NCBI RefSeq assembly: GCF_000686945.1
Contig: NZ_JMME01000008.1
Coordinates: 62,001 to 126,000, forward strand
Length of the DNA stretch: 64,000 nt
DNA from: Selenomonas sp. AE3005
GTDB taxonomy: Bacteria > Bacillota > Negativicutes > Selenomonadales > Selenomonadaceae
Direction of reading: 5' to 3'
The notes under the pieces were generated by a model. The model was not told the DNA's origin. It worked only from the letters and a program-made list of their open reading frames with translations, and did no database searches. Both the position numbers and the translations under genes were made by a program. Shown here one piece after another: positions 1-64,000 of the stretch (its first letter is position 1; every line of letters begins with the position of its first letter).

Positions 1-2
1 AT

Positions 3-1847
3 ACCAAGGAGGAGTACCTGAATATAGCAGTAAAACTAGCCGAAGACAAAGAACGTTTGCGTGAATATCATCAGATACTCCCTCGACGAATGCGTAAATC
101 TGCTTTGATGAATCGCGCATTGTATATAGAAGATTTAGAAAAAAAATATGGTGAGATTTGGACAGCATATGCAGGATTAGATAATCCAGATATTGCTTTA
201 CTGAAGAAAAAAATACAAACTGAAGAATGGGAAGAAATAATCTGGCAGGGACGGTTGCGTGTATGGCATAATACTGCTGGTTTTAATAGCTGGGAAAGTC
301 TGGCTATAGCTTATTTCCGTCAAAAAGATTATTGTCGAGCCGCATACTGCGCTGAACAAGCTCTGAAGATTGATGAAAGTACTAATGTAAGATTGTATTA
401 CGTATTGGGAAAAAGTCTGCATTTTATAAGCCGTACCATAGAGGCAATGGGCGTAGTAAAAAAGGCTTTGGAAAATACGGCTGTAGAGATGGATCAGGAG
501 TTAAAAACCGTATTGTTAAACTTTTTTGCACAGCTGTTAGAGAAGTGTGGTTATCATAGGGAAGCTGCGATATATTATACAAAAACGATGGGTGAGTATA
601 AAGCAGATTTATACATGAAGGCAATGTTGTATGGTTCGGTTTTACTTACATATAATGCGTGTAATATGAAATCGGATGAACTTTTGGTACAGCACAAGAG
701 GTATAACAATTTTTTTGTCGATATCCCACGATATCAGCATGATAAACACCGGCATGCACATAAAAAAATACGTGTTGGATATGTTTCACCGGATTTTCGT
801 AACCATGTCATGTTCCGCTTTTACATGTCATTCCTTACATGTTATGATAATGAGAAATATGATGTTTATTGTTATAGTCTTAACAGGGAAGATGATGATT
901 ACACAGCGATGCTTAAAAGTTTGGCTGTATGCTGGCGTGATATAAGAAAGTTACCAATAAATGATGCTGCAGACATAATCTATCAGGATGAAATAGATAT
1001 TTTGGTAGACTTGGCTGGTCATACCGCTGATAATGGATTGCCCATTTTTGCATATAAGCCGGCTCCTGTACAGGTTTCTGGTATTGGATATATGGCAACA
1101 ACGGGGTTAAAGGAGATGGATTATTTTCTTACGGATAGAAATGTAGGTGAGAATGCTGCTAAGTATTTTACGGAAAGACTTCTTTTTTTGCATAGTCAGT
1201 TTTGTTATCATCCACAATCTGGTTTACCTGTATCAGCAGGAGCGCCATCAATACAACGGGGCTGGGTGTTATTCGGTGTATTCAATCGTTACAGTAAGAT
1301 AACGGATGAAATGCTGCTGGTCTGGAAAAAAATTCTTGAAGCTGTGCCCCATTCCCGCATTTTGTTAAAGAACCAGATGTTTATCGACTTGTCTATAGCG
1401 GACAAAGCCTATGAACGCTTGCGGTCACTGGGTTTTGATATGGACAGGGTGCTGTTGGAACATGGCACGACAAATTACATGGAACGCTATCTGGATGTGG
1501 ATATTGCGTTAGATACGTTTCCCTATCCAGGTGGTGGGACAACTTGTGACGCCCTTTATATGGGGGTTCCTGTGGTTACTATGTACTCAGGCAGGTATAG
1601 CACGAGGTTCAGTTATGGTATTTTAAAGACCATAGGTATGGAGTCATTGGCAGCTGCCGATACGGAACAATATGTCAGTCTGGCAATTAGTTTGGCAAGG
1701 GACAAGGAATTGCTGGATGTATTGCATAAGCAACTGAGAAGAATGATGCAAAAATCGTATTTGATGGATGAAACCGCCTATATGGCAGATGTTGAAGAAC
1801 AATATCTGCAAGCATGGCAGGAGTGGAGGGAGAAAATTGCTGACTGA
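3..1847 (+). CDS. GT41-type TPR glycosyltransferase, 5'-truncated by window edge, with an extra upstream GT41 module in frame
   Basis: Probable UDP-sugar dependent protein O-glycosyltransferase of family GT41 (SPINDLY/OGT-like), cytoplasmic, likely acting on flagellin. The frame is open to the left edge. The first ~40 codons (3-125) read like the end of another GT41 domain: they align with the C-termini of this same protein and of the next gene (KSALMNRA vs KSYLMDET vs KSPLMDGK). Then come TPR-like helices (about 200 residues) and a complete GT41 catalytic domain with KKIRVGYVSPDFRNH, GHTADNG, GIGYMATTGLKEMDY, FNRYSKI and the UDP-binding FPYPGGGTTCDALYMGVPV. It is therefore a fusion of at least two GT41 modules. 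A TTG at 57 is a possible start but lies within the homologous tail, so I do not use it. It overlaps the next gene by 11 bp. Confidence 0.85.
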   Translation, partial: TKEEYLNIAVKLAEDKERLREYHQILPRRMRKSALMNRALYIEDLEKKYGEIWTAYAGLDNPDIALLKKKIQTEEWEEIIWQGRLRVWHNTAGFNSWESLAIAYFRQKDYCRAAYCAEQALKIDESTNVRLYYVLGKSLHFISRTIEAMGVVKKALENTAVEMDQELKTVLLNFFAQLLEKCGYHREAAIYYTKTMGEYKADLYMKAMLYGSVLLTYNACNMKSDELLVQHKRYNNFFVDIPRYQHDKHRHAHKKIRVGYVSPDFRNHVMFRFYMSFLTCYDNEKYDVYCYSLNREDDDYTAMLKSLAVCWRDIRKLPINDAADIIYQDEIDILVDLAGHTADNGLPIFAYKPAPVQVSGIGYMATTGLKEMDYFLTDRNVGENAAKYFTERLLFLHSQFCYHPQSGLPVSAGAPSIQRGWVLFGVFNRYSKITDEMLLVWKKILEAVPHSRILLKNQMFIDLSIADKAYERLRSLGFDMDRVLLEHGTTNYMERYLDVDIALDTFPYPGGGTTCDALYMGVPVVTMYSGRYSTRFSYGILKTIGMESLAAADTEQYVSLAISLARDKELLDVLHKQLRRMMQKSYLMDETAYMADVEEQYLQAWQEWREKIAD

Positions 1848-3339
1848 AGCTGGCTTTGTCAGATTAGTGAAACAGATAGCAAAAGCAGATGAAGGAGGAA
1901 AGCCGGAGACGATAAAAAAACTGCTCATGGATACGGGACGCAAAAATTTCCCAGAGTCAAAAAAATGGTTTTATGATGATGTTCTGGCTAATATTTATGC
2001 ACAATTGGGGGAGATGAGCCGCAGTGTGCAGCACTATAAGCAAGAAATGGAACATGCTGAACTGATTCCTCACGATGTCCGGTTGATGTCGTATAGCAAT
2101 TTACTGATGTATCTTCATTATCTGGAACTTGGCAATGAAGAAATGAATTATTGGCATAAAGGCTATAATTCGCTGTTTGCTGATATACAGCCCTATCATA
2201 GCTATGTATTAACACAACCTGCTGTGGAATCAGCAAAAGTAAAAATAAAGCTAGGTTATCTATCGACTGATTTCTTTGGGCATATTGTTACCAATTTTAT
2301 CCTGCAGCTTTTCCTCCACCATAATCGTCAGAGGTTTGAGATATTTGTATATCAGGCAGCTGGAGAAAAAGATGAGGTTACTAACTGGCTGAAAAACATG
2401 GTAGATGTGTGGTGTGATCTATCAGCGTGCAGTGCACAGGAAGCTGCTGCCCGTATACATGCTGATTCCATTGACATTTTGGTGGATTTATCAGGGCATA
2501 CAAGAGGAGGCCGCACCTTGCAGATAGCGGCATATCACCCGGCACCTATACAGATATGTGGTATTGGCTGGTTTGATACAACGGGCCTTGCGGCTATGGA
2601 TTATTTTTTGACGGATAAGTATTGTCATACGCAGGAGAATGCGGCTGATTTCACGGAAAAGATGCTTTGCCTGCCAGAGTCACATTTTTGTTACACGCCG
2701 GGGGAAGCCGTGTTGTCCTGTGACAATATTCGTCAGGAACATGACAGCCTTGTCTTTGGATGCTTCAATAACTTTGCCAAAATAACAGACAGTATGCTGC
2801 TTAGTTGGCGGGAAATCTTGGAAAAGGTGTCTGAGGCAAAGTTGTATTTGAAAAATGTCAGCAGAGATAAGTTTCATGTTGACAAAATGTATCAGCGTTT
2901 GCAGATGCTTGATTTTCCACTGGCGCGGTGCATTATAGAAGCTGGTGAGGAGAACTATTTGGAAAAGTATCTGGAAGTGGATATTGCGTTGGACACATAT
3001 CCTTATCCCGGCGGGGGGACTACCTGCGAAGCCATTTTTATGGGATGCCCAGTTATAACACAATATGGAAGGCGGCATGGCAGCCGTTTTGGCTTAAGCA
3101 TCCTCAGCAATATCGGATTAGGAGAACTGGCAGCAGAAACCCGCCAAGGCTATGTGGAAAGAGCAGTTTCCTTGGCAAATGACAGAGAATTGCTGAAATT
3201 ATTACACAATAACCTGCGAATCATGATGCAGAAGTCGCCGCTGATGGATGGAAAAGGTTACACAAAAGCAATAGAAGCTAAATATAGGCAAATCTGGCAG
3301 GATTTTTCTGATAAATGTCGTAATACTAAACACATATAG
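1837..3339 (+). CDS. GT41-type (OGT-like) TPR glycosyltransferase
   Basis: About 500 aa. A short TPR-like N-terminal part (~130 residues) is followed by the GT41 catalytic domain: IKLGYLSTDFFGH, LVDLSGHTRGG, ICGIGWFDTTGLAAMDY, FNNFAKI, and the nucleotide-sugar binding YPYPGGGTTCEAIFMG. The family transfers a sugar from UDP to Ser/Thr of proteins. I chose TTG at 1837 because GGAGGG at 1825-1830 sits 6 bp upstream; an in-frame ATG at 1768 lies deep inside the preceding gene and has no comparable site. It is translationally coupled to that gene (11-bp overlap). It is a diverged paralogue of the preceding module and of the gene at 30782. The acceptor is inferred from context to be flagellin; nothing in the sequence proves it. 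Confidence 0.85.
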   Translation: MLTEAGFVRLVKQIAKADEGGKPETIKKLLMDTGRKNFPESKKWFYDDVLANIYAQLGEMSRSVQHYKQEMEHAELIPHDVRLMSYSNLLMYLHYLELGNEEMNYWHKGYNSLFADIQPYHSYVLTQPAVESAKVKIKLGYLSTDFFGHIVTNFILQLFLHHNRQRFEIFVYQAAGEKDEVTNWLKNMVDVWCDLSACSAQEAAARIHADSIDILVDLSGHTRGGRTLQIAAYHPAPIQICGIGWFDTTGLAAMDYFLTDKYCHTQENAADFTEKMLCLPESHFCYTPGEAVLSCDNIRQEHDSLVFGCFNNFAKITDSMLLSWREILEKVSEAKLYLKNVSRDKFHVDKMYQRLQMLDFPLARCIIEAGEENYLEKYLEVDIALDTYPYPGGGTTCEAIFMGCPVITQYGRRHGSRFGLSILSNIGLGELAAETRQGYVERAVSLANDRELLKLLHNNLRIMMQKSPLMDGKGYTKAIEAKYRQIWQDFSDKCRNTKHI

Positions 3340-3361
3340 TAAGTGGTGAGGAGGGAATGTC

Positions 3362-4186
3362 ATGGGGAAAAGGAGCAAGTCGATAAAGAAAACACAGAAA
3401 GTTCGTCAGGTCAGTGAATTGAGGAAGCAGCAGGAAATGATTCAGGAAGATATTCAAAAATTTTTGCATGAGGAAGAATATAGCGAAGTAATCAATAAGT
3501 TGGCCGAGCTGATTCAGCAGAAGTGTTATCATGAGGAATCTATGTATGCCGGTGCTTACAGTTATTACAAGCTTGGGGATTACAAGCGAGCAACTGATTG
3601 GGTGAATAATACATTGGCATATGCTCCTCAGCATTTGGCAGTACGTATACTTTTGGTACGGCTTTGCTTGCAGGACAATAGGATTGACGAGGCTTTGCAG
3701 GTTGCTGAATATGTTTTGGAACATGGCAAAGGTTTTCTTAAAGATAACCATCTGTCAGAATTGCGTGAAATTTTGACACCTTATGCAGAGATGGGAGCAA
3801 TAACAGAAACTTCGGATTATCCTGCTGTGAGAAGACTTTTGCATCTGGAGGCAGGTGATGCGGCAGTAACTCAGGCTGCTGATTCGGATGTGGGAATGTC
3901 AAACGCGAAGGACAGTTGCGGGCAGGTACTGGCTAGTGCGAAGCCCTTACTGGAAAAGATGAGGATGTTAAACACGTTTGCAGCAGGCTACTATGTGTCT
4001 GACAATAAAGAAGCGGCGGAATATCTTTTGGCAGAAGCATTAAAGCTTGATTGCGGACATCAGGGGACCTTGCGTAACATGGTAATGTTACAAATAGCCA
4101 AGGGGGATAAAGACAGGGCGCAGGAATTTATGTCTATGATGGACATGCCTGACTTTGTTTTACTTGACTGCCTGCAAAGGAGTTAG
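3362..4186 (+). CDS. TPR-containing protein of the glycosylation island
   Basis: 274 aa with no catalytic motif. A basic, Lys-rich start is followed by a helical region with TPR-like repeats (around YAGAYSYYKLGDYKRATDW and LAVRILLVRLCLQDNRIDEA) and another helical pair near the C-terminus (residues ~200-265). Such proteins usually form protein-protein contacts, so it may hold an acceptor or a partner glycosyltransferase (inference). The ATG has a strong ribosome site (GAGGAGGGA) 22 bp after the previous gene, and the next gene starts 5 bp after its end, so it sits in one operon with the GT41 genes. Confidence 0.75.
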   Translation: MGKRSKSIKKTQKVRQVSELRKQQEMIQEDIQKFLHEEEYSEVINKLAELIQQKCYHEESMYAGAYSYYKLGDYKRATDWVNNTLAYAPQHLAVRILLVRLCLQDNRIDEALQVAEYVLEHGKGFLKDNHLSELREILTPYAEMGAITETSDYPAVRRLLHLEAGDAAVTQAADSDVGMSNAKDSCGQVLASAKPLLEKMRMLNTFAAGYYVSDNKEAAEYLLAEALKLDCGHQGTLRNMVMLQIAKGDKDRAQEFMSMMDMPDFVLLDCLQRS

Positions 4187-4191
4187 AAAAT

Positions 4192-5043
4192 ATGGAGGCC
4201 CTCTTAGAAGAGAAAGCATTTTCTGAATGCATGAAACAGTACATAGATAGTCTGTCATTGTCAAGGAAGATGCTGATTTGTGAAAATAAGGATATTGTCG
4301 CCAGGACGATTCACGCAATTAACCCTTGCATAGAATTAGAGATTTGGAGTACAACCGAAAAAGAAGCCTTCCTAAAGGACAGATATGAGACAAAGAATGA
4401 ATCTTACGATTACATATATGCAGGCAGACTGTTGGAAAGCGCAGCGGATGCTGAATTAGTGGCCGTAAAGTTACGAAGAATGCTTAAGAATGAGGGGCAT
4501 GTTTTGTTTTTGCTTGGCAACATCCATCATGGAGAAATTATCAGCCAGCTGGGAACAAATCATTGGCCGGGACAGTCTGAAGTGGTACGAGCGGTATTTA
4601 CACCGAATATTAACCGATTTTTTACCCCACAAGATGCAGTAGAATTGTTGGTTGCTAGTGGCTATGAGAATATTATTGTAGATTTGGTAGCTAGAAATGT
4701 TTCTCCTTCCTTGAGAAAGATGTTTCAAGAAGTGTTCGAAGATTTAACGGATGAAGATTTCAATGCGGTGTATTGGTTGATAGATGCCACTCGGTATGAT
4801 GAGGATGGTGTGTGTTTACGCCAACATTATACGGAGTCTGTCCGTTTAGAATTGGTGAAAATCTTGCGCCGGATTGAAAATGATATTGATATCAGGGAAA
4901 ATACAAACAAATTACTGGCATTATGTGCAAATGAACGTATTTCCTTTGAATACATACAGGCATTCATGCAGCATGCACTGTTAAGACCGGCAAAGACAAT
5001 GAAAACAGTAGCTCGTATATTACAGGAGTCTAATAATGGATGA
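4192..5043 (+). CDS. methyltransferase-fold protein (probably degenerate class I SAM type)
   Basis: 283 aa. The stretch at residues ~68-105 (YDYIYAGRLLESAADAEL, then a helix and LKNEGHVLFLLGN) resembles the back half of a class I SAM-dependent methyltransferase sheet. I cannot see a clear glycine-rich SAM loop, so activity is doubtful. The C-terminal half is helical and unrecognised. AAAGGAG precedes the ATG, and the gene overlaps the next one by 8 bp, indicating tight coupling in the glycosyltransferase operon. A similar methyltransferase fold is embedded in the 813-aa protein downstream. Function is inferred only from context. Confidence 0.65.
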   Translation: MEALLEEKAFSECMKQYIDSLSLSRKMLICENKDIVARTIHAINPCIELEIWSTTEKEAFLKDRYETKNESYDYIYAGRLLESAADAELVAVKLRRMLKNEGHVLFLLGNIHHGEIISQLGTNHWPGQSEVVRAVFTPNINRFFTPQDAVELLVASGYENIIVDLVARNVSPSLRKMFQEVFEDLTDEDFNAVYWLIDATRYDEDGVCLRQHYTESVRLELVKILRRIENDIDIRENTNKLLALCANERISFEYIQAFMQHALLRPAKTMKTVARILQESNNG

Positions 5044-5698
5044 GCAAAAAGTAGCTTTCATTACCTGTGCAAATAATGAAGCAATGTATGCAGAAATGGA
5101 ATTGTATTTAGAAAATTTGTGGCTGCCTGAAGACATTAAGATGGAAATTATCCCTGTTTGGGGAGCTGAATCCATGTGTGCGGGTTATGAGAAAGGAAGA
5201 TGTAGCACAAATGCCAAGTATAAAGTTTATCTTCATCAGGATGTGTTACTGATTCGTAAAGATTTCATTCAGCAAATATTATGGCGTTTCCGAGAGAATA
5301 ATGAGGTAGGTATGATTGGCTTGGCAGGCTGTAAGAAGCTGCCAACCAGCTGTAAATGGTGGGAAGCCGAAGAAAAATATGGTAAGATTGCGCATGCTTT
5401 ACGGGCTGAACATATAGAAGTGCCGCCGGCTTCGGTTCCGGAATGTGAAGTTGAGGCGATAGATGGTGTATTGATTGCGACACAGTATGACATACCATGG
5501 CGGGCAGATTTGCTAAAAGGCTGGCACTTTTATGATATATCTATCAGCTTGGAATATCGGCGTCATGGGTATAAGATTATTATTCCCAAACAGGAGGAAC
5601 CATGGGTAATACATTGCACAAGTTTTAAACATTTAGGCGAAGATTATCATGCAGAGATGGATGCTTTTAAACGGGAATATATAGAGCTTGTCAGATAG
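5036..5698 (+). CDS. GT-A glycosyltransferase-like protein (Glyco_tranf_2_5 type)
   Basis: 220 aa single-domain protein. It opens with KVAFITCANNEAMYAEMELY and has KYKVYLHQDVLLI, whose HQD takes the place of the metal-binding DxD of GT-A enzymes, then GMIGLAGC and a late EYRRHGYKIIIPKQEE. This layout fits the small glycosyltransferase-like family Pfam calls Glyco_tranf_2_5. The N-terminal part of the 532-aa protein at 9465 is clearly related (KYKIYLKKRAVI, VTQYDLSWREDIFEG), so these are paralogous modules. It overlaps the preceding gene by 8 bp. The sugar and acceptor are unknown. Confidence 0.75.
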   Translation: MDEQKVAFITCANNEAMYAEMELYLENLWLPEDIKMEIIPVWGAESMCAGYEKGRCSTNAKYKVYLHQDVLLIRKDFIQQILWRFRENNEVGMIGLAGCKKLPTSCKWWEAEEKYGKIAHALRAEHIEVPPASVPECEVEAIDGVLIATQYDIPWRADLLKGWHFYDISISLEYRRHGYKIIIPKQEEPWVIHCTSFKHLGEDYHAEMDAFKREYIELVR

Positions 5699-5725
5699 TG
5701 TGTATGAGAGTAAAGGGGATAAAAA

Positions 5726-8167
5726 ATGCTTGATTTAATTGTATTGGCAACAGAGACGGATAATAGAAAATTGCAAGAAAAAATCAAGTATTTAAAAAAT
5801 ATTTTTAAGGAAGAACGACGGATAATTATTTCATCTGTTGCAATTAATGATAAAGCGTGGAACTGTATTGTATCAGAATCTGATGAGACACGCTTGTCGA
5901 TGTGGCTTAAAGGGATGGAATTTGCTAAAAACGAGTATGTATGCCTGTTACATGATGATGTGGAATTATCAAGGCAGTCTCTAAAGCAAATGTGTTCCAT
6001 AATGGAATTGGACGACATGGTCGGAGCTGTAAATCCAAAAACCAATAATAATACGTTTCATTCCAATGCCATTAGTTATGATATTAAATCTGAAGTTAAA
6101 AATATCTCCTTAAAGAAAAATGATATTCCCAATACGACAATGCAACTCCATGATTTTTGCATATTGGCGAGACGTGATGTTTTGCTGCAAGCTTTGAAAA
6201 AACTGGAGCAAAGAAAATATAATTCTTCGCTTTTTGTCAGTATTTTGTTGTCATGGGAAATAATGAAGCAAGGCTATTTGCTGGCGATTGCTGATACAAT
6301 TGTTGAACACGCATCATCGGGCAAGGAAGACATGATGTATATGGCTTCGAGGGATAAAGCGAATTTTCAGAAAGAATATGATATATCTATAGCATATTCC
6401 AGTCTGATAAGAACCGATATATTAAAAATGGTGGCCGTTGACAACCCTAAAGCGATTATTCTCGATGTAGGCTGCTCATGCGGTGGAAATTTGATGCTGT
6501 TGCGTACATTTCTGCGACAGACAGAACTTTATGGGATAGAGATAAATCCTGTTGCAGCAGATGTAGCAAATTCGTTTGGTAATGTACTATGTGAGGATGT
6601 AGAGAAACTAGACAGAAAAGATTGGCAGAATAAATTTGATATTATTCTGATTGGTGACTGCTTAGAACACTTGCATGATCCATGGAATGTGCTTGGTAAA
6701 ATAGTAAAGTATTTGAAACCAACAGGAGAAATAATAATCAGTCTGCCCAATATCAATCATATATCCATACTAAAGTATATGATTGATGGTCGTTTCCCAT
6801 ATGAAGATGCAGGTATTTTAGACAGAACACATTTGCGTTTCTTTACCAGAGAAGGCGTTGAAATGATGCTAGGTAATGCGGGATTAGAAATAACAAACTT
6901 GCGACAGAATGTAATACCGTTAGATGAACGTGAAGTTTTTTTGCGTGATACCCTGACGCAACTATCAGCCCATCCTCAAATCCAAAAAGAATTTGAGAGT
7001 TTTCAGTATATTGCAAAAGCACAACGCATACAGCATTTCACCAGTATTGTAATAATTAATCATAATCTATATGAATACACCAAAAATTTAATAAACAGTA
7101 TTCGCCAATTTACTCCTGCGTATACTTATGAAATAATAGTAGTGGATAATGGTTCAACGGATGCATCACTACCATATTTGATGCAACAAAATGATGTAAA
7201 AGTAATTGTCAATGAAGAAAACAAAGGTTTTCCTATGGGGTGCAATCAAGGAATGAAGGCTGCTCGTGGAAATGAAATACTTCTGTTGAATAATGACACT
7301 TTGGTCACTCCTAACTGGTTAAGTAACTTACGAAATGCGTTGTATTCAGATAGCCATATCGGTGCAGTGGGCCCTATGACTAATTATTGTAGCAATTGCC
7401 AGCAAATAGAGGTGCCATATGATAATAAATTAGATGTGCAATCTATGAAAGAAATGGAGGAATTTGCAGGCAGATATAATGTAAGTGATTCTTCAAAATG
7501 GCACAAGTGGATGAAATTGGTGGGCTATTGTATGCTTATGCGCCGTGAGGTATACGATAAAATTGGCGATATGGATGAAATATTTTCTCCTGGCAATTAT
7601 GAAGATGATGACTATTCAATGAGAATACGCCAAGCCGGTTACGAATTGTTACTGTGTAAGGACACATTTATTCATCACTTTGGCAGCATATCATTTGGTG
7701 TAATGTCAGCAAAGAAGAGAGATGAATATATGAAGTTACAATATGTAAATCGTCAAAAATTTTTATTAAAGTACAATTTAGATGAGTCGTATGGAAATTA
7801 TCATAGCTTTATTGCTGATATGAAACTGGAAGGCATGAATGGTGCTGTTCTTATGTATAATAGTGGCAGTTCTGTGGATTTATATAATCTGGCCTCGAAC
7901 AATTCTGGGATGCAGATATATGGGACAACAAAAAATAAGTATGATTTACAGATAGGCTCGTCGTTCCCTTTATTATACGTTGCAGATATAAATGATTTTT
8001 TATCTGTATTAAAAGGAAAGTATGTATGTATAATTATAGCCGATGATTGGACTAAGATCGCAGATAAAAATAAGTTTATAGAAGATATTGAGGATTTTCT
8101 TTTACCGAATGGTTGGCTGGTGTATATGAATGAAAATGAAGAAGTGACATATATGCAAAAGGAGTAA
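5726..8167 (+). CDS. three-module protein: GT-A domain, SAM methyltransferase, GT2 glycosyltransferase
   Basis: 813 aa. Residues ~1-200 form a GT-A-like domain (YVCLLHDDVELSRQSL). Residues ~235-400 are a class I methyltransferase with the SAM loop ILDVGCSCGGNLMLL, the acidic GIEIN, FDIILIGDCLEHLHDP and a motif-III-like LKPTGEIIISLPN. Residues ~430-690 are a GT2 domain with VVDNGSTDASL, NKGFPMGCNQG, LLLNNDTLVTPNWL and EDDDYSMRIRQAGYELL. The last ~120 residues are a separate domain. One polypeptide could therefore both transfer and methylate a sugar (inference). AAAGGGGA precedes the ATG. A decayed copy of its C-terminal domain lies at 9181-9403. Confidence 0.85.
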   Translation: MLDLIVLATETDNRKLQEKIKYLKNIFKEERRIIISSVAINDKAWNCIVSESDETRLSMWLKGMEFAKNEYVCLLHDDVELSRQSLKQMCSIMELDDMVGAVNPKTNNNTFHSNAISYDIKSEVKNISLKKNDIPNTTMQLHDFCILARRDVLLQALKKLEQRKYNSSLFVSILLSWEIMKQGYLLAIADTIVEHASSGKEDMMYMASRDKANFQKEYDISIAYSSLIRTDILKMVAVDNPKAIILDVGCSCGGNLMLLRTFLRQTELYGIEINPVAADVANSFGNVLCEDVEKLDRKDWQNKFDIILIGDCLEHLHDPWNVLGKIVKYLKPTGEIIISLPNINHISILKYMIDGRFPYEDAGILDRTHLRFFTREGVEMMLGNAGLEITNLRQNVIPLDEREVFLRDTLTQLSAHPQIQKEFESFQYIAKAQRIQHFTSIVIINHNLYEYTKNLINSIRQFTPAYTYEIIVVDNGSTDASLPYLMQQNDVKVIVNEENKGFPMGCNQGMKAARGNEILLLNNDTLVTPNWLSNLRNALYSDSHIGAVGPMTNYCSNCQQIEVPYDNKLDVQSMKEMEEFAGRYNVSDSSKWHKWMKLVGYCMLMRREVYDKIGDMDEIFSPGNYEDDDYSMRIRQAGYELLLCKDTFIHHFGSISFGVMSAKKRDEYMKLQYVNRQKFLLKYNLDESYGNYHSFIADMKLEGMNGAVLMYNSGSSVDLYNLASNNSGMQIYGTTKNKYDLQIGSSFPLLYVADINDFLSVLKGKYVCIIIADDWTKIADKNKFIEDIEDFLLPNGWLVYMNENEEVTYMQKE

Positions 8168-8170
8168 AAA

Positions 8171-9159
8171 ATGCCGAGCCATAACATAGAATTTGCTGAT
8201 TTTACCATTGCAGAACGAAAATTGAAGGTCATACCTTGATAACTTTAGGGCCTGGTTCTTATATAGTACAAGGCGTTTTAGACGTTGGCAGCAGCAATGA
8301 TCATTTATTGATAGGTAAGTATTTGTCTCTGGCACATAACATAAATTTTATTATCGGTTTAAATCATCCTTATCATGTGGTCAGTACTTATCCATTTGCT
8401 GCTACAGGAATATGGGGGGATACGGCAAATGTTATTGCTGAGAAAGCAAGTCAGTGTAATCGTCACCAGATAATAATTGGCCACGATGTATGGATAGGTG
8501 AAAATGTGACAATTATGGGCGGTGTACGTATCGGCAATGGTGCTGTAATCGGTGCTAATGCAGTAGTAGCAAAGGATATACCTCCTTATGCAATTGCGGT
8601 AGGTAATCCAGCAAAAATCATAAAATATAGATTTGATTCAGATACTATTTCCCAATTGCAGGTGATTAAATGGTGGGATTGGTCGGAAGAAAAAATTAAA
8701 GAGGCCTTACCTTTTATGGTTAATATGGAAAAATTCCTTCGGATGTATTATTGCCCCCCCTCAGTAGACAACGTTGGCGGAGAATTACAGAAACAACTTG
8801 CGGAATTACATAATAAATATAAAATATACCATCTGCGTCCTGATTGGCATAGCGGAGAAGCGTTGTGGCGCATATTCCTAGAGAAATTTGTAAAGGAAAA
8901 TAGTTTTGAAGCGAACAGAATATTATTAGTGTGGTTGAAAGATACAACAGAGGCAAAGATGTGTATGAAGGAAATAAGTGAATTGCTGGTAAAGGTAGGG
9001 CAAAATGCACCTAAAATTATGAGCTACAATGGTGATGATAATGTGATGCATTCGATAATTAATTATGCGGAAGTCATAGTTACAACAAAGGAAATGGTAA
9101 GTTTAGACATAATTGAGTCTAAAAATAGTGAAGTGGATTGGATATTTGCAGACGATTGA
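8171..9159 (+). pseudogene. left-handed beta-helix acyltransferase (CatB/Xat type), frameshifted near its 5' end
   Basis: Hexapeptide-repeat acyltransferase, about 320 aa if repaired. The ATG at 8171 follows AAGGAG and encodes a start like that of the intact paralogue at 32506 ([14 protein letters not shown] vs [14 protein letters not shown]), but this frame stops at 8237. The rest reads in another frame from about 8224: [50 protein letters not shown], then a C-terminal domain shared by all copies. One indel between 8200 and 8236 would join the two parts. Alternatively translation starts at TTG 8236, giving 307 aa without the first ~20 residues. A C7 run (8754-8760) lies in the C-terminal domain. 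Confidence 0.7.
8754..8760. repeat. C7 homopolymer inside the acyltransferase gene
   Basis: Seven consecutive C bases in codons for Cys-Pro-Pro after the hexapeptide-repeat domain. The frame is open with this length. A change of one base would truncate the C-terminal domain. It is one of seven G/C runs of 7 or more, all within 8.7-27.9 kb. Confidence 0.6.
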
Positions 9160-9180
9160 TATATTTTAGGCTGAGAGGTT

Positions 9181-9403
9181 GGATCTAATTTTATTTGTTC
9201 ATCGTTTCCGTTGTCATATGTTGCTAGTTGAGATGAATTTTTATCATCCCTAAAAGGAAGGTATACATGTATAGTTGTTCCTAAAGATTGGCATACTATC
9301 ACGGACAAAGAATTGTTAATGGAAAATTGTTAAAGCGCTTATAAAGCGTTGGCCTGTGTATGTGAATGGATATGATGAAGTCGTTTATATGCAAAAAATG
9401 TAA
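9181..9403 (+). pseudogene. decayed C-terminal remnant of a paralogue of the 813-aa GT/methyltransferase
   Basis: This stretch between two genes still reads as a diverged copy of the last ~70 residues of the protein ending at 8167: SSFPLSYVAS-stop-DEFLSSLKGRYTCIVV against SSFPLLYVADINDFLSVLKGKYVCIII, and VYVNGYDEVVYMQKM against VYMNENEEVTYMQKE. Two in-frame stops and at least one frameshift make it non-functional. It indicates an old duplication or deletion of a whole glycosyltransferase gene at this place. Confidence 0.7.
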
Positions 9404-9464
9404 AAGTTGGATTAGTGTCGGTGAACGGATACATTTTTTTATAGTAAAAAAAGGATAGTGGAAT

Positions 9465-11063
9465 ATGGATAGTAAAAAGATTTGTGTGATATTATTAAAA
9501 GATTATTTTGCTTACTATAAGGAACAAATTAGGTACTTAAAAGAACTAGCTGTTCCAACGGGATATATTGTTGACATAATGGTTGTTGATGCTGGAAAAA
9601 ATATTTTTTCGGCATACCAGCATGCAATGATAAAAAGCAATGCAAAGTATAAAATATACCTAAAAAAAAGAGCAGTTATTGTGAATAAATATTTTTTGTA
9701 CGACGTTTTAGGTGTTTTTAAAAAAAACATAGATATTGGATTGTTAGGGGTTAGAGGTACTACACAGTTATCTACAGATGCAATTATTGAAAATTCAACA
9801 AATTTATTTGGCAGGTTACTGTATAGTGATGGAGAAAAAGAAGAAGGAGATTTTCCGGAAAATGTAAAAGATGTGATGTTGGTGACTGATGATGTTATCG
9901 TAACGCAATATGATCTTTCTTGGAGGGAAGATATTTTTGAAGGCGAAGATTTTATCGGAGCATCACAAAGTTTGGAATTTAAAAAAAATAATTATAGGTG
10001 CGTAGTTCCAAAACAGAATGATTTTTGGGTGGTTACTAATAAATGTAATGAAATTGATGATAAGGAAAAAGAAACATTTTTGAATGAATATTCGGAGTTA
10101 ATATATCCTTTAGTAACAATTTTGATTCCTACATTTCAACGCCCTAAATTATTTGAAATAGCTCTAGAAAGTGTTTTGGCACAAGATTACAAGAATTTGG
10201 ATATATTTATCACGGATAATAGTAAAGATAATAGAACTGAGAAGGTGATGCAAAAATATTTGCGTGATAGTAGAATAAAATATGTTCATAATCCAAACCT
10301 GGATGAATTTGGTAATTGGGAGATGGCGATTAATTATAATAATCCCAAAGCTGAATATGTAAATTGGCTGATGGATGATGATAAATTTTTACCCAATAAA
10401 ATATCAACTATGATAGATTATTTCTTAGCAAATGATGATGTATCTTTAGTTACATCATATCGTAAATTGATTGATATTAACGGAAATGAGTTACCGGATG
10501 CAGATTTTTCTGAGCCTATAGCGGAATCAACAACTAAATTTTTAGGCGAAACAATAGGGAAAAATATTTTGTTAAAACAAAAAAATTTTATTGGTGAGCT
10601 TACAACAGCACTTATAAAAAAGGAGTTTTTAAATAATAATAAATTAGGTTGGACAGGACGTGAGGGACGTTATTTTATAGCTGATTTTTCCACGTGGCTA
10701 AAAATGATGACAGGAGGAAATTTAATATATATAAGAGAACCTTTGAGTTGCTTTAGAATACATAATAATCAAAGTCAATATTCACTTCATGTCAATTTAG
10801 TTGGGAGTATTTGTTGGGCGCTTGAAATACAAGAAGCAGCCAACAATAGGATCTTCCTAACCAATGATGAAGAATGTAGAAAAGCGATATTATTGTGGAT
10901 GCAAAAAACTAGCGGACTTTTGCACTATATGAGTCCGGAATTCATACAGGATGAAAAAAAAGATTATGAAAATCTGATAAAAATATATATACAAATGTCT
11001 AAATCGTTAAATAATAACTATTGCATAAAATTTGACTTGATAGATGGATTGATTGAGTGCTAA
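9465..11063 (+). CDS. bimodular glycosyltransferase (Glyco_tranf_2_5-like plus GT2)
   Basis: 532 aa. Residues ~1-205 resemble the 220-aa protein at 5036 (KYKIYLKKRAVI, VTQYDLSWREDIFEG, SLEFKKNNYRCVVPKQ) but the metal-binding acidic motif is replaced by lysines, so this half may be structural. Residues ~210-450 are a GT2 domain: VTILIPTFQRPKLFEIAL, ESVLAQDYKNLDIFITDNS, WLMDDDKFLPNKI as the DxD, and LSCFRIHNNQSQ near the end. The DNA is very AT-rich. It sits directly behind a remnant of another glycosyltransferase and before the acetyltransferase/aminotransferase block. Donor and acceptor are unknown. Confidence 0.8.
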   Translation: MDSKKICVILLKDYFAYYKEQIRYLKELAVPTGYIVDIMVVDAGKNIFSAYQHAMIKSNAKYKIYLKKRAVIVNKYFLYDVLGVFKKNIDIGLLGVRGTTQLSTDAIIENSTNLFGRLLYSDGEKEEGDFPENVKDVMLVTDDVIVTQYDLSWREDIFEGEDFIGASQSLEFKKNNYRCVVPKQNDFWVVTNKCNEIDDKEKETFLNEYSELIYPLVTILIPTFQRPKLFEIALESVLAQDYKNLDIFITDNSKDNRTEKVMQKYLRDSRIKYVHNPNLDEFGNWEMAINYNNPKAEYVNWLMDDDKFLPNKISTMIDYFLANDDVSLVTSYRKLIDINGNELPDADFSEPIAESTTKFLGETIGKNILLKQKNFIGELTTALIKKEFLNNNKLGWTGREGRYFIADFSTWLKMMTGGNLIYIREPLSCFRIHNNQSQYSLHVNLVGSICWALEIQEAANNRIFLTNDEECRKAILLWMQKTSGLLHYMSPEFIQDEKKDYENLIKIYIQMSKSLNNNYCIKFDLIDGLIEC

Positions 11064-11137
11064 AATTATGATAAAAATACTGCATGGTATCTTAATGATA
11101 GCTTCTAGATGCAGTTGATGTGAATGGAGGAGAGGTT

Positions 11138-11653
11138 ATGAAGATATATTTACGACCAATAAAGATAGAGGATGGTCCACTTATAGTTAGATGGAGAAAT
11201 ACACCATCTGTTGCGGCGCATTGCTTAAATAAAAATAGAATAACTTTACAATCTAATGAGGAGTTTTTTCATGCTAATGTCGAGACAGGATATTATAAGC
11301 AATACATTGTTGAACGAATAGAAGAAGAATTTGGTGTTTGCACATATCCGATAGCAACGGTTTATTTGAAGGATATTGATTATAATAACAAAAGATGTGA
11401 ATTGTGTATTTTTACCAGTGATGATCAAGAATGGAATACAGAAAGTCAGACTATCGCTATAAAAATGCTTTTAGAAAAAGCATTTAGTAAACTTGGTATG
11501 CATAAAATATATACTTATGTTATATATGAGTTTATTGATGAAGCAGCATTGTTAAAAAATGTTGGATTTAAAGCTGAAGCAATATTAAAAGATGAAATTT
11601 GTGATTTATGTGGGAAATACCAAGATATAATAAGATTTGCTATATTTAAGTAA
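11138..11653 (+). CDS. GNAT N-acetyltransferase (RimJ/RimL or sugar-modification type)
   Basis: 171 aa. Begins with the GNAT-typical IYLRPIKIEDGPLIVRWRN; the C-terminal half has KMLLEKAFSKLGMHKIYTYV and LKNVGFKAEAILKDE, which match the acetyl-CoA binding and final strand of the RimJ/RimL-like branch. In flagellar loci such enzymes N-acetylate amino sugars (PseH-type role), and the next gene is the aminotransferase that could supply that amine. GGAGGAGA at 11124-11131 fixes the ATG at 11138; an upstream GTG at 11120 overlaps the ribosome site. Confidence 0.75.
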   Translation: MKIYLRPIKIEDGPLIVRWRNTPSVAAHCLNKNRITLQSNEEFFHANVETGYYKQYIVERIEEEFGVCTYPIATVYLKDIDYNNKRCELCIFTSDDQEWNTESQTIAIKMLLEKAFSKLGMHKIYTYVIYEFIDEAALLKNVGFKAEAILKDEICDLCGKYQDIIRFAIFK

Positions 11654-11737
11654 TTAAAATTGATTTATGTTATTATAAATTAATGGCGGTTTTAGCATTG
11701 ATGAAATACAGTATCTTAAAATGTTATATCTAAACAA

Positions 11738-11745
11738 GGGGGGGG
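11738..11745 (+). promoter_or_regulatory. G8 run that forms the ribosome binding site of the aminotransferase gene
   Basis: AAGGGGGGGG lies 4 bp before the GTG start at 11750, in the 96-bp gap after the GNAT gene. There is no other purine-rich Shine-Dalgarno candidate, so the run itself must serve. Slippage here would not shift the frame but would change strength and spacing of the ribosome site, giving graded rather than on/off variation. Confidence 0.55.
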
Positions 11746-11749
11746 CATT

Positions 11750-12919
11750 GTGGGAATACAACTATTTAAAGCAAACTTTGCAGTGGAGGCGTGTTTGAAA
11801 CAAGTAAGAGAATGCCTTGAAAAAGGTTGGACAGGAATGGGGTTTAAGACTGTTGAATTAGAAGAGGCATGGAAAGAGTATACTGGGCATAAATATGCAT
11901 ATTATTTAAATTCAAATACAGCAGGACTTTATATGGCAGTTGACACGCTTAAAGAGGTATGCGGCTGGGATAATGGGGATGAAATAATTTCCACACCACT
12001 TACATTTATTTCAACCAATCATGCAATTGCGAAAAATAATATGAATGCTGTTTTTGCAGATGTGGATGATACTTTGTGTTTGGATCCACAGTCAGTAGAA
12101 GAACATATAACCGATAAAACACGAGCAGTTATTTTTGTGGGGTTGGGGGGGAATACAGGCAGATTAGGCGAAGTGAAAAAAATTTGTAAAAATTATGGAC
12201 TAAAATTGATTATAGATGCAGCACATATGGCCGGTACAAGATATAGGGATGGAAGTATTCCTGGTGCAAATGGAGAAGCTGATATTACTGTATATTCATT
12301 TCAAGCTGTAAAAAACTTACCTACTGGTGATAGCGGAATGATTTGCACTGATGATGCCGAACTTGATGAAATATTCCGCAAAAAAGCGTGGCTGGGAATC
12401 AATAAGGATACCTATACCCGTGCGATGAATAAAGAAGGTACATATAAATGGAAGTATAATGTTGAGTATGTGGGTGATAAATATAATGGTAATTCAATAA
12501 TGGCGGGAATAGCATTGGCACAGTTACCATTTCTTGATCGTGATAATGCCTATCGTAGAACATTAGCTCAGTGGTATACGGATGAATTCGCTCAATATCC
12601 AAATCAAATAGGATTAGTAACAGTACTTGACGATTGTATATCATCCCGTCATTTGTATCAGATTTTTGTGAACGATAGAGACGGACTTATGATGTATTTG
12701 AATGCTAATGATGTTTATCCAGGAGTACATTATATGTCTAATACTGAATATAGTATGTATTCCTATGCAAAAGGGTCTTGCGTAAATGCTGATTTTGCAA
12801 GTAATCATATTATTTCTTTACCCATGCATATGGAAATATCACATAAGGATGTGAAATACATTGCAAAACTGGTTGTGAAGTATTTAATGGATATTAGAGG
12901 TGGTGAAAGATTGAAGTGA
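11750..12919 (+). CDS. DegT/DnrJ/EryC1/StrS-family PLP aminotransferase
   Basis: 389 aa, the normal length for sugar aminotransferases. Visible motifs: YYLNSNTAGLYMAVDTL (substrate pocket), DEIISTPLTFISTNHAI, the PLP-contacting LIIDAAHMAGT, and SFQAVKNLPTGDSG with the Schiff-base lysine. The family transaminates keto-sugar nucleotides, for instance on the way to pseudaminic or legionaminic acid or 4-amino-4,6-dideoxy sugars; the exact sugar cannot be read here because the dehydratase partners are not in the window. It contains a G7 run (12145-12151) in VGLGGN, in frame, and starts at GTG behind a G8 ribosome site. Two GNAT genes flank it. Confidence 0.85.
   Translation: MGIQLFKANFAVEACLKQVRECLEKGWTGMGFKTVELEEAWKEYTGHKYAYYLNSNTAGLYMAVDTLKEVCGWDNGDEIISTPLTFISTNHAIAKNNMNAVFADVDDTLCLDPQSVEEHITDKTRAVIFVGLGGNTGRLGEVKKICKNYGLKLIIDAAHMAGTRYRDGSIPGANGEADITVYSFQAVKNLPTGDSGMICTDDAELDEIFRKKAWLGINKDTYTRAMNKEGTYKWKYNVEYVGDKYNGNSIMAGIALAQLPFLDRDNAYRRTLAQWYTDEFAQYPNQIGLVTVLDDCISSRHLYQIFVNDRDGLMMYLNANDVYPGVHYMSNTEYSMYSYAKGSCVNADFASNHIISLPMHMEISHKDVKYIAKLVVKYLMDIRGGERLK
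12145..12151 (+). repeat. G7 homopolymer inside the aminotransferase gene
   Basis: Seven G within VGLGGN codons, about one third into the gene. The gene is in frame at this length. Loss or gain of one G would destroy the PLP-binding part. Confidence 0.6.
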
Positions 12920-12947
12920 ATATTTATGAAAGAGGAGAAAATATTAA

Positions 12948-13529
12948 ATGATAATTGATGGGAAAATTAAGGGGAAATATGTATATTTAAGATCAGTTAT
13001 GACTGATGATGCAATGTTTACATTATCCTTGCGTCAAGACCATAAATTGACTAAGTATTTACCTAAATTAAATATATCCTTGGAGCAACAAAAACTATGG
13101 ATTGTATCACAACAAGAAAAAAGTGATGATTACTTTTTTTTGGTAAATACTATTGACAATAAGCCGATAGGAACTGTGAGTATATATAATATCAGTGGAG
13201 ATACATCAGAGGCGGGACGGTTGGTTTTACTAGGAGATCCTTTTCAGAATACAGAAGCAGTATTGCTACTGTTTATATTTGCTTTTGATGTTCTTGGCTT
13301 GAAAATGATAACAGGTTATACAAATGATGAGAATAAAAGAGCTGAAAGATTCAATAGTCAGTTTGGATTTGTAGCAAGTAAGATGAAAAATGCGGACAAC
13401 GAAGAATTGAAGAAATGGGTATTACTTACACAAGAATCTTTTCATAAAGCTAGTATACGTTTGCAAAAATTGCTTTATGGTAATATTGTTACTATACATA
13501 AAGATGGTGCTGATGTAAAAGTAATATGA
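12948..13529 (+). CDS. GNAT N-acetyltransferase
   Basis: 193 aa. GKYVYLRSVMTDDAMFTL is the usual GNAT opening, followed by FFLVNTIDNKPIGTVSIYNI (central strands) and LGLKMITGYTNDENKRAERF with FNSQFGFV (acetyl-CoA pyrophosphate loop region and last strand). A C-terminal extension of ~50 residues is not recognised. It lies 28 bp behind the aminotransferase with its own GAGGAG site. The likely role is acylation of an amino sugar or small amine made by the neighbouring enzymes (inference). It is not closely similar to the GNAT gene at 11138, so two different acylations are possible. Confidence 0.7.
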   Translation: MIIDGKIKGKYVYLRSVMTDDAMFTLSLRQDHKLTKYLPKLNISLEQQKLWIVSQQEKSDDYFFLVNTIDNKPIGTVSIYNISGDTSEAGRLVLLGDPFQNTEAVLLLFIFAFDVLGLKMITGYTNDENKRAERFNSQFGFVASKMKNADNEELKKWVLLTQESFHKASIRLQKLLYGNIVTIHKDGADVKVI

Positions 13530-13587
13530 ATATTAATGCACTAAAAAATATTTTGGATATTAAAAACGATAGGTAGGAGGTATAGTT

Positions 13588-13806
13588 ATGACAAAAGTAG
13601 AAAGGTTAAATATTCTAGCTGAGGCAATGGATGTTGGGATAGATGTTTTGCTAGATGATACAGTTTTATCATCTTTAGATGAGTGGGATTCTTTAGCTGC
13701 ACTATCATTAATGGCTGTACTAAATGGCAAGATGAATAAGAAAATTACTCCCCTGGAGATAAAGGAGCTTAATACTGTTGCAGATGCACTGAAACTTATG
13801 GAGTAA
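13588..13806 (+). CDS. acyl carrier protein
   Basis: 72 aa, acidic. The sequence EWDSLAALSLM carries the serine of a DSL motif that receives the 4'-phosphopantetheine arm; the helical layout and length are those of a stand-alone carrier protein. It carries acyl or aminoacyl groups for the neighbouring ligases, SDR and KAS III. A strong ribosome site (TAGGAGG) precedes the ATG, and the SDR gene starts 6 bp after the stop. It is not the housekeeping AcpP, whose usual fabD/fabG/fabF neighbours are absent. A second carrier is at 20729. Confidence 0.85.
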   Translation: MTKVERLNILAEAMDVGIDVLLDDTVLSSLDEWDSLAALSLMAVLNGKMNKKITPLEIKELNTVADALKLME

Positions 13807-13812
13807 ATTGAA

Positions 13813-14547
13813 ATGGTTGATCTTCAAAGAAAAAAAATTTTAGTGACTGGAGCGTCATCGGGAATTGGTCGTGCTGTAGCACTACAGATATCTAAAATGG
13901 GGGCATCTGTAGTAGCTTGTGGGAGAGATTATGATAGATTGATGGAAACAAACAGAGCAATGGCTGGAACAGCACACAAAATTATTTCATTTGATGTTAA
14001 AGATTTTTCCAAGTACGATTTAGTATTTAATGATGCCGTTGCGGATGGGAGGAAACTTGATGGATTAGTTCATTGCGCGGGGGTGGCTATCCCTACTCCG
14101 TTACGTATTATGAGTGAAGATGTTGTACATAATATATTGGATGTCAATTATGTTTCTTTTATGATGCTTGTTCAACGGTATATAAAAAGAAAGTATAGTA
14201 ACGGTGGGAGTATTGTAGCAATTTCTTCTATCAATTCTCATTATCCGCAGAAATGTATGAGTGTGTATGCGGCTTCTAAGTTTGCTATTGAAGCATCTGT
14301 TAAAACAATGTCTTTAGAAATGGCTGAAAAGGGGATTCGCATAAATTGTGTTGTACCAGGAGCTGTTAATACTCCTATGACACAATGCTGTTTTGAAAAA
14401 ACACAGCAATATCTTGAAAAAAAATCTTTGTTGGGCATGAGTGAACCTGAGGATGTGGCAAATATGATAGTTTTTCTTTTGAGTACTGCTTCAAGAAAAA
14501 TAACGGGACGTGCCATGTTTATAGATAGTGGTTGGTTGGGGCAGTAG
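13813..14547 (+). CDS. short-chain dehydrogenase/reductase (FabG-like)
   Basis: 244 aa classical SDR. The NAD(P) loop is VTGASSGIGRAVAL, the second site LDGLVHCAGVA, the catalytic serine lies in IVAISSINSH, and the Tyr/Lys pair in VYAASKFAIEAS; MFIDSGWLGQ is the usual end. FabG relatives reduce 3-ketoacyl-ACP. Its position 6 bp behind an acyl carrier gene and in a block with a KAS III suggests it reduces a carrier-bound keto group, though sugar-nucleotide reduction cannot be excluded. Confidence 0.85.
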   Translation: MVDLQRKKILVTGASSGIGRAVALQISKMGASVVACGRDYDRLMETNRAMAGTAHKIISFDVKDFSKYDLVFNDAVADGRKLDGLVHCAGVAIPTPLRIMSEDVVHNILDVNYVSFMMLVQRYIKRKYSNGGSIVAISSINSHYPQKCMSVYAASKFAIEASVKTMSLEMAEKGIRINCVVPGAVNTPMTQCCFEKTQQYLEKKSLLGMSEPEDVANMIVFLLSTASRKITGRAMFIDSGWLGQ

Positions 14548-14556
14548 GTGATGATT

Positions 14557-15669
14557 ATGTCAGAAATAAGCATTTGGGATAAAGGAATTTATGGTATGAT
14601 TTTCGATGGAAATGAGGTGGACTTGCAGGCACCAGTCAGCCCATGTTCCCCTAATACTAAATTCGTAATATTCAGAGTTCCGGGGGGGAGAAATTTCGGA
14701 ACAAATGCTCTTATCTAATGGATTAACTCGTTTGGAAGTATGTATTGTAGATGACAGTAGTGAGTCAGTAGATGTCAATGCTGCGAGATATGAGGGAGCG
14801 GAAAATACAGTTCTTGTTATTGAACGTGCCAAATTTTGGCGAAAATATAAAGACATTTTCAGGAAATATAATCTTAGATGTCAAATCACTTCTATAATGC
14901 GTTCGTTTTTTGATGTTATGAAACTAGGTCTTTGGGAAACACATGAAATTCTGGAGGATGACGGTTCAAGGGAGATTTTTACCGAGTCATTAAATGTCAG
15001 ATATAAGATAAAACTCGCTGAAGTATTGTATGATTTCTTTGATTCGAACCAGTATTTTGCTATACCGGAAATGAATATAATAGATCTTGATGGAGTATTT
15101 ATAGATTGCGGTGCTTTTGTGGGAGATACAGTAGAACTTTTTATTCAGCGGGGTCAAGGTGTCTTAAAAAAATATACGCATTCGAGCCACTACCCAGACA
15201 GTTTTACTCGTTGCGAAGACGAAAGAGACGGTTGGTGGATGAATGGGCTCTGGATGAGAATCAGATCATTTGCTACCGTTCGGGCGTTGGGAGTCATACA
15301 ATGAAGGCTGTGGCTAAGTTCGGTGAGTTGAACCAGCATATAATAAGCACAAGATTGGTGGAAGCGAATGAAACTTCTGTTGAGAATGGTGAAGAAGTAA
15401 TAGATATATATGCTTTGGATGAAGTTTGTAAAGGCGAGAATATCCGGTTTATAAAGGCAGATGTGGAAGGCTATGAAATGGACATGTTAAGAGGGGCAGA
15501 AAGAATAATCAAGGAGTACAAGCCCTGCTTGGCAATATCTCTTTATCATAAATTGACCGGTTACTATGAGATTCCACTATACATAAAAAGCTTGGTGCCT
15601 GAGTATAAAATGAAAGTTCGCCATCATTCTACGGACTTTACAGAGACTGTACTTTATTGCTATTGTTGA
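14557..15669 (+). pseudogene. FkbM-family methyltransferase with two homopolymer frameshifts
   Basis: AGGTGA precedes the ATG at 14557. The first frame runs to a stop just after a G7 run (14682-14688). With G6 it would continue into the main body (QMLLSNGLTRLEVCIVDD). The main body reads to an A7 run (15166-15172), where A8 would be needed to continue GQGVLKK into IYAFEPLPRQF. The two joined parts give an FkbM enzyme of ~370 aa: the SAM site IDCGAFVGDTVELF, IYAFEPLP, and IRFIKADVEGYEMDMLRGA. FkbM enzymes O-methylate sugars and polyketide hydroxyls. As written the gene is off. Whether this is phase variation, true decay or read error cannot be decided from one sequence. Confidence 0.75.
14682..14688 (+). 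repeat. G7 run at the first frameshift of the FkbM gene
   Basis: Frame is lost here; six (or nine) G would keep the upstream and downstream frames together, apart from the separate A7 problem at 15166-15172. Confidence 0.65.
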
Positions 15670-15685
15670 TGGAGTTGTATTAATT

Positions 15686-16540
15686 ATGGATGTTTTGTTT
15701 TGGGATGATAAAGAAAATGCATACACGGAGGACAGCGTTTATCAAGCTTTGATAGATGTGGGAGCAGGGGATTGTGAAATTTTGTTCCTGCATTCTGATA
15801 TAATGCTTGGGCGGGTATCTGAGCAGTTTAGGAGGAAAGAGTATTTAGCGGCTTTGTCTCGTGCTATACAACGTTTAAGTGTGCATTATCTGATTGTCCC
15901 TACTTTTACTTATAGCTTTTGTAATAACGAAGAATATGATGTGCAGAAAAGTAGGACATCTATGGGAGCCTTGAATGAATTTCTGCGCAAGGAAGAAGGA
16001 CGCTATCGCACAGAAGACCCGCTGCTTTCTTTGTCTGTACCTGATGATATAAAAACAAAGTTTTTCAATCCAAGTGAGCATTCACTAGGTATTGGCAGTA
16101 GCCTGGATGCCTTGCATCACATGAAGGAGGTAAAGTTCCTCTTCCTGGGGGCAAGACTTCATGACTGCTTCACTTATCTGCATTATGTGGAGAAGATATT
16201 GGATGTTCCTTACCGTTATGACCAGCCCTTTACGGGGACGGTCATAGATGAAAATGGCAATACTACTGAGCGGACTCAGTATATCCACACCGCCTGCAAA
16301 GGTGTGAAGCTTAGGGAAGATACACGATTCGAGGACTACCTGACAGAACATGGTTTTTTGAAAAAAGTGCCTTTGGGCAATTCCTTTGTCAGTTGCATAA
16401 GTGAAGAGGATGCCTATCGAGAAATAGTCAGGGCTATAGAAAATGACCCAACGTATTTCCTTGCGGAGCCTTATCGCAAGGAAGATTTGAAGCATGAATA
16501 TACCTATGATGCATCCGCGGGGAGGATTACGCATTGCTAG
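15686..16540 (+). CDS. AAC(3)-like N-acyltransferase
   Basis: 284 aa, the family's normal length. The AAC(3) features are FLHSDIMLGRVSE near the start, LIVPTFTYSFCNNEEYDV, the SRTSMGALNEFLRKEEG region and EDPLLSLSV, followed by FLFLGARLHDCFTYLHYVE. The family acylates amino groups with acetyl-CoA or other acyl thioesters; outside antibiotic resistance, members occur in surface-sugar and natural-product loci. Here it most likely acylates an amine made by the island. From about this gene to 21.9 kb the DNA is noticeably GC-richer than the flanking AT-rich genes. It ends 17 bp before the ligase start. Confidence 0.75.
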   Translation: MDVLFWDDKENAYTEDSVYQALIDVGAGDCEILFLHSDIMLGRVSEQFRRKEYLAALSRAIQRLSVHYLIVPTFTYSFCNNEEYDVQKSRTSMGALNEFLRKEEGRYRTEDPLLSLSVPDDIKTKFFNPSEHSLGIGSSLDALHHMKEVKFLFLGARLHDCFTYLHYVEKILDVPYRYDQPFTGTVIDENGNTTERTQYIHTACKGVKLREDTRFEDYLTEHGFLKKVPLGNSFVSCISEEDAYREIVRAIENDPTYFLAEPYRKEDLKHEYTYDASAGRITHC

Positions 16541-16557
16541 AAGGAGAGGTGAAGCTG

Positions 16558-18073
16558 ATGCCCAGGATTATTACAGACTATCTTGACACAACCGCAGAAA
16601 GATTCCCTGACAAAACTGCCATAGTTGACGGGGAGAAAATGCTCACCTTTGTCCAGCTGCGTGATAGTGTTCGTCGGGTAGCTTCAGAACTTGCTGGCTT
16701 GGGAATCTTCCATCAGCCTGTGGCTGTGTATCTGGAGCAAAGTGCTGAGTCAGTTGTTTCCTTTTTGGGAGCTGCTTATTCCGGGAATTTTTACACAGTG
16801 CTGGACAGCAAAATGCCGACCGAGAGATTGCGAAAGATTGTTGAGGTGCTGGAGCCGGCAGTTATTTTGACTGATGAGAAGCACTTTGCTGATGCACAAA
16901 TATTCGCGGGGGGGGGGACGAGAAATACTCCTCCTCTCAAACCTTTTGCAAGCTGATGCCAATGAGGGCAAGTTAGCGGAAGTAGCTGGCAGAATCAGTG
17001 CGATGGATGTGCTGTATGTGCTCTTTACCTCCGGCTCTACGGGTATTCCCAAGGGAGTCACCATTGGACAACGGTCAGTCATGGATTATACGGAGTGGGT
17101 GACTGAGACTTTTCGAGTAGATGAGCATGATGTCATAGGGAATCAGGCTCCCTTTTACTTCGATAATTCCGTGTTGGACATCTATCAGATGGTGTGCACA
17201 GGTGCGACATTGCACATCATTCCTCGGAAGTTGTTTGCTTTTCCTTTGCGATTGCTTGAATATGTGCGGGATCATGGCATCAACATGGTATTTTGGGTGC
17301 CTTCGGTACTTTGCACCATTGCTAATTTTGAGGTGCTGGAGGCCTGCGATGTTTCCTGTCTGAGGAAGGTGCTATTTGCCGGTGAAGTCATGCAAAATAA
17401 ACAGCTGAATGTTTGGCGCAAGGCTTTGCCGGAGGCACTTTTTGCCAATCTCTATGGTCCTACGGAGATTACCGTGGATTGCACCTACTATATGGTGGAT
17501 AGGGAGTTTGCAGATTCTGAGCCGTTGCCCATCGGCGTTTCTTGTCGGAATTCTACGGTGCTGGTGCTGGATGAAAATGACAGACTGGTGACGGGACAGG
17601 AGCAGGGGGAGCTTTGCGTCAGGGGTACATCCCTTGCGTATGGCTATTACAACAACCCAGGGAAGACAGCCGAGGCCTTTGTGCAAAATCCCTTAAATCC
17701 TGATTATCCTGAAATCATCTACCGCACAGGCGACCTGGTTCACTACAATGAGTGGGGAGAGCTCATGTATGACGGCAGGAAGGATTTCCAGGTGAAGCAT
17801 ATGGGCCACCGCATTGAGCTGGGGGAGATTGAGACGGCAGCCTCGTCCCTTGATGGGATTGATAGTTGCTGTTGTCTCTTTGATGGCACAAAGGACAGGT
17901 TGATTCTTTGCTATACGGGAGATTTTGAGGAAAAGGAACTGAGGAAAAGCCTCCTTGACCTCCTGCCTGATTATATGGCGCCAAGGCTCTGCCATCAGCT
18001 GGGCAGCATGCCGCTGAATCAAAATGGAAAAATTGACCGGGTGAAGCTGAAAGCGATGTTTTGCCCGGCTTAA
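16558..18073 (+). pseudogene. AMP-dependent (adenylate-forming) ligase, out of frame at a G10 run: candidate phase-off gene
   Basis: AAGGAGAGG precedes ATG 16558. The first 117 codons are the start of an ANL-family adenylation protein (ITDYLDTTAERFPDKTAIVDG, GAAYSGNFYTVLD). At G10 (16908-16917) the frame slips and stops at 16956. The remainder continues in the +1 frame to 18073 with the ATP-binding FTSGSTGIPKGVTIG, NLYGPTEITVDCTY, IYRTGDLVHYNE and NQNGKIDRVKLK, whose lysine is catalytic. Nine G would restore a single protein of ~505 aa. It resembles amino-acid/D-alanine-type activating enzymes and is a paralogue of the next gene. Expected role: activate an acid and load a carrier protein. Confidence 0.85.
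16908..16917 (+). repeat. G10 contingency tract in the first ligase gene
   Basis: Ten consecutive G, the longest G run in the window. The gene is open with 9 (or 12) G and closed with 10 or 11. It lies about one quarter into the gene, before all catalytic motifs, so the present length should give a 132-residue non-functional fragment. Confidence 0.75.
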
Positions 18074-18086
18074 CGGGGGCGTTGCT

Positions 18087-19613
18087 ATGCAGATAAATGT
18101 GGTGGAATACTGGCTAAATTATGTTTCGGATGAAGCCATACGTAATAAGATTGCGGTGGTTGAGGAAGAAAAGGAAACTTCCTTTGGTGAGATTTTCGAC
18201 AGAGCCGGAGTGCTAGGAGAGCATCTGATAAAGAACTTTTCGGACACCGGCCGTCCCATGGCGATATTCCTGCCGAAATGCGCGGATCAGATGGCTGCGG
18301 ATATGGCTGTTCTCTATAGTGGCAATGCCTATAGCAATCTGGACATCCGCCAGCCGGAAGAGCGCACCAAGCGGATTATCGAGCAGTTGCAGCCCTTATG
18401 TATTCTGACAACCAGGAACTTTACTGCCAAACTGGAGCAGGCCGGGGGCGTGCCGGTCATCTGCCTTGAGAATATTCAAGGTGAGGCCTATGACCTTGAG
18501 GTTATCAAGGAGAGACTGGCAGGTATCGTGGACACTGACCCACTCTGCATCATCAACACTTCCGGTTCCACAGGCACCCCAAAAGGGGTAGTCATGAACC
18601 ACAGGAGCATCATTGATTTCCTCGATCAGGGATGCAGGGTGCTGGATATCGGCCATGGGGAGCGCATTGGCAGTCTTTCACCGGTTTACTTCGATATCTT
18701 CACCTTGGAGTTTTACCTGACCCTTTGGAAACAGGCTGTGTTTGTCTGCATTCCCGAGAATCTCGCCATCTTCCCGGAGAGACTGGCGGAGTTTTTGGAG
18801 GAAAAGCAGATAGACTTTATCTTTTGGGTACCAACGGTGATGGTGAATATGGCCAATTTGGATATTTTGTCTGGTCATCCTCTGAAGGATATGAAAAAGG
18901 TGCTTTTTGCTGGGGAGGTTTTTCCTATCAAGCATCTGGCCTACTGGATGGAGCACTTACCACAAGCGGAGTTCATCAATATGTATGGCCCTATCGAGAT
19001 CACCGTGGATTGCCTCTATCACAAGGTGACTAAGGAAGATATCGAGAAGGGCGAGCTACCCATTGGCGAAGTATTCCCCAATACCGAGGTCTATATTCTG
19101 GATGAGGATGACAAAGAATGCCAGATAGGAGAAACCGGCGAGCTTTGCGTTAGCGGCACATCCCTAGCCATGGGCTACTATCGTGACAAGGAAAAGACTG
19201 AACGGGCTTTCGTGCAGAATCCCTTGAATAAAGCCTACATAGAGATTATCTACCGCACTGGCGACATGGTACGCCGCAGGGATGATGGAGAAATTATCTT
19301 CCTAGGTCGAAGAGATTTTCAGGTGAAGCATCTGGGCTATCGTATCGAGCTGGGAGAAATCGAAGCCGTGGCGGTGAGCATGACGGAGATAGACAATGCC
19401 TGCGTGCTTTATGACCATGGGGAGAAGAAAATAGTCCTCATCTATGAGGGCAGGGAGGAAATCTCCTTCAGGGATATCCGTGAAGGCATCGGTAAAGTGC
19501 TACCCAAGTATATGCTGCCTAATATCTGTCATAAGGTAGAGAAAATGCCCAGAAATCCTAATGGGAAGATAGACAGGAAAAGGCTGCAGGATGAGTATGT
19601 GAGGAAATCATGA
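18087..19613 (+). CDS. AMP-dependent (adenylate-forming) ligase, intact
   Basis: 508 aa ANL-superfamily enzyme resembling stand-alone adenylation domains of the DltA/NRPS type. Motifs: INTSGSTGTPKGVVMNH (P-loop), NMYGPIEITVDCLYH, IYRTGDMVRRRDDGE, FQVKHLGYRIELGEIE (hinge) and NPNGKIDRKRL with the C-terminal catalytic lysine. It would activate a carboxylic or amino acid with ATP and pass it to a phosphopantetheine carrier such as those at 13588 and 20729. Roughly half of its residues match the disrupted ligase just upstream, so two related but not identical acids may be activated. It overlaps the formyltransferase start by 4 bp. Confidence 0.85.
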   Translation: MQINVVEYWLNYVSDEAIRNKIAVVEEEKETSFGEIFDRAGVLGEHLIKNFSDTGRPMAIFLPKCADQMAADMAVLYSGNAYSNLDIRQPEERTKRIIEQLQPLCILTTRNFTAKLEQAGGVPVICLENIQGEAYDLEVIKERLAGIVDTDPLCIINTSGSTGTPKGVVMNHRSIIDFLDQGCRVLDIGHGERIGSLSPVYFDIFTLEFYLTLWKQAVFVCIPENLAIFPERLAEFLEEKQIDFIFWVPTVMVNMANLDILSGHPLKDMKKVLFAGEVFPIKHLAYWMEHLPQAEFINMYGPIEITVDCLYHKVTKEDIEKGELPIGEVFPNTEVYILDEDDKECQIGETGELCVSGTSLAMGYYRDKEKTERAFVQNPLNKAYIEIIYRTGDMVRRRDDGEIIFLGRRDFQVKHLGYRIELGEIEAVAVSMTEIDNACVLYDHGEKKIVLIYEGREEISFRDIREGIGKVLPKYMLPNICHKVEKMPRNPNGKIDRKRLQDEYVRKS

Positions 19614-20473
19614 AACCAAAGCAGATTTTTTTTATGGGAACAGGCACGGTGGGCAGAGAGTGCTTGAAAATCCTAAAAAATGCCACGGATGTTCCAATCG
19701 AGTACTTGACTGTGGAAAGCGAGCCTATTCCCACCATGGAGCCGCTTTGCAGGAAACTTGGGATACTATGCAGAAACTTGTCGTCTATAGAAGTGAAAAA
19801 TTTGCTTATGCAGCAGGAATTGGAAACACTTATCATCAGCGCACATAACGAGTACATTTTCCCAAAAGAAGTTGTGAAGCAGCATAATGTAAGACTCATC
19901 AACTTTCACAATGCCTATCTGCCTAATTATAGAGGGCGTAATGCCCCTACTTGGGAGATTTATGAGGGAGCTGCTTATGGTGGTGCTACCTGGCATGAAG
20001 TGGAAGCATCCATTGACACTGGTGGCATCATTGTGCAGGAAAGGGTGCCTATTGAGAATGTTGAAACGGCGCTGTCTCTTTTGATGAAATGTGCCAAAGC
20101 TGGAATAAAGCTTATGCGAGAGAACGTTGGTGAGTTCCTTGGGGGGGATTATCTGGCACGGTCGGCAGAGAAAAAAGGCAGGCTATACTTGGCAAAGGAA
20201 CTGCCAAATGGTGGCTACCTTGATACAACATGGGACATGGAACAGGCATATCGCTTCTTAAGGTCTATGGATTACAGTCCTATGAATATATTGCCTTTAC
20301 CTAGGGTGAGGTTAGGAGATAAGGTTTATGGAATTGAAGGATATAATTTACAAAAAAGGCAAATGTTTCGGAAGGGGGAACGGGACTCTCTCAAAATACA
20401 AGCATGGGACGGTAGTCTGGAACTTGTGTGCAACCTGAGGGAGATAAAAGAAATTCCATTGACAGATGAGTAG
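19610..20473 (+). CDS. formyltransferase-family protein (methionyl-tRNA formyltransferase fold)
   Basis: 287 aa. The Formyl_trans_N domain shows the catalytic triad spacing: Asn and His in INFHNAYLPNYRGRNAP and Asp in EASIDTGGIIVQE. Short relatives N-formylate amino sugars (ArnA, WlaRD/VioF type) using N10-formyltetrahydrofolate, and that is the most likely job here, on an amine produced in the locus. The C-terminal ~90 residues resemble the small beta domain of Fmt. A G7 run (20141-20147) lies in EFLGGDYLA and the frame is open with this length. It is coupled to the upstream ligase (ATGA overlap) and to the small gene downstream. Confidence 0.8.
   Translation: MKPKQIFFMGTGTVGRECLKILKNATDVPIEYLTVESEPIPTMEPLCRKLGILCRNLSSIEVKNLLMQQELETLIISAHNEYIFPKEVVKQHNVRLINFHNAYLPNYRGRNAPTWEIYEGAAYGGATWHEVEASIDTGGIIVQERVPIENVETALSLLMKCAKAGIKLMRENVGEFLGGDYLARSAEKKGRLYLAKELPNGGYLDTTWDMEQAYRFLRSMDYSPMNILPLPRVRLGDKVYGIEGYNLQKRQMFRKGERDSLKIQAWDGSLELVCNLREIKEIPLTDE
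20141..20147 (+). repeat. G7 homopolymer inside the formyltransferase gene
   Basis: Seven G between the catalytic domain and the C-terminal domain. The gene is in frame at this length; a slip would cut off the last third. Confidence 0.6.
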
Positions 20474-20715
20474 TGAATATACAGGAAATCAAGGAATCTA
20501 TCACTCAGGTGAAGGAACGGGGGATGAATGGTATACGAACTATTATATCGCCGATGAAATTGCAGCAAGCTGGATTAAAAAAGAGACAATTGAAGATTTA
20601 TGAGAACAATCAGATAGTTTTCATGATTCGACAGAGAGGAAACTTCTATTTGTTTCATTATTTCCGTTCGTCTGATATTTGGCGAGCGGTTCAAAAAATG
20701 AGAAGAAAATCGTAA
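20473..20715 (+). CDS. small protein of unknown function
   Basis: 80 aa, basic, starting at a GTG that shares its first base with the stop codon of the formyltransferase gene, so it may be translated by coupling. FMIRQRGNFYLFHYFRSSDIW looks like a short beta-hairpin plus helix, but I recognise no family. It ends 13 bp before the acyl carrier gene. It could be a small partner of the carrier/ligase system or the remnant of a larger enzyme. Confidence 0.5.
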   Translation: MNIQEIKESITQVKERGMNGIRTIISPMKLQQAGLKKRQLKIYENNQIVFMIRQRGNFYLFHYFRSSDIWRAVQKMRRKS

Positions 20716-20728
20716 AGCGGAGGGGAAT

Positions 20729-20965
20729 ATGAAGAAGATTAGTGATATTTTGTCAGAGATACGCCCAGAGTATGACTTTGCAGGCAGTAGTGATTTTTTT
20801 GAGGATGGTTATCTTGATTCCTTTGATCTAATAACTTTGGTAGCAGCCTTGGACAAGGAGTACCACATGAAAATCAAGGGCACGGATATAGTACCGGAGC
20901 ATTTTTGTAATCTGGAGGAAATCCGCAAGCTGATGAAGGGGTATGGGGTAGAGAATGATATTTGA
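20729..20965 (+). CDS. acyl carrier protein (second copy)
   Basis: 78 aa, acidic. The phosphopantetheine serine is in GYLDSFDLITLV. It has a good ribosome site (GCGGAGGGG) and overlaps the KAS III gene by 11 bp, so it probably presents the substrate to that enzyme. It differs clearly from the carrier at 13588 in length and in the residues around the serine, suggesting dedicated partners. Confidence 0.85.
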   Translation: MKKISDILSEIRPEYDFAGSSDFFEDGYLDSFDLITLVAALDKEYHMKIKGTDIVPEHFCNLEEIRKLMKGYGVENDI

Positions 20966-22019
20966 ATACCGCAACAAGAAAATCACGGGACTTTTGACCA
21001 TCGTCCCCAAGAATATCCGCACCTTTGATGAGGAAATGGAGAAATTCAAGGCAGATAAAGCTCGCAACAAGCGTTTGAAAATGGTCATGGGATATGAGCA
21101 ACATCGTATGTTTGATGATGTTGTTTGTGTTTCGGATTTGGCAGTAACTGGCATGGAATATCTTTTTAAAGAAGGTCTTTTGAAAAAAGATGAGATTGAT
21201 GCCTTGGTGCTGGTCACCCAGTCACCGGACTACTTTATGCCAGCCACCAGCAATATCATACATGGTAGATTGGGGCTTGCCGAGGATGTTTTCTGCGTTG
21301 ATATCAACCAAGGTTGCGCAGGTTTCTTGGTGGGGTTGATGCAGGCCTTTTCGCTTCTTGAGCAGACAACTGTGAACAAGGTGGTGCTGATAAATGCTGA
21401 TGTTCTTAGCCGTAAAGTTTCCAAGGCAGACAGGAATAGTTATCCCTTGGTGGGAGATGCAGCTTCCATTACTATTGTGGAAGGCTGTGAGGAGGAAAAT
21501 CTGGTGCAGGGAGAAATCCGCATGGACGGGAGTCGTTCGGATATGCTGATTATCCCCGCAGGAGGCTTTCGCAGGCCATCGTCCCCAGAGACTGCCATCA
21601 TGCACGAGGATGAGGAAGGCAACAGTCGTAGTCTGGATAACCTTGTCATGGGAGGTCGGGAAGTATTCTACTTCGTCCAAACTGAGGTGCCGAAGCTTAT
21701 TGAAGGAATGCTGGAACGTATCAAGATTTCAAAGGAAGAAATCGACTGGTGGATGTTCCATCAGCCTAATAAGTTCATGGTTGATAAGTTAGCAGAGGCA
21801 CTTGATGTGCCTTATGAGAAAATGCCTAGTAATATTGTTACTTATTTTGGTAACGCTAGTGGTGTAACAATTCCTACCAATATGGCGTACAATTTAGGGG
21901 ATATGTTGGAAAAAAATAATTATAATATTTGTTTTGCTGGATTTGGTGTGGGGCTGACATGGGGAGCGATAGTTATGGAGGTCGGAGAAATGAAATTTTG
22001 CAAAATAATAGAATTATAA
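20955..22019 (+). CDS. 3-oxoacyl-ACP synthase III (KAS III/FabH-like)
   Basis: 354 aa, slightly longer than housekeeping FabH. The full catalytic triad is visible: Cys in VDINQGCAGFLVGLMQA, His in WMFHQPNKFM, Asn in VTYFGNASGVTIP. GFGVGLTWGAIVM is the typical C-terminus. It would condense an acyl or aminoacyl starter with a malonyl-type carrier substrate, or act as an acyltransferase as some FabH relatives do. With two ligases, two carriers and an SDR it forms a small fatty-acid/NRPS-like pathway. The start ATG is inside the acyl carrier gene. No dedicated terminator is obvious after it. Confidence 0.85.
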   Translation: MIFEYRNKKITGLLTIVPKNIRTFDEEMEKFKADKARNKRLKMVMGYEQHRMFDDVVCVSDLAVTGMEYLFKEGLLKKDEIDALVLVTQSPDYFMPATSNIIHGRLGLAEDVFCVDINQGCAGFLVGLMQAFSLLEQTTVNKVVLINADVLSRKVSKADRNSYPLVGDAASITIVEGCEEENLVQGEIRMDGSRSDMLIIPAGGFRRPSSPETAIMHEDEEGNSRSLDNLVMGGREVFYFVQTEVPKLIEGMLERIKISKEEIDWWMFHQPNKFMVDKLAEALDVPYEKMPSNIVTYFGNASGVTIPTNMAYNLGDMLEKNNYNICFAGFGVGLTWGAIVMEVGEMKFCKIIEL

Positions 22020-22097
22020 TATTTTTTATAGGAATATTGCTTGTTGTGATGGTTTTTAGATTGTATATTGTACTTTAATAAAACTAATAATTGTAAT

Positions 22098-22163
22098 ATG
22101 GTTACATGTATAACTTTGCCGGGATTTGAATTAACTGTGAGAAAAAATGTATTCGAACAATAA
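22098..22163 (+). other. 21-codon reading frame with an LPGFxLxVRK motif (gene-start remnant)
   Basis: Codes for a peptide with ITLPGFELTVRK, then stops. There is no clear ribosome site. The same pattern recurs at 22283 and, more loosely, at the N-termini of the island acyltransferases (NIDFGDFxxxxRK). I read it as the broken 5' end of an acyltransferase-type gene rather than a functional peptide, but a short peptide is not excluded. Confidence 0.4.
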
Positions 22164-22282
22164 TAAATATACACTGGTTTGTTGATGAAATAAGGACGTA
22201 AAATTAACGGATTTATGCGGATGAATTATTTTAAGAGGGCTATTCACATTGACATGGTTATATTAATTAAGAGGAGTATAAA

Positions 22283-22363
22283 ATGCTTGTGTCAATAAGT
22301 TTACCTGGTTTTCAGCTGCAAGTAAGAAAAATTTCACTTGCAAATTGTAATCAGAATGTATAA
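22283..22363 (+). pseudogene. 26-codon start of an acyltransferase-type gene cut off just before the IS element
   Basis: ATG 22283 has a good ribosome site (AAGAGGAG) and encodes ISLPGFQLQVRKISLA, then stops 3 bp before the left inverted repeat of the IS at 22367. The body of a beta-helix acyltransferase without a start appears on the other side of the IS (23951). The simplest reading is one gene split by the IS, with loss of the junction. Confidence 0.5.
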
Positions 22364-22366
22364 ATG

Positions 22367-22380
22367 ACTCAAACTTCGCA
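22367..22380 (+). repeat. left terminal inverted repeat of the IS element
   Basis: 14 bp, exact inverse of 23934-23947. Confidence 0.85.
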
Positions 22381-22440
22381 CATCTGAAACAAGCCCTATA
22401 TTAGGCGTAACATAGGGGCTGAAGTGCTAAAACAGCAACT

Positions 22441-23813
22441 TCATGCACACCGTTTCAGGCAGCTTTGCCATAAATCGGGCAGATTTTCCAAGAAGGAATC
22501 CAGCATGGCAATTAGTTCCTTTTCAAGGAAAAGCCATTTTTCTGTTATCATGGATACAAGCTTTTTCAAAACCATAATCAATGCATCCATGTACTGTAAA
22601 TCCTGCAATTCATCGCACGAAATATAGAACAACTCGCCAATACTCCGTTTATCGACTTTTCTGCGTTGTTCCAGAGATAACAGCATATATCTGGCCAAGA
22701 CAATGGAAACATGAGCGGTCATTGCATCATAGGACATGGTTCTGCTCTTTTTGCCAAGCTTCAGATACGATTTGCACATTTTGAAGAAGACTTCTATATT
22801 CCAGCGTTTGCCATAGGTTTGGATGATTTCTTCTTCAGACAGATTGACATCTGTAGAAACCAAAATCAGATAATCCTGTCGTTTGTTCCTGTTTCTTACA
22901 AAGACCAGTTTTACCGGAATGGATTGTTTTCCTTTTACGACTTCCGCCTCCACGGAAAGAAGATATGGGGAACGGCCGCGGCGCTTCTTTGCTGCTCGGA
23001 AAATTGCAGGCGCGCATTGCATCCGTCCGCTGTAGCGAAAATGAATTTTTCACTATTCTTGACCATGCCAATGACATCGTAGCCAATATCCTTGACTTGC
23101 AGCAATGAAGATGGCGAACAGAACCATGTGTCAAAAAGAACATACTTTGCCGGAATCTCAGCGGCTTTTGCATCTTTCAGCAAGGTCAGCATCACGCTGG
23201 TAGCCTTGGTCTGCGCCAGCTTGCGCAGCTTGCCGCCATTGTTTCTGGCATCAATAGATGCGGATGCTTCCTGTAGCCGGTTTTCACGCTCGGTAGAGGA
23301 TAGCAGGCACTGACTCAATGGCAGGAAGGAATTTCCATCGCTCCAGCCAAGAGTCAGCATGCGGAACCCTTTGGTGTACTTATGCTCTACATGGTCAAAA
23401 ACTTTAGCCAGCAGTTCTACTTTTTTCGAGCGTGCCTGGCTAAAAAGAGAATCATCGATGATAAGTACATTGCGGAGTTTCTCATGGGTAAGCGGTTCGA
23501 TTTTCCCAATAACAGAGGAAGCGAGCTGAAGTGTAAATTTGCGCCAATTGATGCTGCTGGAATTCATAAAGCGATAAAAGGTGTCCTTAGCAAAAGGGAG
23601 GCAGTTTGAATACTCCCTCTGCTTCTGGAAGAACGATTTATTGCTGAAAGCATTTTCAAAGGCTACTTGGAATACATCTTTGACCGAAAAGCCGCGTACT
23701 TTGTACGCATTGCAGGCTTTGAGAATCCGCCCCGCATGGAATTCTTCAAGAAAATGAGAAATTTTCGAGGAAAGTAGTTCACGAGACTGATGATTTTGTG
23801 CTACAATATTCAT
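22441..23813 (-). pseudogene. IS4-family DDE transposase, one frameshift
   Basis: ATG 23813 follows GGAGGG, so I prefer it to the in-frame ATG at 23858. The first part holds the initial catalytic Asp (VLIIDDSLFSQ) and the second (YVLFDTWFCSP). The second part, in another frame from about 23050 downward, holds AAKKRRGRSPYLLSV, FVRNRNKRQDY and the Glu-containing WNIEVFFKMCKSYLKL. The break lies at an A5 run (around 23045, minus strand) where A6 would restore about 457 residues; the fragment at 29957 shows the uninterrupted version of this region. A programmed frameshift is possible but unusual for IS4, so inactivation is more likely. Confidence 0.8.
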
Positions 23814-23933
23814 GGCATAAGCCCTCCGTTTATGTTGTGATAGTTTAGTCACTTTCATTATACAAAATGGAGATGGCTTATGCTATTTTATTTTGGAAAA
23901 TTTGATTTAATAATTATTGGACAGTTTTACAAC

Positions 23934-23947
23934 TGCGAAGTTTGAGT
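23934..23947 (-). repeat. right terminal inverted repeat of the IS element
   Basis: 14 bp, exact inverse of 22367-22380. Confidence 0.85.
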
Positions 23948-23950
23948 TAC

Positions 23951-24951
23951 AGACTTTTATCCCGTTGAAAAATATGCGTATCTTTCAACGGGAAATATTG
24001 CTTTAACATTGGGAAGAGCATCGTATCTTGTATCATCCACTTTTGAGGCAGGTAGTCTTCAAGTGCATGTGTTGGTGGGGAAATATTCTTCGTTAGCACA
24101 TAGACTGGTATTTTTAATAGGATTGAATCATGATTATAGAGAGAGTATCCACCTATCCGTTTGCGGAATTAGACGAATCTTATCAGCAAAAATATTTGGC
24201 AGATGTTATTCCTAGCAGCATCAATCATAATCAAATAGTTATCGGCAATGATGTATGGATAGGCAGTGATGATACGATATTAGGCGGAGTTCGTATAGGG
24301 AATGGTACGGTGATTGGTTCACATGCAGTGGTTGCTAAAGATATTCCGCCATATGCAATTGTGGTGGGAAATCCAGCCAAGGTGATAAAGTATCGTTTTT
24401 CTGCAGATATTATACATAAGTTACAATGTATTCGCTGGTGGAATTAGCCGGATGAAAAGATACGTAATATTCAAGCCGAAATGAAGGACGTTGTTAAGTC
24501 CTGTGATAAGTATTACAGTCCTGAAATGGAAGCAAGGATTGAAAATCAAACGGGATCTCAATTAGCAGAACTGCGTTGTGATGGCTATAAAATTTCTTAT
24601 TTCCGGCTTGATTTTTCTCAGACCAAGCCTTCTTGGCAAAAAGTTGTTAAATCATTCCTGGAGTATGGTGATAAAAAACAACTTTTATTGTTAGGGTTTG
24701 TTGGCACGCATAATAATGATTCAAGACAGGCAGAATTATTAGAGTTAGTGAACAGATATGGCGATGATGCACCGGCAGTTGTTTGTTGTGATATAGAAAA
24801 TAAAGACATCAAGTGTATATTACAAAATATAGATTGTTATATTTCAGGCTGTCAAGTAGAGGACTCAGAAGCGATAGATTTGCTATCGGAAACAGATGTA
24901 CGTATTGTATATGCTGGCGATGTGAATATTGGGGAAAGCAAGATTATATAA
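23951..24951 (+). pseudogene. left-handed beta-helix acyltransferase, 5' lost at the IS, frameshift and nonsense mutation
   Basis: Third copy of the island acyltransferase. It begins right after the IS end (DFYPVEKYAYLS, then [19 protein letters not shown]), loses frame near 24135 (GLNHDYR, then VSTYPF in another frame), continues with [20 protein letters not shown] and [11 protein letters not shown], meets an in-frame TAG at 24445 where the paralogue has Trp (WWNW), and resumes to 24951 with the shared C-terminal domain. Three independent lesions make it a true pseudogene. Confidence 0.8.
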
Positions 24952-24980
24952 TAATGTAGGTGTGGAAAGGGAGAAACGGA

Positions 24981-26351
24981 ATGGATATTTATTTTTCATC
25001 ACAAAAGTATGGAATGGTATCGCATGATATAACAAATCATTGTAATGCTCGTTGTAAATTTTGTTTTAATGATTGGAATAAAATCCATCCCCACATTATG
25101 AATCAAGAAGTATTCATGAAAGCTCGTAGTATTATTCCTTTTTGTAATCAAGAACTATTTTTGTTTTCTTGTTTGTTTGAACCCACGTTGCATCCAGATT
25201 TTATGAAGCTTTTGTATATGATACCCTATAAGTTTCGGGATAAAGTTTTTTTTACCACTAATTTAGTAAAAAAAATGTCTGATACAGAGCTGCTTGAGCT
25301 ATGTAATGCACCTGTAAAGTATTTTAATATTTCTTTAGAAACATATGATAGGGAAAAATATGCTATTCTCAGTGGAACAAAACAAAGTGCTTTTTTTGAT
25401 AATCTCTCGAGATTAGGCATGATTGCTAAGGCGCTAAGGAAAAATAATAAAATACGAATTATTACAATGATATTGCAAAGTAATAAGGATGAAATAATTT
25501 CCCTTATTAAACGTGTGCACAAGGATTTATCACCTGTTATGCATGAATTACGTACACCGTATATATCTTCGCCGATTGAAAACGTACTGGAGAGAGAAAT
25601 GTTATCTCGCGAAGAGCTAGTAGAGTTATACAAAAAAATAAACGCGTTAGGCTACAAAGAAGTTGTCCTTGATCTGGGCCGAGATAAAGAAATTTTTGAA
25701 CAACATATAAAAGACAAAACTGAATATGCATATGTAGGTAATACAGAAACGGAAAATCCTGCTTATAGGGTGCGGATAGAACCAAATGGGTTAGAAAAAA
25801 TTGATGTAAATAGCAGAAGAAAAGATACAAAATCTTTTACTTATCGCGTAAGGATTAATTCTGATGGAACAGGATATTTTAATGATACTGATGAATGTTT
25901 TAATCTGAACAATATTGAAGATGCAACTTTATTTTGGTCAGAGAAATTACGTGAACTACAAAAAAAAGAGGCTATACAATATATTATCAATGGTGAAAGT
26001 CCTTACGATGTAGTATTGCATGCTGAGAGTATGTTACCTTGCGAACTTACCCAAATGATTATTTATGATGAAGAATTCTTTACATTTTATGGAAGTTATC
26101 AATATAGTGCTGGTATGTGGAATAAAAGAGAGTGCGTGCTTTTATTAGTTCAGGATGGGAATGAAGGTGTGTTGTTGCATACTAAGCAAGTACAAAAAAA
26201 TGCAGATGAGATATTATGGGTGTCTAAAGTAGATAAAAGCGTACTGGATAATAGGTTCGGATTTGACGTGTATATAGGATATAGTGAAAATAATTATTTA
26301 CATATGAGAAAAGCTACAGAAGTACAAAGTTTGAAACAGTATCTAAGGTGA
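24981..26351 (+). CDS. radical SAM enzyme
   Basis: 456 aa. The cluster-binding motif is CNARCKFC (CxxxCxxC) within VSHDITNHCNARCKFCFNDW, about residue 20, followed by FLFSCLFEPTLHPDF and FNISLETYDREKY, typical of the partial TIM barrel in radical SAM proteins. The C-terminal ~150 residues are a separate, unrecognised domain and I see no SPASM cysteine cluster. ATG 24981 follows AAGGGAGA. The next gene overlaps its end. Radical SAM proteins in surface-sugar loci carry out dehydration, epimerisation or C-C chemistry; the substrate here is unknown. Confidence 0.85.
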   Translation: MDIYFSSQKYGMVSHDITNHCNARCKFCFNDWNKIHPHIMNQEVFMKARSIIPFCNQELFLFSCLFEPTLHPDFMKLLYMIPYKFRDKVFFTTNLVKKMSDTELLELCNAPVKYFNISLETYDREKYAILSGTKQSAFFDNLSRLGMIAKALRKNNKIRIITMILQSNKDEIISLIKRVHKDLSPVMHELRTPYISSPIENVLEREMLSREELVELYKKINALGYKEVVLDLGRDKEIFEQHIKDKTEYAYVGNTETENPAYRVRIEPNGLEKIDVNSRRKDTKSFTYRVRINSDGTGYFNDTDECFNLNNIEDATLFWSEKLRELQKKEAIQYIINGESPYDVVLHAESMLPCELTQMIIYDEEFFTFYGSYQYSAGMWNKRECVLLLVQDGNEGVLLHTKQVQKNADEILWVSKVDKSVLDNRFGFDVYIGYSENNYLHMRKATEVQSLKQYLR

Positions 26352-29062
26352 TGACTATGCAACATATGTATAATAAATCTACACCCTTGGAAATAAAGAT
26401 AAAAAATAGACCAATAGCTATCATGTCACAAAATGAATGCGATATTATAGCGTGTATTTCTGCATTTGAACGAGGCTGTAACAATGTCTATCTCGTTAAT
26501 GAAAATGGAACCTATTCTGGGTATGCGATATCTAGAAAGTCTTTTCATAAATTATGGGAGCCAAAGGGAAATGCTGTGGTAAATGTGCCTGGCACAGAAA
26601 TGCAAGAATATGAAGAATTACCCTATAATGACAAAATTAGCTCACAACTAATAGCCTATTGTAGTGCTAATGAAGGATTGACGGAGTTCCCTTTGGTTAC
26701 TTGTGAAGGGGTTATTCGTAGTTTGGTATGTCTTGGTTCAAAAGATAATAAGGTAGATAATAATACTTGTATGCCTTGGGAAGTTTGGACAAATTGGCAC
26801 GTTCCATTAACTTTTTTACTGAATTACCAAAAAATATATATTTCTTCGTTAGACGATGTTAATGTGAGAAGCTTTCATCGATATTATAGTACATGTTTAT
26901 CGCTAGAGCTACTCTCGGCAGATAATATAAATGACGCATTATATGGATATGATAATCTCTTAATATATAGTGTTGATGTTTATCCGGAATCCAGCAATAA
27001 AATAAATATAAAATCATTATTTAATAGTATTAATTCTCAAGCAAGTAAGATTATATATAATGAATTGTATATTGAACATTCTAATATAGCATTCTTGGGA
27101 AAAACGTATGTTAATGATTTGGCACGAATAATATATTTGTTAGATCAAGGTCATCAAGTTATTAATGTTATATCTGACACAGAAGTTTTTTGTGGGATTA
27201 TTACTGCGGATGATGTGCGAAATGTATTTCCATGTACGAATATAGCTATACAAAACAATTATATTCCATTTTTAGTCAGTGAAGATAAGATAAAAGCTAA
27301 GTGGTTTGAATTATTTAGACAGGTTGGTTCAGAAATTCCTGTTGTAGTTAATGAAAAGGTATGGGGACTATGTATACGTGGTAATCACTTTGCTGGTAGA
27401 TGTCTGAAATATGAAAAAGAAATACAGCCGCTCTACTGGAATTTGATAAGTGATGAGATTATATTATCTTTTTTTTCTAATTATAATAATGTATTATTGT
27501 CGTCAACTGCAAGCGATTTAAAAAGTTTGGGCGATAGATTAACAGAGTGTGGAATATCTGTATGTTTTTTTGAAAATACGTTAATTAATGATTTTTTGAA
27601 TGGATGCTTTGACTTATTGATTTATGGTAGCGATGTCTGGAATCCAAAGGTAATACCCTCCTTTGATGTTAGAAAAGTATATGCTAATATGCTGGCTGAA
27701 GAAATAAAAAGTTATTTGAGAAAAAATCGAGTAGCGTTTTATTATATTGACATCGAAAAAACACCTGTATCACTTGATGGCAGAATAGAGATTGTACCTG
27801 TACCAACACAACCAGCAATTGTTGTTGGAGGTGAGCGGGTCGTTTATACAGTATATACTGACAGTATTGCTAGTGATGGCTTTCATACCGTGGGGGGGAG
27901 ACGTGTCACTGTAGGAAATAGCGCAGCAAATAAAAAAACGATTCATTTGTTCGGACCATGCACTGTGGTGGGAAGCTTTACAGCTAAGGATGAAGATACG
28001 ATTGCAAGTTTTTTACAAAGTTATATTAATGACGCTAATATACAATATAATGTAGTAAATAATGGTAATCCTGGTGAGAGTAGTATCTCAGCGCTTAATC
28101 GTATAATGGATACGTTGATAATGACTGGTGATATTGTGGTGTTGTTTGGGCAAGATTTGTATAAAGATATACCAGTGTTTTCAGCTATTCAGAATAGTTC
28201 ATTCAAAGACATATTTGATTCAGATAAGTACTGTCGCGGAAAAGTTTTTTTTGATTTAGCTCCACACTTAACACCGTTGGGAAATAAACTGTTAGCAGAT
28301 TATTTGTTTTATTTTTTATATGATGATATGCAGAAATCAATAGATTCGGTTATTGTAAAAACATTGGCTGAAGGTTTGAGAACAAATATATCATGTGATG
28401 ATGCCTTAAAGAAATATTTGGCTTCATTAAAGGTAAACAAAGTGATGTCTAATAAAATTGGTGCGATAGTAATGAATTGCAATCCTTTTACCCGTGGACA
28501 TCTGTTTTTGATTAGGGAAGCGTTAAAGCAAGTTGATTTTTTGTATATATTTGTTGTTGAAGAGGATAGCTCCGCATTTAGTTTCCAAGATCGGTTTGAG
28601 ATGGTAAAGCTTAATTGCAATTGTTTTTCTAATGTGGTGGTACTTCCTTCTGGCCAATATATGATATCACGTATTACATTTAGTGCATATTTCAATAAGG
28701 AAGACTTACAAAATTCAACTATTGTTCCAGCTGCTGATGTTAGGTTATTCGGAAAATATATTGCTCCATATTTAGGCATAAGTAAGCGTTTTGTTGGAGA
28801 GGAGCCTTTGGATAAAATAACTCGTCAATATAATATGGCAATGAAAGAAATTTTACCTGAATATGGAATAGAGCTTGTTGAAATACCACGAATTGAGGAT
28901 GATACGCATCAGCCAATAAATGCAACCCTGGTACGAAAATCTATTTTGGCAGGACGGCTTGAGCAGTGCCACTCGTACATTACGGAAGCAACGTATAAAT
29001 ATATAGAGAAAAACTATGATAGATTATATCAGAGATTAGCAAGCTTTATACGAAATGGATGA
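26351..29062 (+). CDS. 904-residue multidomain protein ending in a CitC-like nucleotidyltransferase
   Basis: The last ~200 residues form a nucleotidyltransferase of the citrate-lyase-ligase type: IGAIVMNCNPFTRGHLFLI with the HxGH-like GH site, then FQDRFEMVKLN, and LVRKSILAGRLE near the end. About residues 535-690 look like an SGNH-type fold (IHLFGPCTVVGSFTAKDED, VVNNGNPGESS, DIVVLFGQDL). Two segments in the first half (VYLVNENGTYSGYAISRKSF and a second ending CGIITADDVRNVF) resemble CBS motifs. It may activate a small acid or sugar phosphate made by the radical SAM enzyme whose gene it overlaps. A G7 run (27892-27898) is in frame. GTG 26348 is an alternative start. Confidence 0.75.
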   Translation: MTMQHMYNKSTPLEIKIKNRPIAIMSQNECDIIACISAFERGCNNVYLVNENGTYSGYAISRKSFHKLWEPKGNAVVNVPGTEMQEYEELPYNDKISSQLIAYCSANEGLTEFPLVTCEGVIRSLVCLGSKDNKVDNNTCMPWEVWTNWHVPLTFLLNYQKIYISSLDDVNVRSFHRYYSTCLSLELLSADNINDALYGYDNLLIYSVDVYPESSNKINIKSLFNSINSQASKIIYNELYIEHSNIAFLGKTYVNDLARIIYLLDQGHQVINVISDTEVFCGIITADDVRNVFPCTNIAIQNNYIPFLVSEDKIKAKWFELFRQVGSEIPVVVNEKVWGLCIRGNHFAGRCLKYEKEIQPLYWNLISDEIILSFFSNYNNVLLSSTASDLKSLGDRLTECGISVCFFENTLINDFLNGCFDLLIYGSDVWNPKVIPSFDVRKVYANMLAEEIKSYLRKNRVAFYYIDIEKTPVSLDGRIEIVPVPTQPAIVVGGERVVYTVYTDSIASDGFHTVGGRRVTVGNSAANKKTIHLFGPCTVVGSFTAKDEDTIASFLQSYINDANIQYNVVNNGNPGESSISALNRIMDTLIMTGDIVVLFGQDLYKDIPVFSAIQNSSFKDIFDSDKYCRGKVFFDLAPHLTPLGNKLLADYLFYFLYDDMQKSIDSVIVKTLAEGLRTNISCDDALKKYLASLKVNKVMSNKIGAIVMNCNPFTRGHLFLIREALKQVDFLYIFVVEEDSSAFSFQDRFEMVKLNCNCFSNVVVLPSGQYMISRITFSAYFNKEDLQNSTIVPAADVRLFGKYIAPYLGISKRFVGEEPLDKITRQYNMAMKEILPEYGIELVEIPRIEDDTHQPINATLVRKSILAGRLEQCHSYITEATYKYIEKNYDRLYQRLASFIRNG
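27892..27898 (+). repeat. G7 homopolymer inside the CitC-like fusion gene
   Basis: Seven G in HTVGGRR codons, just before the SGNH-like part. In frame at this length; a slip would remove the SGNH-like and nucleotidyltransferase domains. Confidence 0.6.
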
Positions 29063-29106
29063 TAAATATTTGAGAATCTATTGAATTAAACTGGATGGAA
29101 ATATAG

Positions 29107-29956
29107 ATGGAAAGACAGCGTATTGTAAAAACATATCAAAAGGCGTTTTTACTTTTGAAGCAGAAAAGATATACTGAGGCTGGAAGGGTAATTGAACAAT
29201 TTTGGCAGTTGAATGGTACGAAGTCTTTGTGGGGATGCTTTTGATGGCCTATATTTTGCGCGACCAACAAAAGTATGTGTCAGAAGTCAAAGTGCTTGAG
29301 GAATTGTTTGAGCATTTTAGGGATTCGGGTGAAGTAAAACTTTTAGCTGATGCTTGGAGTATGATGGGGGATGCGCTGCGTTGTCTAGGTGAAGGTAAGC
29401 TGTCGGTAGAGGCTTTTAAGAAGGCTGTGGAAGTTGAGCCTGCTCTGGAGCAGAAACTAGTGGAATGCAGCAATGCGATATTTTCGGCAAATGCGATTGC
29501 TGGCGTTACAGCTGATTATATGCAATCGCTTTATGTATTATACCGTGAGCTTTTGGGAAATTTGTCTGTGAGGCCTTATTCGCCCACTGTATGGAAGCAT
29601 AAAAAAATTCGTGTGGGTTATATTTCAGCAGATTTACGTGACCATGCAGTAGCACAGTTTGTCAGGCCGATGCTTTGTCAGTATGATAAGGAAAAATTTG
29701 CAGTGTATGTTTACTCCGTGACGCGCCATCCTGATAAAGTGACGGAGGCACTGCAGCAAGGTGGTGCACTATGGTGGGATGTTTCTGCTGATCGCTGGCC
29801 ACAGATTGCTGAACAGATACGATTCGATGAAATGCTCTGAGGCTGATACGTCACCTTATTTTACGGAAAATCTTTTGCGGTTACCTCATAGCCATTTATG
29901 CTATCAGCCATTTGCGGATTTCCCTGAAGTTGGGCAACCGCCATGCTTGCAATGCT
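29107..29956 (+). pseudogene. GT41 glycosyltransferase remnant: frameshift, internal deletion, cut by an IS fragment
   Basis: Matches the intact gene at 30782. The start (MERQRIVKTYQKAFLLLKQK) is followed by a frameshift near 29205, then TPR-like sequence and IRVGYISADLRDHAVAQFV. After EQIRFDE (29835) the frame breaks, and the text jumps directly to TSPYFTENLLRLPHSH, omitting roughly 80-90 codons of the catalytic domain. It ends at about 29956, where transposase sequence begins. It is non-functional and is presumably the tandem duplicate of the gene at 30782. Confidence 0.8.
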
Positions 29957-30655
29957 GTCCGCGCGGATCATCAATGCGCATATTCGCCCTCTTACATCTG
30001 AGAATCGCGATGACTGCTTTGTTATTGACGATTCGCTGTATGAGCGCGCAGGCGTAAAACGTACTGAATTGGCCTCCTGGGTCTTCGACCATGTTTCCAT
30101 GCGATGCAAAAAGGGCTTCCGCCTGTTGACACTTGGCTGGACGGATGGCTGTACCTTTTTGCCCATCAACCATTCTCTGCTGGCATCCAGCGATGCAGAA
30201 AAAGTTCTTGGCCCCTGCAACAAGATAGACAAGCGGACTATTGCTGGAAAACGCAGATTTTTGGCTCGTCAAGAGGGGACTACGGTTATGGTAGAACTCT
30301 TGAAAACCGCTCTGGCAGCTGGTCACAAGGCGAAGTATGTCCTCTTTGACAGCTGGTTTTCCAATCCTCAGCAGATTCTGGATATCAAATCCTTAGGTCT
30401 GGACACCATTGCCATGGTAAAGCGCAGCATCAAGATACGCTATTTCTACAATGGCGAATCTCTGGATATCAAGAAGATTTTTGCCGCCTACAAGAAGCGG
30501 CGCGGCCGTTCCCACTATCTCCTGTCTGTAAACGTAAAGGTAGGACAGGACAAAAATGGAAAAAATGGACTGGATGCTAAAATTGTCTGTGTTCGCAACC
30601 GGAACAACCGCAAGGACTGGATTGCCATAATTTGCACAACTTCAGAACTCTGCGT
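29957..30655 (+). mobile_element. internal fragment of an IS4-family transposase
   Basis: About 230 codons matching the middle of the transposase at 22.4-23.8 kb: FVIDDSLYERAGVKRTEL, KGFRLLTLGWTDGCTFLP, YVLFDSWFSNP, AAYKKRRGRSHYLLSV, VRNRNNRKDW. N-terminus, C-terminus (including the catalytic Glu region) and both inverted ends are missing. It is a different, diverged element from the complete IS. It replaces the C-terminal part of the GT41 pseudogene. Confidence 0.8.
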
Positions 30656-30781
30656 CTTGACTGCGAGTCAATAAAGCATATTTTTAGATGGTAACTTGTG
30701 TGTAATGTTGCAAAAGCTGTAGAAAAAACTGTAGAGTGGTCTAAGGCTTGATGTAATGGAAAGGATGTGACTGATGGTGTG

Positions 30782-32341
30782 ATGATGGAAGATTTTTTGC
30801 AGGTATATGAAATTGCCTTGAAGTTATACAAAGATAATAAGTTGGATGAGGCTTGGCAGTGCATAACTTTCTGGGAGAAAAAAACAGGTGCGTATGCTTT
30901 ATTATCTATGCTGCTTAAGGCATATATATTGAGGCAAAAGAAGTGTTATGTATCGGAAGTTGAAATGCTGGGGGAATTGCTTAAGCTATATGGCAATGAT
31001 GCTGATAAATCACGTATAGCTGATGCCTATAGTCTTTTGGGGTCATCTTTGCGTATGCTGGGGGAAAGCCGGTTATCCATGGAGGCTTTTTTGAAGTCAG
31101 CAGAAACAGAGCCAAGGGTTGAACGAAAATTACCTGAGGTAAGCAATGCCTTATTTACAGCCAATGCCATAGAAGATATTTCTGCTACTGAATTGCAGGC
31201 TATGTATGGCATGTATCGAACTCTGTTAGAATTTGCAGGTGTGAAGGCATATCTCGCACCTGACTGGCAGCATGATAAAATTCGTGTTGGCTATATATCT
31301 GCCGACTGGCGTAATCATGCAGTAGGGCAATTTGTACGTCCATTATTATTCAATTATGATACTGAGCAATTTGAGGTATTTGTATATCAGCTAAATAAGT
31401 CTTGCGATGCTGTAACGAACGACTTGCATAAAAGTTCCGTTAAGTGGCGTGAGATAGCTGATTTTAGTTTTGAAGATATTGCAGCACAGATACGGGCTGA
31501 TGAGATTGATATTTTGGTAGACTTAGGTGGTCATACGGCAGGAAATGCCTTGCCGGTCTTGGCATATAGGCCAGCGAGAAAACAGATTTCTGGTATCGGT
31601 TATTTTAACAGTACAGGAATAGACGAATGTGATGGTTTCTTATCGGATGTATATTGTGCATCTGCGACAACGTCGCCGTACTTTACGGAAAAGCTGTTAC
31701 GCTTGCCACATACGCATTTTTGTTATCAGCCATATAAAGTTTTTCCAGACGTGAAACCTCCTCCATGTATGAAAAATGGATATATTACCTTCGGCTCATT
31801 CAATAATTTTGCCAAGGTGAATGATGGTATGTTAGCATTGTGGCGTGAAATATTGGCTCATGTACCCCACTCCAGATTGGTGCTAAAACATATGCTGCTG
31901 GGAACAGAGGAAGGCCTAAACTATACGAAAAAGCGTATGTCAGATTTAGGAATGGATTTATCCAGAATAGAGTTTAGGGATTATTCTGAGGATTATTTGC
32001 AGCAGTATAATGATATAGATATTGCGCTGGATACATCACCTTATCCAGGTGGGCTGACTACTTGTGAGGCTTTGTATATGGGAATCCCGGTAGTGACGTT
32101 AAAGGGGAATCGTCATGGTGCGAATTTTGGGTATAGCTTTCTTGCCAATATTGGGCTTGAAGAATTGGCTGCTGATACAAAAGAAGGCTATGTGAATTTG
32201 GCAGTTGGGTTAAGTTGTGACGTGCAACTATTGCAGGAATTGCGGAAAAGACTGCGCGGCATGATGGAAGAATCACCTCTTATGGATAGTGCGGGGTATA
32301 TGAAAGATTTAGAGGAGCTTTATCAGGAAATATTGAGATGA
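30782..32341 (+). CDS. GT41-type TPR glycosyltransferase
   Basis: 519 aa. The first ~160 residues are TPR-like helices (YSLLGSSLRMLGESRLSMEA); the catalytic part has IRVGYISADWRNHAVGQF, LVDLGGHTAGN, GIGYFNSTGIDECDGF, FGSFNNFAKVNDGML and SPYPGGLTTCEALYMGIPV. One G of the usual PGGGTT is replaced by L. This family glycosylates Ser/Thr of proteins from UDP-sugars. The start is uncertain: ATG 30782 aligns best with the duplicate at 29107, while GTG 30767 is in frame further upstream. A stem-loop terminator follows at once, so this gene closes the AT-rich glycosyltransferase series. Confidence 0.85.
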   Translation: MMEDFLQVYEIALKLYKDNKLDEAWQCITFWEKKTGAYALLSMLLKAYILRQKKCYVSEVEMLGELLKLYGNDADKSRIADAYSLLGSSLRMLGESRLSMEAFLKSAETEPRVERKLPEVSNALFTANAIEDISATELQAMYGMYRTLLEFAGVKAYLAPDWQHDKIRVGYISADWRNHAVGQFVRPLLFNYDTEQFEVFVYQLNKSCDAVTNDLHKSSVKWREIADFSFEDIAAQIRADEIDILVDLGGHTAGNALPVLAYRPARKQISGIGYFNSTGIDECDGFLSDVYCASATTSPYFTEKLLRLPHTHFCYQPYKVFPDVKPPPCMKNGYITFGSFNNFAKVNDGMLALWREILAHVPHSRLVLKHMLLGTEEGLNYTKKRMSDLGMDLSRIEFRDYSEDYLQQYNDIDIALDTSPYPGGLTTCEALYMGIPVVTLKGNRHGANFGYSFLANIGLEELAADTKEGYVNLAVGLSCDVQLLQELRKRLRGMMEESPLMDSAGYMKDLEELYQEILR

Positions 32342-32352
32342 GTCTTATATCA

Positions 32353-32374
32353 GGCGACTGCGGTCGCCTTTTTT
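32353..32374 (+). terminator. Rho-independent terminator after the GT41 gene
   Basis: Stem GGCGAC/GTCGCC with a 4-base loop followed by six T, 12 bp after the stop codon. Confidence 0.85.
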
Positions 32375-32378
32375 GTAC

Positions 32379-32452
32379 AAACATTATGGAACAATAGCAG
32401 GATTTTACCAAATAAGAGCGAATAATAATATTGTATGCCTGTGAAGGTGATG
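32379..32452 (+). repeat. 74-bp direct repeat, copy 1 (duplicate of the rseC upstream region)
   Basis: Nearly the same as 33568-33641, with an identical 37-bp core (32398-32434 and 33587-33623) starting CAGGATTTTACCAAATAAGA. Copy 2 is the leader and ribosome site of rseC; here the ribosome-site part leads into no gene. The two copies bracket the acyltransferase gene at 32506 and its terminator. Confidence 0.85.
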
Positions 32453-32505
32453 AAGTGCGTGTTTATCGTATGCCGGCTAAGGATTTAAATTAGGGGAGTT
32501 TATGT

Positions 32506-33519
32506 ATGATAAAAAATATAGATTTTGGAGATTTTCAGCCTAAAACGCGTAAGCTGCAATTAGATGCGAAGTTTGATTTTACTAGCGTTACATTAGGTGC
32601 AGGATCCTATATTGCTGGTGCAGAAATGGCTCTTTGTGATGATAAAGAGGCCCATTTGTTAGTAGGAAAATATTCTTCTCTGGCACATGATTTACATTTT
32701 TATATTGGCATAAATCACGATTATAGACGCGTATCTACATACCCCTTTGATTCCAGATATTTGGATAAATGGTGGGATTCATCTAAACAAATAGCACATA
32801 TAGAGGGAAGGTATAACCGCAAGCAAGTGATAATTGGCAATGATGTATGGATTGGGGCAGACGTTACTGTTATGGGGGGAGTGCGAATTGGAAATGGTGC
32901 TGTGGTGGCTGCTGGTGCATTGGTATCTAAAGATGTACCGCCATATGCAATCGTTGGAGGCAATCCGGCCAGAGTTATAAAATATCGTTTTAGTCAGGAT
33001 GTTATAGAACAGTTACAACAAATAAAGTGGTGGAATTGGCCACAAGATAGAATTAAGGCAGCATTACCGTTGTTTTCAGATATTGATAAGTTTCTGCAGC
33101 AGTACGGAATAATAAAGCAGAATAACGAACAATGTTCATTGTATAATGAAATTGTTAAGTTACACTCAAATTATAAAATTTATCACTTTTTACCGGATTT
33201 TCATAGTGATGAAGGTGTTTGGCAGGATTTTATTCCTAGATTTATAAAAAATTTTACAATAAGGGATAAAGTCATATTATTGCTATGGGTAGATGATTCA
33301 AAGGCCGCTGAGCAATGTTTGTCTTTGGTGCAAATGATGCTGGAACAGCAAGGTGATGAGGCACCAATTATCAATACATATCAGGGAGATATAAATGTTA
33401 TGGCATCTATTATAAATGATGTAGATGTGATTGTAACAACCAAGGAAGAAGAGTCTATAGATATAATTGACAGTGTAACTTCAGGGGATGTAAAGGTTAT
33501 GTATGCTTATGATTTATAG
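32506..33519 (+). CDS. left-handed beta-helix acyltransferase (CatB/Xat type), intact copy
   Basis: 337 aa. The N-terminal hexapeptide-repeat domain has [39 protein letters not shown] with the likely catalytic histidine, [38 protein letters not shown] and [13 protein letters not shown]. Members move acetyl or other acyl groups from CoA to hydroxyls or amines of antibiotics and sugars. The last ~110 residues ([17 protein letters not shown], then [17 protein letters not shown]) form a separate domain found in the other island copies and not in ordinary CatB. AGGGGAG precedes the ATG. It sits alone between two terminators and two copies of the 74-bp repeat, as a cassette at the island's edge. 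Confidence 0.85.
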
Positions 33520-33533
33520 AGGAGTGTTTATGA

Positions 33534-33559
33534 GGCGGCGGAGGCCGCCGTTTTCTTTT
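33534..33559 (+). terminator. Rho-independent terminator after the acyltransferase gene
   Basis: Stem GGCGGC/GCCGCC with loop GGAG, followed by GTTTTCTTTT. Confidence 0.75.
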
Positions 33560-33567
33560 ATGAGAGG

Positions 33568-33641
33568 AAACATTATACAAATAAAACAGGATTTTACCAA
33601 ATAAGAGCGAATAATAATATTGTGTGCCTGTGGAGGTGATG
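33568..33641 (+). repeat. 74-bp direct repeat, copy 2, leader of rseC
   Basis: Nearly identical to 32379-32452. It runs into the ribosome site of rseC, so it probably carries the promoter of the rseC-rnf operon; a possible pair is TTTACC, 16 bp, TAATAT. This is the likely original copy. Confidence 0.75.
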
Positions 33642-33644
33642 TGT

Positions 33645-34061
33645 ATGAAACAGGAACAAGGTATAGTTTTGTCCGTGGAGGGCGGGCTGGCCAAGGTGCG
33701 TGTAGGGCGGCATGAGGAGTGCGGTTCCTGCGGGGCTTGTGGCGGTGCGCAGCAGGTTGTAGTTGAGGCGGTGAATGACGTCGGGGCGCAGCCGGGGCAG
33801 CGTGTGCTTTTTGAGTTCCGGGAGGCAAATGTCCTCACGGGGGCGTTTGTGGTCTTTATTCTGCCGCTGCTTATGGGCGGCGTCGGGGCGGTTATCGGTC
33901 ATTTTTTGGCGCCGGTGTTGGACGCGAGTGGCAGTCTGCCGTATGTGCTGGGGGCATTGGTGTTCTTTTTACTGGCACTGGTGCTGGTGAAAATGTTTGA
34001 TAAACGGGCCGCACATAAACAGGAGGCCAAGCCTGTTATTGTCGAGATAATCGACGGTTAG
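33645..34061 (+). CDS. rseC: RseC/MucC-family membrane protein
   Basis: 138 aa. The N-terminus has a small domain with the cysteine cluster CGSCGACGG (HEECGSCGACGGAQQ), followed by two hydrophobic segments (FVVFILPLLMGGVGAVIGHF; LPYVLGALVFFLLALVLV), the usual RseC layout. RseC proteins are linked to SoxR-reducing Rsx/Rnf complexes, and here the gene directly precedes rnfC. ATG 33645 is 6 bp behind GGAGGTG; an ATG two codons upstream is less well placed. Expected in the cytoplasmic membrane, assisting assembly or electron supply of the Rnf complex (inference from the family). Confidence 0.8.
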   Translation: MKQEQGIVLSVEGGLAKVRVGRHEECGSCGACGGAQQVVVEAVNDVGAQPGQRVLFEFREANVLTGAFVVFILPLLMGGVGAVIGHFLAPVLDASGSLPYVLGALVFFLLALVLVKMFDKRAAHKQEAKPVIVEIIDG

Positions 34062-34103
34062 TCTTGCTATATTTATATTTTAGGATAGCTACGAGGTGGT
34101 TTT

Positions 34104-35474
34104 ATGTTCAAGAGTTTTCTGGGGGGCATACACCCTCAGGACGGGAAGAAACTGGCCATGGACAAGCCGATTGAAACCATGCCGGTGCCCCAGGAACTGG
34201 TGGTGCCGATGGGGCAGCATATCGGAGCGCCGTGCAATCCCACGGTAAAGGTGGGGGATATGGTAAAGCGCGGCCAGCTTATTGGCACGAGTCCGGCTTT
34301 TATGCATGCGGATATTCATAGCCCCGTATCTGGTAAGGTCGTTAAAATCGAGCCACGGCCGCATTCGGGCATGGGCAGCTGTATGGCGGTGGTCATTGAA
34401 AATGACGGTCTGGACGAGTGGGCTGATGGGCTGCCGCTGACGCGCAACTGGCAGGCTATGGAGAATGAGGAGATTCTGACAGCCATTCAGAGTGCCGGCA
34501 TTGTGGGCATGGGCGGTGCGACTTTTCCCGCGCATGTGAAGTTAAAGCCGAGCAAGCCCGTGGATATACTGATTTTAAACGGTGCGGAGTGTGAGCCGTA
34601 TCTGACTGCTGACTACCGGCTGATGCTGGAGGAAGGCGCGAAAATCATCACGGGCACGCAGATTCTGCAAAAAATTCTGGGCGTCAAGCGTACGGTAATT
34701 GGCATTGAGGACAATAAGCCTGAGGCCATCAAGGCGATGACGCAGGCGGCGCAGGGAACGAATATTGAAGTGGCAGCGCTGAAAACGAAGTATCCGCAGG
34801 GCGCGGAAAAAATGCTGATTAAGGTTATCTCCGGCCGGGAGGTGCCGATGGGCGGTCTGCCGATGGACGTGGGCGCGGTGGTACAGAATGTGGGCACGGT
34901 GGCGGCGATTGCCGACGCTGTGGAGCACGGCCTGCCGCTGACGGAGCGTATTACGACGGTGACGGGGGACGCGATTGCAGAGCCTAAGAACCTGCGTATC
35001 CGCATTGGTACGCCATATCAGGTGGCTATTGACTATTGCGGCGGTTTTAAGGAGCCGGCGGATAAACTGATTGCCGGCGGCCCGATGATGGGCATGGCGC
35101 AGACGACGGCGCAGGTGCCGGTGATGAAAGGCTCGTCGGGAATTTTGGCGCTGACGCGAAAAATGACGGAGCATGGCCCGGAGATGAACTGCATTCGCTG
35201 CGGCCGTTGTGTCAAGGCCTGTCCTATGGGACTCGTGCCGTCAATGCTTTCGATTTTGTCGGAGCGGCAGGATTTTGCGGCCTGCCGTGATGATTACGGG
35301 CTGATGAATTGCGTGGAATGCGGCTGCTGCACCTTTGTGTGTCCGGCCAAGCGCAATATTGTACAGTATATCAAGAATGCCAAGGGCTTTGTCCGGGCGG
35401 AGATGGCCAGGGCCAAAGCGGCGGCAGCGAAAAAGGCACAGGAAAATGAAGAGCAGAAGGGGGCGGCAAAATGA
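34104..35474 (+). CDS. rnfC: Rnf electron transport complex subunit C
   Basis: 456 aa. RnfC carries the NADH/FMN-binding part of the ferredoxin:NAD+ oxidoreductase. Seen here: the biotin-lipoyl-like start (PCNPTVKVGDMVKRGQLIG), the nucleotide-binding VGMGGATFPAHVKL and LILNGAECEPYLTADYRLM, and two 4Fe-4S motifs near the C-terminus, CIRCGRCVKACP and CVECGCCTFVCP. GAGGTGG precedes the ATG, 42 bp after rseC; it overlaps rnfD by 4 bp. It lacks the long Ala/Lys-rich tail of enterobacterial RnfC, having only a short one, as in Firmicutes. Confidence 0.95.
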   Translation: MFKSFLGGIHPQDGKKLAMDKPIETMPVPQELVVPMGQHIGAPCNPTVKVGDMVKRGQLIGTSPAFMHADIHSPVSGKVVKIEPRPHSGMGSCMAVVIENDGLDEWADGLPLTRNWQAMENEEILTAIQSAGIVGMGGATFPAHVKLKPSKPVDILILNGAECEPYLTADYRLMLEEGAKIITGTQILQKILGVKRTVIGIEDNKPEAIKAMTQAAQGTNIEVAALKTKYPQGAEKMLIKVISGREVPMGGLPMDVGAVVQNVGTVAAIADAVEHGLPLTERITTVTGDAIAEPKNLRIRIGTPYQVAIDYCGGFKEPADKLIAGGPMMGMAQTTAQVPVMKGSSGILALTRKMTEHGPEMNCIRCGRCVKACPMGLVPSMLSILSERQDFAACRDDYGLMNCVECGCCTFVCPAKRNIVQYIKNAKGFVRAEMARAKAAAAKKAQENEEQKGAAK

Positions 35475-36499
35475 GTGAAGAGGTAATGAAAAATTCTCAA
35501 GCGGCTGCACCGGAAGTGTTTACGATTTCTGTGTCACCGCATATCCGTGATGATGAAACCATCAGCCATATCATGTGGCAGGTCAACGCGGCACTCCTGC
35601 CGGCGGCTTTGTTTGCTGTCTGGTGGTTTGGTGTGCCGGCCCTTATAAATATGCTGGTGGGCGTGGTGTTTGCGGTGCTTGGGGAATATCTCTGGCAGAA
35701 GGGCATGCACCAGCCGGTTACGGCCTTTGACGGCAGTGCCTGCATTACGGGGCTGCTGTTGGCGATGTCGATGTCGCCGCTGCTGCCGCCTTATATGGTG
35801 GCGGTGGGTTCGTTCATCGCCATTATTGTGGCCAAGCAGTCCATGGGCGGCCTGGGATTTAATATCTTCAATCCGGCGCATATCGGCCGCGCGGCGCTGA
35901 TGGTGTCCTGGCCGGTAGCCATGACCACCTGGACGAAAATGCAGGATATGAGCGGCGGCGTGGACGCCATGACGTCAGCTACTCCCTTGAACATTTTGAA
36001 AATGCAGGGCTATGACGCACTGGTGGCCACGTTTGGCAGTCAGTCGGAATTATATTGGAATATGTTGATTGGTACGCGCAACGGCTCGCTGGGCGAGACC
36101 AGTACTATTTTACTGCTGCTCGGCGGTTTGTATCTGATTTACAAAGGCTATGTGAACTGGTTTGTTCCGGCAGCCATGATTGGCACGGTGGCCGTGCTGA
36201 CCTGGATTTTTGGGCCGGCCGGGCTGTTCACCGGTGACCCGTTATTCCATGTGATGGCCGGCGGCCTGATGCTGGGGGCGTTTTTCATGGCTACGGATAT
36301 GGTGACCATTCCGATGACGGTGAAGGGGCAGCTTATCTTTGCCGTGGGCGCCGGGGCACTTACGGTGCTGATTCGTCTGGTGGGCGGCTATCCCGAGGGT
36401 GTATGCTATTCCCTGCTGCTCATGAATGCCGTAACGCCGCTGATTGACCGGTTCTGCAAACCGCGGATTTTTGGGGCAGGGGGTGCTGACAATGGCTAA
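35471..36499 (+). CDS. rnfD: Rnf electron transport complex subunit D
   Basis: 342 aa, about ten membrane segments. RnfD belongs to the NqrB/RnfD family and takes part in ion translocation. The region VDAMTSATPLNILKMQG contains the Thr to which FMN is attached in this family. FNPAHIGRAALMVSWP and GACLLxxMxMxP-like membrane stretches fit the family. It is translationally coupled at both ends (4 bp with rnfC, 8 bp with rnfG). Confidence 0.95.
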   Translation: MSEEVMKNSQAAAPEVFTISVSPHIRDDETISHIMWQVNAALLPAALFAVWWFGVPALINMLVGVVFAVLGEYLWQKGMHQPVTAFDGSACITGLLLAMSMSPLLPPYMVAVGSFIAIIVAKQSMGGLGFNIFNPAHIGRAALMVSWPVAMTTWTKMQDMSGGVDAMTSATPLNILKMQGYDALVATFGSQSELYWNMLIGTRNGSLGETSTILLLLGGLYLIYKGYVNWFVPAAMIGTVAVLTWIFGPAGLFTGDPLFHVMAGGLMLGAFFMATDMVTIPMTVKGQLIFAVGAGALTVLIRLVGGYPEGVCYSLLLMNAVTPLIDRFCKPRIFGAGGADNG

Positions 36500-37049
36500 T
36501 GAACATTCCACGTTTAAGATTGCCTTTAATCTGGCGGCGGCCTGCTTTATTTCCGGCATTGTTATCGGCTCGGTTTATTTTGTGACGGCACCGGTGGCGG
36601 CGCAAAAAGCGGAGGAAATGAAACAGGAGTCCATGAAGTCGCTCGTGCCGGAGGCGGAGCGTTTTACGGAAGTGGCCGGGCATGAGGGCTGGTTTGCCGC
36701 GGTGAAAAACGGCAAAACCACGGCTTATATCGTGCCGGCGGAAAGCAAGGGCTACGGCGGTAAAATCAAAATGCTCGTGGCTGTTTCTGCTGATGACAAG
36801 GTGATTGACTACTCGATTCTCGAACATAATGAAACCCCGGGACTCGGGGATAATGCGCAAAAGCCGGCGTTCCGGCAGCAGTTTGCCGGGAAGGGGGCCA
36901 GCCTCCTTGAGGTGACGAAGGACCCGGGCAATAAGGACAATATTCAGGCTATGACCGGGGCGACGATTTCTTCCCGGGCTGTGACGAAAGGTGTCCGGGA
37001 GGCGGTGGAGGCCGTTGCGGCCTACCAGGCTGAGGGAGGTGCTAAGTGA
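36492..37049 (+). CDS. rnfG: Rnf electron transport complex subunit G (FMN-binding)
   Basis: 185 aa with one N-terminal membrane anchor (IAFNLAAACFISGIVIGSVY). The FMN is held covalently by Thr of the S/TGAT motif, here QAMTGATISSRAVTKGV; HNETPGLGDNA is also typical. The domain faces the outside of the cytoplasmic membrane. ATG 36492 is preferred because it follows GGGG and matches family length; it lies within the end of rnfD. Confidence 0.95.
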   Translation: MANEHSTFKIAFNLAAACFISGIVIGSVYFVTAPVAAQKAEEMKQESMKSLVPEAERFTEVAGHEGWFAAVKNGKTTAYIVPAESKGYGGKIKMLVAVSADDKVIDYSILEHNETPGLGDNAQKPAFRQQFAGKGASLLEVTKDPGNKDNIQAMTGATISSRAVTKGVREAVEAVAAYQAEGGAK

Positions 37050-37687
37050 TGAAGGAACTTTGGCAGATTTTCAGTAAGGGACTGATTGCCGAAAATCCGA
37101 TTTTCATTTTGGCGCTGTCCCTGTGTCCGGCTCTGGCGGTTACGACTACAGTGATTAACGGCCTGACGATGGGGCTGACGGTGACGTTTGTTATCACGAC
37201 TAACAACGTAGTGGTGTCCATCGTGCGCAAGTGGGTTAACCCCAAGGTGCGTGTGCCGGTTTATATTACGTCCATCGCGACGATTGTTACCGTGGCCCAG
37301 CTGGTGCTGCAGGCTTATTTCCCCGTACTTTACAAGGCGATGGGCATTTACCTGGCGCTCGTGGTGGTGTTTGCCATCATTCTGGCCCGGGCCGAGGTTT
37401 TTGCCTCGAAAAATGGCGTGCTCAAGTCATTCCTCGACGGTTTTGGCATGGGCTGCGGTTTTACGCTGGCCATGCTGACGATTGCGGTGATTCGCGAACT
37501 CTTTGGGGCAGGTACTATTTTAGGTGTGCCGGTGTTTGGTGAGGGCTATGAGCCCATGCTGATGATGATTCTGCCGCCGGGAGCCTTTATTCTGATTGGG
37601 TACCTGGTGGCGGCCTGCAAGACGTGGAACGCCAGGCAGGAGGAAAAGGCCCGAATTGCTGAATTAAAAGCAGGAAAGGAGGCCTAA
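37049..37687 (+). CDS. rnfE: Rnf electron transport complex subunit E
   Basis: 212 aa, six membrane segments, NqrD/RnfE family. The start (KELWQIFSKGLIAENPIFI) and VGLCPALA-like LALSLCPALAVTTTVINGL are characteristic, with the conserved cysteine that helps bind the membrane Fe-S centre, and FGMGCGFTLAMLTIAVIRE. GTG 37046 just ahead is an alternative start. A charged C-terminal tail follows the last helix. Confidence 0.95.
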   Translation: MKELWQIFSKGLIAENPIFILALSLCPALAVTTTVINGLTMGLTVTFVITTNNVVVSIVRKWVNPKVRVPVYITSIATIVTVAQLVLQAYFPVLYKAMGIYLALVVVFAIILARAEVFASKNGVLKSFLDGFGMGCGFTLAMLTIAVIRELFGAGTILGVPVFGEGYEPMLMMILPPGAFILIGYLVAACKTWNARQEEKARIAELKAGKEA

Positions 37688-37690
37688 ATC

Positions 37691-38266
37691 ATGGGAGAGT
37701 ATTTAACATTATTTATCGGCGCGGTAGTAGTCAATAACTTCGTGCTGACGAAATTTTTAGGCCTCTGTATCTTCTTCGGTATCTCCAAGAATTTGAGCGC
37801 CTCGGTGGGTATGGGCATGGCGGTGACTTCGGTCATGACCATGAGTTCCATTCTGGCCTGGATTGTGTATTTCTTCGTGCTGGAACCGTTGGGGCTGACG
37901 TTCCTTACAACCATCGTGTTCGTGGTGCTGACGGCCAGTTTTGTGCAGCTTTTGGAGCTCGTCATCAAGAAACAGGCGCCGGCCCTCTACAATATGTGGG
38001 GCATTTACCTGCTGCTTATCGCGACGAACTGTATCGTACTGGCGGTGCCACTGCTGAACGTGGAGAGCAATTACAGCCTCTTAAAGAGCATTGTCTTTGC
38101 CATCGGCTCCGGTCTGGGCTTTGCCCTGGCCATTATCCTGATGGCCTCCCTGCGGGAAAAGCTCGTTTATGCCAACGTGCCCAAACCGCTGCAGGGGATT
38201 GGCATTGCCTTTATTCTGGCAGGCATGCTGTCGCTGGCCTTTTTAGGCTTTGCCGGAATGCTGTAA
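37691..38266 (+). CDS. rnfA: Rnf electron transport complex subunit A
   Basis: 191 aa, six membrane segments, NqrE/RnfA family and a diverged relative of RnfE with inverted topology. VVNNFVLTKFLGLCIFFGIS and the second cysteine-bearing region LLIATNCIVLAVPLL are the conserved pair around the intramembrane iron site. It starts 3 bp after the rnfE stop, with GGAGG in the end of rnfE. Confidence 0.95.
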   Translation: MGEYLTLFIGAVVVNNFVLTKFLGLCIFFGISKNLSASVGMGMAVTSVMTMSSILAWIVYFFVLEPLGLTFLTTIVFVVLTASFVQLLELVIKKQAPALYNMWGIYLLLIATNCIVLAVPLLNVESNYSLLKSIVFAIGSGLGFALAIILMASLREKLVYANVPKPLQGIGIAFILAGMLSLAFLGFAGML

Positions 38267-38275
38267 GGAGGGCTG

Positions 38276-39109
38276 ATGATGGAAAAAGCAATGATGATTA
38301 TCGTCGTGCTGGTAGGTGTCGGCCTGTTCTTCGGCATTGTACTGGCGCTGGCGGATAAAAAGTTTTATATGGCGGTCAATCCGTTGATTAACGAAGTGGA
38401 AGAAATTCTGCCCAAGGGGCAGTGCGGAGCCTGTGGTTTTGCCGGGTGTGCCAAGTACGCCGAGGCCGTGGTGGAGGACCCCACGGTGGCACCGAATCTC
38501 TGTGTGCCGGGGAAAGCGGCGGTGGCGGCCAAGGTCGCAGAACTCACGGGGAAAAAGGCCGAAGTCACGGAACCAAAGTATGCGGCTTTAAAATGCCGGG
38601 GCACACAGACGGCAGCGATAATGGCGGCCAAATACGAGGGCGTGCCGGATTGTGCGGCCGCCAAACTCATACAGGGCGGCCCTAAGGGCTGCAAGTACGG
38701 CTGTATCGGTTTTGGCAACTGCGTCAAGGCCTGCCCGTTTGGGGCGATGAGCATGGGCGCGGACGGCCTGCCGGTGGTGGATGAGGATATCTGCACCGGC
38801 TGCGGCAAATGTGTCAGCACTTGTCCGCAGGCCATACTGACGCTGAAGGGCTTTAACGACCCCGTAGAGGTGCTCTGCAGCTCCCACGACAAAGGGCCGG
38901 CGGCTAAAAAACTCTGCCAGAATGCCTGCATTGGCTGCGGCCTCTGCCTGCGGAACTGCAGCCAGGGTGCGATTAAGATTGACAACTTCGTGGCCGTGGT
39001 TGACAGCAGCAAATGCCAAGACTGTCCGGAACCCACCTGCCTGGCCAAGTGCCCGACCGGGGCGATAAAGGCGTTAATCGGTACCGCTGCAACACAAAAA
39101 ACAGCATAA
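38276..39109 (+). CDS. rnfB: Rnf electron transport complex subunit B (ferredoxin-like)
   Basis: 277 aa. It has an N-terminal membrane anchor, then CGACGFAGCAKYAEAVVED for one 4Fe-4S centre and further clusters at GNCVKACPFGAM, CTGCGKCVSTCP, CIGCGLCLRNCS and CPEPTCLAKCP. RnfB takes electrons from reduced ferredoxin and feeds the complex, which drives Na+ or H+ export. The order rnfCDGEAB is the clostridial/Firmicutes order. ATG 38279 is an equally good start. A strong terminator follows. Confidence 0.95.
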   Translation: MMEKAMMIIVVLVGVGLFFGIVLALADKKFYMAVNPLINEVEEILPKGQCGACGFAGCAKYAEAVVEDPTVAPNLCVPGKAAVAAKVAELTGKKAEVTEPKYAALKCRGTQTAAIMAAKYEGVPDCAAAKLIQGGPKGCKYGCIGFGNCVKACPFGAMSMGADGLPVVDEDICTGCGKCVSTCPQAILTLKGFNDPVEVLCSSHDKGPAAKKLCQNACIGCGLCLRNCSQGAIKIDNFVAVVDSSKCQDCPEPTCLAKCPTGAIKALIGTAATQKTA

Positions 39110-39117
39110 ATAATATG

Positions 39118-39152
39118 AAAAAACTCCCGGCGCAGCAGCGCTGGGAGTTTTT
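39118..39152 (+). terminator. Rho-independent terminator after rnfB
   Basis: Stem AAACTCCCGGCGC/GCGCTGGGAGTTT with an AGCA loop and T-run; the A-run on the other side could also stop the convergent cytochrome gene. Confidence 0.9.
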
Positions 39153-39154
39153 GT

Positions 39155-39709
39155 TTACAGGCTTTTGCCTGCTTTTTTTTCTCCTTTGCCAGCCCATTCC
39201 GGGGGGAGGTTTTGGAGAAATTCAAAATTATGGCATTTTTGGCAGGCGGCTTGGGACTTCTCATGACTGTAATGGCAGTCGGAGCAGACCAAATCACCTA
39301 AATGGGAATCATGGGGGTTGCCGTCTTTGTAGTTGGTCTTGGCGATGATTTCGTCAACCTTGTGGCATTTCACACACATTTTGTTGTCAAAGGCCCGTTT
39401 CAGCGGCGGGTCATCGAAGTCATCGGTGACATACCAGACGGTTTCCATCACCTTGTCCTCGATACCGTTGTCATGGCAGTCAATGCAGGCGACGCCGGCT
39501 TTTTCATGGGAATGTGCCAGCAAATCGTCCTTGTGATAGCCGTCAACGTAGGGCTGCATCACATGGCAGGGTGAGCAGGCTACTTCGGGAATCTTTTCTA
39601 CCTGGTGCATGACCAGCATGCCAATGGCACCCAGAACGAAAAGCCCCACCACGGCCAGCAGCGGTTTTTGCCGGACAAAAGCCAGACTCCGCGAGAGAAT
39701 ATCCTTCAT
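39155..39709 (-). CDS. membrane-anchored pentahaem cytochrome c (NapC/NirT/NrfH/CymA type)
   Basis: 184 aa. One N-terminal anchor (PLLAVVGLFVLGAIGMLVM) is followed by five CxxCH haem sites: CSPCH (~45), CIDCH (~75), CVKCH (~112), CSDCH (~142) and CQKCH (~156). The classical family has four; the fifth is close to the C-terminus. Such proteins take electrons from menaquinol in the cytoplasmic membrane and give them to soluble or lipid-anchored reductases outside it. The divergently transcribed gene at 39898 codes for just such a reductase, which is the likely partner. Haem attachment genes are not in the window. Confidence 0.9.
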   Translation of the reverse strand: MKDILSRSLAFVRQKPLLAVVGLFVLGAIGMLVMHQVEKIPEVACSPCHVMQPYVDGYHKDDLLAHSHEKAGVACIDCHDNGIEDKVMETVWYVTDDFDDPPLKRAFDNKMCVKCHKVDEIIAKTNYKDGNPHDSHLGDLVCSDCHYSHEKSQAACQKCHNFEFLQNLPPEWAGKGEKKAGKSL

Positions 39710-39897
39710 ATAAGAGCGCTCCTTTCTGCATAAATTTGATATCTCTTTCTATTATAGAAAGATGACCGGTCTTTGACTTTAAGGGAATAAACGAAAAAGA
39801 GCCGCTGCCTTTTGTAGGTTTATACAAGCGGAGAGCGCAGCTTTCGGTTTACAATTATAGCAAGTGAAATTTTGTAATTTGTGAATGGGGGATAAAA

Positions 39898-41607
39898 ATG
39901 GCTAACAAAGAAAATGACGGCATGTCCCGTCGTAATTTCCTGAAAACCGGCGTGTTTGCCATGGCCGGGGTGATGACGGCCGGGGTTATGTCCGGGTGTG
40001 GCAAAGGCCGTACCGCCAATGTGCGCAAGGATAAGGAAGGCGGTCTGGGGGCCGGGGAAGAACCGGCGTTTATGAAGGCACCGGAACCCATTGCTGACAG
40101 CGCCATCAAGGAAACGAAGGAAACTGATGTCGTGGTTGTCGGCGCCGGCATGAGCGGTCTGTGTGCGGCTGTATCCGCAGCTGAATCCGGGGCCAAGGTT
40201 ATGGTTATCGAAAAAGGCCCGACGATTAACTTCCGCAGCTATGACTATGGTGCGGTAAACTCCAAGCTGCAGCTGTCTGTGGGCAACCAGCTTAATCCGC
40301 TGGACGTTACGCGGGAAATCATGCGCTGGGGCGGCTATAAGGCTGACCAGAAAGTCGTCAAGCTGTTCTCGGAAAAGAGCGGCATGGTCAATGACTGGAT
40401 TGTGGAACATGCCGAAAAGCTGGGCTGCAAGGTGAAATCCGTCTGGACGAAGGACGACCAGATGTCGCCGAACGCGACTATTCCCAACATTCCGACGCTG
40501 TCCTTTGTGCTCGAACCGCCTGAGGGGGCAGCCGAGGCTACGCCGAAAGGCATGATTGGCGGCAGCGCTGTTATCGCCATGGCTTATACGTTAAAGACTT
40601 CGGCCGAAAAGCTGGGCTGCGAAATTTTCTACGAAACGCCGGGCGTGCAGCTGATTCGTCCGAATAATGAGGGGCGGGTACAGGGCGTAATCGCCAAGGA
40701 TAAGGACGGCAAGTATATCAAGTTCCTGGCGAAGAAAGGTGTTATCCTCTGCTCCGGTGACTACGGCCACGATGAGGAAATGCTGCGCTATTATATTCCG
40801 GCAGCGACGAAGGTGCAGAAGATCATGTACCCGAACTCCTTCAACACTGGCGACGGCCAGAAGATGGGGCTCTGGGTTGGGGCCGGTATTGATGAAGGTC
40901 CGCATGCGCCCATGCTCTTTGATAATGCGCTGCTTGACCCGGAGGGCAATTCCGGCGGCCGTATGGACGCTATTCCCCGTCAGCCGTGGCTGGCCGTCAA
41001 CAAGCGCGGCGAACGTTATGCCAACGAGGACCTGCCTTTTGCCTATATCTGTAATCAGGCCCGTCAGCAGGTGGGGCTTACCCATTGGACCATCTTTGAT
41101 TCCAAATGGGAGGAAGAGGCACCGCGTTTCAAGCAGAGTGCCTGCAAAAAGCTCAAATACCATCATCGTAAAAACGAGTTTGAGCAGCTGGTGGAAAAAG
41201 GCGTAATCGTCAAGGCGGATACCCTCGAAGAACTGGCCCAGAAAGCCCATCTGCCCTATGAAACCTTAAAGGCTACGGTAGAACGTTATAATGAAATGGC
41301 CCGTAAAGGTGTAGATGATGACTTCGGCAAGGATAAGACATATCTGACCACTGTGGAGAAAGCACCGTTCTATGCCGGTCATATCGGTACGGCCCTGCTC
41401 GTTACCCTGGGCGGCCTGACCATCAACGACAAGCTGGAAGTGCTGGACAAGGAACGCAATGTCATTCCGGGACTTTACGCCGCCGGCAATGCCTCCGGCA
41501 GTTTCTTTGCCACGGATTATCCTATCGTCGTTACCGGCTGCAGTCATGGCCGTGCCTATACATTTGGTTATCTGGCCGGCAAGAGTGCGGCTGAGGCAAA
41601 AGCGTAA
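39898..41607 (+). CDS. Tat-exported flavolipoprotein, fumarate-reductase/FccA-type FAD oxidoreductase
   Basis: 569 aa. The twin-arginine signal (MSRRNFLKTGVFAMAG) ends in VMSGCG, a lipobox, so the protein is probably exported folded and lipid-anchored. FAD is bound at VVVVGAGMSGLCAAVSAAESG. The family motifs RGERYANED, VTLGGLTIN and PGLYAAGNASGSFF fit flavoprotein subunits of the fumarate/urocanate reductase group. There is no haem domain or FMN-binding domain, so electrons must come from a separate cytochrome, presumably the divergent pentahaem protein. Substrate could be fumarate or a related enoate; the sequence does not decide. The SLH porin gene follows 20 bp behind. Confidence 0.85.
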   Translation: MANKENDGMSRRNFLKTGVFAMAGVMTAGVMSGCGKGRTANVRKDKEGGLGAGEEPAFMKAPEPIADSAIKETKETDVVVVGAGMSGLCAAVSAAESGAKVMVIEKGPTINFRSYDYGAVNSKLQLSVGNQLNPLDVTREIMRWGGYKADQKVVKLFSEKSGMVNDWIVEHAEKLGCKVKSVWTKDDQMSPNATIPNIPTLSFVLEPPEGAAEATPKGMIGGSAVIAMAYTLKTSAEKLGCEIFYETPGVQLIRPNNEGRVQGVIAKDKDGKYIKFLAKKGVILCSGDYGHDEEMLRYYIPAATKVQKIMYPNSFNTGDGQKMGLWVGAGIDEGPHAPMLFDNALLDPEGNSGGRMDAIPRQPWLAVNKRGERYANEDLPFAYICNQARQQVGLTHWTIFDSKWEEEAPRFKQSACKKLKYHHRKNEFEQLVEKGVIVKADTLEELAQKAHLPYETLKATVERYNEMARKGVDDDFGKDKTYLTTVEKAPFYAGHIGTALLVTLGGLTINDKLEVLDKERNVIPGLYAAGNASGSFFATDYPIVVTGCSHGRAYTFGYLAGKSAAEAKA

Positions 41608-41626
41608 ACAGGGGGAGAATTAGGGA

Positions 41627-42844
41627 ATGAAAAAATTAGCAGCAGTTTTAGCAGCAACTTGTTTATGGGGGGCGGCTGCGGCAGCAAGTGCTGCCGCCAA
41701 TCCCTTTGCCGATGTGCCTAAAGATTCCTGGGCTTATGACGCCGTAAGCCAGCTGGCGGCTGACGGCATTGTCGAGGGTTATGGTGATGGCTCCTTCCGT
41801 GGGGAAAGAGCCATTACTCGTTACGAAATGGCCCAGATTACGGCCAAGGCCATGGCCAAGAATCCCACCGGTGCCGACAAGGCACTGGTGGACAAGCTGG
41901 CCGCAGAGTTCGGCGCTGAGCTGAATAATCTAGGCGTGCGCGTAGCAGCTTTGGAACGCAATGCGGACAAGGTACGTTTTGACGGTTTCTTCCGTCTGCG
42001 TCAGGAGCATTTCGGCGATGACAACAATATCGACGATACTTCCAAGGCTTATCTGGAACTGTACTCCCATGCACAGGTCAATGACCATTGGACGGGGGAA
42101 ACCAAGCATAAAATCACCCTGGATATGAAGAAGGACACGGGTGATGACGGCTATGTAAAGACCACGAATATTTACGCTTACGGCAAGTATGACAACTTTA
42201 CGGCTAAAGTGGGTAAGTTTGATACCGTGGACGGTTACGCTTACACGCACGAAGACCCCATGCGCGGTGTGCAGGTGACTTTCGGCAAAAAGCTGAAAGC
42301 CAAGCTGTCGGCCGGCAGAATTGCCAATCCGAACAATAATTTTGACGCCGATGTCGTATCGGGGATATTCACGTATCCGCTGGGCAAGCGCACCAATCTG
42401 TATGCTGGTTATTATTATCTGAAAAGCGGCAAGCGAGGATTCAAGGCCATTGAGGAAGGCAATTACGGTCTGGCCAATATCGGTTTTGACACCCTGCTCG
42501 GCAAGAACTTCCGCTTTATTGCCCTCTACTCGCAGAGCAATGCCTCGGTGACGCAGAACATTCACCGCAACGGTTTCCTGCTCGAGCTCGATTATAAGCG
42601 CATGCAGGTGCAGAATCCCGGCAGTTTTATGCTGATGCTGCGCCATCTGCGCGTGACGGACGCCACGGCGATTTCCTCCCGTTATGAGGCTTATACGCAT
42701 GGCAATATCTGCGGCACGGAAATCGGCGGCTGCTATGCGCCCATCAAAAATGTGGAGCTGGGGGCCAAGTATTTCTGGGGCAAAGATGAGGCCACCAACG
42801 CGACGAAGTCCTTTGTCCGTACGGAACTCAAATACTTCTTCTAA
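41627..42844 (+). CDS. SLH-domain outer-membrane porin (OmpM-like)
   Basis: 405 aa. A signal peptide (MKKLAAVLAATCLWGAAAAA, cleavage after ASA) is followed by one SLH domain (NPFADVPKDSWAYDAVSQLA to RAITRYEMAQI), a short coiled coil, and a ~280-residue beta-barrel with alternating aromatic strands ending in LKYFF. This is the Negativicutes arrangement in which the SLH domain binds polyamine-modified peptidoglycan and tethers the outer membrane. It is cotranscribed with the flavolipoprotein and ends at a terminator, so it may supply that reductase with its substrate (inference). Confidence 0.9.
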   Translation: MKKLAAVLAATCLWGAAAAASAAANPFADVPKDSWAYDAVSQLAADGIVEGYGDGSFRGERAITRYEMAQITAKAMAKNPTGADKALVDKLAAEFGAELNNLGVRVAALERNADKVRFDGFFRLRQEHFGDDNNIDDTSKAYLELYSHAQVNDHWTGETKHKITLDMKKDTGDDGYVKTTNIYAYGKYDNFTAKVGKFDTVDGYAYTHEDPMRGVQVTFGKKLKAKLSAGRIANPNNNFDADVVSGIFTYPLGKRTNLYAGYYYLKSGKRGFKAIEEGNYGLANIGFDTLLGKNFRFIALYSQSNASVTQNIHRNGFLLELDYKRMQVQNPGSFMLMLRHLRVTDATAISSRYEAYTHGNICGTEIGGCYAPIKNVELGAKYFWGKDEATNATKSFVRTELKYFF

Positions 42845-42876
42845 GCTTATTCCATATATAGTTATCATACACAGTC

Positions 42877-42911
42877 AAAAACCAGGCTCTCTGTGGAGGG
42901 CCTGGTTTTTG
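42877..42911 (+). terminator. Rho-independent terminator after the porin gene
   Basis: Stem CCAGGC/GCCTGG flanked by A5 and T5, 38 bp after the stop codon. Confidence 0.85.
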
Positions 42912-42939
42912 TTCATAAAAAGTTCATAAATTCTTCCCA
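42912..42939 (+). promoter_or_regulatory. direct repeats with 11-bp period upstream of the regulator operon
   Basis: TTCATA-N5-TTCATA-N5-TTCCCA, placed 10 bp upstream of the -35 box. This spacing is typical for OmpR/PhoB-type response regulators and could mean autoregulation by the regulator at 45331. Confidence 0.45.
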
Positions 42940-42948
42940 ACCTGTTTA

Positions 42949-42976
42949 TTGAATCACGCAAGATAACTGATAGAAT
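42949..42976 (+). promoter_or_regulatory. sigma-A-type promoter of the PucR-kinase-regulator operon
   Basis: TTGAAT, 16 bp, TAGAAT, ending 57 bp before the ATG at 43033. Confidence 0.55.
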
Positions 42977-43032
42977 AAATATAACAGTGGTCGATGATAA
43001 AATATATTTATGGAAAGGGCGTAGGGACATAT

Positions 43033-43863
43033 ATGAAAACGCAGGCGTGGGAAAATTTTCTGAATCGGATGTTGCTGCAGGATGAACATGACAGGGTTGC
43101 CGGCATGCCCCGGGGGCAGGAAAATTACTGTGTGGTGCTGTGTCAGCTGTTGGGGCAGGGGAGTGTGCCGCAGCTGGAAAAGTTTCTGCGCCAGCGCCGG
43201 GAGGCGCATTTGTTTATCAGCCAGCCAGTGGCTTACCGTCAGGGCTGTATGCTGGTGGCTATGGGGCATGACCGGCAGGTGGAGGAACTGCTGCGTGAAT
43301 GGCAGGCTGATTTTGCCGATATCGGCGGCGGTGACCTGGCCGTGGCGATTGGCGGCGCTTACAGCCTCTGCGATATTTATAAAAGCCTGCGGGAGGCCCG
43401 CATGGCAGGTTTTTTTCAGCAGGTGACAGGAAAACAGGCTTTTGTGCAGAACTTTAACCGCATGGGGCTTTTTACCAGCCTGTTCCGGCAGAGCAGCGCC
43501 GAACTGGCCGGCTTTTGCCGTCAGACCATCGGGCCGCTGATGGAGTATGACAAGAATTTCAACACGCAGCTCGTGGATACCTTGCGCGCCCTTCTGGACG
43601 AGGACTTCAACTGGACGCGGACGGCAGCGCGGCTGTATGTACATGTGAACACCCTGCGTTATCGCTACGAGAAGATACGGCAGATTCTGGACATGGACGA
43701 GAGTCTGGCCATGCGGGCTGATTTATTTGCAGCCCTGCGTGCCTTTGAAGTGCTGACGGAGCTGAAAACCCGGGATAACGTGGTAAAAATGCCTGTGGGG
43801 AAAAAAGGCAAAGTGGAGGAAAAGTATTTCCATGCAGATAAGAAGGCGGCTGTTTCTTTCTAA
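43033..43863 (+). CDS. PucR/CdaR-family helix-turn-helix protein
   Basis: 276 aa. The C-terminal ~65 residues are the PucR-type HTH: NTQLVDTLRALLDEDFNWTR, then TAARLYVHVNTLRYRYEKI, a signature of CdaR/PucR regulators. The N-terminal ~200 residues form an unrecognised sensory or GGDEF-like scaffold. AGGGA lies 5 bp before ATG 43033; an ATG at 42994 is less likely because it sits too close to the promoter. The kinase gene begins inside its 3' end (32-bp overlap), so regulator and two-component system are produced together, an uncommon pairing. Confidence 0.75.
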   Translation: MKTQAWENFLNRMLLQDEHDRVAGMPRGQENYCVVLCQLLGQGSVPQLEKFLRQRREAHLFISQPVAYRQGCMLVAMGHDRQVEELLREWQADFADIGGGDLAVAIGGAYSLCDIYKSLREARMAGFFQQVTGKQAFVQNFNRMGLFTSLFRQSSAELAGFCRQTIGPLMEYDKNFNTQLVDTLRALLDEDFNWTRTAARLYVHVNTLRYRYEKIRQILDMDESLAMRADLFAALRAFEVLTELKTRDNVVKMPVGKKGKVEEKYFHADKKAAVSF

Positions 43864-45316
43864 TTTCATGATGTTTGCGTTGCCCTTTGTCATCATTCTG
43901 TTGATGGCAGGGGCTTTATATTTATCTTATCAGGAGGCCAAGCTCGGCGCTTTGGGAAATCTGGCCCATGACAAGCAGGTTGTTCACCAGGTGCAGGCGG
44001 ATATCCGGCAGACGGTGGAGCAGCTGCCCGTAGGGGATTCCGCGGCCTGGTATCAGAATTTTGCGGAGCTGGCCGGACGTATGGCCAGGGATAATTACCA
44101 TCTGGCCGTGGTGGAAGGCAAGGGCGTGACCATCTACAATAATCTGACGGAGCTTGAGGAAATGCAGATTGCGGAAGAACTGCGGCCGGCGGCCTTTGTC
44201 GATGATTCGGCGGTGTTTATCTTCCGCGACAGCAATATTGTCAAATACATGTTTCAGCGCGAGGGGCGCGAGTATCATGTCGTGGGCATACTGAGCTTTG
44301 ATATTCAGACGGGGCGCGGTCTGTTGGGCGGCTTGTACCGCAGTTATCTGGGCGGCCTGCTGCTGGCCGGGCTCGTGGTGTTTCTGCTGATAAATATGTG
44401 GCTGGCGCACCGGCTGTCGCAAACGATTCTGCAGCCCATCGCGGCCCTGCAAAAAGCAGCCCGGGCGGTGGAGCAGCGCAATTACGACTACCGTATCAAG
44501 CCTGTGGGCGATGAGGAATTTGCGTCCTTGTGTCAGAATATCAATGATATGACGGCCAAGCTGGGGAAACTGGAACAGGCCCGGCAGGAAAGCGAGCAGG
44601 AACGGCGCACGCTGATTGCGGGGCTTTCCCATGATATCCGCACGCCGCTGACGGTAATCCGCGGTTATGTGGAAGGATTGCAGGACGGGGTGGCCAAGGA
44701 CCAGGCCATGGCCGCACGTTATCTGGGTAAAATCGCTGAGGGCACGGCGCAGATAAGCCGGCTGCTGGAACGGCTGTTCCTTTATTCCAAGCTCAATATG
44801 GAGGCCTATCCCTTTAATTTCCGGCAGGTGGAATTTGGCGGCTGGCTGCGGCAGAAAGAGGGGGAACTGCGCCAGCTTTTGCCGGCCGGCGAGCTGGTCC
44901 TGGCTTTACAGTCGGAGCTTAGGGAAAATGGTGGCGTATGGGTACAGATAGACAGTACGGAAATTCAGCGCGTCCTGACAAATCTTATCGAAAATGCGGT
45001 GAAGTATCACCCTGAGCCGGCACAGCTGAAAATACGCATAGAGGCTGAATGCCAGCAGGGTGAGCTGCATTTGCGGCTGGCCGACAATGGCCCCGGGGTG
45101 CAGGCGGAGAATCTGCCGCGGTTGTTCCAGGAGTTTTACCGTACGGATATGGCCCGTTCGGAAACCAAGCAGGGCAGCGGTCTGGGGCTGGCTATCTGCA
45201 AGCGCATTATTGAGGCTCACGGCGGCCGGATTTGGGCAGAGGACGGCAGGTCAGCAGGCAGTACGGGGCTGGTGGTTTGTATCGTACTGCCGGTGGTGAA
45301 TAAGACAGGTGACTAA
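43832..45316 (+). CDS. membrane sensor histidine kinase
   Basis: 494 aa. Two membrane helices (FMMFALPFVIILLMAGALYL near residue 10; GLLLAGLVVFLLINMWLAH near 175) enclose an external sensing domain of ~140 residues. Then come HAMP (QTILQPIAALQKAARAVE), HisKA with the phospho-His in AGLSHDIRTPLTVIRGY, and the ATPase domain with N-box LTNLIENAVKYH, G1 LRLADNGPGV and G2 KQGSGLGLAICKRI. It is a class I kinase and pairs with the OmpR-type regulator starting 15 bp downstream. The signal is unknown. Confidence 0.9.
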   Translation: MQIRRRLFLSNFMMFALPFVIILLMAGALYLSYQEAKLGALGNLAHDKQVVHQVQADIRQTVEQLPVGDSAAWYQNFAELAGRMARDNYHLAVVEGKGVTIYNNLTELEEMQIAEELRPAAFVDDSAVFIFRDSNIVKYMFQREGREYHVVGILSFDIQTGRGLLGGLYRSYLGGLLLAGLVVFLLINMWLAHRLSQTILQPIAALQKAARAVEQRNYDYRIKPVGDEEFASLCQNINDMTAKLGKLEQARQESEQERRTLIAGLSHDIRTPLTVIRGYVEGLQDGVAKDQAMAARYLGKIAEGTAQISRLLERLFLYSKLNMEAYPFNFRQVEFGGWLRQKEGELRQLLPAGELVLALQSELRENGGVWVQIDSTEIQRVLTNLIENAVKYHPEPAQLKIRIEAECQQGELHLRLADNGPGVQAENLPRLFQEFYRTDMARSETKQGSGLGLAICKRIIEAHGGRIWAEDGRSAGSTGLVVCIVLPVVNKTGD

Positions 45317-45330
45317 AACAGGTGACGGAC

Positions 45331-46035
45331 ATGGAAAAGATTTTGCTGGTGGAAGATGACCGGGATATTGCCGAGCTGGAACGGGACTATCTGGAACTGA
45401 ACGGCTTTGCCGTGGATATGGAAGGCCGGGGAAATGCGGGGCTGAAAAAGGCTCTGACCGGAGATTATGACCTGCTGATTCTGGACGTAATGCTGCCGGA
45501 GGTAGACGGCCTGTCCATCTGCCGGCAGGTGCGGGAGCAAAAGGAAATTCCCATTTTGCTGGTGACGGCCCGGAAGGACGATATCGATATTATCAGAGGG
45601 CTGGGCATGGGGGCCGATGATTACATTGTCAAGCCGTTTTCGCCCGGGGAACTGGTGGCCCGCGTCAGGGCACATTTAGCAAGATACCGGCGGCTGGCCG
45701 GCTGCCACAATGAGCTGGCGGAGAATGAGGCCCTGCGGCATGGTGATTTGCGGCTGCTGCCGCAGGCACGGCGCGTGTTTGTCGGTAGTGAGGAAGTCCA
45801 CCTGCCCAACCGGGAATTTGACCTGCTGGAATTTTTGCTGCGCAATCCGGACAGGGTGCTGTCCAAGGAGGAAATCTTTGAATCCCTCTGGGGGCAGGAG
45901 GCTGTCGGGGATATTTCCACGGTGACGGTGCATATAAAACGGCTGCGCGAGAAAATCGAAACGGGCGGCATGTCACATATTGAAACAGTGTGGGGGTCAG
46001 GTTACCGCCTCTGCAAGCTCGCTGCTGATTTTTAA
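45331..46035 (+). CDS. OmpR/PhoB-family response regulator
   Basis: 234 aa. Receiver domain: acidic pocket LLVEDDRDIAE, phospho-Asp in DLLILDVMLPEVDGL, Thr in ILLVTARKDD, Lys in DDYIVKPFSPGELVARV. The winged-helix DNA-binding domain has LPNREFDLLEFLLRNPDRVLS and TVTVHIKRLREKIE, then VWGSGYRL. AGGTGA places the start at ATG 45331 (GTG 45322 overlaps that site). The kinase gene is immediately upstream. An 11-bp-period repeat right after its stop codon suggests it controls the next gene. Confidence 0.9.
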   Translation: MEKILLVEDDRDIAELERDYLELNGFAVDMEGRGNAGLKKALTGDYDLLILDVMLPEVDGLSICRQVREQKEIPILLVTARKDDIDIIRGLGMGADDYIVKPFSPGELVARVRAHLARYRRLAGCHNELAENEALRHGDLRLLPQARRVFVGSEEVHLPNREFDLLEFLLRNPDRVLSKEEIFESLWGQEAVGDISTVTVHIKRLREKIETGGMSHIETVWGSGYRLCKLAADF

Positions 46036-46085
46036 TCAAAGTTTAACCTGTCTTTAATGAGATTCTTGTAAACGGCTTGTATATT
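46031..46085 (+). promoter_or_regulatory. PhoB-like box plus -10 element before the small secreted protein gene
   Basis: Four half-sites spaced exactly 11 bp: TTTAAT (46031), TTTAAC (46042), TTTAAT (46053) and TCTTGT (46064), followed 10 bp later by TATATT (46080-46085) and no proper -35 box. This is the classic layout of a promoter activated by an OmpR/PhoB-type regulator. Confidence 0.6.
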
Positions 46086-46125
46086 TAGGCTGTAGATAGA
46101 AATCGCATGGAGAAGGGGAATTTCA

Positions 46126-46458
46126 ATGATGGTAAACCGCAAAAAAGTTTTGGCCATGGCACTGGCCGGCGTAATCAGTTTTGGTTTCACAGGGGCAGCT
46201 TTTACAGCGGCTGCTGAGGCTGCTGAGCATGAGGCGGCTTATGAAGATGGCACGCACAACAAGTACAGCCACCGCCTGCAGGAAGAAGACCGCAATCACC
46301 GCCAGAATGTGCTGTCGCTGCGCTATAAGAAAAGATATGGCCAGATTTCCGACGAGGAATATGACAAGCAGATGAAGAAGGAACAGGAACGTCATGACCA
46401 GGCTGTGAAGGATATCAAAGCCGATTATGAAAAACACAAATTCCGTCATAACAACTAA
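46126..46458 (+). CDS. small secreted, charged helical protein
   Basis: 110 aa. A signal peptide (NRKKVLAMALAGVISFGFTG, probable cleavage after AEA) is followed by a highly charged helical stretch rich in H, E, K, R and D (QISDEEYDKQMKKEQERHD). Size and location recall periplasmic stress proteins of the Spy/CpxP sort, but no LTxxQ motif is present, so I do not assign it. It lies behind a PhoB-like box adjoining a two-component system and has its own terminator, so it is probably a target and perhaps a feedback partner of that system. Confidence 0.7.
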   Translation: MMVNRKKVLAMALAGVISFGFTGAAFTAAAEAAEHEAAYEDGTHNKYSHRLQEEDRNHRQNVLSLRYKKRYGQISDEEYDKQMKKEQERHDQAVKDIKADYEKHKFRHNN

Positions 46459-46478
46459 TCATACAATACACAGGAAAG

Positions 46479-46501
46479 CCGTCTCGTCAGAGGCGGTTTT
46501 T
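46479..46501 (+). terminator. Rho-independent terminator
   Basis: Stem CCGTCTC/GAGGCGG with GTCA loop and T5, after the small secreted protein gene. Confidence 0.85.
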
Positions 46502-46504
46502 GTG

Positions 46505-46533
46505 TTGCATAAAGCCGTCCGAAACGGTATAAT
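46505..46533 (+). promoter_or_regulatory. sigma-A-type promoter of the yaaR-holB operon
   Basis: TTGCAT, 17 bp, TATAAT; 55 bp before the yaaR start. Confidence 0.7.
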
Positions 46534-46588
46534 TTAGAGTAAGAAAGTATGGGAAAATGGGCGTGGATTTTGCAAAGCAGGTGAGGAT

Positions 46589-47041
46589 ATGCCGTTAAAA
46601 GTTGATAGCCGTAGCACGCAGGAGGCCGCTTTTACGCGCCTGGTGGGCAGGGATGAACGTGTCACAGAAAGTGATACGGATTTTAGCACGGAACTGTTGG
46701 AACAGGAGGACAGCCTGTCGACAGAACAGCTGGATAAACTCTTAAAGCAAATTGACGAACAGGGAGCCAGATTGTCCAAAACTCCCACCTATGATGAATT
46801 GAAATCCTACCGCACTTTGATTAAGAATTTTGTGGGTGAAGCAGTCAACCGCATGTATGAGCTGCACAGCCAGGCCGGCTGGGACCGTATGGGCCGGCAG
46901 AAGGTCTACACGACGGTGCGCAGGATTGACAAAAAGCTGGAGGAAATGGCAGAAAAAATCCGGCTGGGGCAGTCTGACCAGCTGGATATCATCGCCAGCC
47001 ATGACGCCATTCGGGGCATGCTGGTGGATTTATACATGTGA
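46589..47041 (+). CDS. yaaR: YaaR-family (DUF327) protein
   Basis: 150 aa, mostly helical and charged, with SYRTLIKNFVGEAVNRMYEL and VRRIDKKLEEMAEKIR, matching the DUF327/YaaR pattern. The function is not established. In Bacillus subtilis yaaR also stands directly before holB, and that order is kept here. Its stop codon shares a base with the holB ATG, so the two are translationally coupled. Confidence 0.8.
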   Translation: MPLKVDSRSTQEAAFTRLVGRDERVTESDTDFSTELLEQEDSLSTEQLDKLLKQIDEQGARLSKTPTYDELKSYRTLIKNFVGEAVNRMYELHSQAGWDRMGRQKVYTTVRRIDKKLEEMAEKIRLGQSDQLDIIASHDAIRGMLVDLYM

Positions 47042-48039
47042 TGGAAAAGTTAAACTGGGATATAATCGCCGGTCACGAAGCGCAGCAGGCAGAACTTAGG
47101 GCCATGCTCCGGGAGAGACGCCTGCCCCATGCGCTTCTTTTTGTGGGCGAAAAGGGCATAGGCAAAAAACTCTGCGGCCGGGTACTGGCGGCAGCCATAC
47201 TCTGCGGCCAGGAATCACCCTGCGGTCACTGCGAAAACTGCCGAGGCGTGAACTTAGGCTCGCACCCGGATTATTTTGAGCTGGTGCCGGAGGCCAAGGG
47301 CAAAGCTGCTCCTATTATTCACATTGAGGAAATGCGCAGCATGCAGGTTATGGTATCACGGTCAGCAGTACAGGCCGGGCGGCGGGTGGTGCTGATTGAT
47401 GACGCCGAGACCATGAATGAGGCGGCGGCCAACAGCCTGCTGAAGACGCTGGAGGAACCGGCCGGGGACGTTACCTTTATCCTGATAGCCCGGGCCAGAA
47501 GTGCCTTGCTCGATACCATCGTTTCGCGGTGTATACCGCTGAGTTTTGGCATGCTGCCGGCGGAAACGGTCGCAGCGGTGCTGCAAAAGCAGGGAATCGC
47601 GCCGGATATGGCCGGGAAACTGGCCTCCCTGGCGGACGGCAGTATCGGCCGGGCGTTGAAACTGCATGCTGATGGCGGTCTGGAACTTAGAGATAAGGCG
47701 CTGGCCTTTTTGCTCAGCCTGCCGGAGCTGCAGCTTACACAGTTGTGGCAGGAGGCGGCGGCCATGGGCGAATGGGACAGGCAGCGGGTGACAGAATGGG
47801 CGGCTTACTTTAATATGCTGCTGCGTGATTTGCTCGTTCTCTACAGTGCCGGTGACAGCCAGCTGCTCTATCATCGCGACCTGCGCGGCCGGCTGGCAGA
47901 GTTTTTGCCGGCCTTTACCCAGCGGCAGCTGTTTGCCATGGCGGCGGAGACACGGGAGTTTACACGGCGCCTGCAGAGCAATGTGAACCTGCGCCTGCAG
48001 CTGGAAGGCTTTTTTATTCGTTTGCTTGATTGCCGTTAA
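47041..48039 (+). CDS. holB: DNA polymerase III, delta' subunit
   Basis: 332 aa. AAA+ clamp-loader subunit. The modified P-loop is LLFVGEKGIGKKL; a four-cysteine zinc site lies in LCGQESPCGHCENC; LIDDAETMNEAAANSLLKTL and TLEEPAGDVTFIL are the Walker B/sensor region; TIVSRCIPL gives the SRC arginine finger. It loads the beta sliding clamp together with delta and DnaX. Length and neighbours (yaaR before, yaaT after) agree with the Firmicutes locus. Confidence 0.95.
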   Translation: MEKLNWDIIAGHEAQQAELRAMLRERRLPHALLFVGEKGIGKKLCGRVLAAAILCGQESPCGHCENCRGVNLGSHPDYFELVPEAKGKAAPIIHIEEMRSMQVMVSRSAVQAGRRVVLIDDAETMNEAAANSLLKTLEEPAGDVTFILIARARSALLDTIVSRCIPLSFGMLPAETVAAVLQKQGIAPDMAGKLASLADGSIGRALKLHADGGLELRDKALAFLLSLPELQLTQLWQEAAAMGEWDRQRVTEWAAYFNMLLRDLLVLYSAGDSQLLYHRDLRGRLAEFLPAFTQRQLFAMAAETREFTRRLQSNVNLRLQLEGFFIRLLDCR

Positions 48040-48068
48040 GGCTTTATATATATTTACAGGAGATTTTT

Positions 48069-49175
48069 ATGCAGACAATCATTGGTGTCCGCTTTAAAAA
48101 AGCAGGCAAAATATATTATTTTGCTCCGGGAAAACTGGAGATAAAAAAAGGTGATATGGTCATTGTGGAAACTGCCCGGGGCATGGAATGCGGCGAGGCG
48201 GTTATCGGTCCGCGTGAGGAGGACGACGATAAAATCGTCAGCCCATTGAAGGTAGTACACCGTATCGCCACGGAGTCGGATATCAAGCGCATGGCCGACA
48301 ACAAGGAGAAGGAAAAGGAGGCCTATGGTATCTGCGAGGAAAAAATCGCAGCCCATGGCCTGCCGATGAAACTGGTGGAAGTCGAATACACCTTCGACAT
48401 GAATAAAATCATTTTCTACTTCACGGCTGACGGGCGCATTGACTTCCGCGAACTGGTCAAGGACCTGGCGGCGGTGTTCCGTACCCGTATCGAACTGCGG
48501 CAGATAGGTGTGCGTGACGAGGCCAAGTTTATGGGCGGTATCGGCGGCTGCGGCCGTCCGCTGTGCTGTGCCTCCTTCTTAGGAGACTTTGAGCCCGTGT
48601 CCATTCGCATGGCCAAGGACCAGAATCTGTCTCTTAATCCCACGAAGATTTCCGGTATTTGCGGCCGCCTGATGTGCTGCCTGAAATATGAAAATGACTG
48701 CTATTGCGGCGGTGACTGCCCCCATCAGCAGAAAAAAATCCAGCCGCCTGCACAGGGCAGCCGGGTAGTATCGGTGGAAGGTGAAGGCAAGGTCATTTCC
48801 CTCAATCAGCAGCGCCGGTCGGCGACAATTCTGCTGGATTCCGGCCGCACTATTGTGGCCTCCTGGGAAGATGTCATCGAAAAGGACGATGACGAGAGCA
48901 GCCTGGCCAGCAGCCTGACGGCGGCTTATGAGGACGCGCAGGACAATATCCCGGCAGAAAGCACGGAGGATGCACGTGAGTCCGGTTCCCGCCACGAAAG
49001 ACCGCGCCGCGAAAATAACCGGCGGTTTGCTAAGGATAACCGCGAAAATCGGGAAAATCGTGAGGGGCGCGAACATCGTGACAAGCGCCATAATTCCCGG
49101 CCACGCAATAACCGGGACAACAGGGAGAAACGGGAGCGCCGTGAGGGCCGTGACCGCCGGGAGCGTCACCAGTGA
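48069..49175 (+). CDS. yaaT: PSP1-domain protein YaaT
   Basis: 368 aa. The PSP1 domain (residues ~60-210) shows LEIKKGDMVIVETARGMECG, FMGGIGGCGRPLCCASFLGD and GICGRLMCCLKYE; the paired cysteines are typical. In B. subtilis YaaT (RicT) forms a complex with YlbF and YmcA and affects RNase Y-dependent mRNA maturation. CAGGAG precedes ATG 48069. The last ~65 residues are an Arg/Glu/Asn-rich, low-complexity tail with repeated NRE/RRE units, not present in Bacillus, which may bind RNA or acidic partners (inference). Confidence 0.9.
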   Translation: MQTIIGVRFKKAGKIYYFAPGKLEIKKGDMVIVETARGMECGEAVIGPREEDDDKIVSPLKVVHRIATESDIKRMADNKEKEKEAYGICEEKIAAHGLPMKLVEVEYTFDMNKIIFYFTADGRIDFRELVKDLAAVFRTRIELRQIGVRDEAKFMGGIGGCGRPLCCASFLGDFEPVSIRMAKDQNLSLNPTKISGICGRLMCCLKYENDCYCGGDCPHQQKKIQPPAQGSRVVSVEGEGKVISLNQQRRSATILLDSGRTIVASWEDVIEKDDDESSLASSLTAAYEDAQDNIPAESTEDARESGSRHERPRRENNRRFAKDNRENRENREGREHRDKRHNSRPRNNRDNREKRERREGRDRRERHQ

Positions 49176-49909
49176 GAGAAGTCAGCCTGGGCGCTAATGA
49201 ACGGCTGGACGATTTGATGAAGAGCGGGCGGCATATCATCCAGAATACGCAGGAATTCTGCTTTTCCCTGGATGCCGTGCTGCTGGCTCATTTTTTGTCC
49301 TTGAAGTCCCGGCAGAAGGTGCTGGAACTGGGCACCGGCACCGGGGTTATTCCCTTGCTTATCGCTGATGAGGTAGCCAGGGTGGACGCGGTGGAGCTGA
49401 ATCCCGTCATGGCAGAGCTGGCGGCGCGCAATGTCCGGCTCAATGAGCTCGAGGACAAAATCTTTGTCCGGGAAGGGGACTACCGCGCTATAAGGGAACT
49501 TTATAAGCCCGAGTCTTTTGATGTTGTGCTGGCCAATCCTCCCTACCGTCCTGTGGGCGAGGGGCAGGCCAATAAACTCACGGGCGTGGCCAGAGCCCGG
49601 CACGAATTTACAGCTACACTCAAAGATGTGGTGCAGGCGGCGCGCTTTGCCCTGCGCTTTGGCGGCCACTTCGGCATGGTACACCTGCCGGAGCGGCTCG
49701 GGGAAATCATTGTGGCGCTGCACGACCATCAGATGGAAGTGAAAAGGCTGCAGATGGTGCAGCCCAAGGACGGCAAAGCCCCCAACATGATGCTGCTCGA
49801 GGCCGTGGTGGGTGCCAGCCCCGGCGGTCTGAAAGTATTGCCGCCGCTCGTGGTACACCGTGCTGACGGCAGTTATACCGATGAGATTTTACGGATTTAC
49901 GGAATGTGA
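49172..49909 (+). CDS. yabB: tRNA1(Val) adenine-N6 methyltransferase family (TrmN6/YabB)
   Basis: 245 aa. Class I SAM methyltransferase with VLELGTGTGVIPLLIAD as SAM loop, DAVELNPVMAELAARN, and the amino-methyltransferase signature DVVLANPPYRP. The opening ERLDDLMKSGRHIIQNTQEF is typical for YabB. Members modify A37 of tRNA-Val in E. coli. GTG start overlapping the yaaT stop; rsmI starts 3 bp behind. The gene order equals that of Bacillus except that yabA and yazA are absent. Confidence 0.85.
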   Translation: MREVSLGANERLDDLMKSGRHIIQNTQEFCFSLDAVLLAHFLSLKSRQKVLELGTGTGVIPLLIADEVARVDAVELNPVMAELAARNVRLNELEDKIFVREGDYRAIRELYKPESFDVVLANPPYRPVGEGQANKLTGVARARHEFTATLKDVVQAARFALRFGGHFGMVHLPERLGEIIVALHDHQMEVKRLQMVQPKDGKAPNMMLLEAVVGASPGGLKVLPPLVVHRADGSYTDEILRIYGM

Positions 49910-49912
49910 ATT

Positions 49913-50755
49913 ATGAACGATAAAATACCAACTTTATACCTTTGTGCCACGCCAATCGGCAATCTGGAGGATATGACCTACCGGGCGGTGCGGCTGCTCG
50001 GCGAAGTGGAGCTGATTGCCGCGGAGGATACCCGGCATACCCGGCAGCTGCTGACGCATTTTGATATCCATACGAAACTTACAAGTTATCATGAGCACAA
50101 CAAGCTCACCAAGGGGCCGGAGCTTATCGCCTATATGCAGGAAGGGCATGACCTGATTTGTGTCAGCGACGCCGGTCTGCCCGGTATTTGTGACCCCGGC
50201 AGCCATCTGGCACAGCTGGCCATAGAGGCCGGCTTTAAGGTCACGCCCCTGCCCGGGGCTAACGCCGGCCTGTCGGCGTTGATTTGTTCGGGGCTGGATA
50301 CCACGCGCTTTACCTTTATCGGCTTTCTGCCCAAGACGGCGAAAAAACAGCAGGAGGTCTTAGAGAGCGTAAAACACTATCCCGAAACGCTGATTTTCTA
50401 CGAGGCACCGCACCATTTGAAGGCAACCTTAAAGGCCATGCGGGCTGTCTTAGGTGACCGGCAGGTGGCTTTGGGCCGGGAACTGACCAAGAAGTTTGAG
50501 GAGTTCCAGCGTGGCAGCCTCAGTGAAATCATGGCGCACTATGCAGAAAATGACCCGCGGGGAGAATATGTGATTGTGACGGCCGGCTTTACCGGGGAAG
50601 TGACGGCGGCGGAAAATGACCTGCCGGCGGAACCAAAGGCGTGCTGTGAGCATTTTATGGCGCAGGGGCTGGACAAAAAAGCGGCTATGCGCGAGACGGC
50701 CAAGGCTTTAGGCCTGTCCCGGCGTGATGTATATCAGGCCATGCTGGCAGAGTGA
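49913..50755 (+). CDS. rsmI: 16S rRNA (cytidine1402-2'-O)-methyltransferase
   Basis: 280 aa, tetrapyrrole-methylase fold. LYLCATPIGNLEDMTYRAV is the RsmI start; AAEDTRHTRQLLTHF, LICVSDAGLPGICDPGSHL and PLPGANAGLSALICSG form the SAM pocket; FYEAPHHLKATL and RELTKKFEEFQRG follow. The enzyme 2'-O-methylates C1402 in the ribosomal decoding centre. Last translation-related gene of the yaaR operon; the lipoprotein gene nagZ follows 14 bp behind and is probably cotranscribed. Confidence 0.95.
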   Translation: MNDKIPTLYLCATPIGNLEDMTYRAVRLLGEVELIAAEDTRHTRQLLTHFDIHTKLTSYHEHNKLTKGPELIAYMQEGHDLICVSDAGLPGICDPGSHLAQLAIEAGFKVTPLPGANAGLSALICSGLDTTRFTFIGFLPKTAKKQQEVLESVKHYPETLIFYEAPHHLKATLKAMRAVLGDRQVALGRELTKKFEEFQRGSLSEIMAHYAENDPRGEYVIVTAGFTGEVTAAENDLPAEPKACCEHFMAQGLDKKAAMRETAKALGLSRRDVYQAMLAE

Positions 50756-50769
50756 CAAGGGGGATAAAC

Positions 50770-51876
50770 ATGGGGATTTTCAAACGGTTTTTAGTGCTGA
50801 CACTGGCTGTCACGCTGCTGGCCGGCTGCGGCAAAACATCCGAGGCCGACAGCAGCAAGCCGGAGACATTTGATGACAAGGTGGACGCCATCGTAAACAG
50901 CATGTCCCTGGCGGAAAAGGTGGGGCAGATGGTGATGATTGGCGTGCATGGCACGGAAATCAACGATGACAGCCGTTATATGCTCAATCAGTACCATATT
51001 GGCGGCGTGATTTTCTTTGACCGCAACCTGCAGTCAGCCGAACAGACAAAAAAATTCACAGCTGACCTGCAGGCGCAGGCCGGCAAGGTGCCACTGTTCA
51101 TCGCCATTGACGAAGAGGGCGGCCCGGTAGCCCGCGGCCGTGACTTTATTGAGGTACCGCCTGCGGCCCAAAGTCTGGGCCAGGGCGGGGATAATACCAA
51201 GGCCGAGGCCTGGGCGCAAAAGACGGGGGCTTATTTAAAGGAGCTGGGCATAAATGTGAATTTTGCGCCGGTGGCTGATGTGGGCACTAATTCCCGCGAG
51301 TATGCTGCTGATGGTCAGACAGTGGCGAAATTTGTCGCTGCGGCCGCGCAGGGTTATGAGTCAGCTCATGAAATCTATACCTTGAAACATTTCCCGGGCA
51401 TTGGCCGGGGAACGGTTGATTCCCATTTTGAGCGTTCGGAAATCCCGGCGACGAAGGACGAACTGCTGGCACAGGATTTAGTGCCGTTTAAGGAGATTAT
51501 CGCTAATCACAGCCCGGAGAATTTCATGGTCATGATATCCCATCTGGTATATCCGGCTTTGGATAAAACGCACACAGCCAGTCTGTCAGCCGAGATTCAG
51601 ACCAAACTGCTGCGACAGGAATTGGGCTTTAACGGGGTAATTATCACCGACTCGCTGGAGATGGGGGCAGTGTCCAAGTACGGCGACTTCCGCAGCCTCG
51701 GCGTGCAGGCCGTGCAGGCCGGTGCCGATATCGCCCTGGTGTGTCACGAATATCCTCATGAAACCGATGTGTATCTCGGGCTGCTGGACGCGGCGGAAAA
51801 AGGTGTTATCAGCGAAGAGAGAATCAACGAGTCCGTGAAACGGATTGTGAAGATGAAATTGCTGCATAAAAGCTAA
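50770..51876 (+). CDS. nagZ: beta-N-acetylhexosaminidase, GH3 lipoprotein
   Basis: 368 aa. The lipobox LLAGC after a short signal (LVLTLAVTLLAGC) predicts a lipid anchor outside the cytoplasmic membrane, unlike cytoplasmic NagZ of enterobacteria. GH3 motifs: GGVIFFDRNLQSAEQ, AIDEEGGPVARGRDF, KHFPGIGRGTVDSH with the acid/base His, and VIITDSLEMGAVSKYG with the nucleophile Asp. It releases GlcNAc from muropeptides during wall recycling. AGGGGG precedes ATG 50770 (an in-frame ATG at 50752 overlaps rsmI). Confidence 0.9.
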   Translation: MGIFKRFLVLTLAVTLLAGCGKTSEADSSKPETFDDKVDAIVNSMSLAEKVGQMVMIGVHGTEINDDSRYMLNQYHIGGVIFFDRNLQSAEQTKKFTADLQAQAGKVPLFIAIDEEGGPVARGRDFIEVPPAAQSLGQGGDNTKAEAWAQKTGAYLKELGINVNFAPVADVGTNSREYAADGQTVAKFVAAAAQGYESAHEIYTLKHFPGIGRGTVDSHFERSEIPATKDELLAQDLVPFKEIIANHSPENFMVMISHLVYPALDKTHTASLSAEIQTKLLRQELGFNGVIITDSLEMGAVSKYGDFRSLGVQAVQAGADIALVCHEYPHETDVYLGLLDAAEKGVISEERINESVKRIVKMKLLHKS

Positions 51877-51887
51877 ATAATTAAAAG

Positions 51888-51930
51888 AAAATCTGTTGAC
51901 GTAATGTTAAAGCGTCAGCAGATTTTTTTT
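51888..51930 (+). terminator. Rho-independent terminator after nagZ
   Basis: Stem AAATCTGTTGACG/CGTCAGCAGATTT and T8. The mobile repeat at 51929 is inserted exactly at the end of its T-run. Confidence 0.9.
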
Positions 51931-52330
51931 GCAGTTTGACGGTCAAGGAGTTCTTAAAAATATCCCGTTCATGCGTGCACGGGGTTCACGGGGGAGTAAT
52001 TTTTCTGCCTCCGCTAAACGACACACCTCGGAAAATAGAAGTGTCCAGTTACCTGCGCCGGGCAGGCCAACGGCGCTCCTTTCAGTGTAGTTGCTTAGCT
52101 GCGTCCTACAGTGTGCCGGCCTTCGCTGCGCTCAGGCAGTCGCTCCCCGCAGAAAAATCACTCCCCCGTTCGCCCCCAGCAAAGGCTTGGATAATTGCCA
52201 CGAAATCGTTGCTCCCGTAACAAGAACATCGATGTACTTGTTCCCTGTCACTGCGAAAGAATCATTATATATGGATATTACCACCTCCACCCCACTGAGC
52301 TGTCACAAATAAAATAAAGCAAGCATTAAC
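51929..52330 (+). mobile_element. MITE-like interspersed repeat, copy A (about 400 bp)
   Basis: Non-coding. It starts TTGCAGTTTGACGGTCAA and is, over ~330 bp, roughly 85-90% alike to the reverse complement of 62860-63188; its right part (GGTGGTAATATCC, GTGACAGCTCAG on the minus strand) matches the left part of copy B. It lacks the ~190-bp inner segment of copy B. Reading frames in it (such as the one containing PAFAALRQSLPAE) are by-products of the GC-rich repeat. The right end is diffuse. Confidence 0.7.
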
Positions 52331-52355
52331 AAATAAACAGTAATCTATGACTTGC

Positions 52356-52370
52356 AAATGATTATCATTT
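52356..52370 (+). promoter_or_regulatory. Fur-box-like palindrome 1
   Basis: AAATGATTATCATTT, a near-perfect half of the Fur consensus, 59 bp before the DUF3793 gene. Confidence 0.65.
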
Positions 52371-52394
52371 ATAATATAATAACGTTGTTGGATT

Positions 52395-52413
52395 AATGAT
52401 AATACTTATCATT
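52395..52413 (+). promoter_or_regulatory. Fur-box-like palindrome 2
   Basis: AATGATAATACTTATCATT, a perfect interrupted palindrome directly ahead of the ribosome site of the DUF3793-flavodoxin operon. Two such sites in 60 bp argue for iron-dependent repression. Confidence 0.7.
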
Positions 52414-52428
52414 TGCGAGGTGATGTGA

Positions 52429-52995
52429 TTGGGACGTGAGGGATTTGAGCAGCTGTTGGGCTTTCATGCGGCGCCGATGTTGATGGGGCTTAAGACGGCG
52501 AGTCTATTGTCCTTTCAAAAGAGCCGGTTTGATGATTTTGAGGCTTTGCTGGCCGGTTATCAGCAGTGTTTTACCTGCAAGGGCATATCTGTTTTCCGCT
52601 TGTCAGAAGGGGAGGAGTATGTGCTGCTGCTGTTTTATCGCGAGGGGGCGTTGCGGCAGGATTTGGCACAGCCGGCGGCGAAGAAGATTTTAGGCAGATT
52701 GGGCTATCGTGATGATGATACTTTAATGGGGAAGTTGGAGTATCTGAAAATGCGTATGCAGCTGCGAAAATCCTTTCCGCACGAGGTGGGGCTGTTTCTG
52801 GGCTATCCGCCGGAAGATGTGGCCGGTTTTATCCAGCATAAGGGACAGGACTTCGTGTGCAGCGGCTATTGGAAAGTTTATGCCAATGAACGGGAAACAC
52901 GGGCCCTGTTTGAACTGTATGCTGAATGCACCCATGATTTTTGTCTGCGGCTGGAGGCAGGGGAACGCCTGCCGGATTTGGTTAAGGCCGTGTGA
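52429..52995 (+). CDS. DUF3793-family protein
   Basis: 188 aa, TTG start behind GAGGTGA. Residues FHAAPMLMGLKTASLLSF, YVLLLFYREGALRQDL, FPHEVGLFLGYPPEDVAGFI and CSGYWKVYANERETRALFELY are the conserved blocks I associate with DUF3793, which in anaerobic Firmicutes commonly stands beside iron-uptake or flavodoxin genes. The molecular function is unknown. It is preceded by two Fur-like boxes and followed 17 bp later by a flavodoxin gene, so a role in iron limitation is likely. Confidence 0.8.
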   Translation: MGREGFEQLLGFHAAPMLMGLKTASLLSFQKSRFDDFEALLAGYQQCFTCKGISVFRLSEGEEYVLLLFYREGALRQDLAQPAAKKILGRLGYRDDDTLMGKLEYLKMRMQLRKSFPHEVGLFLGYPPEDVAGFIQHKGQDFVCSGYWKVYANERETRALFELYAECTHDFCLRLEAGERLPDLVKAV

Positions 52996-53012
52996 ATAAG
53001 GAGGAATATGCA

Positions 53013-53444
53013 GTGAGTAAAGTTGCGATTGTTTATTGGTCAGGTACGGGAAATACTGAGGCTATGGCCAAGGCCATTGAAGAGGGCGCTAAAGCTGCCG
53101 GGGCTGAGGTGAGCCTGCTGGAAGTGGAATCCTTTAGGGCGTCCACCACGCCGGAATATGACGGCCTGTTGTTCGGCTGTCCGGCTATGGGGGACGAGGT
53201 GCTGGAGGAAGGTTCCTTTGAACCTGTTTTCACCGATGCCGAAAAGCACTTGTCCGGCAAGCCGGTAGCCTTGTTCGGTTCCTATGGCTGGGGCGGCGGT
53301 GCCTGGATGGAGTCCTGGGTGGAACGTACGCAGGGTGATGGTGCCAAACTGTTCTCCGACGGCCTGATTGTGGAAAATGCGCCCGGTGATGAAGAACTGG
53401 CTGCCTGCCGCAAACTGGGTGAGGATTTTGTGAAGTCGCTGTAA
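53013..53444 (+). CDS. flavodoxin
   Basis: 143 aa. The FMN phosphate loop is YWSGTGNTEAMAKAI; the isoalloxazine loops are FGCPAMGDE (~60) and FGSYGWGGGAWMESW (~90), as in short-chain clostridial flavodoxins. It replaces ferredoxin as electron carrier when iron is scarce, which fits the Fur-like boxes upstream of the operon and could serve Rnf. The GTG at 53013 lies 8 bp after AAGGAGG. Confidence 0.9.
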   Translation: MSKVAIVYWSGTGNTEAMAKAIEEGAKAAGAEVSLLEVESFRASTTPEYDGLLFGCPAMGDEVLEEGSFEPVFTDAEKHLSGKPVALFGSYGWGGGAWMESWVERTQGDGAKLFSDGLIVENAPGDEELAACRKLGEDFVKSL

Positions 53445-53458
53445 GCTGCGCAAGGAAA

Positions 53459-53510
53459 AAGGCGCTTTGGATAAAATGCTTTCGCATTTCATCACAGCGC
53501 CTTCTTTGGG
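53459..53510. terminator. stem-loop between the convergent flavodoxin and flagellin genes
   Basis: Outer stem AAGGCGCT/AGCGCCTT and inner stem AAATGC/GCATTT, T-rich on the plus-strand exit; may serve both genes. Confidence 0.6.
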
Positions 53511-53522
53511 GTGCAGAAAAAT

Positions 53523-55769
53523 TTACCGTAATAAATTCAATATTTCAGAATTGGATTTATTAGCTTGAGTTAGCATGGATTGAGCTGCTTGCGAAATAAT
53601 GTTGTTTTTATGATAGTTCGTTATGGTTTTGGCCATGTCTGCATCTCTGATAGTAGATTCTGAACTGGTTGTTTGCTCATGTGCTATCGTTAGGTTGTTT
53701 TTCATAGCTTCAAGACGGTTAATTTGTGCTCCTAGTGTAGTGCTGGAATCAAGCAAATACTTGATTGCTTGGTCTAAATCATTAAGAAATTTTATTGCCC
53801 CTGCTTTTGTTCGAACACATGAACCAGATGCTGTGGCCCCAGGTTTTGGGTACGGCCAGATCTCATCGCGCCACTTAGCTCTTTTTTCCTCCAATGTTAA
53901 TTGGTCATATTCTGGTGGCCAATCGCTTGGATAGTCTGTTGGGGTTGGTTCAAGTGTAAAATAGGTGTTTTGAAGTGGAAATAAAGCATCTAATGTAGTA
54001 TTGGGAAGTTTCAATCGTGTATGTAAGGATGCTTTAGTGTCCGACTGAATGATGAGATCCTTGTGAGGGTATTTACGTGGGATATAGGTAACACGCTCTA
54101 TCCATCTACCTCCTGGATCCGGAGTAGGTGGATCCGGAGTAGGTGGATCCGGAGTAGGTGGATCCGGAGTAGGTGGATCCGGAGTAGGGGGATCCGGAGT
54201 AGGCGGATCTGGAGTAGGCGGATCTGGAGTAGGTGGATCCGGAGTAGGCGGGACATAATCGCCACCATATTCATCTTCACCACCACCAGAAATAGAACCG
54301 AGTCCACCATTATAAATAACAGGTGGATTACCAACTTGTCTAATACTGTAAGTATCAGTAACTGGATCATAAAACAATCCAGTTTGATGCAAATTATTGA
54401 GAATTACATAGTTTGCATCAGAATCAGTTTCACCTTTAGCGTCTTTTAATGCTAAAAAAACATTTCGCATTATTTCAGAGGGAGTTTGTGACTCGTTGCC
54501 AATTCCCACAGCATAAACTTTAGCATCTTTATATTGATAATTGGTTCTTTCATTTGTTGCTTGGCTGGGGGTATATAGTTGTCCTGTTCCAGCAGGTCTG
54601 TTGGTCTCAAATTTTATGCCAACGTATTGATTACAAGATACGTATGGGCAAAAAATAGTTATGCTTTGATTATTTAAATCTTTAGGCAAATCTAAAGGCT
54701 GACCATTTTTTGTTGCACTAGAAAAATTGATGTCTACAGACCAGCCTCTTGCTCCAGAACTAAGATCCTGCCCATTTAAGCTTATAGCAAACAGATCAGA
54801 TCGTTCCTGTATTATTCCAACAGGAATGTCATTTCCACGACCATCTTTTATATAACATTGTTGATAAATATTAAAATTAGGAAGGCTTATACCATTGTAT
54901 GCTATCTCAAATTCATTTCCATTTATATCTCTGCTATAAATGGGGGGATCAAAGCGTCCGGGGGTGCCAGGGCTATAAACTATTGGTCTTGTTCGCATAT
55001 TAACATTAGGCCAATCGTAAAGTCTCTCTGCAGGATTAAATGCTTTATATCCATTTATAGTTCCACTTACCCATTCTTTAGTCCAATTGTTGGGTGGAAA
55101 AAGCCCTCTTATATTATTGGGAACTGGTGGTTGAGTTGGATCCAAATCGACTGTATCATTACTAGAACCGAGCAATCCACGTAAATTTACGCTTCTAAGG
55201 GAGATAGTATTATCGGTTGATGTATTTTGCGGAGACTGATCTTGTATTGATAATAAAGCATTAGTGGAATTTTCAGAATTACTAATCGTGCTGTCTACAT
55301 TATCTGGCACCCATTCTCTTGTTACCACTTTTTCCATTGTATCTGTTATACCATCCAACAATCGAATCCCATTATAGTTGGTTTCCCACGAAATATTATT
55401 AGACTGCATCAAAAGTTGAGTGGTTTCTGATTGTAAAACATCTCGATCTTGTTGGGAATAAGTATCATCTGAAGCTTTTAGTGCGTTTTCTCGCAGTTTC
55501 TTCATTAGTTCTAATTGTTGATCTACAGCTCCGGCGGCCACTTTCAGCATATTGCTGCCAACCTCGGTATTTTCCGTGCATTGTTCCAGACCACGAAGTC
55601 TGACTTGCATGTTTTCACTGATTGCATAACCAGAAGCATCATCTTTGGCACTATTTATCCTTAACCCAGAGGTGATTTTCTTTAAATCTTTTGTTAGTTG
55701 ACTGGTATTTTTATTTAATTCACTTAATGATAAAGCAGTATTGGGGTTATTCATTATGTTCATAGCCAT
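53523..55769 (-). CDS. large flagellin with hypervariable, repeat-containing central domain
   Basis: 748 aa, about 1.5-2.5 times a usual flagellin. Conserved D0/D1 N-terminus (LSLSELNKNTSQLTKDLKKI, SGLRINSAKDDASGYAISE) and C-terminus (DADMAKTITNYHKNNIISQA, SMLTQANKSNSEILNLLR) flank a central ~450-residue domain of no known family. It holds nine PTPDP repeats (coded at 54115-54249) next to a GGG/EDEYGG linker, and five cysteines overall (LEQCTE, QQCYIK, FCPYVSC, SGSCVR), unusual for a flagellin. Ser/Thr-rich parts are likely O-glycosylation sites for the island's transferases. AGGAGGTG lies 8 bp before the ATG. Confidence 0.9.
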   Translation of the reverse strand: MAMNIMNNPNTALSLSELNKNTSQLTKDLKKITSGLRINSAKDDASGYAISENMQVRLRGLEQCTENTEVGSNMLKVAAGAVDQQLELMKKLRENALKASDDTYSQQDRDVLQSETTQLLMQSNNISWETNYNGIRLLDGITDTMEKVVTREWVPDNVDSTISNSENSTNALLSIQDQSPQNTSTDNTISLRSVNLRGLLGSSNDTVDLDPTQPPVPNNIRGLFPPNNWTKEWVSGTINGYKAFNPAERLYDWPNVNMRTRPIVYSPGTPGRFDPPIYSRDINGNEFEIAYNGISLPNFNIYQQCYIKDGRGNDIPVGIIQERSDLFAISLNGQDLSSGARGWSVDINFSSATKNGQPLDLPKDLNNQSITIFCPYVSCNQYVGIKFETNRPAGTGQLYTPSQATNERTNYQYKDAKVYAVGIGNESQTPSEIMRNVFLALKDAKGETDSDANYVILNNLHQTGLFYDPVTDTYSIRQVGNPPVIYNGGLGSISGGGEDEYGGDYVPPTPDPPTPDPPTPDPPTPDPPTPDPPTPDPPTPDPPTPDPPTPDPGGRWIERVTYIPRKYPHKDLIIQSDTKASLHTRLKLPNTTLDALFPLQNTYFTLEPTPTDYPSDWPPEYDQLTLEEKRAKWRDEIWPYPKPGATASGSCVRTKAGAIKFLNDLDQAIKYLLDSSTTLGAQINRLEAMKNNLTIAHEQTTSSESTIRDADMAKTITNYHKNNIISQAAQSMLTQANKSNSEILNLLR
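54115..54249 (-). repeat. tandem repeat, 9 x 15 bp, in frame within the flagellin gene
   Basis: Unit on the plus strand GGATCCGGAGTAGGT, with only third-position changes (T/C/G at the end, GGATCT twice). Each unit codes for PTPDP. The first four units are identical, which points to recent expansion. The 15-bp period keeps the frame for any copy number. Confidence 0.95.
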
Positions 55770-55902
55770 TAGATTTCACCTCCTGTATGAGGGAGAGAAC
55801 GACTGTTTATTTAAAAAGGAACAATGTTTCGGTGTAGAAGACTGTGTGCGCATAGGCAATTTCTCATTGCTATTCAAAACTATAAAATCCCTCTTAATGT
55901 AT

Positions 55903-55929
55903 TTATCGTTGTTTTTTTGCAGATGTTAA
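55903..55929 (-). promoter_or_regulatory. possible sigma-28 (FliA) promoter of the flagellin gene
   Basis: On the minus strand TTAA, 15 bp, AACGATAA, close to the sigma-28 consensus TAAA-N15-GCCGATAA, about 135 bp upstream of the ATG. The remaining ~230 bp up to 56161 hold no gene that I can see. Confidence 0.45.
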
Positions 55930-56161
55930 ATCTGATTTTATAGTAAGAACGGAGGAACGTTTAGCGAATACGAATCCTAGACGAGTGGATTAGAAGCATT
56001 GTTAATCACATCAATCTTTTACCATAGGTATTTGTTGAACTGTGCTAATGTAAAATATGAAAATGATTTTGTAAAAATAGTGCTTCCAATAGAATAAGTG
56101 GATCTGTGCATAAGTGACAAAGCATGTGACAGCCCCTTTTTGAGTATATGTAATTGCCTGT

Positions 56162-56908
56162 TTACGGCTGTTTTTCCGTACTGGCTTTTGTTTTCGGCAG
56201 GCGGGTATTTATTTCCGTCAGCACCTTATTGCCGATGGTGCGCAGTCCTTTCAGCGCTACAGATTTGTTGCCGAGGTCGCCGATGATGGTGCTGTCAGAG
56301 GCTTTTTCGGTGAATTTGCCGTTATAGAGATATTTGCCTGTACCCAGATTTATCATTTTCAAGGGCACGGAAACGGTGATATCCTTGCCGATGGTGAAAA
56401 ACGTCATTTTATCGCGGATAATAAAGGGCTGTATTTCCAGGTAAACACAGTAGTCAATTCCCGAACCGTTAAAGGCGTCTATGAAGTCGGCGCGTTCGGC
56501 GGCGGATATATCCGTATAGCCCATTTTGTTCAGGATTTCTACATAGGGCGAACCGTCTATCAGCTCATAGGTACCTTTGGGCAGGGCCTGGTTTAGATAT
56601 TTAAAGATTTCGTTGTCAATGTCCTTGTCATAGGTAGATTTGGTATTGTTGACATAGATTACGGCAACTTTGGGGCTTTTGCTTTCCACCGGGGCTGCCG
56701 GCTGGCTTTGTTTCGTCATGAGTTCGTCAATGCGCTTTTGAATGTTCTCACGTTCTGCCGGCTGCTGCGGTGGATTGCCGGCATTGCGTATGCGCTCGAC
56801 TAAATTGGTGGGCGCGGCAGCCGGTTGTGTATCTGCCGCTGCCAGGGCTGTACCGCTGAGGCCCATGATTATAGCCAGGGAAAGACCACAGATTTTTTTA
56901 CGCAACAT
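56162..56908 (-). CDS. secreted protein of unknown function
   Basis: 248 aa. A signal peptide (LRKKICGLSLAIIMGLSG, cleavage after ALA) precedes a Pro/Ala/Gln-rich linker and a globular part of ~150 residues (VAVIYVNNTKSTYDKDIDNE, YELIDGSPYVEILNKMGYTD, GIDYCVYLEIQPF). The globular part, with strands and a nucleotide-free alpha/beta look, recalls periplasmic assembly proteins of the TolB-N/LpoB kind, but I cannot assign it. GGAGGG fixes ATG 56908; an upstream in-frame ATG (56959) lacks a ribosome site. Confidence 0.7.
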   Translation of the reverse strand: MLRKKICGLSLAIIMGLSGTALAAADTQPAAAPTNLVERIRNAGNPPQQPAERENIQKRIDELMTKQSQPAAPVESKSPKVAVIYVNNTKSTYDKDIDNEIFKYLNQALPKGTYELIDGSPYVEILNKMGYTDISAAERADFIDAFNGSGIDYCVYLEIQPFIIRDKMTFFTIGKDITVSVPLKMINLGTGKYLYNGKFTEKASDSTIIGDLGNKSVALKGLRTIGNKVLTEINTRLPKTKASTEKQP

Positions 56909-56966
56909 ATATGAACCCTCCATTTTTAGAAAATTAACGTTATTTCCATAATAGACCAAAATATAA

Positions 56967-60245
<3,279 letters not shown>

Positions 60246-60266
60246 TACTGCTTTAGGAGGCGCAAC

Positions 60267-62516
60267 ATGATTGATTTTGACAAGGCAACAGGTGTATTCC
60301 ACCTGCATAATGATAAGGTAAGCTATGTAATGCAGGTCGTGCGGGATCGTTATCTGCTGCACCGTTATTGGGGACGTCCCCTGAAGAAATTCCGCGATAC
60401 AGCACCTATGCAGTCCATTGACCGGGCCTTTTCGCCGCAGCCGGCTGCCTGGCCGAATGAGCGCACGTTCTCTTTGGATGTGCTGCCGCAGGAATATCCG
60501 TCCTACGGGCATGGTGATTACCGCCTGCCGGCTTATGAAGTTCGGCTCGCTAATGGTACGACGGTAACCGAGCTGTTTTATGACCGCTATGAAATCACGG
60601 CTGGCAAGCCTGAACTTGCCGGCCTGCCGGCGGTGTATGCTAAGGAAACCGACGCCGAAACCCTGCATATCTATCTTAAGGACAGTCAGGGCAGATTGGC
60701 GGTGGAATTACTCTATACCCTGCTGCGTGATGCGTCCATGCTTACCCGCAGTGCCAAAATCGTCAACTGTGGCAGCGAGGCTTTAGACTTGACCAATGCG
60801 GCCAGCTTTGCTTTGGATTTTGACGGCCATGATTTTGACCGGTTGAGCCTGTATGGCGGTCATGCCGCCGAGCGCAGCCTCGAACGCGTACCCTTAATGC
60901 GTGGTGTGCAGGAAACGGGCAGCCGCCGGGGCGCCAGCTCACACCAGCAGTCGCCGTTTTTGGCGCTGGCACGCAAGGATACCGGCGAAACGACAGGAGA
61001 AGTCTATGGTTTCAGTATGGTGTGGAGCGGTGAAACCTCCTTTACTACCGAAGTGGAACAGTTTGGTACCACCAGGGTTATCGGCGGTATCAATCCCTTT
61101 GAGTTCAAATGGCACCTGGCTGCAGGCGAGTCCTTTCAGACGCCGGAGGCTATGCTCGTCTACAGTGATAAAGGCCTTAATGGCATGAGCCAGACGTTCC
61201 ATCAGACTGTAAGGGAACATATCGTACGCGGCAAATATCAGCATGAACTGCGGCCGATTCTCGTCAATAACTGGGAGGCAACTTACTTTGACTTTGACGA
61301 GGAAAAAATCGACAATCTGGCGCAGTCGGCCGCCGATTTGGGGCTGGAACTCTTAGTCCTTGATGATGGCTGGTTCGGCAAGCGCAATGACGATAACAGC
61401 AGTCTGGGTGACTGGTTCGTCAATACGGATAAGCTGAAACAGGGGCTTAAAGGCGTGGCAGCGTCTGCGCATAAGCGCGGCTTGAAATTTGGCCTGTGGT
61501 TTGAGCCGGAGATGATTTCCGAGGATTCGGAGCTTTACCGCGCCCACCCTGACTGGACTTTGCATGTGCCGGATTACCAGAACAGTTTCAGCCGTCATCA
61601 GCTCGTGCTTGATTTGTCGCGTCCGGAAGTCTGTGACTACATCGTAAAATCTGTCGGTGATGTACTGTCCTCTGCCGAAATTGACTATGTGAAATGGGAT
61701 TTCAACCGCCACCTGACGGAGGCGTTTTCGGCAGCCTTGCCGTCTGAGCGGCAGGGGGAAACAAAAACACGTTTCGTGCTGGGGCTTTACGATATTCTGG
61801 AACGCCTGACGGCCCAATTCCCGCATGTACTGTGGGAAAGCTGCTCGGGCGGCGGCGGCCGTTTTGATGCAGGTATGCTCTACTATATGCCGCAGACCTG
61901 GACCAGTGACAACACCGATGCCGTCTGCCGCCTGTCAATTCAGAGCGGTACAAGTTATGTGTTCCCACCGCTGACCATGGGGGCTCATGTATCGGTGACA
62001 CCGAATCATCAGGTGGGGCGCGTTACGAGCCTGCAGACGCGAACCCTCTGTGCCTTTGCCGGAGATTTTGGCTACGAGCTCGATATTACCCGCATGAGCG
62101 CCGAAGAAAAGGAACAGGTCAAAAAGCATGTGGCCCTCTATAAGCGCCTGCGTCCGACCTTGCAGCTAGGCAAGTTCTACCGCCTGCTGACGCCCTTTGC
62201 CGGGACGAAAAACGAAACGGCCTGGCAGTTTGTCAGCGAAGATGGCAAAGAAGTAGTAGTGCTCTATTTCAAGACCTTGGCTGAACCGGCAACGCCCCTC
62301 CGTAAATTGCAGCTGACAGCGCTGGAGGCCGATGCCGAATACGAGTTGACAGACTACCTCCCTGCCCAGCGCACGAGCATGGACTTTGGCGGGGAAAAAT
62401 CCCTGCAAATGACGGGGCAGGTATTCTATGGAGATGAACTAATGTATAACGGCTTAGGCGTGGAGAAGATTGACACGGATTTTGCGGCTTATATGTGGGT
62501 GCTGACAAAAAAATAA
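60267..62516 (+). CDS. galA: alpha-galactosidase, GH36
   Basis: 749 aa. GH36 layout: beta-sandwich N-domain, then the barrel with LVLDDGWFGKRNDDNSSLGD, GLKFGLWFEPEMISEDSEL, the nucleophile Asp in YVKWDFNRHLTEAF, the SGGGGRFDAGML loop and the acid/base Asp in TWTSDNTDAVCRL. It removes alpha-1,6-galactose from melibiose and raffinose-type sugars in the cytoplasm (no signal peptide). AGGAGG precedes the ATG. Together with lacZ it makes a galactoside-use operon that ends at the terminator at 62550. Confidence 0.95.
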   Translation: MIDFDKATGVFHLHNDKVSYVMQVVRDRYLLHRYWGRPLKKFRDTAPMQSIDRAFSPQPAAWPNERTFSLDVLPQEYPSYGHGDYRLPAYEVRLANGTTVTELFYDRYEITAGKPELAGLPAVYAKETDAETLHIYLKDSQGRLAVELLYTLLRDASMLTRSAKIVNCGSEALDLTNAASFALDFDGHDFDRLSLYGGHAAERSLERVPLMRGVQETGSRRGASSHQQSPFLALARKDTGETTGEVYGFSMVWSGETSFTTEVEQFGTTRVIGGINPFEFKWHLAAGESFQTPEAMLVYSDKGLNGMSQTFHQTVREHIVRGKYQHELRPILVNNWEATYFDFDEEKIDNLAQSAADLGLELLVLDDGWFGKRNDDNSSLGDWFVNTDKLKQGLKGVAASAHKRGLKFGLWFEPEMISEDSELYRAHPDWTLHVPDYQNSFSRHQLVLDLSRPEVCDYIVKSVGDVLSSAEIDYVKWDFNRHLTEAFSAALPSERQGETKTRFVLGLYDILERLTAQFPHVLWESCSGGGGRFDAGMLYYMPQTWTSDNTDAVCRLSIQSGTSYVFPPLTMGAHVSVTPNHQVGRVTSLQTRTLCAFAGDFGYELDITRMSAEEKEQVKKHVALYKRLRPTLQLGKFYRLLTPFAGTKNETAWQFVSEDGKEVVVLYFKTLAEPATPLRKLQLTALEADAEYELTDYLPAQRTSMDFGGEKSLQMTGQVFYGDELMYNGLGVEKIDTDFAAYMWVLTKK

Positions 62517-62549
62517 GCTGGTCAATTACAGTTATTCTTCTATTTTTCA

Positions 62550-62584
62550 AAAGTCCGCTGACGAATACGTCAGTGGGCTTTTTC
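62550..62584 (+). terminator. Rho-independent terminator after galA
   Basis: Stem around GCTGACG/CGTCAGT with AATA loop and T5 tail. Confidence 0.85.
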
Positions 62585-62586
62585 TA

Positions 62587-63188
62587 TTGCGGTTTGACGG
62601 TTAGTACGTGCTTACTTTTATTTGTTACAGCTCAGTCGGGCGGAGGTGGTAATACTTTTCGCTGCTCCACTAAATGTCCCACCAGCAAACGACAGCACTT
62701 TTTAGCGGCCTTGCGCCGGGCAGGCCAGCGGCGCGATTATTCATTATAGTATCCAGTGACTAATGTTTGTGGGCCAGTCCTCACGGCGTTCGGACAGTCG
62801 TTCCGCTGCGAAAAGCATCACCACCTCCGCCCTAAGCGTCGTCCGTTTAAAAGAATTATGTCGCAGTGACAGGGAACAAGAACATCGATGTTCTTGTAAC
62901 GGGAGCAACGAGTTCGTAGCAATTGTAAATACCTTAGCTGGGGGCGAACGGAGGAGTGATTTTTATGCGGGGAGCGACTGCCTGAGTGCAGCGAAGGCCG
63001 GCACACTGTAGTCAATCGCTAAGCAACTACGCTGAAAGGAGCGCCGTTGGCCTGCCCGGCGCAGGCTGCTGGACAGCTATTTCTGCCGAGGTGTGTCGTT
63101 TAGCGGAGGCAGAAAAATTACTCCCCCGTGAACCCCATGCACGTATTAACGGGATATTTTTTAGAATGTATTGACCGTCAAGCTGCAA
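62587..63188 (-). mobile_element. MITE-like interspersed repeat, copy B (602 bp), with nested inverted segment
   Basis: Imperfect terminal inverted repeats: left TTGCGGTTTGACGGTTAGTAC, right (reverse complement) with TTGCAGCTTGACGGTCA. Inside, 62641-62832 is bounded by a second inverted pair (GGCGGAGGTGGT ... ACCACCTCCGCC plus CTTTTCGC/GCGAAAAG). The outer half (62860-63188) is the reverse complement of copy A. No gene is supported. It is inserted 2 bp behind a terminator, like copy A. I see no clear target duplication. Confidence 0.7.
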
Positions 63189-63245
63189 TTTATTGTATGG
63201 AAAAGGAATACAATAAACTGAAAATTACTATTTTTATAAAACATA

Positions 63246-63365
63246 TTGCATTATTTGGCAAATACGCTATAATAATAATTACGGAAATCGTTTACTATTG
63301 ATTTATGCGAAATATGTTTTGATAGTCGGCGATATTTTATTTGGGAAACTAAGAAAACGTTTACA
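63246..63365 (+). promoter_or_regulatory. promoter and LacI/CcpA-type operators of the cytidylate-kinase-like gene
   Basis: -35 TTGCAT (63246-63251), 16 bp, -10 TATAAT (63268-63273). GAAATCGTTTACTAT (63284-63298) is identical to the lacZ operator and in the same place relative to the -10. A second site, GAAAACGTTTACA (63353-63365), read in reverse matches the catabolite-responsive-element consensus in nearly every position. Confidence 0.6.
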
Positions 63366-63396
63366 TGCATCTGTGGTACAACAAGGGGGACTACTA

Positions 63397-63996
63397 ATGG
63401 AAAAAACGGTAATAACCATCAGCCGCCAGTATGGTGCTGGTGGCCGTGAGCTGGCTGGTATTATGGCTGAGAAACTGGGCATAAAGCTGTATGACCGTCA
63501 GATTGTGCATATCGCGGCGGCGAAATTGGGCATTGACGATTTGAGTGAAGAAGAACTGCTGGAGATGGAAAATCATGTCAAACCGTTGTCCATGAGCTTT
63601 ATTCCGTTCCATTCCTTTGGGACGCATATGGGCAGTTCCAGTCAGGAAATGTTCATGAGCGAGTCGGCTGCAATCCGCAAGCTGGCAGAAGATGGGCCCT
63701 GTATTTTCCTGGGACGCAGCGCGGACTATGCTCTGCGGAAAAAAGATAACGTTTTCTCTATCTTTGTTTGTGCCAGCGATGAATTCCGCGAGGCACGGGG
63801 GCAGAACGTCTATGGCGGCAAGAGCCTGAAAGAGCTGGACAAGGAAGACGAAAAACGCGCCCGTTATTACAACTACTATACGGGGCGTACCTGGGGTGCC
63901 GGGGAGAATTACGACCTGGTGGTCAACACCAGCTCCGGGGAACTGGAAAAAATCGCTGACGGGCTTATAGCCTATATGCGTACAATTAAAGGTTAA
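63397..63996 (+). CDS. cytidylate kinase-like family protein
   Basis: 199 aa. P-loop-type start TVITISRQYGAGGRELAGIM, then KLYDRQIVHIAAAKLGID, a GPCIFLGRSADYALR core and RARYYNYYTGRTWGAGENYD with the arginines of the lid. This is the 'cytidylate kinase-like' family (PF13189), related to but distinct from Cmk; the true substrate is not established. AAGGGGGA precedes ATG 63397. It stands alone as far as the window shows and shares an operator sequence with lacZ, so it may be linked to sugar metabolism. Confidence 0.85.
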   Translation: MEKTVITISRQYGAGGRELAGIMAEKLGIKLYDRQIVHIAAAKLGIDDLSEEELLEMENHVKPLSMSFIPFHSFGTHMGSSSQEMFMSESAAIRKLAEDGPCIFLGRSADYALRKKDNVFSIFVCASDEFREARGQNVYGGKSLKELDKEDEKRARYYNYYTGRTWGAGENYDLVVNTSSGELEKIADGLIAYMRTIKG

Positions 63997-64000
63997 GTTT

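Follow-up and report, generated by a model that had tools for sequence, protein, structure and literature searches.

The question raised by this locus is whether a ligase gene that is split into two reading frames at a long run of G nucleotides is decaying, or is intact in principle and reversibly switched off. The gene is in a 64,000 bp stretch of DNA, here called the window, that corresponds to bases 62001-126000 of contig 7 in the genome of Selenomonas sp. AE3005 (G000; 2.82 Mb, a draft in 25 contigs). A G10 homopolymer at positions 16908-16917 (+) divides the gene, which encodes a standalone amino-acid-adenylating ligase of the DltA/NRPS type, and this run exceeds the cut-off of at least 7 G or C within a reading frame that has been used elsewhere for poly-G/C tracts (PMC6321876).

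In the 5′ frame (16558..16956, +), translation from the ATG at 16558 stops at the TGA at 16954-16956. The 132 aa product matches only the first quarter of the AMP-binding domain, its N-terminal part (PF00501, profile positions 2-103), and has no catalytic core motif. The 3′ frame, shifted by one base (16874..18073, +; PF00501, profile positions 154-384), reaches the TAA at 18071-18073 and holds the remaining ligase domain, with motifs A3 (TSGSTGIPKG) at 17027, A5 (NLYGPTE) at 17447, A7 (YRTGD) at 17720, A8 at 17774 and A10 (NGKID) at 18023. As all of the A3-A10 motifs lie 3′ of the run, the G10 product is without any of them. No second lesion is present across the 1.5 kb of the gene, and a change in run length of -1 or +2 would rejoin the two frames, as a matter of frame arithmetic and not of expression. 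The initial annotation had stated that the G10 run breaks an adenylating ligase, that both parts are preserved with their catalytic motifs and that G9 would restore the full enzyme. All three statements hold, the last by arithmetic and by the existence of an orthologue, described below, that is open over its whole length.

The ligase has the same core motifs as DltA and the adenylation domains of NRPSs, and its closest orthologue, from Selenomonas ruminantium HD4, scores 347.7 bits against the amino-acid adenylation model TIGR01733 (cut-off 317.4). DltA structures occur among the PDB matches. However, it scores 312.5 bits on the DltA equivalog model TIGR01734, far under the cut-off of 559.85, and it belongs to a glycan operon and not to a dlt operon. 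No dlt partner genes were found among its neighbours, and it was not assigned to DltA.

Upstream of the ligase are a DegT/PseC-like sugar aminotransferase gene (11750..12919, +), which has a G8 run just in front of it (11738-11745), and a GNAT acetyltransferase gene with weak similarity to PseH (12948..13529, +). These are followed by genes for an acyl/peptidyl carrier protein with a DSL motif (13588..13806, +), a short-chain dehydrogenase (13813..14547, +) and an FkbM-like methyltransferase (14548..15669, +; PF05050 on 15106-15669). The FkbM-like gene is apparently broken, with two frameshifts, one at a G7 run (14682-14688) and one at an A7 run near 15185. An AAC(3)-like N-acyltransferase (Antibiotic_NAT; 15686..16540, +), the probable acyl transfer step, immediately precedes the split ligase. 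Downstream of the ligase are a second standalone amino-acid adenylation ligase, a paralogue that is 41 % identical (18087..19613, +), a formyltransferase (19610..20473, +; PF00551), a second acyl/peptidyl carrier protein with a DSF motif that is 91 % identical to its HD4 counterpart (20729..20965, +), and a ketoacyl-ACP synthase III (20955..22019, +), all of them intact. Fragments of DDE_5-type transposases, at 22441-23858 and 29943-30674, border the distal half of the island.

The glycan genes are linked to flagellin and hook genes, the linkage by which a flagellin-glycan island is recognized. The 16 kb that precede the window hold fliD, two flagellin genes, an FkbM gene and GT2/TPR glycosyltransferase genes; GT41 genes open the window, and a further flagellin gene is at 53523-55769. 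The two upstream flagellin genes (L156:4151-5548 and 6941-8338, in G000 contig 7) are equal in length and have identical domain scores, with the FkbM methyltransferase gene between them, and this pair is likely to be a recent duplication. Because the split ligase is about 26 kb behind the two flagellin genes and amid glycosyltransferases, a role in the flagellin glycan is likely, and the flagellin-glycan context proposed initially is supported. Judged from its gene content, the operon would specify a carrier-protein-dependent route for the acylation of an amino sugar, and this sugar is most likely part of the flagellin glycan.

The nearest orthologue of the split gene, the HD4 ligase (L003; G013 contig 12, NZ_FRBC01000022.1), shares 95 % DNA identity and is a single open frame of 502 aa. 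At the site of the run HD4 reads GGGGGGAAAAACGAAAAAACTCC and the window reads GGGGGGGGGGACGAGAAATACTCC, or G6 A5 CG A6 as compared with G10 A CG AGAAATA. Over a stretch of 54 bases, the alignment of the two has 7 mismatches if the single gap is put at 16922 or 16926, and 10 if it is put inside the run. The better-fitting gap is therefore 5-9 bases 3′ of the G10 run and, because it costs fewer mismatches there, the historical extra base may lie just 3′ of the run. Hence, the claim that one base in the G10 run is the sole difference is unproven, as the gap relative to HD4 fits slightly better outside it. The gap position is immaterial for switching, since the loss of one base from the run, or the gain of two, would be enough to join the frames.

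A second lineage carries a G run at this site. The ligase orthologue of a sheep-rumen MAG of the Selenomonadaceae (L090/G173), with 78 % amino acid identity, lies at the end of a contig. This contig breaks off within nine or more consecutive G at the same codon, and a matching open frame follows. The 5′ half of this orthologue was not found in a search of the remainder of the same MAG. Among about 20 more distant orthologues from the other genomes of the family, none has a G run at the site. The comparison of run lengths across species is based on one genome per species. In the family alignment, the stretch before A3 in which the run is located is a linker of variable length that is missing entirely in some family members, and extra glycines should therefore be tolerated. 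If the common ancestor of the window, HD4 and the MAG had the run, the short run of the HD4 gene would mark it as a copy locked in the on state. In Campylobacter, non-variable close homologues whose runs are shorter or interrupted have been reported (PMC6321876).

Between the window and HD4, dN/dS is 0.26 before the break and 0.10 behind it. With the MAG orthologue as the outgroup, the changes behind the break comprise 7 nonsynonymous and 14 synonymous ones on the window branch, and 2 nonsynonymous and 9 synonymous ones on the HD4 branch. The neutral expectation is about 45 nonsynonymous changes per 14 synonymous (864 and 270 sites, respectively). On the branch of the window itself, the 3′ part is still subject to purifying selection, and the gene has been kept despite the off state; the ligase was selected for during most of the time since the window and HD4 diverged. 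Several of the amino acid changes specific to the window affect otherwise conserved sites, for example P to Q in GEVMP and R to W, and these allow for a slight recent relaxation.

The explanation that best survives as an alternative to a switch is that the ligase is a recent pseudogene, knocked out by an ordinary indel, in an operon that is starting to decay in this strain. We consider this unlikely. The best gap position relative to HD4 is outside the G run, but a second lineage has a G run at the same site. Some of the substitutions on the window branch are radical, but the ratio of 7 nonsynonymous to 14 synonymous changes is far from neutral. The transposase fragments and the twice frameshifted FkbM-like neighbour also fit a decaying operon, though the ligase gene itself has its single lesion only, and the paralogue, formyltransferase, carrier protein and ketosynthase genes downstream are intact. 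Further lesions had been named beforehand as a sign of decay, and the two frameshifts in the FkbM-like gene are lesions of that kind, though this is another gene. The part of the initial annotation that held that the gene is in a reversible off state and is not an old pseudogene gained partial support from the run of at least G9 in the second lineage, the selection on the 3′ part and the runs in other glycan genes described below.

It is somewhat less likely again that the break arose in sequencing or assembly, the real run having an in-frame length and the ligase being intact. The genome is a draft, ten-base homopolymers are prone to error, and the two further frameshifts in the adjoining FkbM-like gene are also at homopolymers. 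However, G14 and G9 runs are in frame within genes of the same assembly and the other genes of the window look intact. Even with a miscounted length, about nine or ten G would be left, and these make a slippery site. Least probable by far is constant low expression, with no switch in the DNA, through RNA polymerase slippage on the run, for which G10 is a plausible site and which would join the frames in transcripts that are one base short (or two bases longer), as a close orthologue with a short, interrupted run needs no such slippage. Ordinary -1 ribosomal frameshifting leads to the wrong frame.

Long G runs elsewhere bear on whether the ligase stands alone. The genome contains 42 G7 and 11 G8 runs, and one each of G9, G10, G11 and G14. 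Geometric extrapolation predicts about one run of at least 10 per genome, and run length was therefore not used as evidence. The other run counts are unremarkable, but chance does not explain the G14 run, nor where the long runs sit. Runs of at least 7 are clustered in the island, with 6 in 11.4 kb, an arrangement found in 1 of 20000 uniform placements. As the observed number is close to that predicted by a Markov model of the window, the clustering was not relied on either.

The G14 run is in frame between the GNAT and formyltransferase domains of a single gene (L054:3726-4820, run at 4229-4242), in a second glycan locus that includes NeuB, DegT and glycosyltransferase genes. By its position, lengths out of frame with G14 would cut off the formyltransferase domain. 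The G11 run is just upstream of an MBOAT O-acyltransferase gene and the G9 run is in frame inside a UbiA-family gene. Across the genus, runs were found in or before genes for MBOAT proteins, glycosyltransferases, TupA-type ATP-grasp proteins, AAC(3)-like NATs, Wzz, capsule-type proteins, two-partner adhesins and flagellins. Outside this genome, runs of at least 9 are within an AAC(3)-like NAT gene, a glycosyltransferase gene and a TupA-type ATP-grasp gene, and they precede polysaccharide, Wzz, MBOAT, two-partner adhesin and flagellin genes; further ones are at unrelated or unknown genes. In one genome (G001), an in-frame G9 run (7722-7730) is within the AAC(3)-like NAT gene (L052:7310-8158) that immediately precedes the ligase orthologue. 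In another (G018), a TupA-type ATP-grasp gene is in two frames at a G11 run (L059:533-1946, run at 1501-1511) and is a second candidate for an off state. In the sheep rumen MAG, a G10 run (7147-7156) near the end of the formyltransferase joins it, without a change of frame, to GNAT-containing sequence (L090:6385-8037). The window has the two as separate stretches, and C-terminal switching is possible in the MAG.

Some of the runs belong to a conserved element that resembles a promoter, TCTTGYG(8-11)(A)CATNTRTGCTA with a TATAAT-like box behind it. The element was found at 12 sites in 8 of the 22 Selenomonas genomes, with G lengths of 8, 9, 10 and 11. The same search with a reversed control of the element returned no sites. 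The sites include G000 C5:30428-30455 (-), which is near 6440-6450 in L053, and those in L144-L155. Where annotation is available, the element precedes MBOAT and polysaccharide/Wzz-type genes. From its conservation and position, this poly-G element is a candidate phase-variable promoter. Loss of mismatch repair was considered as a cause of slippage and was rejected, as MutS is intact; it is present in all genomes of the genus.

The reversible off state is favoured because of the run of at least G9 in the orthologue with 78 % identity, the purifying selection and the G runs in glycan genes elsewhere. On these grounds, the split ligase gene is probably a slipped-strand poly-G contingency locus that is phase-variable, and we propose it as a candidate for one. 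Replication slippage in living populations would change the length of the run. Lengths of one phase would permit synthesis of the full ligase. Its most likely substrate is an amino acid or a similar acid, which the enzyme would activate and load onto either of the operon's small carrier proteins. From there, one of the transferases, AAC(3)-like or GNAT, may move the acid to an amino sugar and so decorate the flagellin glycan. With G10, translation would stop shortly behind the run, ahead of all catalytic motifs, and the decoration would be absent.

The broader proposal is held with less confidence, though the balance still tips in its favour. It is that the enzymes which decorate surface glycans with acyl, amino-acyl and formyl groups form a poly-G phasome throughout Selenomonas, operating via in-gene runs and via the promoter spacer TCTTGYG(n)CATNTRTGCTAatataat with 8-11 G, and that this would be the first such phasome in the Negativicutes. 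No report of homopolymer-run phase variation in Selenomonas or the Negativicutes was found in the open literature, which was the scope of the search.

The best comparison is with the flagellin glycan locus of Campylobacter jejuni, where Cj1295, Cj1296/7 and further genes are switched by poly-G tracts of 8-10, and where the mass of the glycan and the mobility on SDS-PAGE change; the pseudaminic-acid glycan is altered when Cj1295 switches, and Cj1296/7 is annotated as an N-acetyltransferase (PMC3068675). As in that locus, the run proposed here is within a probable flagellin-glycan tailoring gene and one-base changes would switch translation. In G001, a DUF2172/DUF4910 aminopeptidase-like gene is beside the AAC(3)-like NAT gene with the G9 run and the ligase orthologue, which recalls the Cj1295-Cj1296/7 arrangement. 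Unlike in C. jejuni, the organism is from another phylum, and the run is in an adenylation ligase that would load a carrier protein. The phasomes of Campylobacter, Neisseria and Helicobacter consist of runs of at least 7 G, mostly within genes and with surface glycans as targets (PMC6321876). The ligase resembles them in its in-gene run, in its probable surface-glycan target and in having a homologue, in HD4, with a shorter run; it differs in that long runs are few, with four of at least 9 in this genome, and that MutS is present. The comparison suggests that the proposed locus works on the same principle as the Campylobacter poly-G switches, in a clade that is apparently new for it.

The best-known cases of slipped-strand phase variation are those of mucosal pathogens. 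If the proposal is true, the same switching logic is found in commensal, rumen-type Selenomonas that have MutS, where it acts on the amino-acyl and formyl decoration of flagella and capsule-like glycans, and the analysis supplies a short list of candidate switch sites. These would provide a simple genetic handle on how a gut anaerobe varies its surface against phages, protozoan grazing and host antibodies.
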